64,000 nt of DNA, from NCBI RefSeq assembly GCF_000503775.1, contig NZ_KI629785.1, forward strand, positions 1,301,501-1,365,500, read 5' to 3'. Of the stretch, positions 1 to 64,000 are shown one piece after another. Each line of letters starts with the position of its first letter. Within the stretch, counting starts at the first letter, position 1. This DNA is from Brevibacillus panacihumi W25 (GTDB lineage Bacteria > Bacillota > Bacilli > Brevibacillales > Brevibacillaceae). The notes under the pieces are model-generated. The model was not told where the DNA came from, did not search any database, and saw nothing but the letters and a program-made list of their open reading frames with translations. The position numbers and the translations under genes are program-made.

Positions 1-281
1 AGCCCCAGCACTCCGGCGGTAAAAGGGCCCAAAGAAATGCCGATCGCCGGCAAGCCGTAGAAAAGGAAGTACAACTGCACCAGGAGCGGCGTGCTGCGGA
101 CGAATTCGATCACTCCGGTGAAAATCAGCGAGATCAAGCGATTCTTGGAACGGCGCCCCATCGCCAGGAGCAAACCTCCCACCAATGCGATGGCAAAGCC
201 GACGATTGTCGCTAGGATGGTCATTTTCATCGCGTCTAGAATGTACGGCAGGGTACTCCAGGTAAAACTCCAACTCCACAT
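1..281 (-). CDS. ehuD: Ectoine/hydroxyectoine-type ABC importer permease EhuD (3' end cut by window)
   Basis: Inner-membrane permease of a polar amino-acid/ectoine ABC importer. The first 93 residues are in the window. They begin MWSWSF and hold a membrane span (MTILATIVGFAIALVGG) followed by the EFVRSTPLLVQLYFLFY stretch typical of HisM-type permeases. The ATG lies 3 bases after the stop of the partner permease, so the two are almost certainly co-translated. The family resemblance is to EhuD/GlnP-like subunits; the ectoine assignment is inferred from the adjacent EhuC- and EhuB-like proteins. The C-terminal half, including the EAA loop, lies outside the window. Confidence 0.8.
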   Translation of the reverse strand, partial: MWSWSFTWSTLPYILDAMKMTILATIVGFAIALVGGLLLAMGRRSKNRLISLIFTGVIEFVRSTPLLVQLYFLFYGLPAIGISLGPFTAGVLG

Positions 282-284
282 CGC

Positions 285-932
285 CTACACCCTCCCCGCA
301 GAAAAACGACGTTCCAGCCAACGCATCATCAATGTCAACGGGTATGCCATGACAAAGTACATCAACAAAATAAGACCAAATATTTCAAATGTTCTGGATG
401 CATCGAATGTGCGTAAGATCATCCCCTGATATGTCAGATCCGCCATCGTAATCAGGGAGACCAGGGATGTCCCTTTCAGCAGTTCAATGGCTAAATTGCT
501 GAAGGACGGGAGCATGATGACCATCGCTTGGGGCAAAATCACGCGTCTCATCCGCAGCATGGGGCTCATGTTCAACGCAATCGATGCTTCCGTCTGTCCT
601 TTGGGGACTGCGAGGATGGCGCTTCGCACTACTTCCGATCCATACGCTCCGTAGTTGAGGCCCAATGCTGCGACCCCGGCTGCCAGCGCAGTCAGCTCGA
701 TTCCCAGCAGCGGCAGTGCGTAGAACAGCCAGAACAACTGGACGATCAGCGAGGTGCCGCGAAAAACCTCCACGTAGACCGAGCTGACCAGACGAATGCT
801 TTTTCGGCGGGAAAGTCGGGCGAATCCCGCCAGAAACGAGAGCAGAAACGCAACGCCCATCGACAGTACGGTGACCTTGAGAGTCGTGACGGCTCCCTGA
901 TAAAGCAGCGGCAATAAATCGACAGACACCAT
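285..932 (-). CDS. ehuC: Ectoine/hydroxyectoine-type ABC importer permease EhuC
   Basis: Second membrane subunit of the same importer, 215 residues, full length for HisQ/M-type permeases. It shows an N-terminal span near residues 15-40, the VFRGTSLIVQLFWLFYALP stretch at about 56-74, and an EAA coupling loop at about 114-136 that contacts the ATPase. The order is binding protein, EhuC, EhuD on one minus-strand transcript; no ATPase gene is in view and it presumably lies beyond the left edge. Spacing to the binding-protein gene is about 30 bases. The substrate could also be another polar amino acid; the ectoine call rests on whole-operon similarity. Confidence 0.82.
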   Translation of the reverse strand: MVSVDLLPLLYQGAVTTLKVTVLSMGVAFLLSFLAGFARLSRRKSIRLVSSVYVEVFRGTSLIVQLFWLFYALPLLGIELTALAAGVAALGLNYGAYGSEVVRSAILAVPKGQTEASIALNMSPMLRMRRVILPQAMVIMLPSFSNLAIELLKGTSLVSLITMADLTYQGMILRTFDASRTFEIFGLILLMYFVMAYPLTLMMRWLERRFSAGRV

Positions 933-963
933 GATCCTTCATTCCTCTCCATTGCTGATTGCC

Positions 964-1869
964 TTATTCTTTGACTAATTCCTCTGCTGTCATCTCACCC
1001 GGCAATTCCTGCTCGGTAAAACCGAACGGCTCCAAAATTTTCAGCAGTTCCCCTGACTCCTTCAGCTTTTGCAGCTCCGCATTGTAGGCGGCGACAAAAT
1101 CTGCATCCTCTTTGCGGAAGGCGGCCGCACCGTAGCCACGGACACTTTTGCCGTCGATCTCAGGCTGAACAAAGTCCATCACTCGCTCCAGGCTGTCGTC
1201 CTTCGCACTATCCAGAACGGCTTGCAGAGAGGGGCCTGTCATCGTGATCGCATCCGCACGTGCGGATTGCAGAGCCGAGACCGCTGATGGCTGGTCGGGA
1301 ACGAGCACCATCTGTTCCTTTTTCACGCCGCTTTTCTCCAGATATTCAATCTCGATCGCTCCGCCCATCACGGCTATTTTGGCAGCAGGATTGGCTGCAA
1401 TGTCTGCGTAGCTTTTCAGGTTCAGCGGGTTCCCCTTCTTCACCGCAATCGCTTCTCCGATGCTGTACTCGGGATTGGCAAAAGCCACTTCCTGTGCTCG
1501 TTTCGGTGTGATGTACATGCCGGCGGTAATGATGTCAAAACGATTTGCCTTCAAGCCGGGAATCAGCGAGCCGAATTCGGTCAGGACACCGTTCATTTCC
1601 GGGATGCCCATGCGCTCCAGAACGACACGCGCTACCTCTACGGCTTCTCCCGTCAGCTTGCCGTCTGGTGTCGCATAGGCGTATGGCACCTCATTGGCGA
1701 AGCCGACTGTGACAAAGCCCTGCTGTTTCGCTTTTTCCAGCGTCGACCCTCCTGACGTCTGCTCTCCTCCCGGCGCTCCTGTCTGCGCTGTGTCCGCAGA
1801 ACAACCCGCAAACAACAGGCTGCTGGACAATATCGCCGTACATACGAATCTCATCATGCTTTTTTTCAT
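964..1869 (-). CDS. ehuB: Ectoine/hydroxyectoine-type ABC transporter substrate-binding lipoprotein EhuB
   Basis: Extracellular lipid-anchored solute receptor (SBP_bac_3 fold) delivering substrate to EhuC/D. I chose the ATG at 1869 because it follows a GGGGGAG ribosome binding site and opens a lipoprotein signal (MKKSMMRFVCTAILSSSLLF, then AGC with the lipidated Cys about residue 23). An upstream in-frame extension to 2079 would run through the terminator hairpin and is not credible. The mature protein has the expected features: GFANEVPYAYATPDGKLTGE near the N terminus and SVRGYGAAAFRKEDADF near the hinge. It is the first gene after a c-di-AMP riboswitch, which suggests it is an osmoprotectant receptor. 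Confidence 0.85.
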   Translation of the reverse strand: MKKSMMRFVCTAILSSSLLFAGCSADTAQTGAPGGEQTSGGSTLEKAKQQGFVTVGFANEVPYAYATPDGKLTGEAVEVARVVLERMGIPEMNGVLTEFGSLIPGLKANRFDIITAGMYITPKRAQEVAFANPEYSIGEAIAVKKGNPLNLKSYADIAANPAAKIAVMGGAIEIEYLEKSGVKKEQMVLVPDQPSAVSALQSARADAITMTGPSLQAVLDSAKDDSLERVMDFVQPEIDGKSVRGYGAAAFRKEDADFVAAYNAELQKLKESGELLKILEPFGFTEQELPGEMTAEELVKE

Positions 1870-1913
1870 TTCTTGCTCCCCCTTGTTAATTGGATACGGA
1901 TAAATTGGATACA

Positions 1914-1982
1914 ACAAAAAATCGGCGCATTGCTTCTTCCTGCCGAGGGCCATCCCGGGGGCAAAAGCAAATGCACCGATTG
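1914..1982 (-). terminator. Intrinsic terminator of the c-di-AMP riboswitch ahead of ehuB
   Basis: On the minus strand AATCGGTGCATTTGCTT pairs with AAGCAATGCGCCGATT (one bulge, one G-U) across a GC-rich loop and runs straight into six T residues. It lies between the riboswitch aptamer and the ehuB ribosome binding site, the position expected for the expression platform of an OFF switch. Confidence 0.75.
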
Positions 1983-2082
1983 TTCTACGTAAAGCAGGCA
2001 GCGCAAAAGAAACCTCCTTGTTTGGAGCTCTTCCAAACAAACAAGTGCTGCGATTCCCTGCGAAAAGGTGTTCATACATGAT

Positions 2083-2203
2083 CTGCTTTAGCCGACGAGG
2101 TTAGCTGACGGGTAGGATGGCAGTTTGGCATCCCTTCTGCTTGATGCAGAATTAACCCCAGAGGTGGTTCCCCCGCTTCCGTCCTGAACGGAACTAGGCC
2201 CAT
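2083..2203 (-). promoter_or_regulatory. c-di-AMP riboswitch (ydaO/yuaA class) upstream of ehuBCD
   Basis: Read on the minus strand, the leader has the conserved blocks of the ydaO/yuaA aptamer in order: GGGGGAACCAC, TGGGGTTAAT, a variable AGCAGAAGGGATGCC arm, then CTACCCGTCAGCTAACCTCG closing the pseudosymmetric core. The same blocks recur at 56832-56952 upstream of the opuC operon. Known members bind cyclic di-AMP and turn off genes for osmolyte and potassium uptake. The terminator at 1914-1982 provides the off state. Confidence 0.88.
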
Positions 2204-2596
2204 ATTTGATTGGCAGGTGGATCTGTACTCCTTTCATGAAGCCGTTATGGTTAACACGCGTTTTATGTTAGCACAGGCTCGACGGGGACTCATCCTTGAT
2301 AATCAACGATATGCGGCCTTCAGGTCCCCTCAGGCAGAGTTAACCGTAATTACCGGATGTATCCAAAAAGTTCCTCCCAGATCCTGCCCTGTCCAATCTG
2401 GTTGAAAATGTTTAGGGGGTGTCGTCGAGCTGCAGTGGTGGGGAGGCGGGATCTTGTCCCAACCAGCCCAAACATAGTTGTACAAGTAGGGGGTGAACAG
2501 TTTCCTCCACGGGTTTTTCCCAAAAAGGGGATCGTTCTACCCGGCTACCAATAGAGTAAAGCCATTTCCATGAAAAATGGCCAGCCAGTTTTTTCT
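2204..2596. other. Gene-free leader region upstream of the ehu riboswitch
   Basis: About 390 bases with no convincing gene. The ehu promoter must lie here; on the minus strand an extended -10-like TGCTAACAT near 2255 is the best candidate but has no good -35. A segment near 2425-2450 (AGCTGCAGTGGTGGGGAGG) resembles the left end of the 228-bp element, so a decayed fragment may be present. A hairpin (CAGCCAG/CTGGCTG around six A/T) sits at about 2582-2602. Confidence 0.4.
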
Positions 2597-2733
2597 GGCT
2601 GACCTCATAATACGAAAAAGGGAAGAACGCTCAGGCGGGTTGGGATCTTCGCTGGGGGTCATCCCTGGCCGCCTTCATTGCAAAGGCGGAACCGCGACCA
2701 AAAGTAGCCCACTTCGAAGAAGTGATTCAGGGT
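2597..2733 (+). repeat. Left 137 bp of a 228-bp inverted-repeat element, split by a group II intron
   Basis: This segment aligns with the first 137 bases of the three intact copies at 43888, 53206 and 60376 (AAAAAGG.GAGAACGCTC, GGGTTGGGATCTTCGCTG, AAAGGCGGAACCGCG, AGAAGTGATTCAGGGT). It stops at the T of CAGGGT. The remaining 91 bases resume at 5997, so left plus right is exactly 228 bases, the length of each intact copy. The outermost bases of this end are the most diverged of the four copies. Confidence 0.85.
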
Positions 2734-2800
2734 GTAGAGTAGAGAACTGACGTTTTCTGGCGACCGTTTGGTCGCCTTACTCCTTTCAGTTCCCCTTATC

Positions 2801-2834
2801 AAACCGTACGTGAGGTTCTCCCTCATACGGCTTT
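2801..2834 (-). ncRNA. Group II intron domain V (catalytic hairpin)
   Basis: On the minus strand AAGCCGTATGAGGG, loop AGAA, then CCTCACGTACGGTTT form the highly conserved domain V hairpin, carrying the AGC-type triad near its base and the two-base bulge before the distal stem. Just after it, GAACTGAAAGG...GTCAGTTC forms domain VI. This is the strongest sequence evidence that the surrounding element is a group II intron. Confidence 0.85.
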
Positions 2835-4166
2835 CCGATGTTCTTCTTTTCTTGGCATTCGGTTATCGCGTACGGCAAGCTTCACAAGAATTCCTCTTGT
2901 AGCTTTTGCTATCTCTCTCATCCGCGCATGTCTCGCTTGTTTATTCCTTTTCTTGTTGTTAAAGAGCACAAGTCTTGTCAGAACATACCAGTCGATGCGA
3001 CATAACCACTTAGCTCCTATGGGTGAAAGTGAGTAATAATTCTTGAAACCTTGAAGTTTTCGATTCAGCCCTTGTATCAGCTCGTCTAGTGACCAGTACA
3101 ACTTGTTGCGCGGTTTGGTATACTCTTTGATTTTCCTTCTCATTTCCTTCATAGCCTTCTTGCTCGGAATGTGTGACATGACGTACATTTTCTTTCCACC
3201 CTTGAGAAGAATGGGAAATTTTCGATGGTGTAAACCAAGGAAGTCAAAGCCCGTCGTATTGTCCCAGATATTAACCAGTCGAGACTTTTCTTTACTAAGT
3301 GTAAGGTCCAGTTTGTTTAGTACCGCTTTTATGACTTGTATACTTTCCAAAGCGTCTTGTTTCGATCTACACATGATTACAAAATCATCCGCATATCGGA
3401 TCAGCTTCCCAAGATGAGTGAATTGCTTCTCCCAAATCGTGTCCATGTAGTCCAAATAAATATTTGCCAACAGTGGAGAGATTACCCCTCCTTGCGGAGT
3501 GCCCCATTCGGTTTCATGAAACTGTACATCTTCCATGACGCCCGCACGGAGCCAGTTCCGAATCAGCTTTAGTATCCTGCGATCAGAAATCCTTTTCTCT
3601 ACTAGCTTCATGAGCTTTTCCTGATTAATGTTGTCAAAGTATCCTTTGATGTCTACATCGACTACCCAGGAGGCCGTCCTGCTGGTTTTCTTGATTTGTG
3701 TAATCGCCTGGTGGGCATTTCGTTTGGGACGGAATCCGTATGAGCAATCTTTGAAATCGGCTTCAAAGATAGGCTCAATAACCATCTTGGTTGCCATCTG
3801 AACAACACGATCTCGGATGGTCGGGATACCAAGCGGTCTTTGTTTCCCATCCGCTTTCGGGATGTACGTGCGCCGCACAGGAGATGGATGATATTGCTTA
3901 CCCTTCAGGTCGAGATAAATTTCGTTGAGAAATTTACTTTCCCCATACTCCTGAACGATTCTTTCAATTGTCTGTCCATCTATCCCGCCGCTACCTTTAT
4001 TGGCTCGAACTCTACGCCACGCTTCCGCAAGAATATCTGGCCGGTACACTTTGTCATACAGAGCATGAAATCGCCGTTTTGGATTTTCCTTGGCACAAAG
4101 ATATAGGGTTGTCCAAAGTTGTCGAGCTTTTACATTGGTGTAGTTAGCAAGTTTACTTGCATTCAC
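2823..4166 (-). CDS. ltrA: Group II intron-encoded reverse transcriptase/maturase (LtrA-like)
   Basis: 447-residue reverse transcriptase that helps splicing and retrohoming of its host intron. Visible blocks: KGSGGIDG (58-64), RRTYIPKADGKQRPLGIP (RT1/2, about 98-115), DVDIKGYFDNI (RT3, about 170-180), GTPQGGVISPLLANIYL (222-238), the active-site YADD at 258-261, then an X/thumb region (WSLDELIQGLNRKLQGFKNYY). There is no C-terminal Cys-pair HNH domain, so it is an endonuclease-lacking type. It has its own AAAGGAGGTAAG site and appears intact. Its stop lies 22 bases inside the edge of domain V, unusually close. Confidence 0.92.
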   Translation of the reverse strand: MNASKLANYTNVKARQLWTTLYLCAKENPKRRFHALYDKVYRPDILAEAWRRVRANKGSGGIDGQTIERIVQEYGESKFLNEIYLDLKGKQYHPSPVRRTYIPKADGKQRPLGIPTIRDRVVQMATKMVIEPIFEADFKDCSYGFRPKRNAHQAITQIKKTSRTASWVVDVDIKGYFDNINQEKLMKLVEKRISDRRILKLIRNWLRAGVMEDVQFHETEWGTPQGGVISPLLANIYLDYMDTIWEKQFTHLGKLIRYADDFVIMCRSKQDALESIQVIKAVLNKLDLTLSKEKSRLVNIWDNTTGFDFLGLHHRKFPILLKGGKKMYVMSHIPSKKAMKEMRRKIKEYTKPRNKLYWSLDELIQGLNRKLQGFKNYYSLSPIGAKWLCRIDWYVLTRLVLFNNKKRNKQARHARMREIAKATRGILVKLAVRDNRMPRKEEHRKAV

Positions 4167-4309
4167 TCACTCTTACCTCCTTTCAACCCAAGAACAAAGC
4201 AGGGTTCCTTCCCTCCACAAGGTTGTGTTGTCCTTATGTTCAACGGTACTATAAACCCCTCCGACTCCCTCTCTGCCGTCCACCCTTTCGCATGTGCTTA
4301 TAGGCTTTC

Positions 4310-4378
4310 GCTTTACACCCCAACGGGGTGTGCAGAGTAGGGTCTCCCCAGTTCCGTTAACTACTTTCTCAGCGTACC
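4310..4378. repeat. 69-bp direct repeat, left copy flanking the IS3 element
   Basis: Identical to 5626-5694 (starts GCTTTACACCCCAACG, ends TCAGCGTACC). Outside the repeats the left side continues as intron sequence and the right side as intron sequence, so the IS3-bearing block lies between two copies of one intron segment. Confidence 0.85.
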
Positions 4379-4459
4379 TGGATCGGCTACACTGAATTGG
4401 ACAATTCTCTTAAGGTCTAGTAGATTGAAATCAAATCGACAAGGAACGGAGAGAATGTC

Positions 4460-4744
4460 ATGCAGAAACGTGAGCGTCGGTCATTTACAGACGAGTTCAA
4501 GCAGCAGATGGTTCAACTTTACGAGAATGGGAAACCGCGTGCAGATATTTTGAGAGAATATGATCTGAGTGCATCTGCGTTTGACCGTTGGGTCAAACAG
4601 AGTAGAACAACAGGTTCTTTCAAAGAAAAAGACAACCGAACCGAGGAAGAAAAGGAACTCAGAGCGCTGCGTAAGGAAATCCAACGGTTGAAGATGGAAA
4701 ACGATATTTTAAAGCAAGCAGCGCTGATCTTCGGACGAAATTAA
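4460..4744 (+). CDS. IS3-family transposase OrfA (DNA-binding subunit)
   Basis: 94-residue OrfA that recognises the IS ends. It has an N-terminal helix-turn-helix of the HTH_Tnp_1 type (RSFTDEFKQQMVQLYENG, then DILREYDLSASAFDRWVKQ at about 30-48) and a C-terminal leucine-zipper-like coiled coil (ELRALRKEIQRLKMENDIL) ending AALIFGRN, the standard IS3 OrfA tail. The stop at 4744 lies within the upstream open extension of OrfB, consistent with programmed -1 frameshifting to make the OrfAB transposase. Preceded by AAGGAACGGAGAG. Confidence 0.9.
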   Translation: MQKRERRSFTDEFKQQMVQLYENGKPRADILREYDLSASAFDRWVKQSRTTGSFKEKDNRTEEEKELRALRKEIQRLKMENDILKQAALIFGRN

Positions 4745-4785
4745 CGGTAATCCAGCAAAACGCTCATAAGTATCCCATATCGGCC

Positions 4786-5583
4786 ATGTGCAAGATCCTT
4801 CAGGTCAATAGGAGTACCTACTACTACGAGAGTAATGAGCAATCATCTGTCAATGATGAAGTAGAACAAGCAATTATCCGTATTTTTGAAGAGAATCAGC
4901 GCGTGTATGGAGCAAGGAAAATCAAAGCAAAACTTCAAGAAGAGGGAATGACGGTTTCCAGACGGCGCATTGGACGTCTGATGAAGAAAAACGGCCTGGT
5001 CTCGGTCTACACAGTGGCGCAGTATAAACCGCATATGTCGTCATGTAACGAATCGCCGATCCAGAACGAACTGAATCGCGAGTTTGCGAAAGAAGCACCA
5101 CTGGAAGCCGTTGTGAGTGACTTGACATACGTTCGGGTCGCAAATAAATGGCACTATATTTGTTTGCTCGTGGACTTATTTAATCGGGAGATCATCGGTT
5201 ACAGCTGCGGAAAATTTAAAGATGCCGCACTAGTCTATCAAGCATTTGCAAGCGTAAAAGGAGATCTACGCCAAATCCAGCTTTTTCACACAGATCGTGG
5301 CAGTGAGTTTAGAAATCTCACGATTGATGAAGTGATCAACACGTTCAAGATCAAGCGTTCATTGAGTATGAAAGGCTGTCCCTATGACAATGCAGTTGCG
5401 GAGGCAACCTTTAAGCTGATCAAAGCCGAGTTCGTGAGAAATCGCAAATTTGAATCGCTATCTCAGTTAAAGCAAGAGCTAGGAACATACGTCAAATGGT
5501 TTAACGAAGCAAGGATTCATTCCACACTAGGATATCTAAGCCCATTAGCGTACAAAGAGAAGGCACTTAAGAAATCTGTCTAG
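4786..5583 (+). CDS. IS3-family transposase OrfB (DDE integrase domain)
   Basis: 265-residue catalytic part. The N-terminal HTH_21 region (RIFEENQRVYGARKIKAKLQ) is followed by an rve-type DDE core: first Asp in VVSDLTYVR, second in FHTDRGSEF, Glu in NAVAEATFKLIKAE, and a C-terminal FNEARIHSTLGYLSP motif. The reading frame is open upstream of the ATG (TVIQQNAHKYPISA) and overlaps OrfA, so it is probably made mainly as an OrfAB fusion. No damage is seen. Confidence 0.9.
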   Translation: MCKILQVNRSTYYYESNEQSSVNDEVEQAIIRIFEENQRVYGARKIKAKLQEEGMTVSRRRIGRLMKKNGLVSVYTVAQYKPHMSSCNESPIQNELNREFAKEAPLEAVVSDLTYVRVANKWHYICLLVDLFNREIIGYSCGKFKDAALVYQAFASVKGDLRQIQLFHTDRGSEFRNLTIDEVINTFKIKRSLSMKGCPYDNAVAEATFKLIKAEFVRNRKFESLSQLKQELGTYVKWFNEARIHSTLGYLSPLAYKEKALKKSV

Positions 5584-5625
5584 TCAGGTGTTGACAATCC
5601 AAGGACAACTATTCTGACACAGGGG

Positions 5626-5694
5626 GCTTTACACCCCAACGGGGTGTGCAGAGTAGGGTCTCCCCAGTTCCGTTAACTACTTTCTCAGCGTACC
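5626..5694. repeat. 69-bp direct repeat, right copy flanking the IS3 element
   Basis: Identical to 4310-4378. Far longer than the 3-5-bp target duplications made by IS3-family elements. Confidence 0.85.
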
Positions 5695-5996
5695 GCTCCC
5701 CATACTCCGGGAGGTTCCTTGATGCTGTCTCCAAGTTCTACACATCGTCCATGGACTTCGCCTGCGGCCACCGGGCTCGTCTCCTCCTTGTCCATCCACT
5801 GATGGTCCCTTTAACGAAGCGGCAGGATTCACTTTATGTTACGGTCCGCTGATTTGCTCGCTCCCTTACGGGATACTTTGTCACAGGGCTTCAACCTTAG
5901 GATCTCTCCACCAGTTGCCTGTCAGCTACGAGGCGACTTGGCTCTTACCTCGGTTGGACTTTCACCAACTAGTAATTAACGGCTTTCTGGGCTCGC

Positions 5997-6087
5997 TGGC
6001 CGCTAAATGCGTGTTCCGCCTTTTCCATTACGGCTTGGTCAAGATCCCAAATGCCTTCGCTTTTCTCCTCTTTTTCCTCGGCCAGCT
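5997..6087 (+). repeat. Right 91 bp of the 228-bp inverted-repeat element, resumed after the intron
   Basis: Begins TGGCCGCTAAATGCGTG and ends CTTTTTCCTCGGCCAGCT. It matches bases 138-228 of the intact copies. Together with 2597-2733 it rebuilds one complete element. It lies 50 bases downstream of the CapA-like gene, the same position the intact copies take relative to their upstream minus-strand genes. Confidence 0.87.
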
Positions 6088-6136
6088 TCACTCGATCTCC
6101 GAGCTAATGGTATGTGGGTTTCTCAGGGTGTCTTTC

Positions 6137-7159
6137 TTATTTCTTGGTCACGACTCCGTCCGCATCTACCTTGGCATCAAATGAAATCTGGTTCAGCTTT
6201 TCGATCATCCGCTTTTTGCCCGCTGCATCCATGGGTACGGGCTGGCCGTTGACGATTTTCACGGGGATGACGCTGGTCTTTATACCTTGATCCTGATCGG
6301 CAAATGCCAGCTTGACCATGATCGCCTCGCGACCTTTGGGGTTGTAGGAGGTGGTGAACACGAAATTGCCGACACTGTAGTAGATGGGAGCATCCTTGTA
6401 GAACTCAATGCCCATCACCGAGTGCGGATGCGAGCCGACGACGGCATCGACGCCGCTGTCGATCAGCTTGCGGGCAATCGCACGCGCGTATGGTTCGGGA
6501 ACATCCTTGTATTCCAGATTCCAATGCATGACAGCGATGGTGATGTCTGCGACCTCTGACGCTTTTTTCACATACGTCAGCATCGGTTCATCCGTGTAGG
6601 CATGCGCAAGTCCTGGCTTGTTTTTCCCGGCGAACCACTGGCGATTGGGAAGAACGCGGCTCAACCCAAGCACGGCGATCCGTTTGCCCTTGATCGTCGT
6701 CAGATAAGGGGCGAACGCCTCCGCCTCTTTTTTTCCCGCTCCCACCCAGGCGATTTGGTTTGTCTCCAGATGCTGGATCGTGTCAAACAGCGCATCCATT
6801 CCGTAATCCAGCGAGTGGTTGTTCGCCAGGTTGACGACATCGAATCCAGCATTCGTCAAGCCTTTTAGCGTTTCCGGCTTGGAGCGGTAGGCAAATTCTT
6901 TCGGCTCTGCTTTTCCCCGCGTGCTCACGGATGTTTCCAGATTCCCGATCGTCAAATCCGCCTGCTGCAAGATCGCGGCTGTCTTTTGAAACGGGTAGTC
7001 CACCCCATGCTTGGCGATCTGTGCACCGACGCTTTTGTCCAGCATGATATCCCCGACAAAGACGATTTGGAGCTCTTCCGTCTGCATCTGCTGCTGCGCA
7101 GGCTGGTTCGTCTGTTCCGTGGCCATGACGAGTCCGGGAGCACCTCCGGCTACAGTCAA
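6137..7159 (-). CDS. CapA-family (PGA_cap) metallophosphatase-like protein, start uncertain
   Basis: Exported protein of the calcineurin-like CapA/PgsA fold, a family linked to poly-gamma-glutamate capsule anchoring but with many members of unknown role. Motifs in order: VGDIMLDKSVG, IGNLETSVS, NLANNHSLDYG, MHWNLEY and GSHPHSVMG, all metal-site blocks. The listed start is a TTG inside a likely signal peptide; the same frame continues upstream as SKIRSLQITLAAWGLTCLL with no ATG/GTG/TTG at its head. A GTG with a GAGGTG site sits one base out of frame, so a 1-bp insertion near 7205 may have broken the start. No pgs genes are nearby. Confidence 0.8.
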   Translation of the reverse strand: MTVAGGAPGLVMATEQTNQPAQQQMQTEELQIVFVGDIMLDKSVGAQIAKHGVDYPFQKTAAILQQADLTIGNLETSVSTRGKAEPKEFAYRSKPETLKGLTNAGFDVVNLANNHSLDYGMDALFDTIQHLETNQIAWVGAGKKEAEAFAPYLTTIKGKRIAVLGLSRVLPNRQWFAGKNKPGLAHAYTDEPMLTYVKKASEVADITIAVMHWNLEYKDVPEPYARAIARKLIDSGVDAVVGSHPHSVMGIEFYKDAPIYYSVGNFVFTTSYNPKGREAIMVKLAFADQDQGIKTSVIPVKIVNGQPVPMDAAGKKRMIEKLNQISFDAKVDADGVVTKK

Positions 7160-7348
7160 CAGGCATGTGAGTCCCCATGCTGCCAGCGTTATTTGAAGGC
7201 TTCGGATCTTGCTTCACCTCATTCCTTTCCCTATTTGCCTTCATTCTAGGAAAAGGAGCGTGTGAAGCCTGTTGAAGGATGTCCGGCGCGAGAAGAAATT
7301 TATCGTGCCAAACCGACGCAAAATGTGGATTTTTTTACCATCCCCCGA

Positions 7349-8296
7349 TCAGGACAGCAAAGCCGCGATTTGATCGGTATCGACATTGCCTCCCGAAATG
7401 ACGGAGACCACTCTCTTGTCCCGCAGAGACGTTTTCGCAAACAAGGCTGCCGCTACCGTCGTCGCACTGGATGGCTCGATCACTTGCTTCATGCGTTCCA
7501 GCACCAGGCGAAATGCCTCGCGTATCTCTTCTTCGCTGACCAGAACGAGGTCGTCCAGGTACTTTTGCAGCACGGGGAAGGTAAGTTCACCTGGCTGCGA
7601 GGTGCGCAGGCCATCGGCGATTGTCGTGGTTCCCGGGATGGAGACAAGCTGGTTTTTTTGCATGGAGAGGAATGTGTCGTTGGCTAGCTGCGGCTCTACC
7701 CCGATGACCTGAACGGAGGGCTTCGTTTCCTTGATTGCGGTCAGGATCCCGGAGATGAGCCCTCCTCCGCCGATGGGAACCAGGATCGCGTCGACATCCT
7801 CCAATTGTTCGAGGAGCTCCAGGCCGATCGTCCCTTGGCCTGCCATAATCAACGGATCGTCGTAAGGAGGGATGTACACGCCATTCTCCTCTTTGGCAAT
7901 CTCCTTGGCCTTGGGCAGACGCTCTGCTGACGTCAGTCCGCATTTCACCACTTTGCCGTTGTAAGCCTGGATGGCTTCCATCTTGCACGTCGCTACATCT
8001 TCCGGGACTACGATCGTCGCGGGGATCCCCAGCCTATTGGCAATATAGGCGACTGCCTGTCCGTGATTGCCGGAAGAAGCTGCTGTAACGGAAGTGGCTC
8101 CTTGTGCAACCGCCTGCTTCACCTTGTTGGCTGCCCCTCGTATTTTGAAGGAACCTGTCTTCTGCAGATGCTCTGCTTTGAAAAACAGCTTGTTGCCGCT
8201 TCGTTTGGACAACTGGTCGGAATGAAGCAAAGGAGTGAAATGAACAGTGTCGGCAATCGCCTCTCGTGCTGCAATGATGTTTTCTCGACTGATCAT
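7349..8296 (-). CDS. Threonine/serine dehydratase-like PLP enzyme (fold type II)
   Basis: 315-residue pyridoxal-phosphate enzyme of the threonine ammonia-lyase/serine racemase group, lacking the C-terminal ACT-like regulatory domain of biosynthetic IlvA, so probably catabolic. Visible: PLP lysine in GSFKIRGA (K51), the substrate loop SSGNHGQ (about 74-80), the phosphate-binding GGGGLISG, and the C-terminal SGGNVD. It follows ridA by 17 bases on the same strand, a sensible pair because RidA clears the reactive enamine made by dehydratases. EutB-type hydroxyectoine catabolic dehydratases belong to this fold, and an ehu importer lies nearby, but no eutA/C/D/E genes are seen. Confidence 0.85.
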   Translation of the reverse strand: MISRENIIAAREAIADTVHFTPLLHSDQLSKRSGNKLFFKAEHLQKTGSFKIRGAANKVKQAVAQGATSVTAASSGNHGQAVAYIANRLGIPATIVVPEDVATCKMEAIQAYNGKVVKCGLTSAERLPKAKEIAKEENGVYIPPYDDPLIMAGQGTIGLELLEQLEDVDAILVPIGGGGLISGILTAIKETKPSVQVIGVEPQLANDTFLSMQKNQLVSIPGTTTIADGLRTSQPGELTFPVLQKYLDDLVLVSEEEIREAFRLVLERMKQVIEPSSATTVAAALFAKTSLRDKRVVSVISGGNVDTDQIAALLS

Positions 8297-8313
8297 GGAC
8301 GTCTCTCCCCCGT

Positions 8314-8772
8314 TTACGATTTTACAGCGATCATAAAATCAATTTCGACCGGCGTATTGACAGGAAGCTCCGCTACGCCGACAGCCGTTCTGGCATGTCT
8401 TCCTTTTTCCCCGAAAATCTGCATAAGCAGCTCGGATGCGGCATCCATCACCTGCGGCTGTTGGGAAAAGCCGGCACCCGACTGCACGTAACCGGTGATC
8501 TTCAGCACCCGCTCTACCCGATCGAGGCTGCCGATTTCCGCTTCCAGACAGCTCAAGCCCCTGAGAACACAGATCCGCGCCAGCTCCTGCGCCTGTTCGA
8601 TCGTGACGTCCTGTCCAACCTTTCCCACATACGGAATGTTGCCGTCGACTCTCGGCACTTGGCCGCTGATGTAGGCGATCCCCTGGTGCACGACAACGGG
8701 CACATACTGGTAAAGCGAAGGGACAGCTTGTGGCAATTCCAAACCCAATTCAAGCAATCGTTCCTTGATCAT
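8314..8772 (-). CDS. RidA family protein (enamine/imine deaminase)
   Basis: About 152 residues from the ATG at 8772, chosen because a TTGGAGGTAGCC site precedes it; the longer frame to 8820 would start inside a terminator hairpin. RidA/YjgF proteins hydrolyse reactive 2-aminoacrylate and related enamines. The C-terminal signature ARTAVGVAELPVNTPVEID includes the conserved substrate-binding Arg. It belongs to the longer subfamily resembling YjgF-like proteins with an N-terminal extension (MIKERLLELGLEL). Its coupling to the dehydratase gene supports the function. Confidence 0.85.
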   Translation of the reverse strand: MIKERLLELGLELPQAVPSLYQYVPVVVHQGIAYISGQVPRVDGNIPYVGKVGQDVTIEQAQELARICVLRGLSCLEAEIGSLDRVERVLKITGYVQSGAGFSQQPQVMDAASELLMQIFGEKGRHARTAVGVAELPVNTPVEIDFMIAVKS

Positions 8773-8787
8773 GGCTACCTCCAAAAT

Positions 8788-8817
8788 AAAACCTCTGCTT
8801 TGCATGCAGAGGTCTCT
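8788..8817 (-). terminator. Intrinsic terminator between the SDR gene and ridA
   Basis: Minus strand ACCTCTGC, loop ATGCAAA, GCAGAGGT, then TTTATTTT: a perfect 8-bp stem with a T-rich tail. It ends immediately before the ridA ribosome binding site, so ridA needs readthrough or a promoter overlapping this region. A TATATT box just upstream (about 8824) lacks a clear -35. Confidence 0.75.
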
Positions 8818-8879
8818 CATTTACATAAATATACCAAATTTTCATGCCAATGATCCAGTTGTCTCGCTGCAAAAGCTCC

Positions 8880-9650
8880 TCACTTCGGCTGCATGCGGAT
8901 GGCCCCGTCCAAGCGTATCGTCTCGCCGTTCAGCATGGCGTTTTCGATGATATGGCCCACAAGGCTGGCGTATTCCCGCGGCTCTCCCAGGCGCGGGGGA
9001 AAAGGAACCATCGCTCCCATGGCATCCTTGGCAGCGCGCGGCAACGTATCGAAAAGCGGCGTGTCGAACAATCCGGGAGCAATCGTCATGACGCGAATGC
9101 CGTAAGGGGCGAGATCACGCGCAATCGGGAGTGTCATTCCCACAATGCCGCCTTTGGAGGCACTGTAGGCTGCCTGACCGACCTGTCCTTCATAGGCGGC
9201 GACCGAGGCTGTGTTGATGATGACACCTCTTTCTCCCTGCTCGTTTGGTTCATTGCCGGCCATCTGTTCTGCCACCAGCCGAATGACGTTGAAGGAGCCG
9301 ATCAGGTTGACAGAGATGACTTTGGAGAAGGCATCCAAGCGATGCGGGCCGTTGCGAGACAAGGTTTTTTGGGCGATTCCGATGCCTGCACAGTTGACGG
9401 CAGCGTGAATGGTCCCGAAGGTTCCGGCGACCTGATCGACGGCATCCCGTACACTCTCTTCACTCGTCACGTCAGCATGGACGTAGGTGGCATAATCTCT
9501 TCCCAGCTCCTGAGCAAGCGCAATCCCCTTCTCCCGGGAAACATCCAGGATGGCTGCCTTCCCACCATGCTCTACCACGTATCTCACTGTTGCTTCGCCA
9601 AGACCGGATGCTCCGCCTGTGACAGCGACGACAGTGTTCTGAATATCCAA
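8880..9650 (-). CDS. SDR-family 3-hydroxyacyl-CoA dehydrogenase-like enzyme
   Basis: 256-residue short-chain dehydrogenase, close in style to type-2 3-hydroxyacyl-CoA dehydrogenases (HSD17B10-like). NAD-binding VTGGASGLG at about 10-18, NCAG near 89-92, and catalytic Ser/Tyr/Lys in [11 protein letters not shown]...YSASKGG; the tail [16 protein letters not shown] is typical of this subgroup. The start is a TTG placed 8 bases after AAGGAG; an ATG nearby is out of frame. It would supply the third step of beta-oxidation beside the enoyl-CoA hydratase at 16737. It has its own sigma-54-type promoter and is closed by a terminator, so it may be a single-gene transcript. Confidence 0.85.
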
Positions 9651-9691
9651 GCCATCCTCTCCTTCCGCTTTTCAGTTCCCAGAAAAAGGAA

Positions 9692-9707
9692 TGCAAGTTG
9701 GATACCA
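9692..9707 (-). promoter_or_regulatory. Sigma-54 (SigL) -24/-12 promoter of the SDR gene
   Basis: Minus-strand TGGTAT-N5-TTGCA keeps the GG-N10-GC spacing that defines sigma-54 promoters. It lies about 42 bases before the TTG start of the SDR gene, leaving a short leader with the ribosome binding site. Repeated TGTCC half-sites 45-100 bases further upstream are placed as activator sites usually are. Confidence 0.65.
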
Positions 9708-9751
9708 GTCTGCCTATCGTTGATCTTTTGCGGCTTTTTGCCGTTGTGTTG

Positions 9752-9808
9752 TGTCCGGTTATTGCGCGAAACGGACAGTTTTTGGACAGAGATGTTCTTT
9801 GCCGGACA
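9752..9808. promoter_or_regulatory. Candidate upstream activating sites (TGTCCG repeats) for a sigma-54 activator
   Basis: An inverted repeat TGTCCG-N14-CGGACA at 9752-9777 is followed by GGACA (9784) and CCGGACA (9802). The block is 45-100 bases upstream of the -24/-12 promoter. No enhancer-binding protein gene is present in the window. Confidence 0.5.
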
Positions 9809-9817
9809 ATTGCCTTT

Positions 9818-11167
9818 CTACAGGTAATCCTCCAGGTTGATACCCTCGTATTGTGGAATTTTGACCCGAAGATAGCGCATCGGCTCGCTGTCCAGTGGAA
9901 TCGTACAATCGAATCCCAGCTTGGAGCCTACTCCTTCATCCGTAGAGGGATCCAGCTTCGAACCCTGGGCGCCATGGACAACTACCAGATCGCGCTCTGC
10001 CTGAAAACGCGTGGCGATCGCCCATTCCACTTCCTCCATATTAAAGATGTCGACGTCCTCATCCACCACGACGACATGCTTGATGTCGAAGCTGTTTGCC
10101 AGTGCGGCCAATATGGCGTTTTTCCCCTCGCCTTCATTTCGCTTGAGAATGGACACGATGGCATGATAACGACAGGTGCCGCCCAGGCTCATATGCACCG
10201 CCTTCACACCCGGTACCGTTTGTTTGATCGATTGCAACAAACTGGCCTCCCGCGGAATACCCCCGAGTAGAAGATGCTCATAGCCCGCTGGCACGATGGT
10301 ATAGAAGATCGGCTGATGCCGATGCGTAATCGCCATGATTTCCACGACCTCTTTATCGCTTCTCGGCCCGTAGTATTTCGGAAACTCTCCAAACGGCCCC
10401 TCTGGCTCACGTACATGCGGCAGGATTTTTCCTTCCAGCACGATTTCGGCAAAAGCAGGGACGTCGATGTCCACAGTCTCACAGCGAACGACCTCAAGCG
10501 GTTCACCTCGCAGCGCTCCCGCAATCTCCAGTTCATCTACCCCAAAGGGTGTACTTGCTTGCGACGCCAGTAGGGTCAAGGGATCGACACCGATGACAAT
10601 CGCACACTCCAGCGCCCTCCCTGCACTCTCCGCCTGTTTGTAGAGATGATAAGTATGTCTGGGGAGAAGCAACGCGCCGAGGCGATTCTTGCCCGTTACC
10701 TGCAGCCGATGAATGGAGACATTTTGCTTGCGCGTGACAGGGTCCCTGACGATGAAGAGTGCTGCAGTCAAATAGTTGCCCGCGTCCTTTTCATGATGAA
10801 CCGGAATCGGCAACAACCGCATTAGATCGATGTCCTCCCTAATGATGTTCTCCTTTACAGGAGCCTCATCATTTCCGACCTGCTTGCAGGGGAGCGGAGA
10901 TGCGACCGCATCCGTGAACCTCCTGATGACGTCATAAGGATCGGTCTCCATCGCCTCGGCAAACTGCTCCCGCGTCGAGCAGATGCCGGACACCACAGGG
11001 ATGCTGTAGTCTTCTACTTGTTTAAAAAAGGCCGCCTTCACACCGTCAAGCTTTTTTGTGACTGCTGCCAGCTCGTACTGAAGGCTGACCTGTTTCTCGA
11101 TGGTCGCAAGGCGTTCTGTCTGTCGCAAATACTCCAGCCAAGTGCGTAATGTCTGCGCTCTTCGCAT
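9818..11167 (-). CDS. UbiD-family prenyl-FMN-dependent (de)carboxylase
   Basis: 449 residues from the ATG at 11167, which follows GGAGGGGGG. UbiD enzymes reversibly decarboxylate aromatic or alpha,beta-unsaturated acids using prenylated FMN. The cofactor region NVSIHRLQVTGKNRLG is at about 149-164 and the active-site block EPEGPFGEFPKYYG at about 254-267, holding the conserved Arg/Glu residues. It lies in one operon with UbiX, which makes the cofactor. The substrate is unknown; the neighbouring dehydrogenases and CoA ligases point to a degradative rather than a ubiquinone role, since Firmicutes of this type use menaquinone. Confidence 0.88.
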   Translation of the reverse strand: MRRAQTLRTWLEYLRQTERLATIEKQVSLQYELAAVTKKLDGVKAAFFKQVEDYSIPVVSGICSTREQFAEAMETDPYDVIRRFTDAVASPLPCKQVGNDEAPVKENIIREDIDLMRLLPIPVHHEKDAGNYLTAALFIVRDPVTRKQNVSIHRLQVTGKNRLGALLLPRHTYHLYKQAESAGRALECAIVIGVDPLTLLASQASTPFGVDELEIAGALRGEPLEVVRCETVDIDVPAFAEIVLEGKILPHVREPEGPFGEFPKYYGPRSDKEVVEIMAITHRHQPIFYTIVPAGYEHLLLGGIPREASLLQSIKQTVPGVKAVHMSLGGTCRYHAIVSILKRNEGEGKNAILAALANSFDIKHVVVVDEDVDIFNMEEVEWAIATRFQAERDLVVVHGAQGSKLDPSTDEGVGSKLGFDCTIPLDSEPMRYLRVKIPQYEGINLEDYL

Positions 11168-11188
11168 GGCTTCTCCCCCCTCCTTCAA

Positions 11189-12043
11189 TTAAACACTTGC
11201 TTGTTTCCCAAAAATATCCCGGTATCTGCGCTGATACATTTTCGTCAATCTCTCGCGCCCCCTCACCTCTGGCGGGGTCGGATACTCTTTTCCGTCCACG
11301 ATGATCGGCTGGTCGTAGCGAATGAGGATATGTGGCAGGTATTCGTTGAGCAACGCATCGATACGCTTGGCGTGCAAGGGGTTTCGAGCCAGCAGTTTCA
11401 GCATGCGCAACCCGAAGCCCACATGACGCCCTTCGTCTTCCTTGATGCGGGCGAAGCCTTCTGCCAATCCGGGCAGCAAGCCTTTGCTGCCGTATACGGC
11501 TTCAAAGACTTCATACCCCGTCATGGCCTGAACTCCCTCGATGACGCCCTGATAGTGGGTCAAGCCTTCCACCAAGGCAGCCTCCCGCTCTTCTTCCCCC
11601 AGTTCCAACGCTGCAAGCATGGTTTTTACCCGATCATCCAGCTTTTGTTGCACCACATTCTTGACTCCGGATATGCGCTCCCGGCCAAATACCTCCTGAA
11701 AATAACGCATGAAAAATTGCGTATGCTTGAATTCCTCCAGCAATTGCGTGCTTAAGAACGCCTGTTGCTCCGTCGAGGAACCCAGCATGATCCACGGGCA
11801 GAATTTCAGGGCGACATTCTCCTCCGCATCCAAAAAACCGGTGCAGAAGTGGATCAGATAACCCTTGAGGTCCTCATCCAGCTCTGCAAAATCCTTTTTG
11901 TCCCGTGTCAGATCAATCGAGGCAGGGTCCCAGGTGCCAAAACGGATCGCCTTTCGATACAAATCCCATGCCACCTCATCCGTGGATTTGTCGAGACCTA
12001 AAATCAGATCGTCAGCAGTCGTCATATTGACTTGCTCCTTCAT
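11189..12043 (-). CDS. R2-like ligand-binding oxidase (R2lox, Mn/Fe ferritin-like)
   Basis: 284-residue ferritin-like protein related to ribonucleotide reductase R2 but without any nrdA-like partner here. Metal ligands expected of R2lox are visible: E74 in FLDAEENV, E104/H107 in LLEEFKH, E169 in GVIEG, E204/H207 in KEDEGRH. V77 and Y164 occupy the positions of the Val-Tyr ether crosslink pair of known R2lox proteins. These use a Mn/Fe centre and bind a fatty-acid-like ligand, with unknown physiological substrate. It sits between UbiD and an alcohol dehydrogenase in one operon, suggesting an oxidation of the pathway substrate. Start may be the ATG at 12043 or the next at 12025; both have good sites. 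Confidence 0.85.
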   Translation of the reverse strand: MKEQVNMTTADDLILGLDKSTDEVAWDLYRKAIRFGTWDPASIDLTRDKKDFAELDEDLKGYLIHFCTGFLDAEENVALKFCPWIMLGSSTEQQAFLSTQLLEEFKHTQFFMRYFQEVFGRERISGVKNVVQQKLDDRVKTMLAALELGEEEREAALVEGLTHYQGVIEGVQAMTGYEVFEAVYGSKGLLPGLAEGFARIKEDEGRHVGFGLRMLKLLARNPLHAKRIDALLNEYLPHILIRYDQPIIVDGKEYPTPPEVRGRERLTKMYQRRYRDIFGKQASV

Positions 12044-12073
12044 TTTTCATTCCCCCTCAACGAAATGAAATGA

Positions 12074-13240
12074 TTAAAACGCTTTTTGCAAAAGCTCCAG
12101 GACTTCCTGCTCGGTCGGCAGCCGAGGATTCCATTTCATCATGCCGCTTTTAAAGGAGTCTTTGGCGATGTCGACCAGCTTTGCTTCTGGAACACCCACT
12201 TCCTGCAGTCTTTGCGGGAGACCAATATCTTGGACAAGCTGACCAACCAATTCAGCTGCCGTTCCCGTTTCTTTCTGAACGCTGCCCAGAACATCTGCGA
12301 TCAACTCCGCTTTTTCCGGACGTACAGGTGTATTGAACGCCACCACATGCGGCAGCAGCAAGCCAATAGCAACCCCGTGCGGAACGTGGCAATGTCCCGA
12401 GAGCGCGCTTCCGATAGCATGAGCAAGGCCTAAGAAGCCGTTGTTAAATGCCATCCCGGCCAGCACGCTGCCCTGGGACATTCCGATCCGTGCTTCCATG
12501 TCTGCTCCGTCTCGAACCGCTCGGCGCAAATGCGGCGCAATCATCTTCATCGCATGGATGGCGAGGGCATCGGAAGCCGGGCTGGAACGCAGGGAAAAAA
12601 ACGTCTCAATCCCGTGGGCCAGCGCGTCAATTCCAGTCGCAGCCGTCATTTTTGCCGGCAAGCTCAACGTCAGGGCAGGATCGATCAAGGCGGTCGATGG
12701 AGCCATATGCGGGCTTGTTACGGTTATCTTGACGTGGTTCTCCCAGTCGGAATAAACTCCGAAGATCGTCACCTCGCTCCCCGTGCCGGAAGTGGTCGGA
12801 ATTGCAATCAACGGGATCGCGGATGCTGCAGGGACGCGATTGACGCCCGCATACTGGCCGATGCCGCCGCCATTTGCCGCCAACACGCGAATTCCCTTGG
12901 CCGTATCGATCGGACTGCCTCCCCCGATCGCCACCATGCAGTCGAAGGACTGCTGCTGGAACATGGCTGCACCCGCTTGGATGGTCTCCAGACTGGGGTC
13001 AGGCTCGACATCGGCGTAGATCTGGAAATGAAGCCCTTTTTCTTCCAGTGAGTGTATCACTTCATCCAAAAGTCCCGCCTGTCGCACTCCTTGATCTGTG
13101 ACGAGGAAGACGCGGCGTACGCCCATCGACAAAAGCATCTCTCCAAGACGGGATGCGCTGCCCACCCCGAACTGGACGTTGGTGGGCAAGTGAAAGGAAA
13201 AAGGAGATTCGATTCCCTGCACGCTTTGATTCGCACTCAT
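12074..13240 (-). CDS. Iron-containing (group III) alcohol dehydrogenase
   Basis: 388-residue NAD(P)-dependent alcohol dehydrogenase. GGGSPIDTAKGI (about 103-114) binds the dinucleotide, TTSGTGSEVT follows near 147, and the metal-binding His/Asp set lies in HGIETFFS and GLAHAIGSALSGHCHVPHG. Its ATG overlaps the aldehyde dehydrogenase stop by 4 bases (ATGA), so the two are coupled and probably act in series, alcohol to aldehyde to acid. Nothing appears damaged. Substrate cannot be told from sequence alone. Confidence 0.9.
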   Translation of the reverse strand: MSANQSVQGIESPFSFHLPTNVQFGVGSASRLGEMLLSMGVRRVFLVTDQGVRQAGLLDEVIHSLEEKGLHFQIYADVEPDPSLETIQAGAAMFQQQSFDCMVAIGGGSPIDTAKGIRVLAANGGGIGQYAGVNRVPAASAIPLIAIPTTSGTGSEVTIFGVYSDWENHVKITVTSPHMAPSTALIDPALTLSLPAKMTAATGIDALAHGIETFFSLRSSPASDALAIHAMKMIAPHLRRAVRDGADMEARIGMSQGSVLAGMAFNNGFLGLAHAIGSALSGHCHVPHGVAIGLLLPHVVAFNTPVRPEKAELIADVLGSVQKETGTAAELVGQLVQDIGLPQRLQEVGVPEAKLVDIAKDSFKSGMMKWNPRLPTEQEVLELLQKAF

Positions 13241-14712
13241 CGGTCTTCCCTCCCCTCTTCGCTCGGCAAGTCATCTATTTCAAAATGAATATGCTTCGTC
13301 TCGCAGTATTCCATCAGTCCATCCACGCCCCGGGTGCGGCCTAATCCGCTCTGCTTGTAGCCCCCGAACTCTGCCTCCGGGAAATTTTTATTGTACGTAT
13401 TGATCCAGACCGTCCCCGCGCGGATTCCTTTCGACATGCGCATTGCCCGATTCAGGTCACGAGTCCACACCCCTGCCGACAGGCCGAAGTCTGAGTCATT
13501 CGCCATCTCGAGTGCCTCTTCTTCCCTCGCAAAGCTTTGAACGGCGAGCACCGGACCAAATATTTCCTCGCGCACGACGCGGCAATGCGAAGGCAACTCA
13601 TCGATGATCGTCGGTGCAAAAAAGCTTCCCTGATCAAATGCTCCGCCTGTAATCCGCTGGCCCCCCGTGACGATTTTTCCTTCGCTCCGTCCAATTTCAC
13701 AGTAATTGGCGATTAGCTCCAACTGAGCCTGATTGACGACCGGTCCCATGTCGGTCGACTCTTCCAATCCATTGCCGACACGCAGATTCTCCGCGTATCG
13801 CTTCATGCGCGACAAGACCTCGCCTTTTACGGATTCATGTACAAGCAGCCGCGAACCAGCCATGCAGATCTGCCCCGCAGAGATGAAAATGGAACGGCCG
13901 ATCACAGGAATGGCCTTGTCAAGATCGGCATCTGCAAATACCACATTGGGAGATTTTCCGCCCAATTCCAGCGCCAGCTTCTTGATATTGCTGGTGGCCA
14001 TCTCCATGATCTGTTTACCTGTTGATGTATCGCCCGTGAAACTGATCATATCCATCTTCTTGCTCGTCCCCATTGCAGCCCCAATACTTCGGCCGGGACC
14101 TGTCACGATACTGACAATACCCTTGGTGAACTGCGGCACCTGATCAATCAGTTTGAATATTTCAACAGATATAGCTGGCGTGAGGCTAGCCGGTTTTACC
14201 AGCACCGCATTGCCCGCCGCGAGTGCCGGAGCAAGCTCCCGAATCATCAAAAGCGCAGGCCAATTCCACGGCGATATGATCCCGACTACGCCGATCGGCT
14301 CCTTGGTGATGACGCCAAAATTATGCGGCTCCAGTTGCACAGAGCGGCCAAACACCGTCCGTGCCGCACCTGCGAAATACTTTAGCGTATCGACACAGCC
14401 GGCCAGCTCCTGGCGGGATTCCTTGATCGTCTTTCCCTGCTCGCGGGTTAGAATGACAGCGAGGCGTTCGAGCTGCTCCTCCATTTTTTGCGCCAAGCCA
14501 AGCAATGCTTCATAACGCCTCTTGGGATTGTATCCCCAATCGCTTCTCTGAAAGACTTCGTACATTTTGTCTATCGCTTGCTCCACGTCCTGAACTGCAG
14601 AGTTCTGTGCGTATCCTACCAGCTCCCCCGTAGCAGGATTAAAAGATTCCAACCACTCTCCCGAAACGGAGGACGTCCACTCTCCGCCAATGTAATTGTA
14701 ATATCGGGTCAC
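13237..14712 (-). CDS. NAD(P)-dependent aldehyde dehydrogenase
   Basis: 491 residues from a GTG at 14712 placed after GGGAGGGG; the alternative ATG at 14757 lies inside ubiX and has no site. Oxidises an aldehyde to its acid. The Rossmann contact ISPWNWPALL is at about 147-156, general base E249 in LALELGGKSPN and the nucleophile C283 in SAGQICMAGS. The GTG overlaps the ubiX stop (GTGA), and its own stop overlaps the alcohol dehydrogenase start, making a tightly coupled ubiX-aldH-adh block. Confidence 0.9.
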   Translation of the reverse strand: MTRYYNYIGGEWTSSVSGEWLESFNPATGELVGYAQNSAVQDVEQAIDKMYEVFQRSDWGYNPKRRYEALLGLAQKMEEQLERLAVILTREQGKTIKESRQELAGCVDTLKYFAGAARTVFGRSVQLEPHNFGVITKEPIGVVGIISPWNWPALLMIRELAPALAAGNAVLVKPASLTPAISVEIFKLIDQVPQFTKGIVSIVTGPGRSIGAAMGTSKKMDMISFTGDTSTGKQIMEMATSNIKKLALELGGKSPNVVFADADLDKAIPVIGRSIFISAGQICMAGSRLLVHESVKGEVLSRMKRYAENLRVGNGLEESTDMGPVVNQAQLELIANYCEIGRSEGKIVTGGQRITGGAFDQGSFFAPTIIDELPSHCRVVREEIFGPVLAVQSFAREEEALEMANDSDFGLSAGVWTRDLNRAMRMSKGIRAGTVWINTYNKNFPEAEFGGYKQSGLGRTRGVDGLMEYCETKHIHFEIDDLPSEEGREDR

Positions 14713-15299
14713 CTGTACCCCTCCCTCTTTTTTTCTCCTTGCTCCATACCCTGCCATCTCTCAAACAGATGGGCTTCCAGACGAAATTGGTCGAGAGCCT
14801 TCTGCACGCTTTGATTCACGATGTCGTCGATGCTTTGCGGAAGATGGTAAAAAGACGGGACCGGGGGGAGAATGATTCCTCCCATCTGCGTGACCGCGAG
14901 CATCTGCTGGATATGGCCGAGGTGGAGCGGCGTCTCACGCAGCATCAGCACCAGCTTTCTGCGTTCCTTCAATTGCACATCCGCGGCTCTCGTCAACAGC
15001 TCGCTATTGTAGCTGTTGGCGATTCCGGAGAGGGTTTTGATGGAACATGGCGCAACGATCATGCCGTCGACCAGATACGAGCCGCTGGAAATCGCAGCCC
15101 CCAGATCCTGGTTGTCGTATACCTTGCTCGCCATCCTCCGCAAATCTTCCATCCGGTAATTCGTTTCGTACTCGATCGTGCGAATCGCTGTGCTGCTTAC
15201 CACCAGATGAACCTCCACGCCCAATTTGCAGCATTGCTCTACGATCCGCACGCCATAAATGGCTCCGCTCGCCCCCGAAATCCCTACCACGAGTCGCAT
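14709..15299 (-). CDS. ubiX: UbiX-family flavin prenyltransferase
   Basis: 196-residue UbiX/Pad1 enzyme that joins a dimethylallyl group to FMN, making the prenyl-FMN used by UbiD. N-terminal GISGASGAIYGVR, the FMN-contact region MIVAPCSIKTLSGIANSYNSELLTRAADV at about 78-106, and LMLRETPLHLGHIQQML are all characteristic. The C-terminal 20 residues are longer and more charged than in compact UbiX proteins. Its presence in the same operon as UbiD makes a self-sufficient decarboxylase module. Confidence 0.93.
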   Translation of the reverse strand: MRLVVGISGASGAIYGVRIVEQCCKLGVEVHLVVSSTAIRTIEYETNYRMEDLRRMASKVYDNQDLGAAISSGSYLVDGMIVAPCSIKTLSGIANSYNSELLTRAADVQLKERRKLVLMLRETPLHLGHIQQMLAVTQMGGIILPPVPSFYHLPQSIDDIVNQSVQKALDQFRLEAHLFERWQGMEQGEKKREGYR

Positions 15300-15314
15300 G
15301 ACAACCTCCTCTCG

Positions 15315-16655
15315 TTATTCAAAATTGCCCTTGGTCTCCGGTATCACCAAGCTGCCGATTACATACACCACAAACACGGCGATTGAAAAGCCCATTAGCG
15401 AGTAAGGAATATTTTCGGTCGTTCCGCTCGCCAGCGTGACAAAGGTAGGCATCATGCCCCCGACCGCAAAGCCCATGTTCCAGGAAAGACCTGTTCCGCT
15501 CGACCGGATCGATGTCGGGAAGCGTTCATTGAGAAAAATCAGGATCGGGGCATAAGCTGCATTGCCCAAAAATGCCAGCGCGAGGGCGTAGAAGGTGATC
15601 ATCGGGATTGAGGTTGCGCTTCCCAATTGAATGAAGAGAACAGGCAACAGAATCAGATTGATGAAGCCAATGAGCAAAAAGGTCTTTTTCCTGCCGATTA
15701 CATCACTGAGATAGCCAAACAAGACGGCCGAAATGATGGCGCTTACACTTGCTCCCATGAGAATCAGAGAAGCGGTACCGCTGGACACCTTATTGATGAC
15801 ATTCAGGAAAGTAGGCAAATAACCGGATGTGAGATAGTAAGCAGTTCCGCCGCCGGTCACGAGCATGAGATTGACCAAAAGCACATTCCGGTATTGCGTG
15901 AAAATCATTTTGACAGGCGACCCCTCCGGTTTTTTCGCCGCTTCCTTTTTTTGCTGGGCTTGCAGCCACAACGGGGATTCCTCCAGCGATTTGAAAACAA
16001 ACACGCCTAGCACAGCGCTGAGGATGCCGGCAAAAAACATAAATCTCCAGCCCCATGCATCAAACGCTTCGCCGGGAAATGCTTCAGAGACAATAAAGTA
16101 GACGATGGAAGCGAGCAAAGCGCCCAGACCTGCACCTCCGCCCCCGACAAACCCGGACATGAATCCGCGCCATTTTGGCGGGACCGATTCTGTACCGATC
16201 GTATGCGTCGAGGCAACCACGCCGCCTACAAAAATGCCCTGCACCAGCCTGAGAATCAAAAAGATGATCGATGCACCGACACCAATCTGATGTACCGTCG
16301 GCAATGCTCCAAACAAGGCCGTGGCTACGCCGACACCGATGACAGCCACAATCATGGCTTTTTTGCGCCCTTTTCGGTCCGCGTACGAACCAAACAAAGC
16401 GGAGCCGATCGGCCGCATCAGTAGTGTGACGGCGAAGGAAGCATAGACAGCTGCCAGGGAAAGCGTAGGCAGCTCGGTGGGAAAAAAGAGCTTGCCAATC
16501 ACAGGTGCCACATAAAGAAGGACAAAGAGATCAAACAAATCAAGAGCCCATCCCAGAAGAGATGCGATCGATGCATTTACCATCTGGCGGCGGCTGATCT
16601 CTACCTTCGGCGGCTGATTGCTGGAAAGCACCGTCGTACTGTTTGTCATGGACAT
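15315..16655 (-). CDS. MFS organic/aromatic-acid:H+ symporter
   Basis: About 446-residue, 12-span major facilitator. LLGWALDLFDLFVLLYVAP in span 1 and the loop 2-3 motif GSYADRKGRKKAM are typical of metabolite:H+ symporters that import aromatic and other carboxylates. I prefer the ATG at 16655, 8 bases after GGAGG; one at 16661 is also possible. It is the first gene of the ubiX/ubiD operon, so it is the probable entry point for the pathway substrate. Confidence 0.85.
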   Translation of the reverse strand: MSMTNSTTVLSSNQPPKVEISRRQMVNASIASLLGWALDLFDLFVLLYVAPVIGKLFFPTELPTLSLAAVYASFAVTLLMRPIGSALFGSYADRKGRKKAMIVAVIGVGVATALFGALPTVHQIGVGASIIFLILRLVQGIFVGGVVASTHTIGTESVPPKWRGFMSGFVGGGGAGLGALLASIVYFIVSEAFPGEAFDAWGWRFMFFAGILSAVLGVFVFKSLEESPLWLQAQQKKEAAKKPEGSPVKMIFTQYRNVLLVNLMLVTGGGTAYYLTSGYLPTFLNVINKVSSGTASLILMGASVSAIISAVLFGYLSDVIGRKKTFLLIGFINLILLPVLFIQLGSATSIPMITFYALALAFLGNAAYAPILIFLNERFPTSIRSSGTGLSWNMGFAVGGMMPTFVTLASGTTENIPYSLMGFSIAVFVVYVIGSLVIPETKGNFE

Positions 16656-16684
16656 GTTCATAACCTCCAATCATCTATTGTTGA

Positions 16685-16731
16685 AGCGGAGCCCAGGCTC
16701 GGGTATTCGCTTTGTCAGCCCCGAGCCTCCC
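16685..16731 (-). other. Hairpin between the enoyl-CoA hydratase and MFS genes
   Basis: Minus-strand GGCTCGGG pairs with CCCGAGCC across a 16-base loop. There is no T tract, so it is more likely an mRNA-stabilising or processing hairpin, or a weak factor-dependent end, than a classical terminator. It marks the joint between the cox/ligase block and the ubi block. Confidence 0.5.
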
Positions 16732-16736
16732 CTCTC

Positions 16737-17543
16737 TTACTTCCCGGTAAAATTCGGCTTCCGTTTTTCGTTGAAGGCCTCTACCCCTTCACGGAAGTCG
16801 TCCGTGCTGCGCAGCATGCCATAGGCATAGCCTTCGATCTCCAGCCCCGCGCTCAGTGATCCCTCTTGGGAGGCGTTCAACACCTGCTTCAAGACGCGCA
16901 GGGCAAGCGGCGAGTATTCCAGCAGCTCGTCGACGAGATCTGCTACAGCCTGCTCCAGTTTTTCCTGCGGCACGACTGTAGTGAGCAGCCCCCATTGATA
17001 CGCTTCTGCGGCTGGAATTCGTCTACCGCGCATGATCATATCCTTGGCGCGTCCCAAGCCTGCCAGTCTGGCGATTCGTTGGGTGCCGCCGCTTCCCGGA
17101 ATCATGCCAAGCTTGATCTCCGGCAGGGCGAGCAATGTCGTATCGGAAGCGACGCGGAAATCACACGCCATGGCGATCTCCAGCCCCACGCCGAAGGTAT
17201 AGCCTTGCAGTTGAGCAATCACCGGCTTTGGCGAGCGTTCCGGAGCGGCAACATTTTTATGGAGAACAGACAGCTCCTCAGGGTGGCGTTCCATGAACTG
17301 TGCAATCGTGCCCCCCGAAGAAAAAGCCTGGGTTCCCTCCCCTTTCAGCACGATGACACGCACATCATCGTCTTCGTTCAGCTCCTGGAAAATCTGGTTC
17401 AACTGGGAGCGGCCGATAAAGCTGAGCGTATTCATTTTTTCCGGACGATCCAGGATGATGGTCGCGGTCTTTTTTTCCGCGTTTTTCTCGACGCGAATGT
17501 GATCCCACTGCGTAGCTGCGAGGCTGCTTGTTTGTTTTTCCAT
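16737..17543 (-). CDS. Enoyl-CoA hydratase/isomerase family protein
   Basis: 268-residue crotonase-fold enzyme adding water to, or isomerising, an enoyl-CoA. The oxyanion-hole region AFSSGGTIAQF is near 73-83 and both catalytic Glu positions are filled (VGLEIAMACDFRVAS and LPEIKLGMIPGSGGTQR), supporting hydratase activity. The start codon overlaps the stop of the upstream acyl-CoA ligase, so CoA activation and hydration are translationally linked. A ring-opening hydrolase of the same fold cannot be ruled out. Confidence 0.88.
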   Translation of the reverse strand: MEKQTSSLAATQWDHIRVEKNAEKKTATIILDRPEKMNTLSFIGRSQLNQIFQELNEDDDVRVIVLKGEGTQAFSSGGTIAQFMERHPEELSVLHKNVAAPERSPKPVIAQLQGYTFGVGLEIAMACDFRVASDTTLLALPEIKLGMIPGSGGTQRIARLAGLGRAKDMIMRGRRIPAAEAYQWGLLTTVVPQEKLEQAVADLVDELLEYSPLALRVLKQVLNASQEGSLSAGLEIEGYAYGMLRSTDDFREGVEAFNEKRKPNFTGK

Positions 17544-19102
17544 TACGAAACACTCTCCTTTTTTGTTGGGCTTGGTTGAGCGTAGCCATCCCGAAGCATC
17601 CGCCGCAGGATTTTTCCGACGGGACTTTTGGGGATCGAATCTACCAAAACGTACTTTCTCGGTCTCTTGAAGTTGGACAAATGCTTGCTTTGTCGGCAGA
17701 ATTCGTCCAGCTCCTCAGCGTTTAACTGGGGATCATGGGCGACGATAAAGGCCGTTACGACTTCTCCCCATCGCTGATCGGGCAACCCCACCACAGCTAC
17801 CTCCGCGACCTTGGGATGCTTGGCGATGACATCCTCCACCTCCAACGGGTGGATGTTTTCTCCCCCGGAGATAATCATGTCGTCCACGCGCCCCAGGACA
17901 TACAGGTCGCCGTCTTCATCGAAGCTCCCCATGTCTCCCGTGAAGTACCAGCCCTCACGAATGGCCTTGCGCGTAGCGTCGGGACGATTCCAATATCCCT
18001 GAAAGGCTTCCTGGGAACGCAAATCCACGATGATCTCTCCCGGAACCCCTGTCTGGACCACATCCTCAGGAGTGGAACCTCCATCCGGGTCTGCCACGAC
18101 GACGCGCAATCGCTGGTGAAAGCCCGGCTTCCCCGCACACCCCGGCTTGCGGTCGAGATAATCACAGATGGAAAAGGTGTATACCTCTGATGAGCCGTAG
18201 TGGTTGACGAACACCTTGGGCTTTAGCTTGGCGAAGATTTCCTCTGTCAGGGCCTTGGTCATCGCTGCTCCGGCATAGCCCAGTTTTTTGAGAGAAGAGA
18301 GATCGTATTGAGCGAACTTAGGATGATAGACAAGATCGTGAAAAATGGTAGGAACGAGATACACGCATGAGAGCTTTTCTTTTTCCAGCGTCTCCAGGAC
18401 CGTCTCCGCATCGTAATCAGGCGTCATGACCATCTTGCCGTTCAGCAATGCGATGGAGAGGAGGGAGCGCATGCCCATGGTGTGGTATAGCGGCATGACC
18501 CCAATCGTGCTTTCCTGAAAGACATACTGATTTTGAATGATGTGGGCGACAGCGGCGCTGTACTCATTGCGATGGGTTCGCGGAACGCCCTTGGGCCTTC
18601 CGGTCGTGCCGGAGGTGTACAGCATCAGGCAGAGATCATCTCCGTCGCTTTCGCTTCGCACAAGCGGTTGCTTGCTCTTGTGCCGCAGCTCCTCGTACTG
18701 GATGTCTGCTCCCCTCGCTTGCAGGACGGCCACCTTGATCGTATCCATTCCATGCACGGCCGCAAGAACGGCATGCTCGCTGACCGGTTCATAGATGACA
18801 GCCTTTGCCTGCGCATCTTTGACGCAATATTCAATCTCTTCTGCCGTCAATCGGAAGTTGATTGGAGTGAACACGGCGCCGATCTTTTGAATCGCCCAGT
18901 ACAGGATGACCATTTCCAGACGATTTTTTAGTACGAGGACGACGCGGTCATGTCTTTTAATTCCGAGGGACTGCAGACCAGCTGCGGCATGGTCGACCTC
19001 CTGATTCAGTTCGGCGTAAGTAAATCGTTTTTCGCCTTGTACGAGTGCCTCATACTGTGGGTGTCGTTCGACTGCAAATTGAAACAGGGTCCCCAGATTC
19101 AC
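17543..19102 (-). CDS. AMP-forming acyl-CoA ligase (ligase 1)
   Basis: 519-residue class I adenylate-forming enzyme making a CoA thioester from a carboxylate and ATP. P-loop YTSGTTGRPKGVPRTH at about 160-175, adenine contact NHYGSSEVYTFS near 283, and hinge YVLGRVDDMIISGGENIHP near 405. The GTG at 19102 is preferred since it lies 8 bases after GGAAGG and gives the same NLGT start as the paralogue at 25495. It overlaps the 3' end of the iron-sulfur subunit gene by about 50 bases. The substrate acid is unknown. Confidence 0.9.
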   Translation of the reverse strand: MNLGTLFQFAVERHPQYEALVQGEKRFTYAELNQEVDHAAAGLQSLGIKRHDRVVLVLKNRLEMVILYWAIQKIGAVFTPINFRLTAEEIEYCVKDAQAKAVIYEPVSEHAVLAAVHGMDTIKVAVLQARGADIQYEELRHKSKQPLVRSESDGDDLCLMLYTSGTTGRPKGVPRTHRNEYSAAVAHIIQNQYVFQESTIGVMPLYHTMGMRSLLSIALLNGKMVMTPDYDAETVLETLEKEKLSCVYLVPTIFHDLVYHPKFAQYDLSSLKKLGYAGAAMTKALTEEIFAKLKPKVFVNHYGSSEVYTFSICDYLDRKPGCAGKPGFHQRLRVVVADPDGGSTPEDVVQTGVPGEIIVDLRSQEAFQGYWNRPDATRKAIREGWYFTGDMGSFDEDGDLYVLGRVDDMIISGGENIHPLEVEDVIAKHPKVAEVAVVGLPDQRWGEVVTAFIVAHDPQLNAEELDEFCRQSKHLSNFKRPRKYVLVDSIPKSPVGKILRRMLRDGYAQPSPTKKESVS

Positions 19103-19598
19103 GTACTTCACCTTCCTTCCTTCGATCGGCCACTTGCTGCACGGCCTCTACGATTCCCTTGTAGCCCGTGCATCTGCACAAGTGACCGGACAACATATCG
19201 GCAATTTCCTCCTTGCCCGGATCGGCATGAGTCTGCAAAAACTCGACGGAGGACATCAGGATGCCTGGCGTGCAAAATCCGCATTGCAGGGCGTGACATT
19301 CCGAGAACGCTTCCTGCAGGGGGTGGGGTTTCCCATCCTTCGCCAATCCCTCTACTGTCGTGATGTCGGCGCCTTCCGCCTGAATCGCCAGGATCAGACA
19401 GCTGCGAACCGCTCTGCCGTCCACCAGCACTGTGCAAGCTCCGCATACGCCGTGTTCGCAGCCGACATGCGTGCCCGTCAAGCCGCAGTCCTCCCGCAGA
19501 AAATCGCTCAACAGCTTTCGGGGTTCGACCTGTTCCTCATAGCGCTTGCCGTTTACCTGCAAGCGCAGGCTGTATCGTTCCTCGCGCTTTACCTGCAT
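19050..19598 (-). CDS. Molybdenum hydroxylase small (2Fe-2S) subunit, CoxS-like
   Basis: 182 residues from an ATG that shares one base with the preceding stop (TGATG). Two [2Fe-2S] clusters: a plant-type set C47, C52, C55, C67 (CEHGVCGAC...C) and a second set C106, C109, C141, C143 (CGFC...CRC). It carries electrons from the molybdenum site to FAD. The C-terminal 25 residues run past the usual end of the family and overlap the ligase gene. Confidence 0.92.
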   Translation of the reverse strand: MQVKREERYSLRLQVNGKRYEEQVEPRKLLSDFLREDCGLTGTHVGCEHGVCGACTVLVDGRAVRSCLILAIQAEGADITTVEGLAKDGKPHPLQEAFSECHALQCGFCTPGILMSSVEFLQTHADPGKEEIADMLSGHLCRCTGYKGIVEAVQQVADRRKEGEVRESGDPVSICSRTTPTV

Positions 19599-20485
19599 CA
19601 CGTCGCACTCCCCTTTCCCAATACCGCGCGATGGTAGGCGGTCTCCAACACCCGTGCCGCAAATACCTGGGCCAGGTGGAGGCGATACTCCCTGCTGGCG
19701 TGCAGATCCCCTTCCGGATCGATATCGGCTGCCGCTGCACGGCTCGCTTCCAGCAGCAGCGAATCCGTCAGCTTTTCGCCGAGGATGAGACCCTCCACCT
19801 CGCGGGCCAGCACCGGAACCGCATCTACTCCGCCCAAAGTCAGCCTGACGGAAGCGATCCGCTCCTGTTCGTCGACATCGAGTACACATGCCGCCGAAAC
19901 CAGTGCAAAATCTCCGTGTTTGCGGCTGTACTCCTGGAATGAGTAGCCTTTGGGTATATGCCTTGTGGGGATTTTCACCTCACGCAGTATCTCGTTCGGC
20001 ATGAGATCCGTCGTCAGATAGGTGATGAAGAAATCCTCCACGTCCACTGCCCGAATTTCCTCCGCGCTTTGGATGACGACTGCAGCTTGCAATGCCAACA
20101 GGGACAAGGGAATCTCGGCCGTCGGATCGGCGTGGACGAGGCTGCCCCCGAAAGTGCCGCGATTGCGCGTCTGCATATGCCCGATGTAGGGCAAGGCCTC
20201 CGCAAGCAGCGGTGTTTTTTCTCTGACAAGAGCGGACCTCTCTACGTCCCTTTGCCTGGTCAACGCTCCGATGTGCAGCCAGTCCCCTTCCTCCCGGATG
20301 TACTTCAATTCTTCCAGTCCGCTGATATCGATCAGGCACTCGGGCGTGGACAGGCGCATGTTGAGGATCGGGACCAGACTCTGCCCTCCGGCGATCAGCT
20401 TCCCTTCCTCGCCGTACTCCTGCAAGTATTGGCACGCCTCCTCCACCGTGGAGGGACGAAGATAATCAAATGCTGCCGGTTTCAT
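19598..20485 (-). CDS. Molybdenum hydroxylase FAD-binding medium subunit, CoxM-like
   Basis: 295 residues from the ATG at 20485 after GGAGGGG. FAD contacts are AGGQSLVPILNMR near 31-43 and TRNRGTFGGSLVHADPTAE near 105-123, both diagnostic of CoxM/CutM-type flavoproteins. It accepts electrons from the iron-sulfur subunit and passes them to oxygen, quinone or another acceptor. Next to coxG and coxS with short or overlapping junctions. Confidence 0.92.
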   Translation of the reverse strand: MKPAAFDYLRPSTVEEACQYLQEYGEEGKLIAGGQSLVPILNMRLSTPECLIDISGLEELKYIREEGDWLHIGALTRQRDVERSALVREKTPLLAEALPYIGHMQTRNRGTFGGSLVHADPTAEIPLSLLALQAAVVIQSAEEIRAVDVEDFFITYLTTDLMPNEILREVKIPTRHIPKGYSFQEYSRKHGDFALVSAACVLDVDEQERIASVRLTLGGVDAVPVLAREVEGLILGEKLTDSLLLEASRAAAADIDPEGDLHASREYRLHLAQVFAARVLETAYHRAVLGKGSAT

Positions 20486-20507
20486 CTCTATCCCCTCCGA
20501 ATTTTTG

Positions 20508-20963
20508 TCAGGCTGTTTTTTGTTCCTTATCCACATGCTTCTTCAGCTTTTTGAAAAAATCCGTAATCAGCAGCTTGGCGACGCCGCCCAGCATCCGTTG
20601 ACCGATCGAGGCCACCTTTCCCCCTACCTCGGCTGTGTAAGTATAAGTGAGCGTCGTGCTGCCATCCTCTCCGGGGGCCAGTTCGATCAGTCCTTCTGCC
20701 TCGACAAAGCCTGGCGCTCCTTCGCCCCGTACAATCAGCTTGTAGCTTTTTCGCTCGATCACATCTGCCAATTGAATCGTGGCATCGTATTTTCCTTTGA
20801 CCGCCGCTACTCCGACAGCCAGATCCGCACGGTATTTGCCATCCTCCACAAGCACCAGCTCCTTGCAGCCCATCATGCACTCGGCCAGCACTTCCGGATC
20901 CAGGATCTTCGCCCATACCTGCTCCACTGTCGCGTTCAGCTCGACAGAACCATTGCCGTTCAT
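20508..20963 (-). CDS. CoxG-like SRPBCC protein (maturation or anchoring of the Mo hydroxylase)
   Basis: 151 residues from an ATG that overlaps the large-subunit stop by 4 bases (ATGA), after AAGGAGGAATACGC. It begins MNGNGSVELNATVEQVWAKI and shows the SRPBCC/CoxG pattern DPEVLAECMMGCKEL then a C-terminal helix (QRMLGGVAKLLITDFFKKL). CoxG proteins in CO dehydrogenase systems bind membrane or quinone components. Its place between the large and medium subunits is unusual; coxM-S-L order is more common. Confidence 0.85.
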   Translation of the reverse strand: MNGNGSVELNATVEQVWAKILDPEVLAECMMGCKELVLVEDGKYRADLAVGVAAVKGKYDATIQLADVIERKSYKLIVRGEGAPGFVEAEGLIELAPGEDGSTTLTYTYTAEVGGKVASIGQRMLGGVAKLLITDFFKKLKKHVDKEQKTA

Positions 20964-23386
20964 GCGTATTCCTCCTTCTTTTTCTTCGATTGCTGGATCC
21001 ATGACCAGACGCGGTTCGGCGACAGGGGAAGCGTGTCGACCGTTACATCCCATTCAGCGAGCGCATCCGCCACTGCATTGGCGATGACGACCGGAGCGCT
21101 CATCGTATTTCCTTCTCCCAGCCCTTTTGCCCCGAGCGGTGTCAGCGGGGACGGCGACTCGATATGCCCGATGGTGACAGGAGGCATCTCGGTAGCGGTC
21201 GGACATAAGTAGTCCATGAAGCTGCCGGAGAGAAATTGGCCGTTTTTGTCATAGGCAAGCTCCTCATAGAGCGCGCCGCCCAAGCCGTGAGCCAGACCGC
21301 CCATGATCTGTCCGTCGGCGATCAGGGGATTCAGCAGCACGCCAGCGTCATGCACCGTGCAGTAATTCAGGATTTTCACATCCCCCGTGGCTGCATCTAC
21401 CTCGACGACGACCGCATCCGCGACGAATCCGTAGGCAGCCGAACCGTTGACCCGATCCTGTTCATCCGGGGGTTGTGCCGTAGGAATCGTATAAAAGGCG
21501 GTCTCGTGAATGCCCGGCTCCGTCCCCGCTGGCAGACCCTGCGGATTCCAGTGGGCCGAACCGACCAGTCTCCTGAGCGAAACCTGCTTGGCAGGATCAT
21601 TTCTCAGTGCGACTTTTCCGCCTTTCATCTCCAGTTGATCCGGCGAGCACCCGAGCTGATCGGCCGCTATCCGCAGCAGCTTTTCCCGAACCTTGCCAGC
21701 CGCCTGGTAGACTGCACTGGAACCGATGGGGGCAAATCGACTCGAATAGCTGCCCGATGCCACAGACCAGGGACTGGTCAAGGTGTCCATCTCTGCTACG
21801 ACTTTGACCGTGCAAGGATCTACGCCCAATACTTCTCCTACGATCTGTGCTGCCACCGTCTCATGCCCCTGCCCTGTCGGAGCCGTACTGATGCGGACGC
21901 TGATGCCGCCCATCGGATCGATGGACACGGTCGCGCCTTCTGCACATCCTGATTTGGGCAATGATTTTGACCGCTCCTCGGGAGTCAATGCGACAGTGAT
22001 ATAGCCCATATTGGAGCCGGAGGGCTCGACGATGCAGGCCAGACCGATTCCCAGCAGCTTCCCTTTTGACCGGGCTTCCTTTTGGCGTTGGCGAAACTCC
22101 TCGTATCCGACCATTCCGATCAGCTTGTCAAACGCACTCTTGTAATCACCGCTGTCGTAGATGCCGCCTGAAGGCGTTTGGTAGGGAAACTCTTCTTTCC
22201 CCAGCAGATTTATGCGAAGGACCTCTGCCGGATCGAGTCCCAGCTTCGTCGCCACCATCTGCATGATGCGCTCGAGCGGAAAATAGAGCTGCTGTCCGCC
22301 ATAGCCCCGTATCAGCCCCGTCGGACTTTTGTTGGTCATGACCGCGATGGTCTCCATCTGCAAATGCTCGATCCGATACGCGCCGGTAGTGTTGGAATGC
22401 GTCCGGTACAGGCAGGCGGGCTCCGGCGCTCGCACGTAGGCCCCTACACTGTCTACCATTTTCATTCGCAATCCCGTGACCGTACCGTCCCGCTTCACCG
22501 CCGCCTCGATCCATGTCACCCGATCGGTGCCGCTCGAGCTCGCCATGAGATGCTCCTGGCGATCCTCGATCCATTTGACTGGCAAGCCCAGTTTTTTCGA
22601 GACTACGCCCATCAGCACCATATAGGGGTAGACACCGGACTTGATCCCGTAGCTGCCTCCCACATCCTTGGGAATCAGAATGCGGAGCCGGTTGCTGTCG
22701 ATCCGCAAGGCTGCGGCCATGACGGACTGCAAGGTAAACGGCCCGTGAAAATTGGACCAGATCGTCAGGCTGTCATCACTTGACTGATAAGAAGCAATTA
22801 CTCCATAGGTCTCGACAGGCGTGGCGCTGTATTTGGGAAAGGCAAACTTGTGCTTGATTACGACATCTGCTTCGCGGAAGGCCTTGTCAGGGTCCCCGTA
22901 GGAAAAATGCCGATGGTTGGCGATGTTGGAGCCAACCTGCTCATGCAGCAGCGGGGAATCTGGAAGCAATGCCTGCTCGATCTCGACGACTGCGGGAAGG
23001 GGCTCGTATTCCACCTCGATCTTCTCCAGCGCATCCTCGGCCAAATAGCGGTTCTTGGCGACTACGACCGCTACCGGCTCCCCGACATACCGCACCTTGT
23101 CTACCGCCAGAGAGTAATAGTGCACGGAAGCCGTCACACCTACCGGAAAAGGATTCGTGCAGGCCGCCACATCCTGTCCGGTCACCACGCCCTTCACACC
23201 TGGCATCTCTTCGGCTACCTGCGTGCGGATCGCCTTGATTCGCGCATGGGGATACGGGCTTCGCAGGATGGCGGCGTGATGAATATGGGGCAGGGGATTC
23301 ATGTCCTCGATGAAGCTGCCTTGCCCGGAAGTGAGTCGCGCGTCTTCTACGCGCTTCATCGGTTTTCCGATCTGTTTCGTCTCCAC
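20960..23386 (-). CDS. Molybdopterin-binding large subunit of a xanthine-oxidase-family hydroxylase (CoxL-like)
   Basis: About 808 residues from a GTG at 23386 after GAGAGGAGG; the longer ATG frame overlaps the xdhC end and lacks a site. Catalytic subunit hydroxylating a carbon with water-derived oxygen. Visible: IGKPMKRVEDARLTSGQGSF start, GGSYGIK, LIRGYGGQQ at the active-site loop, GQGHETVAAQIVGE, and the catalytic Glu in KGLGEGNT. The loop is neither the CSFR of true CO dehydrogenase nor the usual AYRGAGR, so the substrate is probably an organic molecule. Full length. Confidence 0.9.
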   Translation of the reverse strand: METKQIGKPMKRVEDARLTSGQGSFIEDMNPLPHIHHAAILRSPYPHARIKAIRTQVAEEMPGVKGVVTGQDVAACTNPFPVGVTASVHYYSLAVDKVRYVGEPVAVVVAKNRYLAEDALEKIEVEYEPLPAVVEIEQALLPDSPLLHEQVGSNIANHRHFSYGDPDKAFREADVVIKHKFAFPKYSATPVETYGVIASYQSSDDSLTIWSNFHGPFTLQSVMAAALRIDSNRLRILIPKDVGGSYGIKSGVYPYMVLMGVVSKKLGLPVKWIEDRQEHLMASSSGTDRVTWIEAAVKRDGTVTGLRMKMVDSVGAYVRAPEPACLYRTHSNTTGAYRIEHLQMETIAVMTNKSPTGLIRGYGGQQLYFPLERIMQMVATKLGLDPAEVLRINLLGKEEFPYQTPSGGIYDSGDYKSAFDKLIGMVGYEEFRQRQKEARSKGKLLGIGLACIVEPSGSNMGYITVALTPEERSKSLPKSGCAEGATVSIDPMGGISVRISTAPTGQGHETVAAQIVGEVLGVDPCTVKVVAEMDTLTSPWSVASGSYSSRFAPIGSSAVYQAAGKVREKLLRIAADQLGCSPDQLEMKGGKVALRNDPAKQVSLRRLVGSAHWNPQGLPAGTEPGIHETAFYTIPTAQPPDEQDRVNGSAAYGFVADAVVVEVDAATGDVKILNYCTVHDAGVLLNPLIADGQIMGGLAHGLGGALYEELAYDKNGQFLSGSFMDYLCPTATEMPPVTIGHIESPSPLTPLGAKGLGEGNTMSAPVVIANAVADALAEWDVTVDTLPLSPNRVWSWIQQSKKKKEEYA

Positions 23387-23492
23387 TCGCTGCTTCCTCC
23401 TCTCTTTTATCTGGTAAAATTTGTAGTTTTCGCATGTGAATACTGAGGTTTTTGAGCAACAGACTCCACAAGCCATATCCAGCCTGGAACGG

Positions 23493-24593
23493 TTATGACT
23501 TCGCTGCCAGAAGAGGTTCCTTGCGCCGCTCATGCAAGGGCTCGCTTCTTCCTTTCAGGGATAGCCCGCTGCGTCCGCTGCGGCAACTGCTGATCTCTGC
23601 CAAAATGCTCAGCGCGATTTCCTCGGGGGAATCAGCACCGATGTCCAGTCCTACAGGAGCATGCAGCTTGTTTCGCTCATCCTGATCGAATCTTCCTCGC
23701 TCTTCGCTGATCTCCCGCAGGATCTGCTCCGTGCGTCTGCGCGGACCAAGCACGCCCAGATACGGAATGGGCGACTCCATCAATCGTCTGAGCAGCATCA
23801 GATCCAGCTCATACTGATGAGTCATCACGACGACATAGGCATCCTCCCTCACGGAGATGGATCCATACTCCTGCCGAGCAACCAGCACCACCTCGTCCGC
23901 ATCGGCAATGACCGGATGCCGGAGGGACAGTTGGCGATGATCGATCACCGTCACATGCCAGCCTAGCTCTCGCGCTCCCCGCACGAGCGGTACGGCGTCC
24001 GGCCCAGCGCCGCAGATGACCAGCGGCGTTCGCGGCTGTATCGTTTCTGCAAAAAGGGTAATCTCCACTTCGTCCCTGATCACTTGGTACAGCCCTTTCG
24101 CCTGCGCAGGCAGTCCGAGGGTTTGCTGTTCATCCTGATCGAGGAAAAACACACTCCCCACAGGCTGCTTGGCTGGATCACCGGTCTGGATGATGACGCC
24201 GCTCATGCACACCTCTCGGGTCATCGCCTTTGCCTCATAGATGTGAAAAAGCTGTTCGGCTTGGTGGGGAGCGTGCTTGGGATCATAGGGCTGAAGCAGG
24301 ATTTGCATCGCACCGTTGCAGCCAACCCCAAGTCCCCAGAGCAGATCCTCTTCCGCACGGAAATCGTAGCGATGCACCGCAGGTCTTCCTGTCTGCAGCA
24401 CATGCCTGGCATGCTCAAGCAAGTCACTTTCGACGCAGCCCGCGCTCAGTGTCCCGATCACTTCCCCGTGTTCCAGGAGGAGACACGCTGCTCCTTCCCT
24501 CCTGTACGTAGAACCCTCGACATGAATGATCGTCGCCACGACTCCGCGCTCCCGGCTTTGCAGACAACGCTTCAATCCGCGGTATACTTCCAT
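23493..24593 (-). CDS. XdhC/CoxI-family molybdenum cofactor maturation protein
   Basis: About 366 residues. XdhC proteins bind and sulfurate the molybdenum cofactor before inserting it into xanthine-oxidase-family enzymes. N-terminal XdhC_CoxI domain (EGSTYRREGAACLL, TLSAGCVESDL, GLGVGCNGAMQILLQP at about 90-105) and a Rossmann XdhC_C domain (LVICGAGPDAVPLVRGARELGWHV, then YLGVLGPRRRT). Upstream of the large subunit by about 107 bases. The C-terminal tail (RSEPLHERRKEPLLAAKS) is charged and not conserved. Confidence 0.9.
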   Translation of the reverse strand: MEVYRGLKRCLQSRERGVVATIIHVEGSTYRREGAACLLLEHGEVIGTLSAGCVESDLLEHARHVLQTGRPAVHRYDFRAEEDLLWGLGVGCNGAMQILLQPYDPKHAPHQAEQLFHIYEAKAMTREVCMSGVIIQTGDPAKQPVGSVFFLDQDEQQTLGLPAQAKGLYQVIRDEVEITLFAETIQPRTPLVICGAGPDAVPLVRGARELGWHVTVIDHRQLSLRHPVIADADEVVLVARQEYGSISVREDAYVVVMTHQYELDLMLLRRLMESPIPYLGVLGPRRRTEQILREISEERGRFDQDERNKLHAPVGLDIGADSPEEIALSILAEISSCRSGRSGLSLKGRSEPLHERRKEPLLAAKS

Positions 24594-24704
24594 CACCTCT
24601 GCATCACCTCACATCGGGAAGTAGCGTGCTTGAAACTATAATAGGAATATTTCGAATTATGCGGTTTTAAATTCTTCGCATCCTCATCTTGAGATTTTTG
24701 CTTT

Positions 24705-25478
24705 TTACTCACTCTTGGCGAGCAGGCTGGAAAACATCTGCCTGTATTCGGTTGGCGTGATATTTTCCAAGCGTTTAAACGTTGTGGCGAAGTATCCAGC
24801 ATTCGTAAAGCCTGCATGATTCGCGATCACTTCGACCGGCAGCGCCGTCATTTTCAACAGCTTTTTCGCCTGCTCGACGCGGTATTTGGTCAGATACTCC
24901 ACAAACGTCACCCGCATCTCCGCTTTGAAGAGGCGGCTGAAATGGGAACTGCTCAGGTACACACGATCCGCCACATCGTGCAGCGTGATCGGCTCATGAT
25001 AGTGGCCATGGATGTACTGCAGCGAGCTTTGAATGGGATTTCCGTAATCGATCTTGTCCGATTCCGGAGAATGAGCGCTTTTTCTGACCGATGTGGTCTC
25101 CCTCCACAGCTGCGGCATGAGAAGCCGATCACAGGCGGCCAGGAATTCCAATCGGGCCACGGGCTTTAACAAATATCCGGAAAACCCTGCATTGATGGCA
25201 GCCTGAACCACTTCGAACATCTGCAGTTGTGTCAGGACGACAATGGGGATGTACGGATACTGCTCCAGGATGCGCTTGCCGCACTCGATCCCGTCCATGT
25301 CTGGAAGAGACAAATCGAGGATGACCATGTTCGGCTGATAGTCTCGAACCATCGCCAATCCCTTCTGCGCGTTGTCGCACTCGTACACGGGAAGGTAATT
25401 GTACTGGCTTCCCGCCAGAATCGATCGAATTTCTTCACCGGTTTCTATTTCATCGTCGATAATGAGCAGCCCAGCCAA
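24705..25478 (-). CDS. Response regulator with AraC-type DNA-binding domain
   Basis: 257 residues from a TTG after GAGGGG. Receiver domain 1-120 with acidic pocket D8/D9, phospho-acceptor D55 (ILDLSLPDMDG), T83 and K105; AraC-type double helix-turn-helix at about 155-250 (VADRVYLSSSHFSRLFKAE, then PVEVIANHAGFTNAGYFATTF). No histidine kinase is present in the window, so it is an orphan here. It lies 16 bases after ligase 2 and upstream of xdhC, so it is likely the local regulator of the hydroxylase and ligase genes. Confidence 0.88.
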   Translation of the reverse strand: MAGLLIIDDEIETGEEIRSILAGSQYNYLPVYECDNAQKGLAMVRDYQPNMVILDLSLPDMDGIECGKRILEQYPYIPIVVLTQLQMFEVVQAAINAGFSGYLLKPVARLEFLAACDRLLMPQLWRETTSVRKSAHSPESDKIDYGNPIQSSLQYIHGHYHEPITLHDVADRVYLSSSHFSRLFKAEMRVTFVEYLTKYRVEQAKKLLKMTALPVEVIANHAGFTNAGYFATTFKRLENITPTEYRQMFSSLLAKSE

Positions 25479-25494
25479 CAGGATCCCCTCTTTC

Positions 25495-27039
25495 CTACGT
25501 GTTGTTTCTCTGCGCCAAAAGGTGGTTCAGCTCCCGGCGAAGTATCTTGCCAGACGCATTTCTCGGAAGCTCGTCTACGAACAGGTATTTGCGCGGCCGC
25601 TTGCTATTGGACAGCTTCGCGTGCTGCTTGCAATACTGGTCTAGCTCCTGTACCGTCAGGCCGGCATCCGGCTCCTGCGGGACGATGCAGGCGACCACAA
25701 TCTGTCCCCAGCGATCATCTTCCTCGCCGATGACCACGGCTTCTGCCACCTTCGGATGACTGGACAACACTTCTTCGATCTCCACCGGAGAGATGTTTTC
25801 CCCTCCAGAAATCAGCATCTCATCAATTCTTCCGACGATGTAGAGATCTCCCTCATCATCCAAAACGCCGAGATCACCCGTGTAGTACCAGTCGTGGCGG
25901 ATCGCCTTGCGGGTAGCATCCGGGCGATTCCAGTAGCCTTTGAAGGCTTCGTCTGACCCTGCGTGAATGATGATTTCCCCGATCTGGCCGCTCGGAACCA
26001 CGTCTTGTGGCGTAGCGCCTCCAGATGGATCAGGGACAATCAGCCGCATGCGCTGATGAAATCCAGGCTTGCCCGCACAGCCCGGTTTTTTGTCCAGCGC
26101 AGAGCAGGTGGTAAATGTGTAGATTTCGGTGCTGCCGTAATGATTGACGAAATGCTTGGGTTTGAAGAAAGAGAAGCATTTTTGCGTCAGGGCTTCGGAC
26201 ATGGGAGCGCCTGCATAGCCGATTTTTTGCAATGCCGACAGGTCATAATCGGCTTTGTTCCCGTTTTCCAGCAGCTCATGGTATAGGCGGGGGATCATGT
26301 ACAAGCAAGTGATTTTTTCTTTTTCCAGCAAGGACAGCATGGAGACCGGGTCGGATTGTACCGGTATGACGTACTTGCCATTGAGCATGCACATCGACAA
26401 CAGGGAATGAATGCCCATCGTGTGGTACAGCGGCATGGCTCCCAGCGTATTTTCAAACGGCTCGTACGCGTTTTGAATGATGTGCGCGATGGTGGAAGCG
26501 TATTCATTTTTATGGGAGCGCGGCACGCCTTTCGGAAATCCGGTCGTTCCCGAAGTGTACAGCATCAAGGCAATCTCTTCCTCGTCGAATACGGCGCTCT
26601 CGAACGAAGAAGTCCCTCTTTGCACCAATTCGTCGTAGCTGACGTCGCCCTCCCCATGATCCACTCCGATAAAAACAGGACGATCGCTGAATTTTGCTGA
26701 CATTACTGCGCGTCGGCTGCTGCTTTCAAAGATGACTGCCTTTGGCTCCGAATCACTGATGCAGTACTGGGTATCCTCTGGAGACAAGCGCATGTTGATG
26801 GGCGTAAAGATCGCGCCCAGCTTTTGAGTAGCCCAGAATACACATACTGCTTCACGCCGATTTTTCAGCAAAACCATCACGCGGTCCCTGCGGGCCACGC
26901 CCAGCTTCATCAAGGATGTCGCCAGACGATTTACTTCCTCGTTCAATTGCGCAAAGGTATACCTCACTTCATTCTCAACAAGCGCGACACGGTCCGGATA
27001 GCGACTGATTGCACATTCAAAGACGGTCCCGAGATTCAT
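25495..27039 (-). CDS. AMP-forming acyl-CoA ligase (ligase 2, paralogue of ligase 1)
   Basis: 514-residue class I adenylate-forming ligase, strikingly similar to the enzyme at 17543 throughout: same NLGT start, YTSGTTGFPKGVPRSHKNEYAS P-loop region, NHYGSTEIYTFTTCSALDKKPG and YIVGRIDEMLISGGENISP hinge. The two probably arose by duplication and now bracket the hydroxylase genes, suggesting two acid intermediates or one substrate with altered preference. It is the first gene of the cluster, after a GGAGGG site and a plausible promoter. Confidence 0.9.
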   Translation of the reverse strand: MNLGTVFECAISRYPDRVALVENEVRYTFAQLNEEVNRLATSLMKLGVARRDRVMVLLKNRREAVCVFWATQKLGAIFTPINMRLSPEDTQYCISDSEPKAVIFESSSRRAVMSAKFSDRPVFIGVDHGEGDVSYDELVQRGTSSFESAVFDEEEIALMLYTSGTTGFPKGVPRSHKNEYASTIAHIIQNAYEPFENTLGAMPLYHTMGIHSLLSMCMLNGKYVIPVQSDPVSMLSLLEKEKITCLYMIPRLYHELLENGNKADYDLSALQKIGYAGAPMSEALTQKCFSFFKPKHFVNHYGSTEIYTFTTCSALDKKPGCAGKPGFHQRMRLIVPDPSGGATPQDVVPSGQIGEIIIHAGSDEAFKGYWNRPDATRKAIRHDWYYTGDLGVLDDEGDLYIVGRIDEMLISGGENISPVEIEEVLSSHPKVAEAVVIGEEDDRWGQIVVACIVPQEPDAGLTVQELDQYCKQHAKLSNSKRPRKYLFVDELPRNASGKILRRELNHLLAQRNNT

Positions 27040-27110
27040 ATTCGTTTCCCTCCAGATCTTCTGTCCAATCCTCCTATAATGGTACCAAAAAGATCTTTTT
27101 GAAAAATCAT

Positions 27111-27140
27111 ACTATACGCATTTCCGGCTTCTCTTTGTAA
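27111..27140 (-). promoter_or_regulatory. Candidate sigma-A promoter of the catabolic cluster
   Basis: Minus-strand TTACAA-N18-TATAGT, about 72 bases before the ligase 2 ATG. The -10 matches 5 of 6 consensus bases; the -35 is weaker. A second TA-rich box (ATTATAGG) lies closer to the gene but has no -35. Confidence 0.35.
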
Positions 27141-27220
27141 TTTTGATCTTTGCGCTTTTAAAATTTAATCATCCTTCGACTAGGACCAGCCAGCTCTATA
27201 TGGGTGTTTCGGGGTATAAC

Positions 27221-27257
27221 AAAAGCGCTTCGAGCCTATGGATCGAAACGCTTTTTC
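27221..27257. terminator. Terminator-like inverted repeat between the epimerase and ligase 2 genes
   Basis: AAAGCGCTTCGA pairs with TCGAAACGCTTT across GCCTATGGA, followed by a T run on the plus strand and a shorter TTTTGTT on the minus strand. It may act in both directions. The rest of 27040-27397 holds the promoter at 27111 and the terminator at 27345. Confidence 0.5.
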
Positions 27258-27344
27258 GCTGCATGTTGGGGAACGGGGGCGAAAACGGAGGTAGATCCAG
27301 TCATTTTCTCATTTTCGCCAGATTCCTGCACTCAGGAAATATTT

Positions 27345-27382
27345 GATAAATAAAAGCAGGGCGTCATTGGATCACCCTGCTC
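27345..27382 (-). terminator. Intrinsic terminator of the epimerase gene
   Basis: Minus-strand GCAGGG, loop, CCCTGC, then TTTTATTTATC, 15-50 bases after the stop of the MLE-family gene. Confidence 0.75.
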
Positions 27383-27397
27383 ATTGAGAAAATGCTC

Positions 27398-28510
27398 TTA
27401 TTTGCCGATCACCGCAGTCATCTGCGCCAACTCCGCGATCGTCTCCTCGTCCACCGACAGCCCCAGGCCCGGGAGAGTCGGCAGGACAATCCGCTTTCCT
27501 TCATACGGAAAGGCGGCGACGTCTCGTGAAAACATCAGCGGACCTACCAGCTCGTTGGAGATAATGGTTTTTTTGGCTGCGCTCAGATGCGCGCCTGCTG
27601 CCGATGCGACGGCGGACTCGACCATCGAGCCCACCTGGCACTCCATCCCTGCCATCTCGGCTTGCGCCACCAGCTTCAGGGCCGGATAGATGCCGCCGCA
27701 TTTCATCAGCTTGATATTGAGCTTGTCGGCTGCCTGCTTGATGATCGTCTCGCGCATCTCCCGGTCGCCGTGCACACCTTCGTCGATCATCACCGACAGA
27801 TAGGTTTGTCGGCGAATTTCCGCCAATGCCGAGATGTCGTCAGCGATGACGGGCTGCTCGATCCAATCGATATTGCACGTTTTTACCTGCTCCAGGGCCC
27901 ACATGGTCGTGGCTTTGTTTCTCCAGCCCTGGTTGGCGTCGACACGCAATTGCACGTGGTCGCCGATCGCCCGACGGACCGCCTGAATTCGTTTGACATC
28001 GACGACTGGGTTGGTGCCCACTTTGATCTTGATCGATTCGTACCCTTGTCGGATGGCTTCCTTCGCTTCCTCTGCCATGACGTCAGGGTCGAGAATGCTG
28101 ACTACGTAGGGAACGGGCAATTGATCGTGAAAGCGGCCCCCGAGCAGATTGTAGACAGGCTGATTGGTCGCCTTGCCCATGATATCGTAGCAGGCAATAT
28201 CAATCGCTGCCTTCGCTGACGGGCAGCCGTACACGGCACCCGCCATTTTTTCATGAATCCGCTCGATCTGGAAAGGATCTTCTCCGATGACGAGCGGGCC
28301 AAGCTGGTGAACCAGCAAGCTGTAGGTACTCTCCCAGGTCTCCCCCGTCACGTGCTGGTCTGGTGTCGCCTCGCCGTATCCGGTAATCCCGGTGTCGGTC
28401 TCCACCTTTACCAGCAGCGTCGGCATATCGGCGTAAGTCTCATATGCCACGATAAACGGGCGAATCAGCGGAAGCCTGATCCCCGTGACTGTGATCGAAG
28501 TAATCTGCAT
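27398..28510 (-). CDS. Mandelate racemase/muconate-lactonizing (enolase superfamily) enzyme, dipeptide-epimerase-like
   Basis: 370-residue enolase-superfamily enzyme of the MLE subgroup. Catalytic Lys in SIKIKVG (about 159-165), metal ligands in RVDANQGW, DWIEQP and VMIDEG, and the opposite-face Lys in NIKLMKCGG. Such enzymes abstract an alpha proton; members are L-Ala-D/L-Glu epimerases, other dipeptide epimerases, N-succinylamino-acid racemases or cycloisomerases. The adjacent YfcC-type carrier and absence of peptidoglycan genes leave the substrate open. It sits 37 bases after the carrier gene and ends at a terminator, so the two form an operon. Confidence 0.85.
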   Translation of the reverse strand: MQITSITVTGIRLPLIRPFIVAYETYADMPTLLVKVETDTGITGYGEATPDQHVTGETWESTYSLLVHQLGPLVIGEDPFQIERIHEKMAGAVYGCPSAKAAIDIACYDIMGKATNQPVYNLLGGRFHDQLPVPYVVSILDPDVMAEEAKEAIRQGYESIKIKVGTNPVVDVKRIQAVRRAIGDHVQLRVDANQGWRNKATTMWALEQVKTCNIDWIEQPVIADDISALAEIRRQTYLSVMIDEGVHGDREMRETIIKQAADKLNIKLMKCGGIYPALKLVAQAEMAGMECQVGSMVESAVASAAGAHLSAAKKTIISNELVGPLMFSRDVAAFPYEGKRIVLPTLPGLGLSVDEETIAELAQMTAVIGK

Positions 28511-28547
28511 GCTGCTCCTCCTCGGGGGCTTCTACACACGTCCCCTA

Positions 28548-29927
28548 TTATTGATAGCCGATCAGATGGGCAATCGTGACGAAGACTGCTCCCAGCACAT
28601 AGTGAATGAGAATCAGCGGCCAGATCCATTTGACCCACTTGATCCAGGAGATTCCCGCCAGAGCGAGACCTGCCATGAAATAACCGGATGTAGGCGTAAA
28701 GATGTTGGAGATTCCGTCGCCGAGTTGGAATGCGAGAACGGCTGTCTGACGAGTCACGCCGACCAGGTCGCCAAGCGGAGCCATAATCGGCATCGTCACA
28801 GCCGCTTGCCCGCTGCCTGACGGGATGATGTAGTTGACCATACATTGGACGACGTACATCCCGATGGCTGTCAAAGCCGCCGGCAAGGAACCTACCGCAT
28901 TGGCCAAGCCGTAGAGGATGGTGTCGAGAATCTTGCCGTCCTGCAAAATGACCAGAATCCCGCGGGCAACCCCGACCACCAGTGCACCCATGACCAGTGT
29001 GCGACAGCCCTCGATAAACGCTTCGGCGATCTGATTGAACGAAAGGCGGGACACGATCCCGGTCAGAATACCCATCAACAGGAACAATCCCGCGATTTCC
29101 TTCAAATACCAGCCCAGCTGCGTAACGCCGATCGCCAGCATGACAATGGCTGCTGCCAGGATGAGCAGCACCAGCTTTTGTTTTCCAGTCAAGCCCGCCA
29201 CTTGTTCGACGGGATCTTGTTTTTCGCGGAGAACCGCATCTGTGTCATACGTAGCACTCTGTTTGGGGTCCTTTTTGATCTTGCCCGCATACCTCATCAC
29301 GTACCAGATACTGATGATGAGAAAGATCACCCACATGACAATCCGGAAGGTCATCCCGGAAAACAGCGGGATCTGGGCAATTCCCTGCGCCACCCCGACA
29401 GTAAACGGGTTCATGAACGCAGTGGTAAATCCCACAGAGGTACCGACCAGCACCACTGCTGCGCCTGTCATCGAGTCAAAGCCCAGGCGGAGCATCAAGG
29501 GAATCAGGATGGTGATATAGGCGATCGTCTCTTCCGCCAGCCCCAGCATCGCCCCTGCCAAAGCAAAGAAGATCATCAGCACGGGAATAATCAGTTTTTC
29601 TCGACCTTCCATCTGCCTGGAAATACTGCCTACAGCACCTTGAACGACATTGGTCGACAAGAGAATACCGAACGAACCACCTACGATAAAAATGTAAAAA
29701 ATAATGTCCGCTGCTGCATTCATCCCTGTGTACAGCGATTCAAATACAGCCATGAAACCGATGCTGTCAGCTTCCACCGTATGATAGGTGCCATCTACCG
29801 CAATCATGCGTCCGGTGGCATCCTCGGCACGGTCGTACTCACCGGGTGTTACAACATAAGTGGCGATCGCTGCAAGCAAAATGACGGAAAACAAGATCAC
29901 AAACACGTGAGGCACTCTCGAAGCCAT
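28548..29927 (-). CDS. YfcC-family (C4-dicarboxylate/basic amino acid carrier-like) membrane protein
   Basis: 459 residues with about 12 membrane spans. It matches the YfcC/ArcD-like group of the DcuC-related carriers: MASRVPHVFVILFSVILLAAI start with TPGEYDR, LIPVLMIFFALAGAMLGLAEE, MNPFTVGVAQGIAQIPLFSG, and NYIIPSGSGQAAVTMPIMAPLGDL. Substrates of this family are amino acids, peptides or carboxylates and are mostly unproven. It is transcribed from a good sigma-A promoter with a palindromic operator in its leader. Confidence 0.85.
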   Translation of the reverse strand: MASRVPHVFVILFSVILLAAIATYVVTPGEYDRAEDATGRMIAVDGTYHTVEADSIGFMAVFESLYTGMNAAADIIFYIFIVGGSFGILLSTNVVQGAVGSISRQMEGREKLIIPVLMIFFALAGAMLGLAEETIAYITILIPLMLRLGFDSMTGAAVVLVGTSVGFTTAFMNPFTVGVAQGIAQIPLFSGMTFRIVMWVIFLIISIWYVMRYAGKIKKDPKQSATYDTDAVLREKQDPVEQVAGLTGKQKLVLLILAAAIVMLAIGVTQLGWYLKEIAGLFLLMGILTGIVSRLSFNQIAEAFIEGCRTLVMGALVVGVARGILVILQDGKILDTILYGLANAVGSLPAALTAIGMYVVQCMVNYIIPSGSGQAAVTMPIMAPLGDLVGVTRQTAVLAFQLGDGISNIFTPTSGYFMAGLALAGISWIKWVKWIWPLILIHYVLGAVFVTIAHLIGYQ

Positions 29928-29952
29928 CTTCCAACCCCCTTATCCAGTTTTT

Positions 29953-29978
29953 GGCGACAATTGTCGTTATATCGTCGC
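29953..29978. promoter_or_regulatory. Candidate operator in the yfcC-like leader
   Basis: GGCGACAATTGTCGTTATATCGTCGC-type block: a perfect CGACAATTGTCG palindrome at 29955-29966 plus a further CGTCGC half-site. It lies 15-40 bases downstream of the -10 box, where a bound repressor would block transcription. The regulator encoded just upstream is the likely partner. Confidence 0.5.
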
Positions 29979-29991
29979 TAATTTACGGATT

Positions 29992-30020
29992 AATATACGG
30001 AAAATTGCATCAATCGTCAA
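29992..30020 (-). promoter_or_regulatory. Sigma-A promoter of the yfcC-like/epimerase operon
   Basis: Minus-strand TTGACG-N17-TATATT: 5 of 6 matches in each hexamer and ideal spacing, 65 bases before the carrier ATG. Confidence 0.7.
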
Positions 30021-30029
30021 GGCAATTTT

Positions 30030-31340
30030 CTAAAAATTGATACGATATAGCGCACGCGGCCGCCCTTGCTGATACGGCTGCTCCTCTCCTACTGCCCGAA
30101 CAAATTCCTTGTCTGCCAATTTTTTCAGGATTCGCTCCGCACTTCGTCTGCTGACTTGCAAATAAGCGGCCAGATCTGTTGCGGTAAAACGATTGTCCCG
30201 GCGCAGACGGATAAACGCGACCAGCTTGTTGAGCGTCGCGACACTGATCCCGGTCTCTTCTGCCACATGCAGGACGGTGCGATCCTCGCTTTTCAGATGA
30301 AACGCTTTCAAATCTTCATTCAGCGGACCAATTACTTCCTTGTCCTTCGTAACCAAAAATGCGCTGCTCACTCCCACCTGCTTGCGGGCATGGAACAAGC
30401 CGATCCTGGCATTCGATTCCGCCTCTTTTGCCGTCATGCCAAAACCAAATCCCATACTGATCGTGACGCCAAACAGCTTTTCCAGATTCCCGAAGACAGG
30501 CATATGCAAAAAATTGCCGGTCATCTTCTCGACACTGCCTCGCGTCCCGTACAGGATAAACTGATCCAGTCCAAGCTGTTGGATCGAAGCATCCGTCTCC
30601 TTGCCCAGCTCCAGCAGCATCTGCTGCAGCATGATTCCCGCATCGGTCCCGTTCTCCTGGAACGTCCCCTCTCTGGGATCGATCGCCGCTAAGCCGACAG
30701 CGATCTGCGCGTTCTCGCTGATCATCATCTGACCGATGGAAGTCGCCCGTGCCACCGTCTCCCGAATGCTTTTTTCGGGCACGAGCATGCTGATGCAGGG
30801 TATGCCTGCACGGGTCAACTGGTCGTAGACGTAATCCACGCTGGTCAGGGCGAGTTTGCTCTTCCCGCTCTCCACATTTTCCCGATGAAAGCGAATCAAG
30901 GCCTCAGGGTCGAAAGGTGTCCCCTCCTCATCGATAATCTGGCTAAAGTCTTGTACCCGCCAGCGGGAGGCATCAAGGGAGAGTTCGTCTACAGCCTGTT
31001 CGATGTATTCTTTTTTGGGAATATCGATGGACAATTCGCGCAGCCCTTCCTTGCGATTCAGCAAAATATGAGCCAAGGTAAGCGTCAGCGTATACTCATC
31101 GGATGGGATGTAGACGGACGGTATTCTTTTGCTGCGCGCCTGCTTGCGGGCAAAATACGAAGGCAATGGTCCTGCAAACAGCCACACGTCGCATTCGTCC
31201 AGTTCAGCAGGGAGCGAATCGCATTCCATCGGGTTTTGGTAAGGAAAAACGCTGAATTGAATGCCGGGATACGTATCAGCATATGCCGTAATCCGGAGAG
31301 AAAACGGTTCAGGAGTGATAACGGCTATTCGGATGAACAC
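30030..31340 (-). CDS. Transcriptional regulator with C-terminal winged HTH, family not recognised
   Basis: About 436 residues from a GTG at 31340, 8 bases after GGAGG; the ATG codons further up have poorer sites. I do not recognise the family. The N-terminal 200 residues look like a ligand or sensor region. The middle (QFILYGTRGSVEKMTGNF...GVTISMGFGFGMTAKEAESNARIGLFHARKQ) resembles a degenerate nucleotide-cyclase/GGDEF-like fold. The C terminus has two helix-turn-helix-like parts, the second (TATDLAAYLQVSRRSAERILKKL) followed by a basic wing. It stands between an MFS gene and the YfcC operon, whose promoter region has a palindromic operator, so it probably controls these transporters. Confidence 0.7.
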   Translation of the reverse strand: MFIRIAVITPEPFSLRITAYADTYPGIQFSVFPYQNPMECDSLPAELDECDVWLFAGPLPSYFARKQARSKRIPSVYIPSDEYTLTLTLAHILLNRKEGLRELSIDIPKKEYIEQAVDELSLDASRWRVQDFSQIIDEEGTPFDPEALIRFHRENVESGKSKLALTSVDYVYDQLTRAGIPCISMLVPEKSIRETVARATSIGQMMISENAQIAVGLAAIDPREGTFQENGTDAGIMLQQMLLELGKETDASIQQLGLDQFILYGTRGSVEKMTGNFLHMPVFGNLEKLFGVTISMGFGFGMTAKEAESNARIGLFHARKQVGVSSAFLVTKDKEVIGPLNEDLKAFHLKSEDRTVLHVAEETGISVATLNKLVAFIRLRRDNRFTATDLAAYLQVSRRSAERILKKLADKEFVRAVGEEQPYQQGRPRALYRINF

Positions 31341-31383
31341 CTTGCTTACCTCCATTCTTCTTTCCTGCATCTCTAGTTTGGTT

Positions 31384-31420
31384 ATCCCCACCCAGCCTCT
31401 GCAAACAGGCGGGCGGGGAT
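31384..31420 (-). terminator. GC-rich hairpin after the MFS gene
   Basis: Minus-strand ATCCCCGCCCGCCT pairs with AGGCTGGGTGGGGAT just after the MFS stop. It lacks a T tract, so termination there is uncertain and readthrough into the regulator gene is likely. Confidence 0.4.
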
Positions 31421-31431
31421 GGCTTCGTCAC

Positions 31432-32613
31432 TTACGCGAGTGCTGTTCGCTTCGGTTCCCTGGTCTCTTTTCCCAGGAAAAGCAGGGTACCTGTGCCCAG
31501 CAGCAGAACGACGGTAAACATCCCGAAGATAAAGGGATAACCGTAGTGCAAGCCAGAGAAGTAACCAACGAGATACGGCGCGATAATGCTTCCGACACGG
31601 CCAACACCAGCAGCAAAGCCTGACCCGGTCCCGCGCAAGGGAGTCGGATAGTTTTCCGGCGTGTAGGCATAGAGCGCACCCCAGGCTCCCAGGTTGAAGA
31701 AGGAGAGCAACGCGCCTGTGATGAGCAGACTGGCCGTTCCGCTGCTTTCCCCAAACGCGTAAGCCAGGACCGCTGTCATGAACAAAAATGTGGCGAGCGT
31801 CTGCTTGCGTCCCCAGTTCTCTACCAGATAGGCCGCTGCAAAATAGCCCGGCAATTGCGCCAAGGTCATGATCAGGACGTACTGGAAGCTTTGAATCATC
31901 GTGAAGCCTTTGTCTACCAGCACAGACGGCATCCAAAGGAACATCCCGTAGTAGGAAAAGGCGATGGCAAACCAGACGACCCAAAGCGTGATGGTCTCGC
32001 GCTTATGCTCCGTCAGCAGTTTTTGCACCGGTATGCGCTCGGTTTGCGGCTTGAATTGCGGCGATTCCGGGATGTTTTTGCGGACAAAAAAGGCGTAAAG
32101 AATCGGAAGCGCTCCGAGAATGACCGCCATCCGCCATCCGTAATCCGGGATGATAAAATACGCGATGACGGCTGCAAGCAGCCAGCCGACTGCCCAAAAG
32201 CTCTCCAGCAGCACAACCGTTCTTCCCCGTTTTTCCGGAGGTGCGAATTCATTCACCAGCGTAGACGCGACCGGCAGTTCGGCTCCCAGCCCGAGTCCCA
32301 TGCAGAAACGCAGCAGCAGCATGGCGAGGAAGCCCGTAGCGAACGCACTGGCCAGACTGGCAGCCCCGAACAAAATGAGCGTATACAAAAAGACAGGCTT
32401 GCGGCCGATCCGGTCCGCCAGATAGCCGCCCAGCATAGCCCCGATTGCCATTCCGACGAGGTTGCCGGTCCCGAGCAAACCCGCCTCCTCTCCGGTCAGT
32501 CCCCATTCCTGCCGAAGGGCTACCATGATAAAGGAGAGGAGAGCCACGTCCATGGCATCAAACATCCAGCCAAATCCCGCTGCCCAAAACACTTTTTTAT
32601 ACGTCGTCGTCAT
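31432..32613 (-). CDS. MFS transporter (aromatic acid/niacin-type H+ symporter)
   Basis: 393-residue, 12-span carrier. FGWMFDAMDVALLSFIMVAL in span 1, GGYLADRIGRKPVFL in loop 2-3 and FCMGLGLGAELPVASTLVNEFAPPEKRGR in spans 4-5 fit the NaiP/AAHS-like group that imports niacin, aromatic acids or similar weak acids. It is upstream of the unusual regulator gene, with a hairpin between. Start ATG 32613 has a GAAGGAAGGG site. The substrate is unknown. Confidence 0.85.
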   Translation of the reverse strand: MTTTYKKVFWAAGFGWMFDAMDVALLSFIMVALRQEWGLTGEEAGLLGTGNLVGMAIGAMLGGYLADRIGRKPVFLYTLILFGAASLASAFATGFLAMLLLRFCMGLGLGAELPVASTLVNEFAPPEKRGRTVVLLESFWAVGWLLAAVIAYFIIPDYGWRMAVILGALPILYAFFVRKNIPESPQFKPQTERIPVQKLLTEHKRETITLWVVWFAIAFSYYGMFLWMPSVLVDKGFTMIQSFQYVLIMTLAQLPGYFAAAYLVENWGRKQTLATFLFMTAVLAYAFGESSGTASLLITGALLSFFNLGAWGALYAYTPENYPTPLRGTGSGFAAGVGRVGSIIAPYLVGYFSGLHYGYPFIFGMFTVVLLLGTGTLLFLGKETREPKRTALA

Positions 32614-32640
32614 GATGTGTCCCTTCCTTCTTTTCAGTTC

Positions 32641-33627
32641 TTAAAACAGCAATGAGAGGAAGGATTCCTGGTCCAGATCGCCAAAAAACGGCTTTAGGTC
32701 CACCTCAACGAGCAATTCCGCCAACGCAGCGCGGTCATAAGGCTGGTCGCGCAGCAGCGCTTCCAGCTCCGCCACATCCCGGACGCCAAAAAAGTCGCCG
32801 TATATATGTACTTCCTTCATTCTGCCCTTTTCAATCTCGAGCCGCACCTCAATCGTTCCGACGGGAAAACGCTTGGATTGGCGAAAATTGCTCTTGGGCG
32901 ACTTCCCGTAATTCCACTCCCAGGTCTGGTAACGCTCCCGGGACAATTCGTGGATGTTCTTCCAGTCCTCTTCGGTCAGCTTGTATTCCTCTACTTCTTT
33001 CCCGCCAAAAATGGACCGCAGGATCGCCTGGCGGAACTCTTCGATGGTCATTTTCTGCTCCAAAAACTCGGAGATATTGGCTACCCGGCTGCGAATCGAT
33101 TTGATCCCTTTCGACTGGATCTTCTCCGCATTCACCTTCAAGGCAGACACGATGTGCTCCATCTCGGAATCAAACAACAGCGTGCCGTGGCTGTACATGC
33201 GCCCTTTGGTCGAATACTGGGCATTGCCGGAGATTTTGCGCTCGCCTACCTGAATGTCGTTGCGGCCTGTCAGCTCTGCTTCTACTCCCAACTGTTTCAG
33301 GGCCTGCACGACCGGCTTGGTAAACTTGCTGAAATTATGAAAGGATTGCCCGTCGTCATTGGTAATAAAGCTGAAATTCAGGTTGCCCAAATCGTGGTAC
33401 ACCGCACCGCCGCCCGACAGTCGGCGCACGACGTGAATGCCCTTTTCCTGCACGTACTCTGCATTGATCTCCTCGATCGTGTTCTGATTCTTGCCGATGA
33501 TGATGGACGGCTCATTGATGTAGAACAATAAATAGTCATCTGTAGCCGGCAGATGCTTGAGCGCGTACTCCTCAATCGCCAAATTGATCCTTGGGTCTGT
33601 GATGCCTTGATTGTCTATAAACAGCAT
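32641..33627 (-). CDS. lplJ: Lipoate-protein ligase
   Basis: 328-residue LplJ/LplA-type ligase that activates free lipoate with ATP and attaches it to lipoyl domains of GcvH and the 2-oxoacid dehydrogenases. RRLSGGGAVYHDLGNLNFSF (about 68-87), GRNDIQVGERKISGNAQYS with the catalytic Lys (about 122-140) and HGTLLFDSEM are diagnostic. The C-terminal accessory domain of bacterial LplA is present. The start has a TTGGAGGAACTCCT site. Likely a single gene; the MFS gene follows after 27 bases. Confidence 0.93.
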   Translation of the reverse strand: MLFIDNQGITDPRINLAIEEYALKHLPATDDYLLFYINEPSIIIGKNQNTIEEINAEYVQEKGIHVVRRLSGGGAVYHDLGNLNFSFITNDDGQSFHNFSKFTKPVVQALKQLGVEAELTGRNDIQVGERKISGNAQYSTKGRMYSHGTLLFDSEMEHIVSALKVNAEKIQSKGIKSIRSRVANISEFLEQKMTIEEFRQAILRSIFGGKEVEEYKLTEEDWKNIHELSRERYQTWEWNYGKSPKSNFRQSKRFPVGTIEVRLEIEKGRMKEVHIYGDFFGVRDVAELEALLRDQPYDRAALAELLVEVDLKPFFGDLDQESFLSLLF

Positions 33628-33861
33628 AGGAGTTCCTCCAATTGTTTACATATTCTCTCCTATCATACCATGTTCAACCAACGAGGAAAGAAGGAGTTGC
33701 TCGCCATGTAGTGAACACCCGAAATTCGGTAAAGAGGAATTTTTTTCAAATTGTTTTTTACTCATTATTCCTAATTGTTTTGTCGATATAACCGTTAGGT
33801 ATCAGAAGTTAAAGGGATTTTCGGCATTTTGGCTGATACACTACTTACCTGACATCGAGGT

Positions 33862-35460
33862 GTGTTCAAGAGTGAAAGCGACAACCATTTTTTCCCGGTT
33901 CCAATCCTTGCGACCAAAGCTCATGACGATCATCCTCTTGCTGTTGATCGTGCCCAGTACCTTGATTGGAAATCACAGGCAGACGGCACTCGCCCTATCA
34001 ACAAAAACATCGATGTCGGCGAAGCCGGTTATATATTTGTACTCGATCAAAAAGGGGTCATGCTCGCTTCTCCCAAGATCGAAGGGCAAAATACATGGGA
34101 TACAGCCGGACCGGATGGCAGTCTGTTCACGCAGGAAATGATAGCCAAGGCAGGGAATGGCGGAGGCTTTACCTATTATCTCTGGCCGATTGAGCCGGGA
34201 TCCGACATCCTGGCGCCTAAAGTTACCTACACCGAACAAGACCCTCATTGGGGCTGGGTCATCTGTGCGGGGACTTATACATCCGACTTTAACAAACCGG
34301 CCCAGGCCTTGCTGACCGAGGCTATCATCTGGACAACCATTCTTCTCGTATTCGGTGCGGCCTTCTCCTGGTATATGACCGGCCGGATCACCAAACCGGT
34401 AACAGCCATTGCCGCACGCGTCAGACTGGTGGCAGATGGAGATTTGTCAGGCGAGCCGATCAAGGTGGCAAGCAAGGATGAGATCGGACAGCTCACCGAT
34501 GACTTCAACACGATGACCCGCAATCTGCGCGAGTTGATTCAGCAGGTAGGCGCCAGCTCTGACCATGTCGCGGCTACTGCCGAGCAATTGACAGCAAGCG
34601 CCCAGCAGACCAGCCAAGCAACGGAACAAATCGCTGTCACCATGCAAGAGGTCGCGGTGGGCACGGAAGGCCAGGTGCGTGCCATCGACGAAGCCTCCCG
34701 CACGATCACAAGCATGTCCGCAAGCCTGCAAGAAATCGCAGCCAACACAGAACATGTGACAGTTACCGTGAATCAGGCTTCCAACGTCGTCCAATCCGGC
34801 AACGAGTCGGTCCATAAAGCCATCTCACAGATGGAGTCGATCAGCCGTACTGTAAATGGATTGGCTGATTCCATCAAATCGTTGGGCCATCGCTCGCAGG
34901 AGATTGGAAAAATCGTAGAGGTCATTACGGCCATCGCCGAACAAACCAACCTATTGTCTTTAAACGCAGCGATCGAGGCTGCACGCGCCGGGGAGCATGG
35001 CAGAGGTTTTGCGGTGGTTGCAGATGAAGTGAGAAAGCTTGCCGAGCAGTCCTCGCAATCGACGAAGCAAATCATCAGCCTGATCGCTGCCATCCAAGAA
35101 GAGACGAATTCCGCTATCGACTCGATGGAAACAACCACGGCTGAAGTAGCTGCCGGGATTGAAGTCGTGCATCAGGCAGGACAATCCTTCCGCGAGATTC
35201 ACGAGGGAATCGAACAAGTCGCCGTTCAGACCAGGGAAGTCTCGCACAATACCTCCCAGCTGAGCGCGGGTACCCAGCAAATCGTCCAATCGATCGATGT
35301 CATCGGCGAAAAAGCCGACACGACAGCTTCGGGCACCCAAAACATCTCAGCGGCCGCCGAAGAGCAATTGGCTTCGATGGAAGAGATCTCCTCCTCCGCT
35401 GAATCGCTCTCCCATATGGCGGAAGAGCTGCAAGCCCTGATCCAGAGATTTAAAGTGTAG
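33862..35460 (+). CDS. Methyl-accepting chemotaxis protein with a truncated, frameshifted sensor
   Basis: Membrane chemoreceptor. This frame carries the membrane-proximal half of a Cache sensor ([20 protein letters not shown]), one span ([20 protein letters not shown]), a HAMP domain ([18 protein letters not shown]) and a complete signalling domain with tip [20 protein letters not shown]. The normal MCP start lies in another frame: a GTG at 33872 gives [17 protein letters not shown] and a first span ([11 protein letters not shown]), which then continues out of frame. Most of the distal sensor is missing. So the gene seems to have suffered an internal deletion plus frameshift; the listed first 40 residues are not MCP-like. 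It may be a pseudogene. A GCTGATAC box near 33829 resembles a sigma-D -10. Confidence 0.75.
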
Positions 35461-35489
35461 ACCGAGCTGTCCAACCTTTGTCCAACGCA

Positions 35490-35541
35490 GCAAGGCTGTC
35501 ACGCTGATCGATACAGATCGGGCGTTGGCAGCCTTTTTTGA
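35490..35541. terminator. Intrinsic terminator after the MCP gene
   Basis: Plus-strand AAGGCTGTCACGC pairs with GCGTTGGCAGCCTT and runs into TTTTTT. It stands between convergent genes and may serve both. Confidence 0.8.
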
Positions 35542-35553
35542 GCAGCTTGCATG

Positions 35554-37137
35554 TTATCCTCTGAGAAAACGCATGGCTTCGCTGATCAGCGGATGAAGCA
35601 CCGAGACATGTCCTTCCCGTTCAAATTTGCGGAAAGAAGCCTGGAAATCCGCTGTTTGGCAGGGAACCATCCAGCGATAAAGCTCTTCGGCATCTGCAAC
35701 CATGTTGGGCTTTTCCTCCGCTCCGATCGCGATCAATAGTTTGGCGTCGATTTCGCCCTTTTGCAAGCGCTGCTCGAAGGCCGCCCATCTCTTGTGAAGG
35801 CTGTGTTCTTTCCACCAGATAGAAGGGCTTGCGGCAATATAGCTATGGAAGGCTTCGGGTCGGGTAAACAGCATATACAGCGCAAAGTATCCTCCTAACG
35901 AGTGTCCGAACAGACCTTGACGTCTCCGATCGATCGGGCACACCGCTTCCACAGCGGGCTTCAAATCCTCCTCGATGAAGGCGATAAAATCCTCTATGCC
36001 TCCCGTCTTCGGCCATGCGGAACCATCTGGCCGTTCCGGCAGCTCGGAAGTCTTCGCAGCCTCTGTATAATCATAGAAACGCTCGTCAGTTACGATCGGC
36101 ACCTCGGCGTCATAGCCAATGCCGACGATCACCTGCGGCTCGATCCCATGCGGCTTCCTTCCTTGCAAGCACATGGCCTCAGCCATGGATCCAAACACGG
36201 CATTGCCATCCAGCACGTACAACACAGGGTACCCGTTCTTGGGAGACGGCTCTTGCGGAATCGATAAAAAGATGCGGTATTCCCGACCGGAGCGTTTGGC
36301 ACGCAAGCTGAAGTGATGGGTATTGGGGATCTCGAAGCCGCTCGTCATGCGCCTGAACGGCACCAGCTCGTCTGCTTGATTCCGCGAATAGTCCGACTCC
36401 TTCTTTTCTTCGAACAGCCATCGGAGAGCGCACGGGAATTGCTGCGCCATAAAAAGCAAATCATGCGTACCGCCTGCGATTTTCTCAAACTGCAGCTGCT
36501 GCACAGGAAAGCCTTTTTCCAGCCAAATCGCATGGGCTTCCAGCGTATTTTCCACCATGTGTCTCTGGCGATTGGATTTATAGATTCCTTCGCAGTCCCC
36601 GACAGACATGTAAATCCGTTGATTCGGTGAAAGGACTGGCTGATCGCGAAGGAATTCCAGCACTCCCTCGTACCAGAACGATGTCGACAAGAGCCCCAGC
36701 CTGCCAAAAGTCTCGGGACGCCAATAGCCGGCGAACATGGCGATGAGCGCGCCAAGAGAGCCTCCGATGATTCCCGTATGCGCAGGTTCGGGCATCGTCC
36801 GGTACTTCCTGTCTATCGCTGGCTTGATCACGTCTGCCAGCTCATCGATGTACTGCCGTCCTCTCCCTTCAAACGGCGGCTTGCCTGCAGCCAATGACGC
36901 TGCTGGCCAGGGCGTGTACTCGCTATTGCGCTCATGGGAAGGGATCCCGACCAGAATCACCTCGGTCAATTGGCCCGTCGTGCACAGATGATCGAGGTAA
37001 TTGATGCAGCTCGTAAATGCTTCCCCCTCATCCTGGACATAGGCGACTGGATACCGCCTGTCAGAGGTTGGATAGGATGGAGGAAGATAGATTTGAAGCG
37101 CGCGATCAGATATGTTCAGGCTGTGATATCGATTCAT
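35554..37137 (-). CDS. Tandem siderophore esterase (two esterase_D alpha/beta-hydrolase domains fused)
   Basis: 527 residues from the ATG at 37137 after AAAGGGAG. Two copies of the Fes/BesA/IroE-type esterase domain: the first about 1-260 with nucleophile elbow GGSLGA, the second about 275-527 with GHSLGG, DERFYDYT and a final REGHVSVLHP carrying the His. Such esterases hydrolyse ferric trilactone siderophores to free iron. Usual members have one domain. The first gene downstream of the FecCD permeases, it belongs to the Fur-controlled uptake system. The first domain's motif differs (S in GGSLG, H in GGTHD), so it may have another specificity. Confidence 0.85.
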   Translation of the reverse strand: MNRYHSLNISDRALQIYLPPSYPTSDRRYPVAYVQDEGEAFTSCINYLDHLCTTGQLTEVILVGIPSHERNSEYTPWPAASLAAGKPPFEGRGRQYIDELADVIKPAIDRKYRTMPEPAHTGIIGGSLGALIAMFAGYWRPETFGRLGLLSTSFWYEGVLEFLRDQPVLSPNQRIYMSVGDCEGIYKSNRQRHMVENTLEAHAIWLEKGFPVQQLQFEKIAGGTHDLLFMAQQFPCALRWLFEEKKESDYSRNQADELVPFRRMTSGFEIPNTHHFSLRAKRSGREYRIFLSIPQEPSPKNGYPVLYVLDGNAVFGSMAEAMCLQGRKPHGIEPQVIVGIGYDAEVPIVTDERFYDYTEAAKTSELPERPDGSAWPKTGGIEDFIAFIEEDLKPAVEAVCPIDRRRQGLFGHSLGGYFALYMLFTRPEAFHSYIAASPSIWWKEHSLHKRWAAFEQRLQKGEIDAKLLIAIGAEEKPNMVADAEELYRWMVPCQTADFQASFRKFEREGHVSVLHPLISEAMRFLRG

Positions 37138-37170
37138 GTTTCTCCCTTTCTGCATCCCGGACCGGAGTGG

Positions 37171-38193
37171 CTACCGTTTCATTTTCATCAGCAAATAGAT
37201 AAAGTAGGGGACCCCGATGATCGAGATGACGATCCCTGCTGCAAGCTCGGCAGGAGCAAAAATCGTCTTGCCGATAAAATCCGCCCATACGACCAAGGCA
37301 GCCCCGATCAGCCCGCTAACCGGCAGGATGGCGCCGTGGTTCACTCCAGTCAGCCTTCTTGCTATTTGCGGAGCGATCAGGCCTACGAAGCTGACACTTC
37401 CCGATACCGCGACACTGGCGGCTACCAGGCCGATGCTGCAGCCGAGCAAAACCTTCTTTTCCCTCTCGACATGCACCCCCAGGCTGAGGGCGCTGTCTTC
37501 CCCCAACTGAAAGAGATCCAGGACTCGTCCCTTCCACCAGAGAATCGGGGGCATCAGGATCAGCCAAGGCAGCAGGGTCACCACGAATTTCCAGTTGGCG
37601 TTGTATATGCTCCCTGCCAGCCACACCACAGCCATTTCAAAATCATTCGGATTCATTTTCAAGGAGACATACAGCGTCACCGCCCCAAAACCGGAAGCAG
37701 CAGCGATCCCCACCAGGATCATTCTCTGCGGATCCAGCCTGCCGTGCTGCTGGGAAAACAAATAAATCAAGACGACCGCCAGAAAGCCGCCAACCAGCCC
37801 AAACATCGGCATCATCATGACAGCGAGCCAGCCTTGGATCTGCACACTTCCTTGAAAAAAGAACATGAACAAAACGACTGCCATGCCAGCCCCCGCATTG
37901 ATGCCCAGGATGCCGGGATCTGCCAGGCCGTTGCGCGTCACTCCCTGAAAGACCGTCCCCGCCATCCCAAGCGCCGCTCCCACCAGGACACTCAACACGA
38001 TTCGCGGCAACCGAAAATCAAAGATGACCAGATCATGCTCCCGGACAGGATCGATCCGCAGCAAGGTCTGCACAATCTCTCGAAGGGACAAATCGAACAT
38101 TCCGCTCGTCAGGCTCAGATAGGCTCCTCCCGCAATCACCACAATCAGAACCGCGCAGATCGACCAGACTCTGGGTGGAGAAACATCAGGCAT
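37171..38193 (-). CDS. Iron-siderophore ABC transporter permease, FecCD family (subunit 2)
   Basis: 340 residues from the ATG at 38193 after GAGGAGGGGGC. FecCD permease with about nine spans: DFRLPRIVLSVLVGAALGMAGTVFQGVTRNGLADPGILGINAGAG near the N terminus and SVSFVGLIAPQIARRLTGVNH, the coupling loop, near the C terminus. It overlaps the first permease gene by 8 bases. No ATPase gene is in this cluster, so a shared siderophore ATPase elsewhere must be used, as in several Bacillus uptake systems. Confidence 0.9.
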   Translation of the reverse strand: MPDVSPPRVWSICAVLIVVIAGGAYLSLTSGMFDLSLREIVQTLLRIDPVREHDLVIFDFRLPRIVLSVLVGAALGMAGTVFQGVTRNGLADPGILGINAGAGMAVVLFMFFFQGSVQIQGWLAVMMMPMFGLVGGFLAVVLIYLFSQQHGRLDPQRMILVGIAAASGFGAVTLYVSLKMNPNDFEMAVVWLAGSIYNANWKFVVTLLPWLILMPPILWWKGRVLDLFQLGEDSALSLGVHVEREKKVLLGCSIGLVAASVAVSGSVSFVGLIAPQIARRLTGVNHGAILPVSGLIGAALVVWADFIGKTIFAPAELAAGIVISIIGVPYFIYLLMKMKR

Positions 38194-39193
38194 GCTTGCC
38201 CCCTCCTCTCGTCTTGATGAGATAGAGGAAAAACGGGACGCCAAACAAAGCTGTGATCACACCGATCGGGGTCTCGAAGGGGTAATTGACAAATCGAGCC
38301 AGAATATCGCAAAACGCCAGAAACAAGCCCCCGAGAACCCCCGAAACGGGGATGAGGCGCTGATAATCCTCTCCGCAGAGGAATCGGGCGATATGGGGGA
38401 TGATCAGACCGATAAAGGCGATCTTCCCTGCCAACGCGACCGACACACCAGTCAGGATCACGACGACCAGAAGGATCAACACTTTGATCAGATCTGTCCG
38501 CTGTCCAAGGCCCGCCGCTACATCATCGCCCAGCGACATCACCGTGACGGATTTCGCAAGCAATAGAGCAAGCGTCAAGCCCACGATGGCAAAAGGCAGC
38601 GCCAGCTTGAGCATCGCCGGGTCCATGGCATGCAGCTTGGCGTTGTACCAGAAGCTGACGCCCTGCGAGATTTGAAAATAGCTAGCTGCCGCCGCAGAGA
38701 TACCGCTCAAGAACGTGCCGACAATCGTTCCGAGAATCGCCAATCGCACTGGCGTCAAACCGCCGGGGATCAACCTGCCAAGACCAAAGACAAGCGCTGC
38801 CCCCAAGGCAGATCCGAGCATCGATAGGGCGATCAAGCTTGCCGAATTCGTGCCGGGCAAAAGGATCATCGCAAACGTGACGAGAAACGCCGAGCCGTCT
38901 ACGACGCCCATAATGGACGGTGAAGCCAGGTAATTGCGCGTCATCCCCTGCATCAAAGCTCCGGAAATCGCCAGAAATGCCCCGATGAGCAAAGCGCCGA
39001 TCGCTCGGGGAAGCCGGGATGCCATGACAATCTGATGGTCCACATTTTCCGCGTCAAAATGGAAGAGCGCATTCCAGATCTCTTCCGTCGGGATGCTTTT
39101 GGAACCGTACAGGACAGACAAATACAGGAGAAAAAGTGCGGCTACCGGCGCCATCAGCAGGATAGCAGCCGGTACAATACGTTGGGATCGCAT
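38186..39193 (-). CDS. Iron-siderophore ABC transporter permease, FecCD family (subunit 1)
   Basis: 335 residues. ASRLPRAIGALLIGAFLAISGALMQGMTRNYLASPSIMGVVDGSA and IAFIGLIIPHIARFLCGEDYQRL are the FecCD core blocks. It pairs with the overlapping second permease to form a heterodimeric channel and takes ferric siderophore from the lipoprotein encoded 50 bases upstream. Confidence 0.9.
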   Translation of the reverse strand: MRSQRIVPAAILLMAPVAALFLLYLSVLYGSKSIPTEEIWNALFHFDAENVDHQIVMASRLPRAIGALLIGAFLAISGALMQGMTRNYLASPSIMGVVDGSAFLVTFAMILLPGTNSASLIALSMLGSALGAALVFGLGRLIPGGLTPVRLAILGTIVGTFLSGISAAAASYFQISQGVSFWYNAKLHAMDPAMLKLALPFAIVGLTLALLLAKSVTVMSLGDDVAAGLGQRTDLIKVLILLVVVILTGVSVALAGKIAFIGLIIPHIARFLCGEDYQRLIPVSGVLGGLFLAFCDILARFVNYPFETPIGVITALFGVPFFLYLIKTRGGGKHA

Positions 39194-39242
39194 ACTAGCA
39201 ACACGCCTTATCGAAATTGATTCATTCGCAGAAAGGATTCAA

Positions 39243-40256
39243 CTACTTGGACAATTGCTCCACGGCTGCCTTCAAGAAGGCAATCTTACTGTACGCCGTT
39301 CCGCCTTGTGCCAGCGGATCTACGATATTGATGTAGACATTGCCGTTTTTCACCGCATTGCTGCTCTTGATAATGGGATTGTTCTTCCATTCTTCCAAAG
39401 CATTGGGTGCGTCATGGTTTTCTTCCGCCGCAAATTGGAGAAACACATAATCCGGGTTCATTTCAGCGAATTTCTCGATCGGGAGTGCTTCCTGGGCCTT
39501 GGCTGCCTGGATCTCGGCCGGGGTGTGCAAGCCAAGCTCGTGATACAAGATCGGGTTGAAATAGACGCCCGCGGGATACACATACATCAGCCCCTCGCGA
39601 ACGCGGATCACGACTACTTTTTTATCCTTCAGCTTGTCGGCCAGCTTGACCTTTGCATCTTCCAAATCCGCTTTGTACTGTCCGATTACTTCTTCTGCCT
39701 GCTTTTCCTTGCCGGCGAGCTCCCCTAGCAGCAAGAGATTGGATTCCCAATTGGTCGATACATGAGAGTACAGAATCGTCGGAGCGATCGATTCCAGCTT
39801 TTCGGAGACTTCAGGCTTGAACTTCGTGCTTCCCAAAATCACATCCGGCTTCAGCCCCAGGATCGCTTCGAAGTTCGGCTCTGTCTTTTCGCCAATCGAG
39901 ACGGCATTTTTCGTGATCGACTCGAACATTGGCGGGAAAACGCCCGCGAACGAGATCGCTCCGACCGGATTCACGCCGAGCACGATGGCATCCTCCATCG
40001 CCTCTACGGCACCTGCCATGACGATGCGTTCTGTCGTGGCAGGCAATGTATACTCTTTGTCCAGATAGGTGATGGTCTTCGTCGCTGCAGCCTCCCCTGA
40101 CTTTTGCCCGTCGGTACTCGCCTGTACCGGCTGTCCGGCGACACCGTTGCCATTGGCTGTCTGGTTGCTTGCCTGTTCGTTGCTTCCGTTCCCGCAAGCT
40201 GTCACTAATAGAGAAATTGCGAGAATTACGCTGACACCCGCTCTGGTCCTCTTCAT
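39243..40256 (-). CDS. Ferric-siderophore-binding lipoprotein
   Basis: 337-residue type III periplasmic-binding (FeuA/FhuD-like) protein. Signal MKRTRAGVSVILAISLLVTAC ends at a lipobox Cys about residue 21, then a low-complexity Asn/Gln linker. Domain blocks include ERIVMAGAVEAMEDAIVLGVNPVGA and PNFEAILGLKPDVILGSTKF. A Fur box precedes it. It begins the uptake operon; the substrate is probably a catecholate or similar siderophore, given the linked trilactone esterase. Confidence 0.9.
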   Translation of the reverse strand: MKRTRAGVSVILAISLLVTACGNGSNEQASNQTANGNGVAGQPVQASTDGQKSGEAAATKTITYLDKEYTLPATTERIVMAGAVEAMEDAIVLGVNPVGAISFAGVFPPMFESITKNAVSIGEKTEPNFEAILGLKPDVILGSTKFKPEVSEKLESIAPTILYSHVSTNWESNLLLLGELAGKEKQAEEVIGQYKADLEDAKVKLADKLKDKKVVVIRVREGLMYVYPAGVYFNPILYHELGLHTPAEIQAAKAQEALPIEKFAEMNPDYVFLQFAAEENHDAPNALEEWKNNPIIKSSNAVKNGNVYINIVDPLAQGGTAYSKIAFLKAAVEQLSK

Positions 40257-40290
40257 CCTTCTTCCGTGCCCCTTTCATAATCGCTGTAAA

Positions 40291-40308
40291 TGATAATGAG
40301 TCTCATTA
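40291..40308. promoter_or_regulatory. Fur box upstream of the siderophore-uptake operon
   Basis: TGATAATGAGTCTCATTA, close to the 7-1-7 Fur consensus (TGATAATNATTATCA), 35 bases before the binding-protein start. Iron-replete Fur should repress the operon. Confidence 0.75.
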
Positions 40309-40359
40309 GCAATTATAGTAGTGGGACCCGCTTTCCTCCATGTACAATATCCAGAATAA

Positions 40360-42039
40360 TCATGGACATTTTCCGGTAAAAATCCGCATCGCTTCATCGA
40401 CGATCCGATCCAGCGCGATAGGCGAATACTCCCTCCAAGGCTCGGAAGCGATCTGACACACCTTATTTTCGCGAACCATGCGAAGCGACATCCAGGACGG
40501 TGATTGCTGCAGTTTTTTCCACTCTGCCAGCGTCTCCGAATCCCGGCAAATCAACAGCAGGACGACATCCGCTTCGATACCGTCGAGCTCCTCCAGACTG
40601 ATCGGGATATTGCGATCCACTCCCATGTCTTCGCAGGCAGACCTGACTCCCAATCCGTCATAGAGTACATCCTGCATACCTTGGTTGCGGTATAGATAAA
40701 AATGATGACGTACTCGTTTCAGCGTCAACACACGTGGACGAACTCCGCTTTCCAAGAGCCTTTTCTTTTCCCTCTCTATTTTCGATTCAAAGGAGGCTAT
40801 CCAGCTTCGGGCTTCAGATGGTTCACCCAGAGCTTCCCCCAAAGCTAGCAATCCTTGCTTCCAGCCTGCCTTCTCATCAGGAAGCTCCACGATTGGGGCG
40901 ATCCCCGCCAATCTCTCCCTCTCCCACGGCTCCAAATCCCGGTGAGTGATAATCAGCTCAGGCTTTGACTGTGCGACGAGGTCCAAGTTGTGGCTATTCT
41001 GGTATTTCTGCCTGGCAATGTGGAGGTGGTAGGGGATATCGCTGCCGTATTTTGTGAAGTACAGGTTGGACCACATCGGATGCAGAGGGGCTGCATGAGG
41101 AATGACCTTCAGCGTCAGCAGATAACCGAGTATTGATGTTCGTCCGTATACAGCCACCCTTCGGCTTCGTTGCTTCATGTACTGGGATGGGGACAAGCCA
41201 TAGGTTTGCTTGAATTTGCGGCTGAAGTAAAAAGGGTCCGTGTAGCCTACCTCGTGGGCAATGTCTTTTAGCAGCCTCTCCGATTGGTTCATGAGATGCT
41301 TGGCTTTTTCCATTCTCACCTTTGTCAGATGATCAAGGGCGCTGACACCATAGGTTTTTTTGAATAGATCCACATAGTATTTGGGACTCAGCTCCGCAAT
41401 GGCCGCCAGCTGAGTGATCGTAATTTCCTCGACATATCGCTCCTCCATGTACGCCTTGGAACGTTCAAGCGCTTGTCGCGTATCGACTGCCCGCTCGGAG
41501 TGTACCGCTGCCGCCGCATAGAGCAATTCGGCGCAATCGATTTGAGCCCGCCAAACCTTCATTCTGTCCTTGCTGTTGAAATGGGCGTGGATGGCGCGAC
41601 ACAGCTTTTCCAAGCGTCCCGCTGGCGTGACCGGGATTCCCTTGCGCAGGGCGATTGCTGAATCCAGTCGTTCTGCACTTGCGGCTGCAAAGAGGCCAGC
41701 TCTTTCCTCTAAAATATCCAACCGCAGCACCATTGCAGACAGCTCTCCGCTTCCGTCGCCGCTCCAACCGAATGTGCTCTCAGGAGGAATCAGATAGACA
41801 TGATCCTTTTTCATTGCCACCTGCCTATCTCCCAACTCCAGCACCCCGCTGCCTCCGAGATGAACAATGAGCGCGTACGTTTCGGTGAGCTGTTGCTCCA
41901 GCTTCAATTTGCTTGCTCCCTCCGCAATGAATACGTCCCGCAGCCGTATGTAGCAGCGTCCAGGATCAAATGAATCCTCTTGCTCTTGCCCTGGCGCAGG
42001 GCTTTCGCTCCAATCTTGTTCGAGTCGATCTATTTTCAT
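40360..42039 (-). CDS. AraC-type regulator fused to a siderophore-binding domain (Btr-like)
   Basis: 559 residues. An N-terminal cupin-like region (about 25-140), an AraC double helix-turn-helix at about 195-290 (TITQLAAIAELSPKYYVDLFKK, then DIAHEVGYTDPFYFSRKFKQ), and a C-terminal periplasmic-binding-type domain (about 300-555) matching the uptake receptors. This is the layout of Bacillus subtilis Btr, which senses ferric siderophore in the cytoplasm and activates uptake genes. A Fur box overlaps its promoter region. It likely activates the operon that follows. Confidence 0.9.
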   Translation of the reverse strand: MKIDRLEQDWSESPAPGQEQEDSFDPGRCYIRLRDVFIAEGASKLKLEQQLTETYALIVHLGGSGVLELGDRQVAMKKDHVYLIPPESTFGWSGDGSGELSAMVLRLDILEERAGLFAAASAERLDSAIALRKGIPVTPAGRLEKLCRAIHAHFNSKDRMKVWRAQIDCAELLYAAAAVHSERAVDTRQALERSKAYMEERYVEEITITQLAAIAELSPKYYVDLFKKTYGVSALDHLTKVRMEKAKHLMNQSERLLKDIAHEVGYTDPFYFSRKFKQTYGLSPSQYMKQRSRRVAVYGRTSILGYLLTLKVIPHAAPLHPMWSNLYFTKYGSDIPYHLHIARQKYQNSHNLDLVAQSKPELIITHRDLEPWERERLAGIAPIVELPDEKAGWKQGLLALGEALGEPSEARSWIASFESKIEREKKRLLESGVRPRVLTLKRVRHHFYLYRNQGMQDVLYDGLGVRSACEDMGVDRNIPISLEELDGIEADVVLLLICRDSETLAEWKKLQQSPSWMSLRMVRENKVCQIASEPWREYSPIALDRIVDEAMRIFTGKCP

Positions 42040-42053
42040 TCTCCACCCTCATC

Positions 42054-42070
42054 TGATAACGATTATCATT
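42054..42070. promoter_or_regulatory. Fur box upstream of the Btr-like regulator
   Basis: TGATAACGATTATCATT, an almost perfect Fur inverted repeat, 15 bases before the regulator start. Confidence 0.8.
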
Positions 42071-42124
42071 CTCCTTTGAGTATAGCAGGGAAAGCAAGCG
42101 GAATACATTGTTTTTCCCTAAAGG

Positions 42125-42167
42125 ATAAAAAAAGCATGCAGGAATGTTCCTGCATGCTTCGTTTTTC
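42125..42167 (-). terminator. Strong bidirectional hairpin between the Btr-like and ArsR genes
   Basis: A 13-bp perfect stem AAGCATGCAGGAA / TTCCTGCATGCTT around a 2-base centre. On the minus strand it runs into seven T residues, on the plus strand into CGTTTTT. It lies in a divergent intergenic region, where no terminator is expected, so it may end a minus-strand transcript reading antisense through the ArsR gene. Confidence 0.7.
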
Positions 42168-42211
42168 ATCGAAATATGGATGTGAGATAATGAAGATGGA
42201 GGTGCATGCAT

Positions 42212-42898
42212 ATGAACAACAGTCCGGATATGATCGAAGTCGCCAGCTTGATCGGCGAACCGTCCCGCATTGCCATTCTGCTCAGTCTGCTGGGAGGAAA
42301 ATCCCTGCCGGCAAGCGAGCTTGCCAGAGCCGCACGAATCACTCCGCAGACCGCCAGCGCCCATCTGTCCAAGCTGGTAGAAGGCGGTTTGCTCGTCCAT
42401 GAATCCTATGGCCGCCATCGGTACTATCGCTTGGCGCGTGCGGAAGTGGCCCAGGCGCTGGAAGCCCTGAGCGTCATCGCCAGGCCCAAGCCCATTCGCT
42501 CCCTGCGCGAATCAGATCAAGTAAAAGCGATGCGCTATGCCCGTACCTGCTACGATCATCTGGCAGGAGAGATCGGCGTCGCGTTGACAGACCGCATGCT
42601 CGAACTGAGGATGCTCGAGGAAAAAGGAAAGGACTTTTTGCTAACAGATGTAGGGAAAAACAAGCTTCTGGAGCTTGGCGTCGACATCGAGCCCGTGGCC
42701 AAAAGCCGCCGCAGCTTTGCCCGCCAATGCCTGGATTGGAGCGAGCGTCGGCATCATCTGGCAGGCAGTCTGGGAGCGGCCGTGACCAAGCGGCTTTTTG
42801 AACTGGGCTGGATCGAACGATTTCAGGACAATCGCGCGGTACGCGTCACCAAAACCGGGATCAAAGGCTTCGCTGACGAATTCGGCCTTCAGCTCTAA
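42212..42898 (+). CDS. ArsR-family winged-helix transcriptional regulator with C-terminal extension
   Basis: 228 residues from the ATG at 42212, 7 bases after GGAGGTG. N-terminal ArsR winged helix (IGEPSRIAILLSLLGGKSLPASELARAARITPQTASAHLSKLVEGGLLVHES, shown here in part by its first and last blocks) at about 10-75, then a 140-residue extension rich in Arg and Leu of the kind seen in a subgroup whose partners are exporters. No Cys metal site is obvious. It is convergent with, and overlaps by 38 bases, the EamA gene, which it may regulate. Confidence 0.85.
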   Translation: MNNSPDMIEVASLIGEPSRIAILLSLLGGKSLPASELARAARITPQTASAHLSKLVEGGLLVHESYGRHRYYRLARAEVAQALEALSVIARPKPIRSLRESDQVKAMRYARTCYDHLAGEIGVALTDRMLELRMLEEKGKDFLLTDVGKNKLLELGVDIEPVAKSRRSFARQCLDWSERRHHLAGSLGAAVTKRLFELGWIERFQDNRAVRVTKTGIKGFADEFGLQL

Positions 42899-43793
42899 CC
42901 TCTTCTTGCTCCATCGAAATGGGCAGCTTTTCGTCGTCGCGCCTTTTGGAAAATGTCCAATTCACCAGGAAAATGCCTGCAAAGATGAATACACCACCCA
43001 GGTACACATGCCATTGAATCTCTTCCCCCAGCAGGAGCCACCCGGAGAGGACGCCAAAAAACGGCGCGAGAAAAAGAAAGGCGCTGGTTCTGCCGGGGTC
43101 TCCTTTTTGCAAAAGGGTAAACCAAGTGGCGAATTGCACGATGGAGGCCATCACGGCAAGCCATAGCACGATCAGGATAGACGCCGGGGTAATGGTCATC
43201 TGCGGTGTCTCCAGGGTTACCCCCATGAGCAGGAGCAGCAATCCCCCAAACAGCATTTGATACGCCGTCATCACCCATAGATGGAAGGCGGCACCCCATT
43301 TTTTCACCAATATCGTGGCTGCTGACCAGGCGACAGCCGAACCGATGCCAAACCATGTTCCCGCTTCTACCTGCACCTGCGAGCCGAGTGTAATGACAAC
43401 TCCGATGATTCCGATCAAGACGCCCAGCCACTGTGCAAAGCGATATTTCATGCCGAGAAACACGGTCCCCCAGATCACGACCAGGAGCGGATTCATAAAG
43501 GTCAGGATGGAGGATTCGCCCGCTGTAATGGTCCGCAAGCTGAGAAAAATGCAGCCCATCACGCTGGCGGTCTGAAGAAAACCGATCAACAGCAGCTTGC
43601 CCCAATCCCGGACGGAGGACGGAAGCGGCTTTCTCCATACCCACAGCGCCATGAGAATGCCTGCGAGCGTAAAGCGAAATCCGACTAAAAGCAGCGGAGA
43701 AAAATACGTTAAACCCATTTTTCCCACAGCAAATGACGAGCCCATCAAGGACGTGGTGATGACGACAAGACTAGCGAACATGAGAGGATGCAT
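42861..43793 (-). CDS. EamA/DMT-family transporter
   Basis: 310-residue drug/metabolite transporter with two EamA repeats and about ten spans (SSFAVGKMGLTYFSPLLLVGFRF at the start; SAVAWSAATILVKKWG starting repeat two; FGVLSGWLLLGEEIQWHVYLGG near the end). Members export amino acids or other metabolites. The last 25 residues are charged (RRDDEKLPISMEQEE) and overlap the convergent ArsR gene. Substrate unknown. Confidence 0.88.
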   Translation of the reverse strand: MHPLMFASLVVITTSLMGSSFAVGKMGLTYFSPLLLVGFRFTLAGILMALWVWRKPLPSSVRDWGKLLLIGFLQTASVMGCIFLSLRTITAGESSILTFMNPLLVVIWGTVFLGMKYRFAQWLGVLIGIIGVVITLGSQVQVEAGTWFGIGSAVAWSAATILVKKWGAAFHLWVMTAYQMLFGGLLLLLMGVTLETPQMTITPASILIVLWLAVMASIVQFATWFTLLQKGDPGRTSAFLFLAPFFGVLSGWLLLGEEIQWHVYLGGVFIFAGIFLVNWTFSKRRDDEKLPISMEQEEVRAEGRIRQRSL

Positions 43794-43887
43794 GATTCCA
43801 CTCCCCGTTTCCTGGTTTTTCCACCATTACTCATGAGGTAAGTGTAATCGATGATGGTTACGATGGAGAACGAATCGTCGTTGTTCG

Positions 43888-44115
43888 AGCTGTAGAGGAG
43901 GAGAGGAAAAAGGGGAGAACGCTCAGGCGGGTTGGGATCTTCGCTGGGGGTCATCCCTGTACGCCTCCATTCCAAAGGCGGAACCGCGGCCAAAAGCAGC
44001 CCCTTCGAAGAAGTGATTCAGGGTTGGCCGCTGAGTGCGTGTTCCGCCTTTTCCATTGCGTCTTGGTCAAGATCCCAAATGCCTTCGCTTTTCTCCCCTT
44101 TTTCCTCGACCAGCT
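43888..44115 (+). repeat. Intact 228-bp inverted-repeat element (copy B)
   Basis: Starts AGCTG, ends CAGCT. Outer arms of about 45 bases (GAGGAAAAAGGGGAGAA, GGGATCTT / AAGATCCC, TTCTCCCCTTTTTCCTC) and an inner stem (GGCGGAACCGCGGCCAA / TTGGCCGC...GTTCCGCC) would fold the whole unit into one long hairpin. It has no credible gene. It lies 56 bases after the stop of the MFS gene at 44171. Confidence 0.88.
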
Positions 44116-44170
44116 TTTCAGGTTACCCTGCTTATTTATGTAGGCTTCTCAAGGTGTCTTCACAGTTCTC

Positions 44171-45568
44171 TTACGCCGACCCTCTCTCGACCAAGAGTTG
44201 CTTCTCCTTCCTTGCGAGACGCCCACCGTATAGAAAGATCCATACGCTGATCAGGCATACGACAGCACTCAAAGCAAAGCCACCGCTGTAATCGGTAAAT
44301 TGTCCGCCATCATCCGCTCCACCTAGCATACCGAGCCCCATCGCCGCACCGAATACCATGCCGACATTGCGGATCATCCCGACCATCCCGCTGATGCTGG
44401 CTGATTCATGGGCTGGCACATGCTTCATGATCAGGCTCAGGTTCGGTGAAGCCGTAAGTCCCATGCCTGCCCCAACCATTCCGATCATGATGGCAATCAG
44501 CACGAGGGAGCTTTGCTCATAGAACAGCGCGAACAGCAGCGTGCCCAATCCCATCAATCCCAAGCCGGCCAAGGTCAAACGTTTCGGACCATAGCGATCT
44601 GACAATCTTCCTGCCATCGGTCCGGACAAGGCCAGCACGAGCGGATAGGCAATCATGATATAGCCTGCCAGTGCAGTCGGCATTTTTTGAAAACCAGTCA
44701 AGTAAAAGGGCGTTACTGCCAATGTCGTATTAGCTGCTGCATAGGAGGCAAAGGTGACGGCCATCCCGCTCGCCACCATCGGACTTTTACAGGTTTGCAA
44801 CGGGAGAAACGGCTTTTGCTGCCGTCTCTCCCACAAGGTCAGCACCAGCAGACTGGCGACGCTTCCCGCCAGAACCAACGTGGTCGGTGCGGACAGCCAG
44901 CCGTATTTGTTGCCGTTGGACATGCCGTAAATCAGGGAACCGATCAAAAGCATGAACAGCATAATGCTGACAAGCGGAAACGGTTCTTTTGTTTTTACCC
45001 CAGCATCTTTTGGGATATACCGAAATGCCAGAACCGTACCCGCAATGGAGACGGGCACATGAATCAAAAACAGCCAGCGCCATCCCAGCCACTCCGCCAC
45101 CATCCCCCCAATGACCGGTCCCGACATGGCACCCAATGCCACTGCCGTACTGACCAGCCCCAGCGCTCTTCCCATTTTGTTTTTGGGAAAATGGACGGCG
45201 ATCAACGCGACATTGGTGGCTTGATACATCGCTGCACCGATGGCCTGTACCACGCGCAGCACGAGCAAAACAGCAAAGCTTGGGGATAGAGCCAAAAGGA
45301 TCGAGCTGATCAAAAAGAGCAGATACCCCAGGTTATGGATCAGGCGAAGTCCGACCCGATCCCCCAGCTTGCCCATCAGCGGCAGGAATGAAGCAATCAC
45401 CAGGAGATACCCCACCGTAATCCATTGAATGCTTCCCAGACTTACATGAAAAACGTTCATCAGCTCGGGCAAGGCTACATTCATGACCCCTGCCGTAAAA
45501 TGAGAGACGAAGATTCCCAGCAGCACCGCGATCAGCACCATGCGCTGTTGGCGCAAGTCGATCGACAT
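44171..45568 (-). CDS. MFS DHA2-type (14-span) multidrug efflux transporter
   Basis: 465-residue drug:H+ antiporter-2 family protein. Span 1 VLLGIFVSHFTAGVMNVALPELMNVF, GKLGDRVGLRLIHNLGYLLF (motif A) and VVQAIGAAMYQATNVALIAVHFPKNKMGRALGLVS (motif B/C region) are typical. It should expel hydrophobic toxic compounds. A palindrome overlapping the probable promoter suggests repression by a TetR- or MarR-type protein not present here. Confidence 0.88.
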   Translation of the reverse strand: MSIDLRQQRMVLIAVLLGIFVSHFTAGVMNVALPELMNVFHVSLGSIQWITVGYLLVIASFLPLMGKLGDRVGLRLIHNLGYLLFLISSILLALSPSFAVLLVLRVVQAIGAAMYQATNVALIAVHFPKNKMGRALGLVSTAVALGAMSGPVIGGMVAEWLGWRWLFLIHVPVSIAGTVLAFRYIPKDAGVKTKEPFPLVSIMLFMLLIGSLIYGMSNGNKYGWLSAPTTLVLAGSVASLLVLTLWERRQQKPFLPLQTCKSPMVASGMAVTFASYAAANTTLAVTPFYLTGFQKMPTALAGYIMIAYPLVLALSGPMAGRLSDRYGPKRLTLAGLGLMGLGTLLFALFYEQSSLVLIAIMIGMVGAGMGLTASPNLSLIMKHVPAHESASISGMVGMIRNVGMVFGAAMGLGMLGGADDGGQFTDYSGGFALSAVVCLISVWIFLYGGRLARKEKQLLVERGSA

Positions 45569-45624
45569 GTTCCCACCTCCTCTGCTTGACCGAACACGAG
45601 ATTATGCGTTTAGTTTGCTAGACT

Positions 45625-45640
45625 TTGACAGGGGTGTCAA
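45625..45640. promoter_or_regulatory. Candidate operator/promoter of the DHA2 exporter gene
   Basis: TTGACAGGGGTGTCAA, a perfect 6-4-6 palindrome. On the minus strand its TTGACA is a consensus -35 with CAAACT 17 bases on as a weak -10, so a bound repressor would block polymerase. Confidence 0.45.
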
Positions 45641-45670
45641 GAAAAGTAGGGGCAGGATGCGGACATACAG

Positions 45671-45702
45671 AAGAGGGTATCTGACGACGCGGATACCCTC
45701 CT
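45671..45702 (-). terminator. Hairpin after the peptidase gene of the peptide-transport operon
   Basis: Minus-strand GAGGGTATC, 10-base loop, GATACCCTC, followed by a T-poor TTCTGT. Plausible but weak intrinsic terminator of the dppD-dppF-peptidase transcript. Confidence 0.5.
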
Positions 45703-45724
45703 TGATTCGCGATTATCGAGATGA

Positions 45725-46618
45725 TCAGAATGCAGGCAAAACTCTTCGCTTCAGAAAACTGACGACAGCGGCCAGATATTTTTCATACTCGTCCTTGATC
45801 ACACTGTGGCTGCTGTTCTCAAAGATTACCAACTCACTGTTGGGAATGCGCTGTGCGATTTCTACCGACTCCTCCACGGGTGTGATCCAATCGTGGCGCG
45901 CCCCCATAATGAGAGTAGGGGCGGTGATGTTCGGCAGTTCATCCCGCAGGTCGAAGGTTTTCAAAAAGCCGCCGAAGCCTTGGTTTAAAGCATGGTACGA
46001 ACGATTGGAGCGCGCCCTGGCATCGAGCGTTCGCTGCTTTTCTTCTTCGCTCGGCTGTGCGTTATGCGTGACCGAGTACATCGGCGCCATGATTTCATAG
46101 AAGCGATTCAACTGCTCCTGGGACTCGAATTGACCCTCCCATAGTACGGCCGTGATTTCTTTCATCTCCGGTGTTCCCTTTTCCTCGACGATCTTTTTGG
46201 CCTTGTGGAGAAACTCGTAACTCGGCGAAGTCGTCAACAACAGCAGCCCTGCTACGTGATCGGGATAGCGCAAGGCGTACTCCTGCGCCACCATACCGCC
46301 GTAGGAATGCCCGTGCAGCACGACCTTTTCCAGCCCCAAATGCCTGCGCAGCGCATCAATGTCCGCTACATTGTTTTCCAGGGTATAGCTCTCCTGCGGT
46401 CCATGGTCCGAATGTCCGCTGCCGCGATTGTCGATGTAGACGAGCTGCATGTGCTCGGATAGCGGTGTCAGGCCCGGCTTGTAACCCGTGTGATCGCCGC
46501 CCGGACCTCCGTGCAGGATAAAGCAGACCGGCTTTTCCCGCAGGATCGGCCCGTCCGGCACCCACCCCATCCCCTCTACATCGAAAAAAATGCGTGTTCC
46601 ATTAATGTGTGCGTACAT
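45725..46618 (-). CDS. Proline iminopeptidase-like alpha/beta hydrolase
   Basis: 297-residue S33-type hydrolase. VCFILHGGPGGDHTGYKPG (oxyanion HGGPG block, about 31-49), YIDNRGSGHS, nucleophile elbow HGHSYGGMVAQEYALRYP near 103, Asp in APTLIMGARHDWITP and His in ENSSHSVI. Such enzymes remove N-terminal proline or other residues from short peptides. It lies 3 bases after the ABC ATPase gene, so it should process peptides brought in by this importer. Confidence 0.9.
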   Translation of the reverse strand: MYAHINGTRIFFDVEGMGWVPDGPILREKPVCFILHGGPGGDHTGYKPGLTPLSEHMQLVYIDNRGSGHSDHGPQESYTLENNVADIDALRRHLGLEKVVLHGHSYGGMVAQEYALRYPDHVAGLLLLTTSPSYEFLHKAKKIVEEKGTPEMKEITAVLWEGQFESQEQLNRFYEIMAPMYSVTHNAQPSEEEKQRTLDARARSNRSYHALNQGFGGFLKTFDLRDELPNITAPTLIMGARHDWITPVEESVEIAQRIPNSELVIFENSSHSVIKDEYEKYLAAVVSFLKRRVLPAF

Positions 46619-46621
46619 ATT

Positions 46622-47596
46622 CTATCTCTCCTTTTTCTCGTCGTAGAGATGGCAGCGAACCATCTGTCCTGCGATGAACGTCTCCTTGGGCACCTCTGTC
46701 TTGCAGATGTCCATGCAAGCGTGACAGCGCGGATGAAAGCGGCAGCCCGACGGCGGATTGGCCGGCGACGGCAAATCTCCCTGCAAGATGATCCGCTCCT
46801 TTTTCTCATCCGGGTCCGTTACGGGGATCGCGGAGATCAAGGCTCGGGTATACGGATGAAGCGGCGATTGAAACAGCTCTTCCTTGCGCCCCAGCTCGAC
46901 GATCTCGCCCAGATACATGACCGCCACCCGGTCTGAGATGTGCTCCACGACACCCAAATCGTGGGAAATGAAGATATAGGTCATGCCGAACTGCTCTTGC
47001 AGATCCTGCAGCAGATTCAGGATTTGCGACTGAATCGACACGTCCAGTGCGGACACAGGCTCGTCAGCCACAATGAGCTGTGGCCGAAGCATGATGGCCC
47101 GGGCAATGCCGATGCGCTGGCGCTGCCCGCCGGAGAACTGATGCGGATACCGATCCAGATGAGCCAAAGTCAGTCCGACAATCTGGATGGTCTCCTCGAT
47201 AATCTGCGTGCGCTTCTCCTTCGGGACCTTTTGGGCGATCAACGGCTCCTCCAGGATGCGGCGGATCGTCAGCTTGGGATTGAGCGTGGCAAAAGGGTCC
47301 TGAAAGACGATTTGCAGCTCACTGCGCATCGCCCGCATTTCCTTGCCCGACAATTTGGTCAGATCCTGACCGCGATACCGCACCTCTCCTGCCGTCGGTT
47401 CCAGCAGGCGCAACAGGCAGCGCCCGGTCGTAGATTTGCCGCAGCCGGACTCTCCGACAATGCTGAGCGTCTCTCCCTCATAGACGGTCAGATCAATTCC
47501 ATTTACCGCCTGAACGTAAGAAGGCGGCTGAAACCAGCCTTTTTTGCTGGCAAAATGCTTCTTCAGCCCTTTGACCTCCAGAATGGGTTGGCTCAT
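46622..47596 (-). CDS. Peptide ABC transporter ATP-binding protein (DppF/OppF-type)
   Basis: 324-residue ATPase. Walker [18 protein letters not shown] at about 49-65, Q-loop [12 protein letters not shown], signature [15 protein letters not shown], Walker [13 protein letters not shown], switch His in [11 protein letters not shown], and a C-terminal oligopeptide-type region with a Cys cluster ([14 protein letters not shown]) that holds an Fe-S cluster in relatives. Its ATG overlaps the stop of its partner ATPase. Confidence 0.92.
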
Positions 47597-48597
47597 GTCC
47601 GCTCACTTCCTTCCGTACCGGCATCCGGAGCATGCAGCCAGCATCTGCACTCCGATCCGTCAGCCATCTTCAACAGGCTCGGGCTTTGCTGCTGACAGAT
47701 CGGCATGGCCTCGCTGCATCGGGGAGCAAATCGGCAGCCCTGTGGCCATTCACCAGGGGACGGGACATTGCCCGGAATGGCGTACAGCCTCTTCACGCCT
47801 GTTGCCCGATGCGGGACCGAGCGTATCAGTCCCATCGTGTAGGGATGCTTGGGTGCTCGCAACAAGGTGCGCACATCGGCGGATTCAATGACTTGACCGG
47901 CATACATCACAAGCACCCGGTCGCACATCTCGGCGACGACCCCCAGATCGTGGGTGATGAGCATGACGGACATCCCGGTGTTGTCACGCATCTCGCGGAT
48001 CAGTCCCAGCATCTGCGCCTGGATCGTCACATCCAAGGCCGTCGTCGGCTCATCCGCGATCAGAAGCTGGGGCTGGCAGGCCATCGCCATCGCGATCATG
48101 ACGCGCTGTCTCATTCCTCCTGACAGGCGGTGCGGATACTCCGCATAGATGTCTTTTGCCCGAGGGATTCCGACAAGGGTCAAAAGCTCTATCACCCGCT
48201 GCTTTCGCGCTTCCGGTCCGAGCGAGGTGTGCAGATGCAGGACCTCTCCGATCTGCCTGCCGATTGTGAGCACCGGATTGAGCGAGGTCATCGGCTCCTG
48301 AAAAATCATCGCCATCCGGTTTCCCCGCAGCTTGCGCATATCGGCTTCAGACAAATGCAACGTCTCCTGTCCTTCAAAGCGAACGCTTCCGCTGACTTTG
48401 CCGTTCTTGCCGAGCAGCCGCATAATCGACAGCGAGGTCACGCTTTTTCCACAGCCCGACTCTCCGACGATCCCCAAGGTCTCCCCCTTTTTCACTGTAA
48501 AATCGACGCCATCCACGACGGTTACCGCCCTGTTTTGACGATTGGAAAATTGTGTGGTCAGTCCATTTACTTCCAGAACAGACGGTCGGCCATTCAT
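47593..48597 (-). CDS. Peptide ABC transporter ATP-binding protein (DppD/OppD-type)
   Basis: 334 residues from the ATG at 48597 after AGGAGGTGCC. Walker [19 protein letters not shown], signature [14 protein letters not shown], Walker [13 protein letters not shown], and a C-terminal [15 protein letters not shown] Cys cluster. It pairs with DppF. It is separated from dppC by a divergent LysR gene, so it needs its own promoter in the 88-base gap at 48598-48685. Confidence 0.92.
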
Positions 48598-48685
48598 AGG
48601 GCACCTCCTAGACAAGCTAGCCTGCATGTTGTGATATACTGCTCATAATCCAAACATTCAAAACCTTCAGAAGGGGGCTTGCGAC

Positions 48686-49594
48686 ATGAATATGGATCAT
48701 ATTGAGGCGTTTCTGTACGCGTTTCAACTCGGGAGTTTCAACAAGGCGGCTGAGGCGCTGTATCTTACCCAACCTTCCGTGACTGCCAGAATCCAATCCT
48801 TGGAACGGGAACTGGGAGGCCCCCTTTTTCATCGCGACAACAAACACATCTCTTTGACGGAGCGCGGCAAACAATTCCTGCCGTACGCCCAGAAGATTCT
48901 CCATGCGTACCAGGAGATTTCCACTACATTGCGGGAACAGCCCCAATCCAGCAATAATTTGACGATCGGCTGCACCCTCTTGATGTCCACCCATATACTT
49001 CCGGAAATCCTGCCGCTCTATCGCGAAAAATACCCCGGTGTCAACATTCGCATCCTCGTGGGCTCCTCGGCTTTCGTGCTGGAAAAGGTGTTGAACAAAG
49101 ATGTCGATTTCGGACTGGCCAGGACGGTTTCCCACCCCTTGATCGACTCCTATCATCTGCACACCGACACCATGCGCCTCGTGGTGCCTGCCTCGCACCC
49201 GTTCTGTTCCATGCCGCCGCACAAGCTCACATGGGATCTGGTCGGACGTGAACCGCATATCGTGCTTGCACACGGGACACTGGAATGGCTCATGATCCAG
49301 CGCCACTATCATCGCAACGAAATCCTCCCGAACATCATCATGGAGGTCCCGAACTTCGAAGCTGCCAAAAAGATGGTGATGCGCGGTGTCGGAATCAGCT
49401 TTTTGCCGGAGCTTTGCGTTCTGGAGGAGCTTGCCAGCGGGCAGCTTGTTGAAATCTCCCCCAAGCCTATGGCGCAGCTTGCCCGCAAGAGCGATATTAT
49501 CTGCTTGCGCGAGTCCAAGCGGGATCTCGTCGAGTTTTTCATCCATGCGGTCAAAGGAATCGAACGGAAATGGGCAGCCGTCAAATCTCATTAA
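48686..49594 (+). CDS. LysR-family transcriptional regulator
   Basis: 302 residues. N-terminal winged helix (HIEAFLYAFQLGSFNKAAEALYLTQPSVTARIQSLERELG, blocks about 5-44) and a C-terminal inducer-binding domain (NNLTIGCTLLMSTHILPEILPLY onward). It reads opposite to the peptide transporter genes on both sides and shares 4 bases with the dppC 3' end. By LysR habit it should control the divergent dppD-dppF-peptidase unit, perhaps sensing an imported peptide or amino acid. Confidence 0.9.
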   Translation: MNMDHIEAFLYAFQLGSFNKAAEALYLTQPSVTARIQSLERELGGPLFHRDNKHISLTERGKQFLPYAQKILHAYQEISTTLREQPQSSNNLTIGCTLLMSTHILPEILPLYREKYPGVNIRILVGSSAFVLEKVLNKDVDFGLARTVSHPLIDSYHLHTDTMRLVVPASHPFCSMPPHKLTWDLVGREPHIVLAHGTLEWLMIQRHYHRNEILPNIIMEVPNFEAAKKMVMRGVGISFLPELCVLEELASGQLVEISPKPMAQLARKSDIICLRESKRDLVEFFIHAVKGIERKWAAVKSH

Positions 49595-50475
49595 TTGGAT
49601 TTTGGATCCAGAATGTCACGCAGGGCATCCCCGAGAATATTGACTGAAAAGACGACGATGCTGATCGACAGCCCCGGAAACGTAGCAAGCCACCAGGCAT
49701 CCGTAATATACTCCTTGCCCTCGCTGAGCATCGTTCCCCATTCGGGTGTCGGTGGCTGCGCTCCAAGTCCGATGAAGCTGAGCGCTGCCGTATCCAGAAT
49801 GGCGATGCCAATCTGCAAGGTGGTGTAGACCAGCAAGGTGCTCATGATGTTTGGCATGATCTGAAACAGCAGGATACGCGCTTGAGAGGTTCCCATCGCA
49901 CGGCTCGCCTCTACATATCCGGATGACTTGACGCCAAGCGTCGAGCCTCGCGTCAGCCGGGCGTACTTGGGAATCCCGGCGATCCCGACCGCAATCATGG
50001 CATTGGTCAGGCTGGGGCCAAGGATCGCCACGATCGCCATCGCCATGATGATATTGGGAATCGCCAGCAAAATATCCATGATCCGCATCAGGACCGAATC
50101 GACGACACCGCCGACGAAGGCGCTTGTCACACCGATAAAGGTCCCCGTAATAAAGGTGATCGAGACGGCCATCACCGCTACCATCAACGTGACGCGCGTG
50201 CCGTGCAGCAGCCTGGAAAATACGTCGCGGCCAATCGAATCTGTCCCCAGCAGATGCTCTGCCGACGGTTCAGCCAGCAATGCCTCGTAGTACGGCTTGG
50301 TCGGATCATGCGGCGCAAACCAGGGGCCCGCGATCCCGACTGCGATCACCAGCAGGAGGATCAACATGCTGTATCTCGATTTTGGATTGTTCCACAGCTT
50401 GCGCAAGAGTCCGTCTTCTCGGGCGTGGGGCTTTTGCTGCGGCGCAGAAAGTACTGCTGGATTCACTTGGCTCAC
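49591..50475 (-). CDS. Peptide ABC transporter permease (DppC/OppC-type)
   Basis: 294-residue permease with the N-terminal cytoplasmic tail and first span of the OppC_N type (SRYSMLILLLVIAVGIAGPWFAPHDPTKP), LGTDSIGRDVFSRLLHGTR, and the EAA loop EASRAMGTSQARILLFQIMPN. Its start overlaps the dppB stop by 4 bases. Works with DppB as the membrane channel. Confidence 0.92.
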   Translation of the reverse strand: MSQVNPAVLSAPQQKPHAREDGLLRKLWNNPKSRYSMLILLLVIAVGIAGPWFAPHDPTKPYYEALLAEPSAEHLLGTDSIGRDVFSRLLHGTRVTLMVAVMAVSITFITGTFIGVTSAFVGGVVDSVLMRIMDILLAIPNIIMAMAIVAILGPSLTNAMIAVGIAGIPKYARLTRGSTLGVKSSGYVEASRAMGTSQARILLFQIMPNIMSTLLVYTTLQIGIAILDTAALSFIGLGAQPPTPEWGTMLSEGKEYITDAWWLATFPGLSISIVVFSVNILGDALRDILDPKSN

Positions 50476-51413
50476 GATGTCCCCTCCTTCGTCTGCCCGA
50501 CTTCAATGCGCGGATCAATGAGGCTGTAGACGATATCGACCAGCATGTTGACCAAGACAAAGATGACGCCAATGAACAGGATGATCCCTTGTACGAGTGG
50601 AAAGTCGCGGGATGCAATCGAGCTGATCGCCAAGGACCCCAGCCCCGGCCAGTCGAAAACCCGCTCGATGATCACGGTGCCTCCCAATAGCGAGGCAATC
50701 TGCAATCCGATGATCGTGACGACCGGAATCATCGCATTGCGGAAAGCATGGACGAACAGCACGGCGCGCTCTCCCAAGCCTTTGGCCCGCGCAGTCCGGA
50801 TATAGTCAAAGGACAGGACCTCTACCATTCCCGCTCTGGTCAATCGGCTGATTACCGTCGAGGCCAGAACACCGAGTGTGACAGCAGGCAGGATCAGGTC
50901 GCGAAAGCCGGTCCCGCCTGCGATCGGAAGCCAGCCCAGCTTCACGGTAAACAGCATGATCAGCAGAATGCCCAGCCAAAAGCTCGGGACGGAAACACCC
51001 AAGGTCGCAATGCTCATGGCGGAGAAATCAATAAACGTATCCTTGAAGCGTGCGGCGAGCACCCCCATCGTTATCCCGATGCAGATCGCCAGAAACATGC
51101 CGCTCGCCGCCAGCTTTACGGTAGCGGGAAAACGCTCCAGGATCTCGGAGAGGACAGGACGTCCCGTCTTGAAGGACGTCCCCAAATCTCCTTGCAGCAC
51201 ACCAGCTATATACTGAAAATATTGCGTGACCAAGGGCTGGTTCAGCCCAAGCTGCTCTCGCAATGCATGGACCTGCTCGGCTGTTGCATTTTCGCCCAGC
51301 ATGATCCGGATGGGATCGCCGGGAATCAGATGGATCAGCGCAAAGGAAAAGATCGAGATCCCGAGCAGGACGATCAGTCCAGACGCAAGTCGTTGGAGAA
51401 TGTACTGTTTCAT
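50472..51413 (-). CDS. Peptide ABC transporter permease (DppB/OppB-type)
   Basis: 313 residues, six spans. LASGLIVLLGISIFSFALIHLIPGDPIRIMLGENATAEQ at the N terminus and the EAA loop YIRTARAKGLGERAVLFVHAFRNAMIPVVT are standard for this subunit (given here as blocks). The ATG overlaps the binding-protein stop by 4 bases, making an E-B-C coupled string. Confidence 0.92.
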   Translation of the reverse strand: MKQYILQRLASGLIVLLGISIFSFALIHLIPGDPIRIMLGENATAEQVHALREQLGLNQPLVTQYFQYIAGVLQGDLGTSFKTGRPVLSEILERFPATVKLAASGMFLAICIGITMGVLAARFKDTFIDFSAMSIATLGVSVPSFWLGILLIMLFTVKLGWLPIAGGTGFRDLILPAVTLGVLASTVISRLTRAGMVEVLSFDYIRTARAKGLGERAVLFVHAFRNAMIPVVTIIGLQIASLLGGTVIIERVFDWPGLGSLAISSIASRDFPLVQGIILFIGVIFVLVNMLVDIVYSLIDPRIEVGQTKEGTS

Positions 51414-53098
51414 TGGTTTACCCAGCTATCGTGGTACATCAAGCCGCGCAGCGGATGGATGCCGACGCCTTCAACGGGCTTGCGGACCACGTTGAATTGT
51501 TTCTCGGTGTAGATCGGCACCCACCAGGCCTGGTCTACCACGTATTTTTGGATCTCTTTATACACGTCCTTGCGTGCTGCGCTGTCCACCGTCGTTCTGC
51601 CTTTCACCAGCAGTTCGTCCATTTTTGCGTCTTTGACATAGCTGAAGTTCAAGCCGTTGTCCGCTTGGCTGGAGTGCAGGAAGAGATAGAGCACATCCGG
51701 ATCATTCAGCGTGTAGCCCATCAGCGTCATATCGAAACTTCCCTTGGTGGCGGTATCCACCAGCGCGCCCCATTCCAGCGTCACGATATTCACCTCGACG
51801 CCGATGTCCTTGAGCATGGCCTGAATCAACTGGGAAGCCTGCGCCCATGTTCCCGTCTGCGTCAGAAGATCCAGCTTGAGCGGCTTGCCTCCTTTTTCAT
51901 ACAGTCCTTGCGCGTTTTTCGTATAGCCCGCTTTTTCCAACAACGCCTTGGCTTCTTCGACCTGGTATTTCAGACCGTAATCCATGACCCCTTCATCATA
52001 GCCGAACAAGGATGGCGGCAATGGCCCATAGGACACGACGCCCTCGCCCTGGATGACCGCCTTCATAATCGCTTCCTTGTTGATTGCTTTGTTCAAGGCC
52101 TGTCTCACTTCGATTTCCTGGAACGCCGGCCTGCGCGTGTTCAGCATGACGAACAGCCCCAAGCCGTTGCGCAGCATTTCTTTGACTTCGAACTGCGGAT
52201 TGTCCCGGTACTTGGCGACATCCTTGGCTACGACGCCTCGGGCGATGTCGATCGAACCGCTGTCCAGAGCCGCGAGCAAGGTTTGGTTCTCGCTGATAAA
52301 GCGATAGACGAGCCTGTCCGCGTATGGCGCCCCCTGATTTTGGAAAATCGGATCTGCCCAGGCGAACTCTTCGTTGCGCGTAAAGGAGATGGACTGTCCG
52401 TTCTCCCACTTTTCAAATTTCCACGGTCCCACTCCGACTGGCTGGCGTCCGTATTTGTCGCCCGCCTGTGCAATGGCCTGCAACGACAATGGCTGAAGCC
52501 ATCCCGGATCGCTGAGGAATTGCAGCAGCGGCGCAAACGGCTGCTTCAGATGCAGGACGAGGGTCGTATCATCCGGCGCTTCTACGGACTCTACCTCGGA
52601 CAGATTGCTGCCTGCCACTTTTGCTGCTGTCGCCGGATCGAGCGCGCGCTGGTACGTCTCTGCGATCGACTTGGCGGTCATGTCTGTCCCATCGTGAAAC
52701 TTCACGCCTGTGCGAATCTTGAACGTCCAGGTTTTGCCGTCCTCCGAAACTTCCCAGCTTTCCGCCAGATAGGGCTTGAATTCCAAGGTATCCGGGTCCT
52801 GCGTGACAAGACTCGCGCCCAGATTTCCAGCGATCTGGTTCGCCACGGCCATCCCTGTCTTGTGGATGTCCAGCTGGTCAGGTTCATTGGCGATGCCGAT
52901 CGTGATCGTTCCGCCTTTTTTCGGTTGGAGGTTGGCTGTCGCTGCCGGCGCTTCCGTGGACGTAGATGTGGTCGGCGTTCCCGATTCTGATGCTGGCGTA
53001 CTTGCTGGCGGTGTACTGCACCCGGCGATCAGCGAGAGCGACAGGGACACCATCGTTGCCGTGGAGAAAAGCTTTTTCAGGTGAGCTTTGGGTACCAT
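51410..53098 (-). CDS. Peptide ABC transporter substrate-binding lipoprotein (DppE/OppA-type)
   Basis: 562-residue SBP_bac_5 receptor. Signal peptide with lipobox LIAGC, then a Ser/Thr/Pro-rich linker (about 27-55), and the family start GGTITIGIANEPDQLDIHKTG. The blocks VKFHDGTDMTAKSIAETYQRALDP and GPWKFEKWENGQSISFTRNEEF are typical. It begins the operon. Nickel or metallophore receptors share this fold, and a Fur-like half-site upstream leaves that possibility open, but the linked peptidase favours peptides. Confidence 0.9.
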   Translation of the reverse strand: MVPKAHLKKLFSTATMVSLSLSLIAGCSTPPASTPASESGTPTTSTSTEAPAATANLQPKKGGTITIGIANEPDQLDIHKTGMAVANQIAGNLGASLVTQDPDTLEFKPYLAESWEVSEDGKTWTFKIRTGVKFHDGTDMTAKSIAETYQRALDPATAAKVAGSNLSEVESVEAPDDTTLVLHLKQPFAPLLQFLSDPGWLQPLSLQAIAQAGDKYGRQPVGVGPWKFEKWENGQSISFTRNEEFAWADPIFQNQGAPYADRLVYRFISENQTLLAALDSGSIDIARGVVAKDVAKYRDNPQFEVKEMLRNGLGLFVMLNTRRPAFQEIEVRQALNKAINKEAIMKAVIQGEGVVSYGPLPPSLFGYDEGVMDYGLKYQVEEAKALLEKAGYTKNAQGLYEKGGKPLKLDLLTQTGTWAQASQLIQAMLKDIGVEVNIVTLEWGALVDTATKGSFDMTLMGYTLNDPDVLYLFLHSSQADNGLNFSYVKDAKMDELLVKGRTTVDSAARKDVYKEIQKYVVDQAWWVPIYTEKQFNVVRKPVEGVGIHPLRGLMYHDSWVNQ

Positions 53099-53120
53099 GT
53101 GTCATCCTCCTACTAAAGAA

Positions 53121-53138
53121 AGTATCGTTATCATTTAC
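53121..53138. promoter_or_regulatory. Possible Fur-like box upstream of the peptide-binding protein
   Basis: Minus-strand AATGATAACGATACTTT shares TGATAACGAT with the good Fur box at 42054 but its second half is degraded. About 23 bases before the start codon. Confidence 0.3.
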
Positions 53139-53205
53139 AGTACCACTTTTCTAAAAATTTAGATTATTGAACATTTCTATAGGGTATAGACATCGGCTTA
53201 GTTCC

Positions 53206-53433
53206 AGCTGTAGTGGTGAGGAGGAAAAAGGGGAGAACGCTCCAGCGGGTTGGGATCTTTGCTGGGGGTCATTCCTGGCCGGCTCCATTCCAAAGGCGGA
53301 ACCGCGGCCAAAAGCAGCCGCTTCGAAGAAGTGATTCAGGGTTGGCCGCTGAATGCGTGTTCCGCCTTTTCCATTGCGCCTGGGTGAAGATCCCAAATGC
53401 CTCCGCTTTTCTCCCCTTTTTCCTCGACCAGCT
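53206..53433 (+). repeat. Intact 228-bp inverted-repeat element (copy C)
   Basis: Same length and ends (AGCTG...CAGCT) and the same inner and outer arms as copy B, about 90 percent or more similar by eye. It lies 113 bases after the stop of the opuCD-like gene and before the peptide-binding protein gene. Confidence 0.88.
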
Positions 53434-53545
53434 TTGCTGCGTCATTCCGACATTCTTTGCAAGACTCTCCAGATGTGTTGTAAAAAAGATTTGCCACATA
53501 AACATTAAAAAGCTGCCCCATTTGGGACAGCACTTTGTAATTCCC

Positions 53546-54205
53546 CTATTTCTGCGCCTTCGCCGTCTGCAAGCGGAAGTTGGCGCGCTTTTCGATTTTG
53601 CCGAGGATCAGATCGACCAGAATCACGAGCAGCGCGGCTGGGATCGCCCCGGCCAGCACCTTCTGATCGTCTGTCGTGACGATTCCGCGCATGATCATTT
53701 CTCCGAGTCCGCCGGCGCCGACGAAGGTAGCCATTGTCGCAGCCCCGATGGAGACCACCGTAGCGACACGAATTCCCGTCAGAATGATCGGCATAGCCAA
53801 CGGTATTTTCACCTTGGTCAAAAGCTGCAGCTTGGTCATGCCCATCCCGGTGCCTGCTTCTATCAAATTCTTGTTGACGTTTTCCAGCCCGGCGTACGTG
53901 TTCTGGACGATAGGCAAAAGCGAATAGAGAGCCAATGCCGTGATCGCTGTCCCGTAGCCGAGACCTAAAAAAATCATGACGATCAGCAAAAGTGAGATCG
54001 TAGGGATGGTTTGGATTGCGTTAATCGTAGTCTGGATCATGAATGCGACACGCTGATTGCGGGTCATCCAGATGGCCAGCGGGACACCCACTGCGATCGC
54101 AATCAAGATCGCGCTTGCGCTCATAAAGAGATGTTCTCCCGTAAAAGCCAGCAGCTGTTTCCAGGAGCTCGCAAATACTCCCAAGGTCCCGATCAAGAGA
54201 TCCAT
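53546..54205 (-). CDS. opuCD: Osmoprotectant ABC transporter permease (OpuCD-like)
   Basis: 219-residue permease of the glycine betaine/carnitine/choline type. Six spans, with TTINAIQTIPTISLLLIVMIFLGLGYGTAIT and the EAA loop NLIEAGTGMGMTKLQLLTKVKIPLAMP. Last gene of the opuCA-CB-CC-CD order. The partner permease is at 55156. Start ATG has a GGAAAGGAGGC site. Confidence 0.9.
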   Translation of the reverse strand: MDLLIGTLGVFASSWKQLLAFTGEHLFMSASAILIAIAVGVPLAIWMTRNQRVAFMIQTTINAIQTIPTISLLLIVMIFLGLGYGTAITALALYSLLPIVQNTYAGLENVNKNLIEAGTGMGMTKLQLLTKVKIPLAMPIILTGIRVATVVSIGAATMATFVGAGGLGEMIMRGIVTTDDQKVLAGAIPAALLVILVDLILGKIEKRANFRLQTAKAQK

Positions 54206-54236
54206 CGCATCTGCCTCCTTTCCATCAAGCCTTCTC

Positions 54237-55139
54237 TTACTTCTGGATCAATCCGTGTTCAAGCAAAAATTCGCGGGCGATTGCCGCCGGGTCTTTCTTT
54301 TCGATATCCGCCTGATAGTTCAAGGCAGTCATGGTCTGGGTATCAATCTTGCCTGCCAGCTTGTTGATGACCTCTTCCAACTGCGGATACTTCTTCAACG
54401 TGTCATTGCGGACGACAGGAGAAGCGCCGTATGGCGGGGAGAAAAGCTTGTCATCCTCCAGGGTAACGAGATTGTACTCCTTCAGCCGCGAATCAGTCGA
54501 ATACGCAAGAACAATATCTACTTCTTTCGTGTCTACTGCCTTGTATACCAATCCGATATCCATCGGCGTTGTTTTGCCAAACTGGAAGCCGTATTCCTGG
54601 ATAAACGCCTGGTAACCGTCATTGGGCCGCTCGAGCCAGCTTGAATCCGTACCCAGGCTCAGCTCCTTGGCATGCGCTGCCAGATCCGAGATTTTTTGCA
54701 GATTGTACTTGTCAGCCAATTCCTTGCGCACCGTGAAGACGTAGGTGTTTTCAAAGCCATACGAAGGGAACCACAGCTGGTCGAATTTCTCGGCCACGCC
54801 GTTCTTCACCAGATCAAATGCCTCCTGCGGGTCCTTGCTGAACTCCTCCAACCCGAGACTGCTCGTGATGTCCGTCCCGACATAGCGGACTGCGGAGATC
54901 TGGATGTCGTTATTTTGCATGGCCTTCAACACAACCGGTGTAGCGCCCAGGCCGCCTACCAGCTCTGTTTTCAGGTCGGAATTGCCCTCGATCACCTGCT
55001 GCAGCATATGCGCCAGAATCGTTTGCTCCGAGGTGGGCTGATGCCCGATTTTGACGACGTCGCCGGAGCTGCATCCCGTCGCCAGCAGTAGAGATAATCC
55101 TGTTATGATCAGTGCTTTTATCCAATTGCTATTCTTCAT
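54237..55139 (-). CDS. opuCC: Osmoprotectant-binding lipoprotein (OpuCC-like)
   Basis: 300 residues from the ATG at 55139 after GGGGGAAACG. Lipoprotein signal MKNSNWIKALIITGLSLLLA then TGC lipobox. OpuAC-type fold: KIGHQPTSEQTILAHMLQQVIE, KTELVGGLGATPVVLKAMQNNDIQISAVRY, and DIVLAYSTDSRLKEYNLVTLEDDK. Binds quaternary ammonium or related compatible solutes outside the cell. Confidence 0.9.
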   Translation of the reverse strand: MKNSNWIKALIITGLSLLLATGCSSGDVVKIGHQPTSEQTILAHMLQQVIEGNSDLKTELVGGLGATPVVLKAMQNNDIQISAVRYVGTDITSSLGLEEFSKDPQEAFDLVKNGVAEKFDQLWFPSYGFENTYVFTVRKELADKYNLQKISDLAAHAKELSLGTDSSWLERPNDGYQAFIQEYGFQFGKTTPMDIGLVYKAVDTKEVDIVLAYSTDSRLKEYNLVTLEDDKLFSPPYGASPVVRNDTLKKYPQLEEVINKLAGKIDTQTMTALNYQADIEKKDPAAIAREFLLEHGLIQK

Positions 55140-55155
55140 CTTGAACGTTTCCCCC

Positions 55156-55806
55156 TCAATTGGCACGCTTTATCTTTAATCCTTTCGGCGTGCACATCTT
55201 CTGAATATTTCGTGTAAGCAAGTCAGCAATCGTCGCCAGCATTGCGGTTGCAAGCGCACCTGTAATCATCATATTGTCGTTTGCAAGCCCAAGTCCGGTA
55301 AATACCAGGTAGCCGAGTCCGCCGCCGCCGATGACAGCCGCCAGCGTGGCCCAACTGATGGTATAGATCGTTGCTGTTCGAAACCCTCCCATAATAATCG
55401 AGATCGCCATCGGCAACTCGATCTTCCACAAAATTTGAAAACTGGTCATGCCCATGCCGCGTGCCGCTTCGATCAAGGCCGGGTCCACTTCGCGAATCCC
55501 CGTATACGTGTTGCGCAGCATCGGCAAAAGCGAATAGAGAAACAATGCGACAATCGCCGGTACTGCCCCGATTCCGAGCAACGGAATCATCAGCCCCAGC
55601 AGGGCAAGGCTCGGAATGGTCTGTAAAATATTCACAAACCCGATGACATAGGTATTGATCTTTTCCGTTCGTGTCAGCAGAATGCCGAGCGGTACAGCGA
55701 TCAAAAAGCCTCCAGCTACCGCGATCAAGGAGATGTAGCTGTGTTCCCAAAGCAGTTTGAGCACCAGATCATATCTATCTGTAAAAAATTGGATAAGTCC
55801 ACTCAT
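55156..55806 (-). CDS. opuCB: Osmoprotectant ABC transporter permease (OpuCB-like)
   Basis: 216-residue permease, similar to the 53546 gene product: VNILQTIPSLALLGLMIPLLGIGAVPAIVALFLYSLLPMLRNTYTGIREVDPALIEAARGMGMTSFQILWKIELP covers the core and EAA loop (quoted in part by its ends: VNILQTIPSL and EAARGMGMTSFQILWKIELP). Its start follows the ATPase stop by 15 bases. Confidence 0.9.
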   Translation of the reverse strand: MSGLIQFFTDRYDLVLKLLWEHSYISLIAVAGGFLIAVPLGILLTRTEKINTYVIGFVNILQTIPSLALLGLMIPLLGIGAVPAIVALFLYSLLPMLRNTYTGIREVDPALIEAARGMGMTSFQILWKIELPMAISIIMGGFRTATIYTISWATLAAVIGGGGLGYLVFTGLGLANDNMMITGALATAMLATIADLLTRNIQKMCTPKGLKIKRAN

Positions 55807-55821
55807 CCCCTCACCCCATTT

Positions 55822-56616
55822 CTATGAAATACTCCATTTGGGGAGCGTCGCCGCTTTTTTGGACACGTTTGGATGAAGCTCCTTCACCTTGCGCAGGCGC
55901 TTGGCCCCGATAAAGTTCACCACGAACTCGTTGGCTGGATGCTGCAGCAATTGTTCGGGAGTATCCAGCTGGACGACCTCCCCGTCGTTCATCAGGCAGA
56001 TGCGATCCGCAATTTTGATCGCCTCGTCCATATCATGGGTGACGAACACAATGGTTTTGTTGATCGTCTTTTGCAAACGCACGAACTCGTCCTGCAATTG
56101 TTCTCTGCTGATCGGGTCCAACGCGCTGAATGGCTCATCCATCAGGATAATCGGAGGATCGGCTGCCATCGCGCGTATTACCCCTACACGCTGCTGCTGG
56201 CCGCCGCTCAGCTCAGCCGGATAGCGGTTTTTGAACACCTTGGGATCGAGCCCCACCATGTCCAGCAGCTCATCTACCTTTTGCTCGATTTTGGCTCGAT
56301 CCTGCTTTTTCAGCTTGGGGACCAGGGCCACATTTTCTCCGATGGTCATATGCGGGAATAGCGCGATCTGCTGGATCACATACCCGATGCTGCGGCGCAG
56401 CTCCACGGGATCAGCCAAAGAGATGTCCTCTCCGTTGATCTCGATTTTGCCTGCTGTCGGCTCGATCAGGCGATTGATCATTTTCATGGTCGTCGTCTTC
56501 CCGCAGCCGCTGGGGCCGATCAGGACAAACAGCTCGCCTGCTTTGATCTGAAGATCCAGACTTTTGATAATGGAGGTATTGCCAATGCTTTTTTCCACTT
56601 GGTGAAAGGAAATCAT
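55822..56616 (-). CDS. opuCA: Osmoprotectant ABC transporter ATP-binding protein (OpuCA-like, no CBS pair)
   Basis: 264 residues from the ATG at 56616 after GAAGGAG. Walker A GPSGCGKTT (34-42), Q-loop IQQIALFPHMT, signature LSGGQQQRVGVIRAM, Walker B IILMDEPFSALD, switch His FVTHDMDEA. It stops shortly after the ATPase domain and so lacks the C-terminal CBS pair that in other OpuA/OpuC ATPases senses ionic strength or c-di-AMP. Control by c-di-AMP here is instead at the riboswitch upstream. Confidence 0.92.
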   Translation of the reverse strand: MISFHQVEKSIGNTSIIKSLDLQIKAGELFVLIGPSGCGKTTTMKMINRLIEPTAGKIEINGEDISLADPVELRRSIGYVIQQIALFPHMTIGENVALVPKLKKQDRAKIEQKVDELLDMVGLDPKVFKNRYPAELSGGQQQRVGVIRAMAADPPIILMDEPFSALDPISREQLQDEFVRLQKTINKTIVFVTHDMDEAIKIADRICLMNDGEVVQLDTPEQLLQHPANEFVVNFIGAKRLRKVKELHPNVSKKAATLPKWSIS

Positions 56617-56642
56617 AAGCACCACTCCTTCGATAAAATTTA

Positions 56643-56718
56643 TGGAAAGAAAAAGAGTCGAACCACTGCGCGCGCCAGGAAAGGCCATCCCGGCGAAAGC
56701 AGTATTTCGACTCTTTTC
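56643..56718 (-). terminator. Intrinsic terminator of the c-di-AMP riboswitch ahead of opuCA
   Basis: Minus-strand AAAAGAGTCGAAATACTGC pairs with GCAGTGGTTCGACTCTTTT and ends in TTTTTCTTT. It is between the aptamer and the opuCA ribosome binding site. Confidence 0.8.
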
Positions 56719-56831
56719 TCACATACAAATATGAGGAAATAAGCTTGCATATTCACTGAATGAAAGCCCAAATAGAGCTGCCAATCATGCGATGAAAAAG
56801 CAAGCAAACAAACGTAGATTGTATGCAAATT

Positions 56832-56952
56832 TCTGCTTTAGCCGACGAGGTTAGCTGACGGGTAGGATGGCAGTTAGCATCCCTTCTGCTTGCACAGAAT
56901 TAACCCCAAAGATGGTTCCCCCGTTTTCGTCTGGAGACGAAACTAGGCCCGA
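56832..56952 (-). promoter_or_regulatory. c-di-AMP riboswitch (ydaO/yuaA class) upstream of the opuC operon
   Basis: Same ordered blocks as at 2083: GGGGGAACCATC, TTGGGGTTAAT, a variable GCAGAAGGGATGC arm, and CTACCCGTCAGCTAACCTCG. The two copies are 121 bases each and differ mainly in the variable loops, where compensating changes keep the stems (for example GTCTGGAGACG against GTCCTGAACGG at the terminal arm). Confidence 0.9.
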
Positions 56953-56992
56953 TATGAAATTAGTGAAGGTTTTCGTATTGCTAATGTCTTTC

Positions 56993-57021
56993 AGTTTACC
57001 ATAATGCGATCGTCGCCTCAA
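56993..57021 (-). promoter_or_regulatory. Candidate sigma-A promoter of the opuC riboswitch transcript
   Basis: Minus-strand TTGAGG-N17-TAAACT, 4 of 6 matches in each hexamer, placing the start about 30 bases before the aptamer. An overlapping TTGAAA-N18-TTATGG is a weaker alternative. 57030-57160 holds only an AGTTAACCGTAAT stretch that also occurs near 2338, upstream of the other riboswitch. Confidence 0.4.
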
Positions 57022-57160
57022 TTTTCAAAAAACGCCGTATAACTCCCTCTGACTCTCTCAAAGGGAGTTAACCGTAATCAGTTGACTCTTTCTTCCGAAT
57101 ACTCGGGAATCCTTCCAAATCCTTCCCGGACTCGTCGAACTTTTGCCGACATGTTAAGCC

Positions 57161-58054
57161 TCATTGTAAAAGATGCAGCAAAAATGTCAGGGTCCCGACG
57201 CTCATCACTGTCGTGATCAGCACGCTGCTGGAGACAAACTGCGGTCTGGCGTTGAACTGGATGGCGTACATCGCCGTGGTGGCCGCTGACGGCATGGCTG
57301 CCAGAATGACCAGAACCTTCTGCAAAAGAGGATCAATCGGAAACAGCAGACAGATCAAATAAGCGAGCACAGGCGAGGCGATCAAGCGAATGACGCTGGC
57401 GATACTCAGGCCCTTCCACTCCAGCCCCTTCGCTGATACATTGGCAAGCTGCATGCCAAGGATGAGCATGACGACGGGGATGGCTGCCTGTGCGACCAGG
57501 TCTATCGCCTGATAATAGCTCTCCGGGATCACGATTTGGAATTGTTGAAACAAAATCGCGACGATGACAGCGTGGTTGGAGGGCTGCTTGAGGACCATCT
57601 TGATCGCGTCCTTGGCGCCGCCCTTGCCGCGAGAGGCGAAATAGACGCCAAACACGCCCATGATAATCGCGTGAAAGACCATGATCTGCACCGCGTAGTT
57701 GAATCCTGCCTCGCCATAGGCGAACAGGATGATCGGCGTACCGTAGTTTCCGCTGTTCATGAATGCGGTGGACAGCATCATCGCGCTCTCCTGCTGCTTG
57801 TCGTACTTGAAGCATTTTGCCGTGATTTGCGTGATCACGATCAGCCCGATGGTCAACAGCATGGAGATGATCACGATGTAGAACAACTGCAGGTCAAGCG
57901 GTGTTTTGTAAAAGGTGCGAAATACAAGAGCCGTAGACAGCACGTATATGGCAAGTGTCGAGATGGGCTTGAGATCCAGCTTGTAGACCCGCTGTAGGAT
58001 GTAGCCACTGAGGAAAATCAGCAATACCGGTAAAATGACTTGAAAAAAAATCAT
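57161..58054 (-). CDS. AEC-family (auxin efflux carrier-like) transporter
   Basis: 297 residues, about ten spans in two repeats. FLSGYILQRVYKLDLKPISTLAIYVLSTALVF at the start, the conserved AFMNSGNYGTPIILFAYGEAGFNYAVQI block near 106-133, and MPSAATTAMYAIQFN near the C terminus are AEC signatures. Bacterial members carry malate, malonate or other organic acids. It appears to be a single gene. No regulator is adjacent. Confidence 0.88.
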   Translation of the reverse strand: MIFFQVILPVLLIFLSGYILQRVYKLDLKPISTLAIYVLSTALVFRTFYKTPLDLQLFYIVIISMLLTIGLIVITQITAKCFKYDKQQESAMMLSTAFMNSGNYGTPIILFAYGEAGFNYAVQIMVFHAIIMGVFGVYFASRGKGGAKDAIKMVLKQPSNHAVIVAILFQQFQIVIPESYYQAIDLVAQAAIPVVMLILGMQLANVSAKGLEWKGLSIASVIRLIASPVLAYLICLLFPIDPLLQKVLVILAAMPSAATTAMYAIQFNARPQFVSSSVLITTVMSVGTLTFLLHLLQ

Positions 58055-58112
58055 ATGAGTTCCCTACTTCCGCTTCGATTCACATCCATGCTTTAGTATA
58101 CCAGAGCGAAAG

Positions 58113-58160
58113 CAAAAAAGGCCGATCACGCCCCATTTTTTGTGGAGCGAAATCAGCCTG
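58113..58160 (-). terminator. Intrinsic terminator after the solute-binding protein gene
   Basis: Minus-strand AGGCTGATTTCGC pairs with GCGTGATCGGCCT and runs into TTTTTTG, 10 bases after the stop at 58171. Confidence 0.8.
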
Positions 58161-58170
58161 AACAGGTCTT

Positions 58171-59829
58171 TTATTCCTTCCATTCCACCGCTGCAATGCT
58201 TTCCGAACCCGTCGGATGCAACACGTACCCAGACAGTCCTGCCCTTGCCGCCATCATCGGCTTGGCATGGGCGAGCGGAATCATCGGCGCGTCTTCAAAC
58301 AGCAATTCCTGTGCTTTTTTGTACATGTCGATCCGTTTTTGATGATCGACCGTCGACGCCGCCTCTACCAGAATGTCTTGAACCTCCTTGTTTTTGTAGC
58401 GCATCCGATTCTCATTGGGATTGAACAAGACGTTCAGGAAGTTGTCCGGATCGCCATTGTCCCCTGTCCAGCCCAAGAGGTACATATCCTGCTCCCCTTG
58501 CCTGATCTTCGCCAGATAGGTCGCCCACTCCATCGTGACAATCTGGGCGTCGATGCCGATCTTGGCGAAATCCTGCTGCAGCGCCTCAGCGATCTTCTGC
58601 CCTTCCGTCATGTATTGACGCGGAACAGGCATCGCCCACAAGGTTGTTTTAAATCCATTGGGGTAGCCTGCCTCTGCAAGGAGCTGCTTCGCTTTTTCCA
58701 AATCATAAGGGCGATCCTGAATAGCATCATTATAGCCCCATACAGATGGCGGCGTCGCGTTGACGGCTGGCTCTGCGCTGCCGCCGTAAAAAGCATCCAC
58801 TATCCCCTGCTTGTCGACGGCATAGGCAACGGCCTGACGCACCTTTTGGTTGTCAAACGGCTTTTTCTCCACGTTAAACGCGAGATACGCCACGTTCATA
58901 GGCGGACGATCCAGAAGTTGCAGCTCGGCGTTTCCTTTTACAGACTCGGCGTCATCAGGGTTTAGTCCGTCCATCAGGTCGATCTCGCCGGAGACGAGCG
59001 CAGTCAGACGGGCTGTATTGTCGGGAATCACCTTGAATACCGCTTCTTCCAGCTTCGGCACTCCCGGCTGCCAGTACTGCTCATTCTTTTTCAATGTAAT
59101 GGTCTCATTGCGCTTCCACTCTACAAAGACAAACGGTCCGGTCCCGACCGGATTTTCCTTGAAGCCCAAGCCGTGCTTTTGCAGGGCGGCAGGAGAAGCG
59201 ATGGCGAACGCAGGCATGGCCAGGTTGTTGAGGAACGGAGAGAGCGGTTTTTTCAGTTTGAACTCGACGGTGTGCGGGTCGATAGCTTTGACGCTTTCAA
59301 TGATGTGTCCTTCCTCTCCCTTAAACCCGCCAAACATGTCGTTGTAATAGGAAAAGCTGACTTCGCCGTGCAACGGATGATTTTTGTCCATCCAGCGCTC
59401 GAAGTTGAATACGACAGCGTCGGCGTTGAAATCCGTACCGTCGTGGAATTTGATTCCCTGGCGAAGCTGGAAGGTATACGTAAGCCCGTCCGGAGCGATC
59501 TCCCACTTCTCTGCCAGTCCCGGACGGATATTGGTATTGTCCGGTTCAAAATTGAGCAGCGTCTCCAGCACATTGACAGTCACCTTGAACGATTCGCTGT
59601 CCGTGGCAGCGATCGCATCCAGCGTCACGGAATCCCCGCCCCGTCCGATAATCAGTTTTTGCTCTTTGACAGGCTGGTTCGCAGCAGGCTGTGCCTGTTC
59701 AGACGTCTGTGCTGCCTCTCCTGTTGGAGGGCTGGCGCTGTTTGGCGGTGCCGAAGGAGAACATCCCGCAGCAAACAGTCCAACTGCCAGCGTTAGCGAG
59801 TACCAAACATTTCGATTCCATTCCATCAT
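58171..59829 (-). CDS. Peptide/nickel-type ABC substrate-binding lipoprotein, orphan
   Basis: 552 residues from the ATG at 59829 after AAAGGAGAC. Signal with lipobox FAAGC, a Pro/Ala/Gln-rich linker, then GRGGDSVTLDAIAATDSESF. Typical SBP_bac_5 blocks: IKFHDGTDFNADAVVFNFERW and GTGPFVFVEWKRNETITLKKNEQYW. It has no permease or ATPase beside it and ends at its own terminator, so it must serve a transporter encoded elsewhere. Its ligand is unknown; dipeptides are usual. Confidence 0.9.
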   Translation of the reverse strand: MMEWNRNVWYSLTLAVGLFAAGCSPSAPPNSASPPTGEAAQTSEQAQPAANQPVKEQKLIIGRGGDSVTLDAIAATDSESFKVTVNVLETLLNFEPDNTNIRPGLAEKWEIAPDGLTYTFQLRQGIKFHDGTDFNADAVVFNFERWMDKNHPLHGEVSFSYYNDMFGGFKGEEGHIIESVKAIDPHTVEFKLKKPLSPFLNNLAMPAFAIASPAALQKHGLGFKENPVGTGPFVFVEWKRNETITLKKNEQYWQPGVPKLEEAVFKVIPDNTARLTALVSGEIDLMDGLNPDDAESVKGNAELQLLDRPPMNVAYLAFNVEKKPFDNQKVRQAVAYAVDKQGIVDAFYGGSAEPAVNATPPSVWGYNDAIQDRPYDLEKAKQLLAEAGYPNGFKTTLWAMPVPRQYMTEGQKIAEALQQDFAKIGIDAQIVTMEWATYLAKIRQGEQDMYLLGWTGDNGDPDNFLNVLFNPNENRMRYKNKEVQDILVEAASTVDHQKRIDMYKKAQELLFEDAPMIPLAHAKPMMAARAGLSGYVLHPTGSESIAAVEWKE

Positions 59830-59913
59830 GGGCCGTTGTCTCCTTTCCTGGTTCATGAAGTAAATGGTAGCCGAAGTATTTGTAAAATACAATATATTCA
59901 GTAAATTTTACCC

Positions 59914-59941
59914 AAATTCCTGAAGCATGTCTTCAGGAATA
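59914..59941 (-). terminator. Hairpin terminator after the small unknown gene
   Basis: Minus-strand ATTCCTGAAG, loop ACATG, CTTCAGGAAT then TTGGG: a perfect 9-10-bp stem just after the stop at 59948, with a short T tail. Confidence 0.55.
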
Positions 59942-59947
59942 ATCGCG

Positions 59948-60283
59948 TTACTCAGGGAAGTAGCCTTTTGAGGCATCAAGCAGCCCTTCCAGTTGCGTGA
60001 CGGCGGAAAAAAACTCAGGATGTGCATCCTGGTTCTGCTCTGCCAGATCCTTCAGGTCGCTATATGCTTCCGACAGACGGAAAAAAGGGGCGTCTAGGTT
60101 GGGCTTTCTCTCGTGGGGAAGCTCCGTCATCACCATATTGGTTTCCAGGTAAAAGGTATCCGCCGAAACATGCTCAATGTCGTTTTTGACTTCCTGCAGT
60201 ACATTTTGAAGTTCGCTGGGGAGGATCTCCTGATGCTTCAGCAAATTGTCAACAACAGTGAGGACGTACTCTTTTTTGGTCAA
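59948..60283 (-). CDS. Small acidic protein of unknown function
   Basis: 111 residues, soluble, no signal peptide or membrane span. It begins MTKKEYVLTVVDNLLKHQEIL and looks all-helical and acidic (pI low by composition), with a possible short coiled coil (ELQNVLQEVKNDIEHV). I do not recognise it. A hairpin follows and the 228-bp element lies upstream, so it is probably transcribed alone. Coding is supported by its own start site region and normal codon use. Confidence 0.65.
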   Translation of the reverse strand: MTKKEYVLTVVDNLLKHQEILPSELQNVLQEVKNDIEHVSADTFYLETNMVMTELPHERKPNLDAPFFRLSEAYSDLKDLAEQNQDAHPEFFSAVTQLEGLLDASKGYFPE

Positions 60284-60375
60284 GGCAGCTCGTCATCCTT
60301 TCGTCTTTCCTGTCTCCTTACTTTGCCCAGAGCTGCTTCCATTTACTCCTAGTGAGACTTGAGTACCGTTGGTCA

Positions 60376-60603
60376 GACTGTAGTGGAGGCGAGGAAAAAG
60401 GGGAGAACGCTCTGGCGGGTTGGGATCTTTGCTGGGGGGCATCCCTGGCCGCCTTATTGCAAAGGCGGAACCGCGGCCAAAAGCAGCCCACTTCGAAGTA
60501 GTGATTCAGGGTTGGCCGCTGAATGCATGTTCCGCCTTTTCCATTACGGCTTGGTCAAGATCCCAAATGCCTTCGCTTTTCTCCCCTTTTTCCTCAACCA
60601 GCT
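60376..60603 (+). repeat. Intact 228-bp inverted-repeat element (copy D)
   Basis: Same length and arms as copies B and C; the first bases are AGACTG rather than AGCTG. It lies 54 bases after the stop of the D-cysteine desulfhydrase-like gene. Confidence 0.87.
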
Positions 60604-60656
60604 TTCATTGATCCCCCGTAAACCCTTTGGGGGCTACTCAGGATGTTTTTGATGTA

Positions 60657-61661
60657 CTACTGATGTGAAAGAAACAGTTGTGGAGCCGTGTACAACGCTG
60701 GCGTCCCGCCCGTATGCAAAAACAACACGCGGTCCTCGCGGGTCAACTCCCCTTTGCGAATCTTTCCGATGAGTCCTGCCATCGCTTTGCCCGTGTACAC
60801 AGGGTCCAGCAAAATTCCCTCGGTGCGAGCGACGAGCTTCACTGCCTCGACCATCTCCTCTGTGGGAATGGCATAACCCGCCCCGACATATTGGTCGTCG
60901 CAGCGTACGGCATCGTCCGGGATTTTTCCTTGCAGTCCTGTGAGTGCAGCTGTCCGATACAGCAAATCCCGCACCTGTGTCTCTTTGCCTTCCCGCGTAC
61001 CGCTGACATTGATGCCGATGACCTTGGTGTTCGACTGCCGCGCAAGAAAACCTGCGACCAATCCTGCTTGTGTGCCTCCGCTCCCCGTACCTGTCACGAC
61101 AAAGTCAAACGGTGTCCCGTCTGCCATCGCCTGCTGCTCGATTTCATCCGCGCAGGCCATATAACCGAGCGAGCCAATCTGATTGGAGCCGCCAAGCGGG
61201 ATGATATACGGCTTTCGCCCTTCCTTTTCAGCGGCTTGAGACAGATTTTCCATGGCTACTTGCAGATCGGCGTCTGCCGGAACCAGCTCGATTTTTTCTA
61301 CGCCCATGAGATGGAACAAAAGATGATTGCCGCTCGCCAGCGGATCGTGTTCCCCGAGCTCAGGTTTGGAGAGCACCAATTGGCAGCGCAAGCCTTCCCG
61401 AACTGCCGCCGCCAGGGTGAGGCGGCAGTGATTGGACTGCACTGCTCCGCAGGTGATCAGCGTATCTGCTCCCTGCCGAATGGCATCGGATACGAGATAT
61501 TCCAATTTGCGCGTCTTGTTTCCCCCTGCCGTCAAACCCAACAAATCGTCGCGTTTGATCCAGATGGACGGTCCCCCCAAGGCTTCTGAAAGCCGTTCCA
61601 GCTTTTGAATCGGCGTCGGTCCCATCGTGTAGGTCCTGCGATGATAGCGAATCTCGTTCAT
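60657..61661 (-). CDS. D-cysteine desulfhydrase/ACC deaminase-like PLP enzyme
   Basis: 334 residues from the ATG at 61661 after AAAGAGGCG; a longer frame to 61790 would pass through a terminator. Fold type II PLP enzyme: IWIKRDDLLGLTAGGNKTRKLEYL holds the PLP Lys (about 32-55), CGAVQSNHCRLTLAAA the substrate loop, and GTGSGGTQAGLVAG the phosphate cup. It should degrade D-cysteine or a related amino acid to pyruvate or 2-oxobutyrate with ammonia. ACC deaminase is the main alternative. Confidence 0.88.
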   Translation of the reverse strand: MNEIRYHRRTYTMGPTPIQKLERLSEALGGPSIWIKRDDLLGLTAGGNKTRKLEYLVSDAIRQGADTLITCGAVQSNHCRLTLAAAVREGLRCQLVLSKPELGEHDPLASGNHLLFHLMGVEKIELVPADADLQVAMENLSQAAEKEGRKPYIIPLGGSNQIGSLGYMACADEIEQQAMADGTPFDFVVTGTGSGGTQAGLVAGFLARQSNTKVIGINVSGTREGKETQVRDLLYRTAALTGLQGKIPDDAVRCDDQYVGAGYAIPTEEMVEAVKLVARTEGILLDPVYTGKAMAGLIGKIRKGELTREDRVLFLHTGGTPALYTAPQLFLSHQ

Positions 61662-61737
61662 GTGCGGCTCGCCTCTTTTCTTGGTATGGTCTTTACTCCA
61701 TACCACAAATCCGCAGCAAAATCCTTTTCCATGATGC

Positions 61738-61786
61738 GGAAAAAAGCGAAACGAGGCTGCACAGTCGCAACCTCGTTGTTTCGTTT
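61738..61786 (-). terminator. Intrinsic terminator after the phosphodiesterase gene
   Basis: Minus-strand AACGAGGTTGC pairs with GTGCAGCCTCGTT and is followed by TTCGCTTTTTT. It ends the spoVA-linked transcript. Confidence 0.75.
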
Positions 61787-63355
61787 TCACCTCGTCAATT
61801 GCAGAAGCCAGTCCCTTAGATCTACAATACGCAGCGTTTTCGGACGCGTATCCGTCCCTGAAACAAGCAGTGGAACCAGCGAATCTTTTTCATGCAACGA
61901 GCCATGAGCAGCTCCGCCGATGTGGGTAGGCGAACTTTCCCCGACAAGCTCATAGCCGGGCTTTACGGTGATAACCACGTATCTTCCTTCGTGAGAATGC
62001 ATGGCACCGTACAATCTCGCCAATACATCCGGATACTTTCCGTATTGGATCCGCTTGCTCTTAAGATCAAGGTCTAGTAGTTCGGGATTGCCTGTGAGGT
62101 GCCACGTCTGCCCATATTCATCTATGTATTTGCCTCCGGGACGATAGGAGAAGGTTTGCGTGGTATTCCCCGCCGTAACCAGAATATCTTGACCGGCTTT
62201 TCTTGCGATGATATCGAGCTTGTCTTCTTGTTGCAATTGCTTGACAAGCGCAGGCAACGCAACGTTCGAATCGATGGCGTAGATGTATGCCATGCGCTCA
62301 TTCGGCATAATCACTACCTGATCTTCCTTGGAAACAGGCTCGCTCAATTTCGCAATTCGGTAAGGCTGCAAAAGAGGCCGAAGATCAATCTTGGCTTCTT
62401 GGCGGTCATCCAGAACGGTGGTTTGCCCACTGTCCCCCATGACGATCCATACAGCCTGCTTGACAGCCTGATCCCACGATCCATAGGTATTCAGCACCTC
62501 TTGCAGCGCTTGATCCGCTTTGATAATTCCAGCTTCCTCAGCAGGTCCCTTTTTATGCACAGTCATATCGTTCTCCGGAAAATAGGCGATGGTGAGCGCA
62601 GGAAGCTTTTTATCGCGAATCAGAAAAGCCAGGTCTTGAGCAGTAAATGTATTGTTCAATCCATATTTTTTCCACACTTGGGCGTTGCGGTTATTCTTCG
62701 GGTCCAATTGGGCAAACGCCGCGTAGGAAAGCAGGGATGGCCCGGTCACTTTGATATGTTCCGGCAGGCTCGTCCCTTTTGCGACAGGTGGTACTCGCAG
62801 GATGTGATTTGTTTTGCCGCGAAATACAATCGCATTGATCGAAGCCGATTGTTTGCCTTGCTCCGCCAGCTCTTCATGAATGGTTTTCGTGCGCTTGTTC
62901 AGTTGAACCTGATTCAAATGATATACGGCATCCATCACAACTTGCGGTTGATTGATTTTCAAAGCTTCCTTGGGACCGTTCCCGTAGAAAATCATACGTT
63001 TTTCCTTGTCGCTGTACCAGACTAAACCAGGTACATGGTGCTGGTCCGTATAGGTGCCTGTCAAAAACGTACTATCAATGGTTACGGACATCGTAGGAAA
63101 AGAACTCACCATTTGCGGGAAGTAGCGCCCGTTGTCGTACAGATGCTTCAAGGCAGGCGCACGCCCTTGCTGCATGGCTTTACGCAAAGGCTCATCCATT
63201 AAGGAGTCAATGAGGATGACGATAACAGGTTTGGCAGGTCGGGGGGTGACGGATTGGATGCTTTGCTGGTTTGCCTGATCACGTGGAGGGGTGCTGCAAC
63301 TCAAAACGATAGCCGCGAGCAGCACGATCCAAAGCAAGGGGGTTCCCTTTCTCAT
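61787..63355 (-). CDS. Alkaline-phosphatase-superfamily phosphodiesterase lipoprotein
   Basis: About 522 residues. MRKGTPLLWIVLLAAIVLSC is a lipoprotein signal; the frame also opens with a GTG at 63376 overlapping the spoVAE stop, and either start is possible. The type I phosphodiesterase/nucleotide pyrophosphatase fold is shown by VIVILIDSLMDEPL (metal Asp), SSFPTMSVTIDSTFLTG (nucleophile Thr/Ser), IVMGDSGQT and AHGSLHEKDSLVPLLVSG. It follows spoVAE directly, so it is probably made in the forespore and could act on the spore envelope. Substrate unknown. Confidence 0.85.
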   Translation of the reverse strand: MRKGTPLLWIVLLAAIVLSCSTPPRDQANQQSIQSVTPRPAKPVIVILIDSLMDEPLRKAMQQGRAPALKHLYDNGRYFPQMVSSFPTMSVTIDSTFLTGTYTDQHHVPGLVWYSDKEKRMIFYGNGPKEALKINQPQVVMDAVYHLNQVQLNKRTKTIHEELAEQGKQSASINAIVFRGKTNHILRVPPVAKGTSLPEHIKVTGPSLLSYAAFAQLDPKNNRNAQVWKKYGLNNTFTAQDLAFLIRDKKLPALTIAYFPENDMTVHKKGPAEEAGIIKADQALQEVLNTYGSWDQAVKQAVWIVMGDSGQTTVLDDRQEAKIDLRPLLQPYRIAKLSEPVSKEDQVVIMPNERMAYIYAIDSNVALPALVKQLQQEDKLDIIARKAGQDILVTAGNTTQTFSYRPGGKYIDEYGQTWHLTGNPELLDLDLKSKRIQYGKYPDVLARLYGAMHSHEGRYVVITVKPGYELVGESSPTHIGGAAHGSLHEKDSLVPLLVSGTDTRPKTLRIVDLRDWLLQLTR

Positions 63356-63372
63356 CAGCGTTCTCACTTCTA

Positions 63373-63723
63373 TCACCCCTTCGGCCGAAATACAACTGCT
63401 ACGAGAAAGCCAAAGACAATCGCCGCTGAGATCCCGGCACTCGTCACCTCAAAAATGCCGGTGATAACGCCGACCAGACCACTCTTCTCCGCTTCAGCCA
63501 TCGCCCCATGCACCAGCGCGTTGCCAAAACTGGTGATCGGCACGGTCGCGCCCGCTCCCGCAAATTTGATCAATGGATCGTACAAGCCGACACCATCGAG
63601 GACAGCACCTGCTACGACCAGGGAGGACATGGTGTGCGCCGGCGTCAATTTCACTACATCCAGGAGAAACTGCCCGATCAGGCAAATCACTCCGCCAACC
63701 AGAAATGCCCACAAAAACGTCAT
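63373..63723 (-). CDS. spoVAE: Stage V sporulation protein AE (SpoVAE)
   Basis: 116 residues, four spans: [62 protein letters not shown] and [21 protein letters not shown] mark the SpoVAC/SpoVAE family (given by blocks). Part of the forespore-membrane channel that moves dipicolinic acid into the developing spore and out at germination. It lies 11 bases after spoVAD. Confidence 0.93.
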
Positions 63724-63734
63724 GATCCCCCTCC

Positions 63735-64000
63735 TTACAGCGTATCCGCTTCAATAGCTACAGCATGAGCGATACAAGGGATGCTCTCCCCTTGCTGATA
63801 TGAAATCGGCGACAACAGCGCCCCAGTGGCGACGACCAAGATCCGCTTCCACTCTCCCTCCTGCATGCGGCGCAGCAAATGTCCATAGGTGACGGTGGCG
63901 CAACAGCCGCAGCCACTGCCTCCTGACCAAACCGTCGGATTGTCTCCGTAGATCAGCATGCCGCAATCCACGTAGCGCTCCAAAGGAACGTTGACATTGT
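63735..64000 (-). CDS. spoVAD: Stage V sporulation protein AD (SpoVAD), C-terminal part
   Basis: C-terminal 88 or so residues of the thiolase-like SpoVAD, which binds dipicolinic acid. [14 protein letters not shown], then [17 protein letters not shown] and [33 protein letters not shown] are the family's distinctive end. The gene continues past the right edge of the window. Confidence 0.93.

Follow-up and report, generated by a model that had tools for sequence, protein, structure and literature searches.

An R2-like ligand-binding oxidase subfamily linked to HmfF in Bacillota and its possible role as a 5-methyl-furan hydroxylase

Introduction

The presence of a gene for an R2-like ligand-binding oxidase (R2lox) in a catabolic operon of Brevibacillus panacihumi W25 raises the question of which reaction such a protein contributes to the pathway encoded around it. 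The physiological function of R2lox is stated as unknown (PMC6399176, PMC4118035), and in 2024 alkanes were proposed as substrates of the paralogue GkR2loxI (PMC10867098). As described in that paper, the work on GkR2loxI (GK2771) used crude lysate and measured substrate loss, and its double ligand mutant still retained some activity (PMC10867098). For these reasons it is weak evidence and does not settle the matter of the substrate. The statement of an earlier sequence-only reading of this locus, that R2lox has no firmly assigned substrate, is thus partly out of date. The locus was analysed here in the window, i.e. the whole stretch of 64,000 nucleotides from contig NZ_KI629785.1.

Results and discussion

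Identification of the R2lox protein

The product of the ORF at 11189-12043 scored 241.7 bits against the NCBIfam model NF006200, 'R2-like ligand-binding oxidase' (cut-off 194), and its top match among PDB sequences was GkR2loxI (4HR0, E 7.2e-27). An AlphaFold2 model of the protein was built with 32 aligned sequences as input (mean pLDDT 89.8), and the first 34 rows of a Foldseek search with this model were all R2lox structures. With a second structural aligner, the first 27 rows were R2lox (Z 27.0-30.2) and RNR R2 proteins came next, from Z 26.4 down; by Z, the bottom of the R2lox rows and the top of the RNR R2 rows are level in this model comparison. Identity as an RNR R2 subunit was ruled out by the NCBIfam ranking together with the residue at the position of GkR2loxI A171, which is Phe in RNR R2 proteins (PMC6399176) and an invariant Ala (A173) in the R2lox proteins of the window type. 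Hence, as judged by sequence and modelled fold, the assignment as an R2lox is confirmed. An ORF on the opposite strand, at 11201-11755 inside the same stretch, was taken as six-frame noise.

The metal ligands E74, E104, H107, E169, E204 and H207 (four Glu, two His) were invariant in the alignment, in 34/34 members of the window's subfamily and in 21/21 R2loxI-type proteins, and the residues of the ether cross-link pair, V77 and Y164, were likewise invariant in both sets. The sequence-only reading had held that the ligands and this pair appear conserved, which is borne out, including its numbering of Val77 and Tyr164. The metal centre would presumably be a dinuclear Mn/Fe site.

The tree, built from 59 distinct proteins, has a branch of support 97/96 that separates 21 R2loxI-type proteins and that of locus L114 from 34 proteins of the window type. 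The latter form three groups, the joining of which is not resolved in the tree, and the program warns of long branches. Residues N76, W84, Q100, F105, H163, Q165, G166 and Q172 differ from those of the R2loxI type in 34/34 proteins, the R2loxI type having A, L, F, A, V/T/I, N, M/L and L, respectively. Among the ligand-adjacent positions, N76, Q100, F105, H163 and Q172 are polar or aromatic in the window type, whereas the residues found there in R2loxI are hydrophobic or small. With the pocket lining taken from the alignment, not from coordinates, these replacements are read as a shift in which a greasy channel for fatty acids has given way to a pocket that is smaller and more polar.

The R2lox gene lies in a furan catabolism operon

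The R2lox gene is part of a ~17 kb run of genes (9818-27039) on one strand, in which the ends of successive listed ORFs are never more than 108 bp apart (Table 1). As listed, the ORF for the UbiD protein (TTG start) abuts the R2lox ORF, and the gene for the iron-containing alcohol dehydrogenase (Fe-ADH) lies 30 bp upstream of R2lox, so that the gene does sit between a UbiD and an alcohol dehydrogenase, as had been noted from the sequence earlier. The true start of the UbiD gene is probably the ATG at 11167, behind a Shine-Dalgarno-like stretch, which would leave 21 bp to R2lox; the gap between the two genes is also 21 bp in the 98% identical relative at locus L023. A group II intron reverse transcriptase and an integrase-type transposase are encoded on the downstream side of the operon, at 2823-4166 and 4786-5583 of the window.

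Table 1. Genes of the operon and the products or roles proposed for them.
Position	Strand	Product or proposed role	Basis or remark
9818-11188	minus	HmfF, UbiD-type prFMN 2,5-furandicarboxylate (FDCA) decarboxylase	PDB match; furan-specificity His is residue 305
11189-12043	minus	R2lox, proposed 5-methyl-furan hydroxylase	ATG start, 284 aa; NCBIfam, PDB, alignment, model
12074-13240	minus	Iron-containing alcohol dehydrogenase (Fe-ADH); hydroxymethyl-furoate dehydrogenase proposed (PsfG/HmfH role)	Role by analogy with P. umsongensis
13237-14757	minus	Aldehyde dehydrogenase (ALDH); formyl-furoate dehydrogenase proposed (PsfA role)	Role by analogy with P. umsongensis
14709-15299	minus	UbiX flavin prenyltransferase (HmfG/PsfC role)	
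15315-16670	minus	MFS carrier, HmfT role proposed	Best subfamily model metabolite/H+ symporter, below cut-off
16737-17543	minus	Enoyl-CoA hydratase family, HmfE role proposed	
17543-19111	minus	AMP-forming acyl-CoA ligase, HmfD (furoyl-CoA synthetase) role proposed	
19050-19577	minus	[2Fe-2S] subunit, HmfC role proposed	Place matches annotated (2Fe-2S) protein of pHTA426; identity from gene order, not domain search; start estimated from 174-aa relatives (ORF runs 19050-19889)
19598-20536	minus	FAD subunit of molybdenum hydroxylase, HmfB role proposed	
20508-21053	minus	CoxG-like protein	
20960-23533	minus	Molybdenum large subunit, HmfA (furoyl-CoA dehydrogenase) role proposed	
23493-24596	minus	XdhC-type maturation factor	
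24705-25478	minus	Response regulator with AraC-type HTH	
25495-27039	minus	Second AMP-forming ligase-like protein	

Searches with the UbiD protein returned 6H6V and 6H6X, which we take to be HmfF of Pelotomaculum, at 557.6 and 548.5 bits (E 1.8e-166 and 1.1e-163), and the next UbiD enzyme at 206.6 bits. The alignment with 6H6V spans 445 residues, and the catalytic motif residues and the His associated with furan specificity are alike in the two proteins. Among the UbiD structures of PMC8379154 is 6H6V, and the paper speaks of an HmfF structure and cites work on FDCA. A His key to the furan specificity of HmfF is H297 (PMC7976604), which was taken as the same residue as position 296 of the PDB chain and aligns with H305 of the UbiD ORF in the window. 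This His is kept in every aligned UbiD of the related cassettes described below in which the stretch is present (hmfF being broken at L037, its pieces were aligned apart); the position is occupied by Asn in genome G034 (locus L064) and by Glu in 9/9 aligned UbiDs of a group with 41-46% identity. As judged by these features, the UbiD protein is HmfF, being closest to the solved HmfF among UbiD enzymes and having the furan His. The vanillate decarboxylase VdcC was also considered for this gene and ruled out, since the score of 324.1 bits is below the cut-off of 650 and the HmfF structures score far better.

Because its UbiD is HmfF, the operon can be named, almost certainly, as one for furan catabolism. 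Its other genes fit the furoyl-CoA pathway, and the parts of an hmf-type set are present, namely the molybdenum hydroxylase, CoA ligase, HmfE-like hydratase, carrier, HmfF, UbiX, and Fe-ADH with ALDH. The roles proposed in Table 1 rest on likeness to the cluster of P. umsongensis GO16. Although a monooxygenase depends on a supply of two electrons, none of the scanned operon genes was recognisable as an electron-transfer partner, which speaks against the hydroxylase role proposed in Table 1.

Related loci

A scan of contigs with the window R2lox gave 21 named loci with proteins 72-98% identical, spanning Brevibacillus, Aneurinibacillus, Paenibacillus, Thermoflavimicrobium, Domibacillus, Peribacillus, Neobacillus, Fictibacillus and Bacillus. 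The order MFS, ALDH, Fe-ADH, R2lox, UbiD is shared by 20 of the 21, with UbiX inserted between MFS and ALDH in L023, and with one gene preceding UbiD in the Fictibacillus loci L037, L039 and L040 (a sodium:solute symporter in the two scanned). The exception is L036, where a 66% identical HmfF is encoded elsewhere in the genome. In all, hmfF accompanies this R2lox in 21/21 named genomes, though the copy at L037 is broken, and parts of the Mo/CoA pathway lie within 15 of the 21 loci. The split in the latter hmfF gene (Fictibacillus terranigra, L037:12293-13707) is a frameshift or an assembly error, and the R2lox ORF there is open. In Paenibacillus naphthalenovorans, the cassette is followed downstream by another set of molybdenum hydroxylase genes (L026:16183-20546).

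Plasmid pHTA426 of Geobacillus kaustophilus HTA426 carries a complete furan set with a second R2lox, WP_011229500.1, for which no published function was found in a search of the open-licence PMC literature. In a plasmid collection, R2lox (E up to 1e-15) was found in three records, pHTA426 and two haloarchaeal plasmids. UbiDs related to that of the window (E up to 1e-60) were found in 167 records of the same collection, 166 of them below 60% identity, so that not all need be HmfF. As far as sampled, the link between R2lox and HmfF was seen only in Bacillota.

Co-occurrence of R2lox with HmfF

A set of 398 Bacilli genomes chosen independently of R2lox was examined for both genes. A UbiD of at least 61% identity was found in 21 genomes, with the furan His in 20 and Asn in G034. 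The R2lox subfamily (at least 54% identity) was present in 17 genomes, all within the 20 with a furan-type HmfF, and in 0/378 others (Fisher p 3.6e-27, which is too small as related genomes are treated as independent). By genus, the subfamily was present in 10/11 versus 0/134 (p 1.3e-14, which shared descent likewise makes too small). The 17 positive genomes fall under nine family labels. In G375 an internal TAG does not break the R2lox gene, as a 294-aa ORF covers the match. After the subfamily, the next R2lox match is only 41% identical (G102), followed by matches of at most 39%, i.e. of the GkR2loxI type, and in 59 further genomes only matches at this level were found. Both kinds of R2lox occur in six sampled genomes (G009, G051, G067, G088, G125 and G145).

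Fe-ADH is no more than 3 kb away from R2lox in 32 of 34 loci, ALDH in 31 and UbiD in 30, and R2lox is at most 300 bp from HmfF in 25. The UbiD gene is more than 3 kb away or missing in L036, L109, L110 and L111, the last being a 4.9-kb contig. In G197 and G092, R2lox is near Fe-ADH and not near UbiD, and in G035, where the cassette is without R2lox, the R2lox gene is ~2.1 Mb away by coordinates.

A relative of the furoyl-CoA ligase (at least 59% identity, with only the best three candidates per genome scored) was found in 15 genomes. The R2lox subfamily was present in 12/12 of those with a furan-type HmfF and in 0/3 of those without (G177, G211 and G313). R2lox thus goes with the upper part of the furan pathway, that of HmfF, on the small number of three genomes in the second group.

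The furan-type HmfF occurs without the R2lox subfamily in 3 of the 20 genomes, G128 (one contig), G147 and G232 (drafts of 100 and 280 contigs), in which the MFS carrier (two overlapping ORFs in G147), ALDH, Fe-ADH and HmfF are retained. The absence of R2lox from otherwise conserved clusters, which the sequence-only reading had said would refute its proposal, was therefore seen in part, in these three cassettes and in the unlinked arrangement of G035. These cassettes speak against an obligate role of R2lox in the core HMF route, but not against an accessory entry step. In all three, nickel-cofactor genes lie near the cassette in place of the Mo/CoA genes, and because of this the absence of R2lox may reflect another way of life and not dispensability beside the Mo/CoA route. 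G217, which has the same genus label as G147, has R2lox together with nickel-type genes.

Given this co-occurrence, the linkage and the separate branch in the tree, the best explanation is that the window gene represents a distinct R2lox subfamily dedicated to furan catabolism, and it is very probable that R2lox belongs to the furan pathway.

Nickel-type cassettes and an Asn variant of the HmfF-like UbiD

HmfF cassettes without nearby Mo/CoA genes were observed at L122:1709-14085, L093, L097, L099/L123, L101, L104 and L106/L121. With varying completeness, they include genes for the nickel-pincer cofactor proteins LarB, LarC and LarE, a NicO nickel transporter and a 4Fe-4S/BFD protein, as well as a 2-oxopent-4-enoate hydratase-like protein, an acylating acetaldehyde dehydrogenase and a DmpG-type aldolase. 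Also among their genes is one for a protein of ~480 aa that has no Pfam or NCBIfam match and is 81-88% identical among five; its predicted fold was poor (pLDDT 34.3), and comparison with one LarA and with PDB chains brought no credible match. No LarA was found in the nickel-type cassettes, the nearest being ~23 kb away in G128. Possibly, these cassettes represent a second, nickel-dependent opening of 2-furoate to a C5 dienoate.

The HmfF-like UbiD of G034 (L064/L108) is 61% identical and has Asn at the position of the furan His. UbiX is present, and no recognised carrier, ADH, ALDH or R2lox was found in the 20 kb fetched. This UbiD may act on another heteroaromatic acid.

Proposed reaction of R2lox

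In P. umsongensis GO16, deletions placed the alcohol dehydrogenase PsfG in the conversion of HMFCA to FFCA and the aldehyde dehydrogenase PsfA in that of FFCA to FDCA (PMC12064950). As an alcohol and an aldehyde dehydrogenase perform these steps there, and cassettes without R2lox exist, R2lox would supply something else and looks like an extra entry step of the furan route. The presence of Fe-ADH and ALDH, and the R2lox-free cassettes, would place it one step earlier, at the conversion of a methyl group to an alcohol. Hydroxylation of the 5-methyl group of 5-methyl-2-furoate (or 5-methylfurfural) is thus the favoured reaction, held with evenly balanced confidence. The MFS carrier would take up 5-methyl-2-furoate, with 5-methylfurfural as the alternative substrate, and R2lox would use O2 at its dinuclear, presumably Mn/Fe, site to form the 5-hydroxymethyl compound. 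Fe-ADH and ALDH would oxidise this compound to FDCA, from which HmfF, with prFMN made by UbiX, would strip the new carboxylate as CO2 to leave 2-furoate, which would be converted via furoyl-CoA to 2-oxoglutarate. The ring substituent would pass through the sequence CH3, CH2OH, CHO, COOH and CO2. From HMFCA to 2-furoate and onward, the route follows published work on other bacteria.

The sequence-only reading had predicted oxidation of a C-H bond to an alcohol that the next two enzymes take to an acid. This fits the logic of Fe-ADH, ALDH and UbiD, and the HmfF and furan operon make it specific. Further support for C-H hydroxylation as a general R2lox reaction comes from the ALDH and Fe-ADH genes that adjoin R2loxI-type genes, GK2771 included. 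Among seven R2loxI-type loci fetched, R2lox lies beside ALDH and Fe-ADH in L113 and L115, beside Fe-ADH in L118 and beside ALDH in L119; L112 and L117 are without such neighbours, and L116 has them only at some distance.

Extension of the proposal to the whole subfamily, as an O2-dependent 5-methyl hydroxylation of a furan acid by an Mn/Fe (or Fe/Fe) enzyme that opens a 'demethylation' branch in the furan catabolism of Bacillales, is a tentative step, a little short of an even likelihood. To our knowledge, such a branch has not been described. Furan compounds arise when plant sugars are heated, and 5-methylfurfural forms from deoxy-sugars in heated biomass. The analysis found no link between 5-methyl-furans and these organisms, and searches of the open-licence PMC literature found no paper on degradation of 5-methylfurfural or on 5-methyl-2-furoic acid, none on R2lox together with furan, and none on a ligand-binding oxidase with UbiD in a gene cluster.

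Alternative roles

An alternative that keeps R2lox on the HMF route is an alcohol or aldehyde oxidase converting HMFCA to FFCA or FDCA, with the work of HmfH done with O2. R2lox occupies the place of HmfH or PsfG in other clusters, and a search of 21 genomes found no HmfH-type GMC oxidoreductase (PF00732) adjacent to HmfF; PF00732 is present in 12 of these, with the closest full match that shares a contig with HmfF ~46 kb off (G128), and several draft genomes have theirs on other contigs. Such a reaction would also demand less external reductant. However, the dehydrogenases that perform these steps in GO16 (PMC12064950) have counterparts close to R2lox in nearly all loci (Fe-ADH in 32/34, ALDH in 31/34), and G128, G147 and G232 have Fe-ADH, ALDH and HmfF without R2lox, which makes this role unlikely. 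It is also improbable that the substrate is another 5-substituted furan, such as 5-methoxymethyl-furoate (by O-demethylation), 2,5-dimethylfuran or a longer 5-alkyl furan. The linked MFS carrier of a small-metabolite kind and the polar ligand neighbours favour a small carboxylate, and longer chains would not give HMFCA, although the same co-occurrence with HmfF applies, these compounds could feed HMFCA or FDCA, and R2lox proteins whose structures have been studied hold a long-chain fatty acid as ligand (PMC6399176).

R2lox might instead serve HmfF itself, by oxidative maturation of prFMN or by removal of O2 near a decarboxylase that is described as oxygen-sensitive (PMC8379154). This would suit a gene that tracks HmfF and lies at most 300 bp from it in 25/34 loci, but R2lox is near Fe-ADH and not UbiD in G197 and G092, is unlinked in G035, and has several R2loxI-type relatives near ALDH or Fe-ADH without UbiD, while R2lox is absent from the HmfF cassettes of three Bacilli genomes and from the cluster of GO16; a service role is thus very unlikely. 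Least probable of all is an alkane or fatty-acid hydroxylase present in the operon by chance, given the co-occurrence with HmfF, the split from the R2loxI type, the altered active-site neighbourhood and the six sampled genomes that hold both R2lox kinds. Its basis is the report that GkR2loxI consumes alkanes and that its gene is near ADH/ALDH genes (PMC10867098). The 5-methyl hydroxylation of a furan remains the preferred reading.

Comparison with known systems

The hmf clusters of P. umsongensis GO16 and, as cited in the same paper, Cupriavidus basilensis HMF14 are like the window operon in having HmfF, UbiX, a carrier, ALDH, a furoyl-CoA ligase, the molybdenum hydroxylase and HmfE (PMC12064950). 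The gene table for GO16 lists HmfABC, HmfD, HmfE, HmfF, a UbiX, HmfT, PsfG and PsfA, and R2lox is absent from that table (PMC12064950). In place of the Fe-ADH of the window, these clusters have the short-chain PsfG or the oxidoreductase HmfH (PMC12064950), and the R2lox of the window is an addition.

GkR2loxI (4HR0) shares with the window R2lox the fold (Z 28.9, rmsd 3.0 over 254 residues), the six metal ligands, the Val/Tyr pair and the equivalents of A171 and Y175, and its gene also adjoins ADH and ALDH genes (PMC10867098). It differs in its low identity (28% in the structural alignment), its clade, its hydrophobic or small ligand neighbours, and its location in a beta-oxidation cluster as opposed to an HmfF pathway.

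With a subfamily tied to one defined pathway and a short list of candidate substrates, the function of an R2lox can be approached by growth tests and LC-MS. If the proposal is true, catalytic C-H hydroxylation would be added to what R2-type Mn/Fe proteins do, and 5-methylfurfural would gain a point of entry into the pathway. G. kaustophilus is a named organism with both R2lox kinds. Its plasmid-borne WP_011229500.1 is 61.9-63.0% identical to the window R2lox, belongs to the same subfamily and, like it, lies inside a complete furan cluster, in which the gene order differs.
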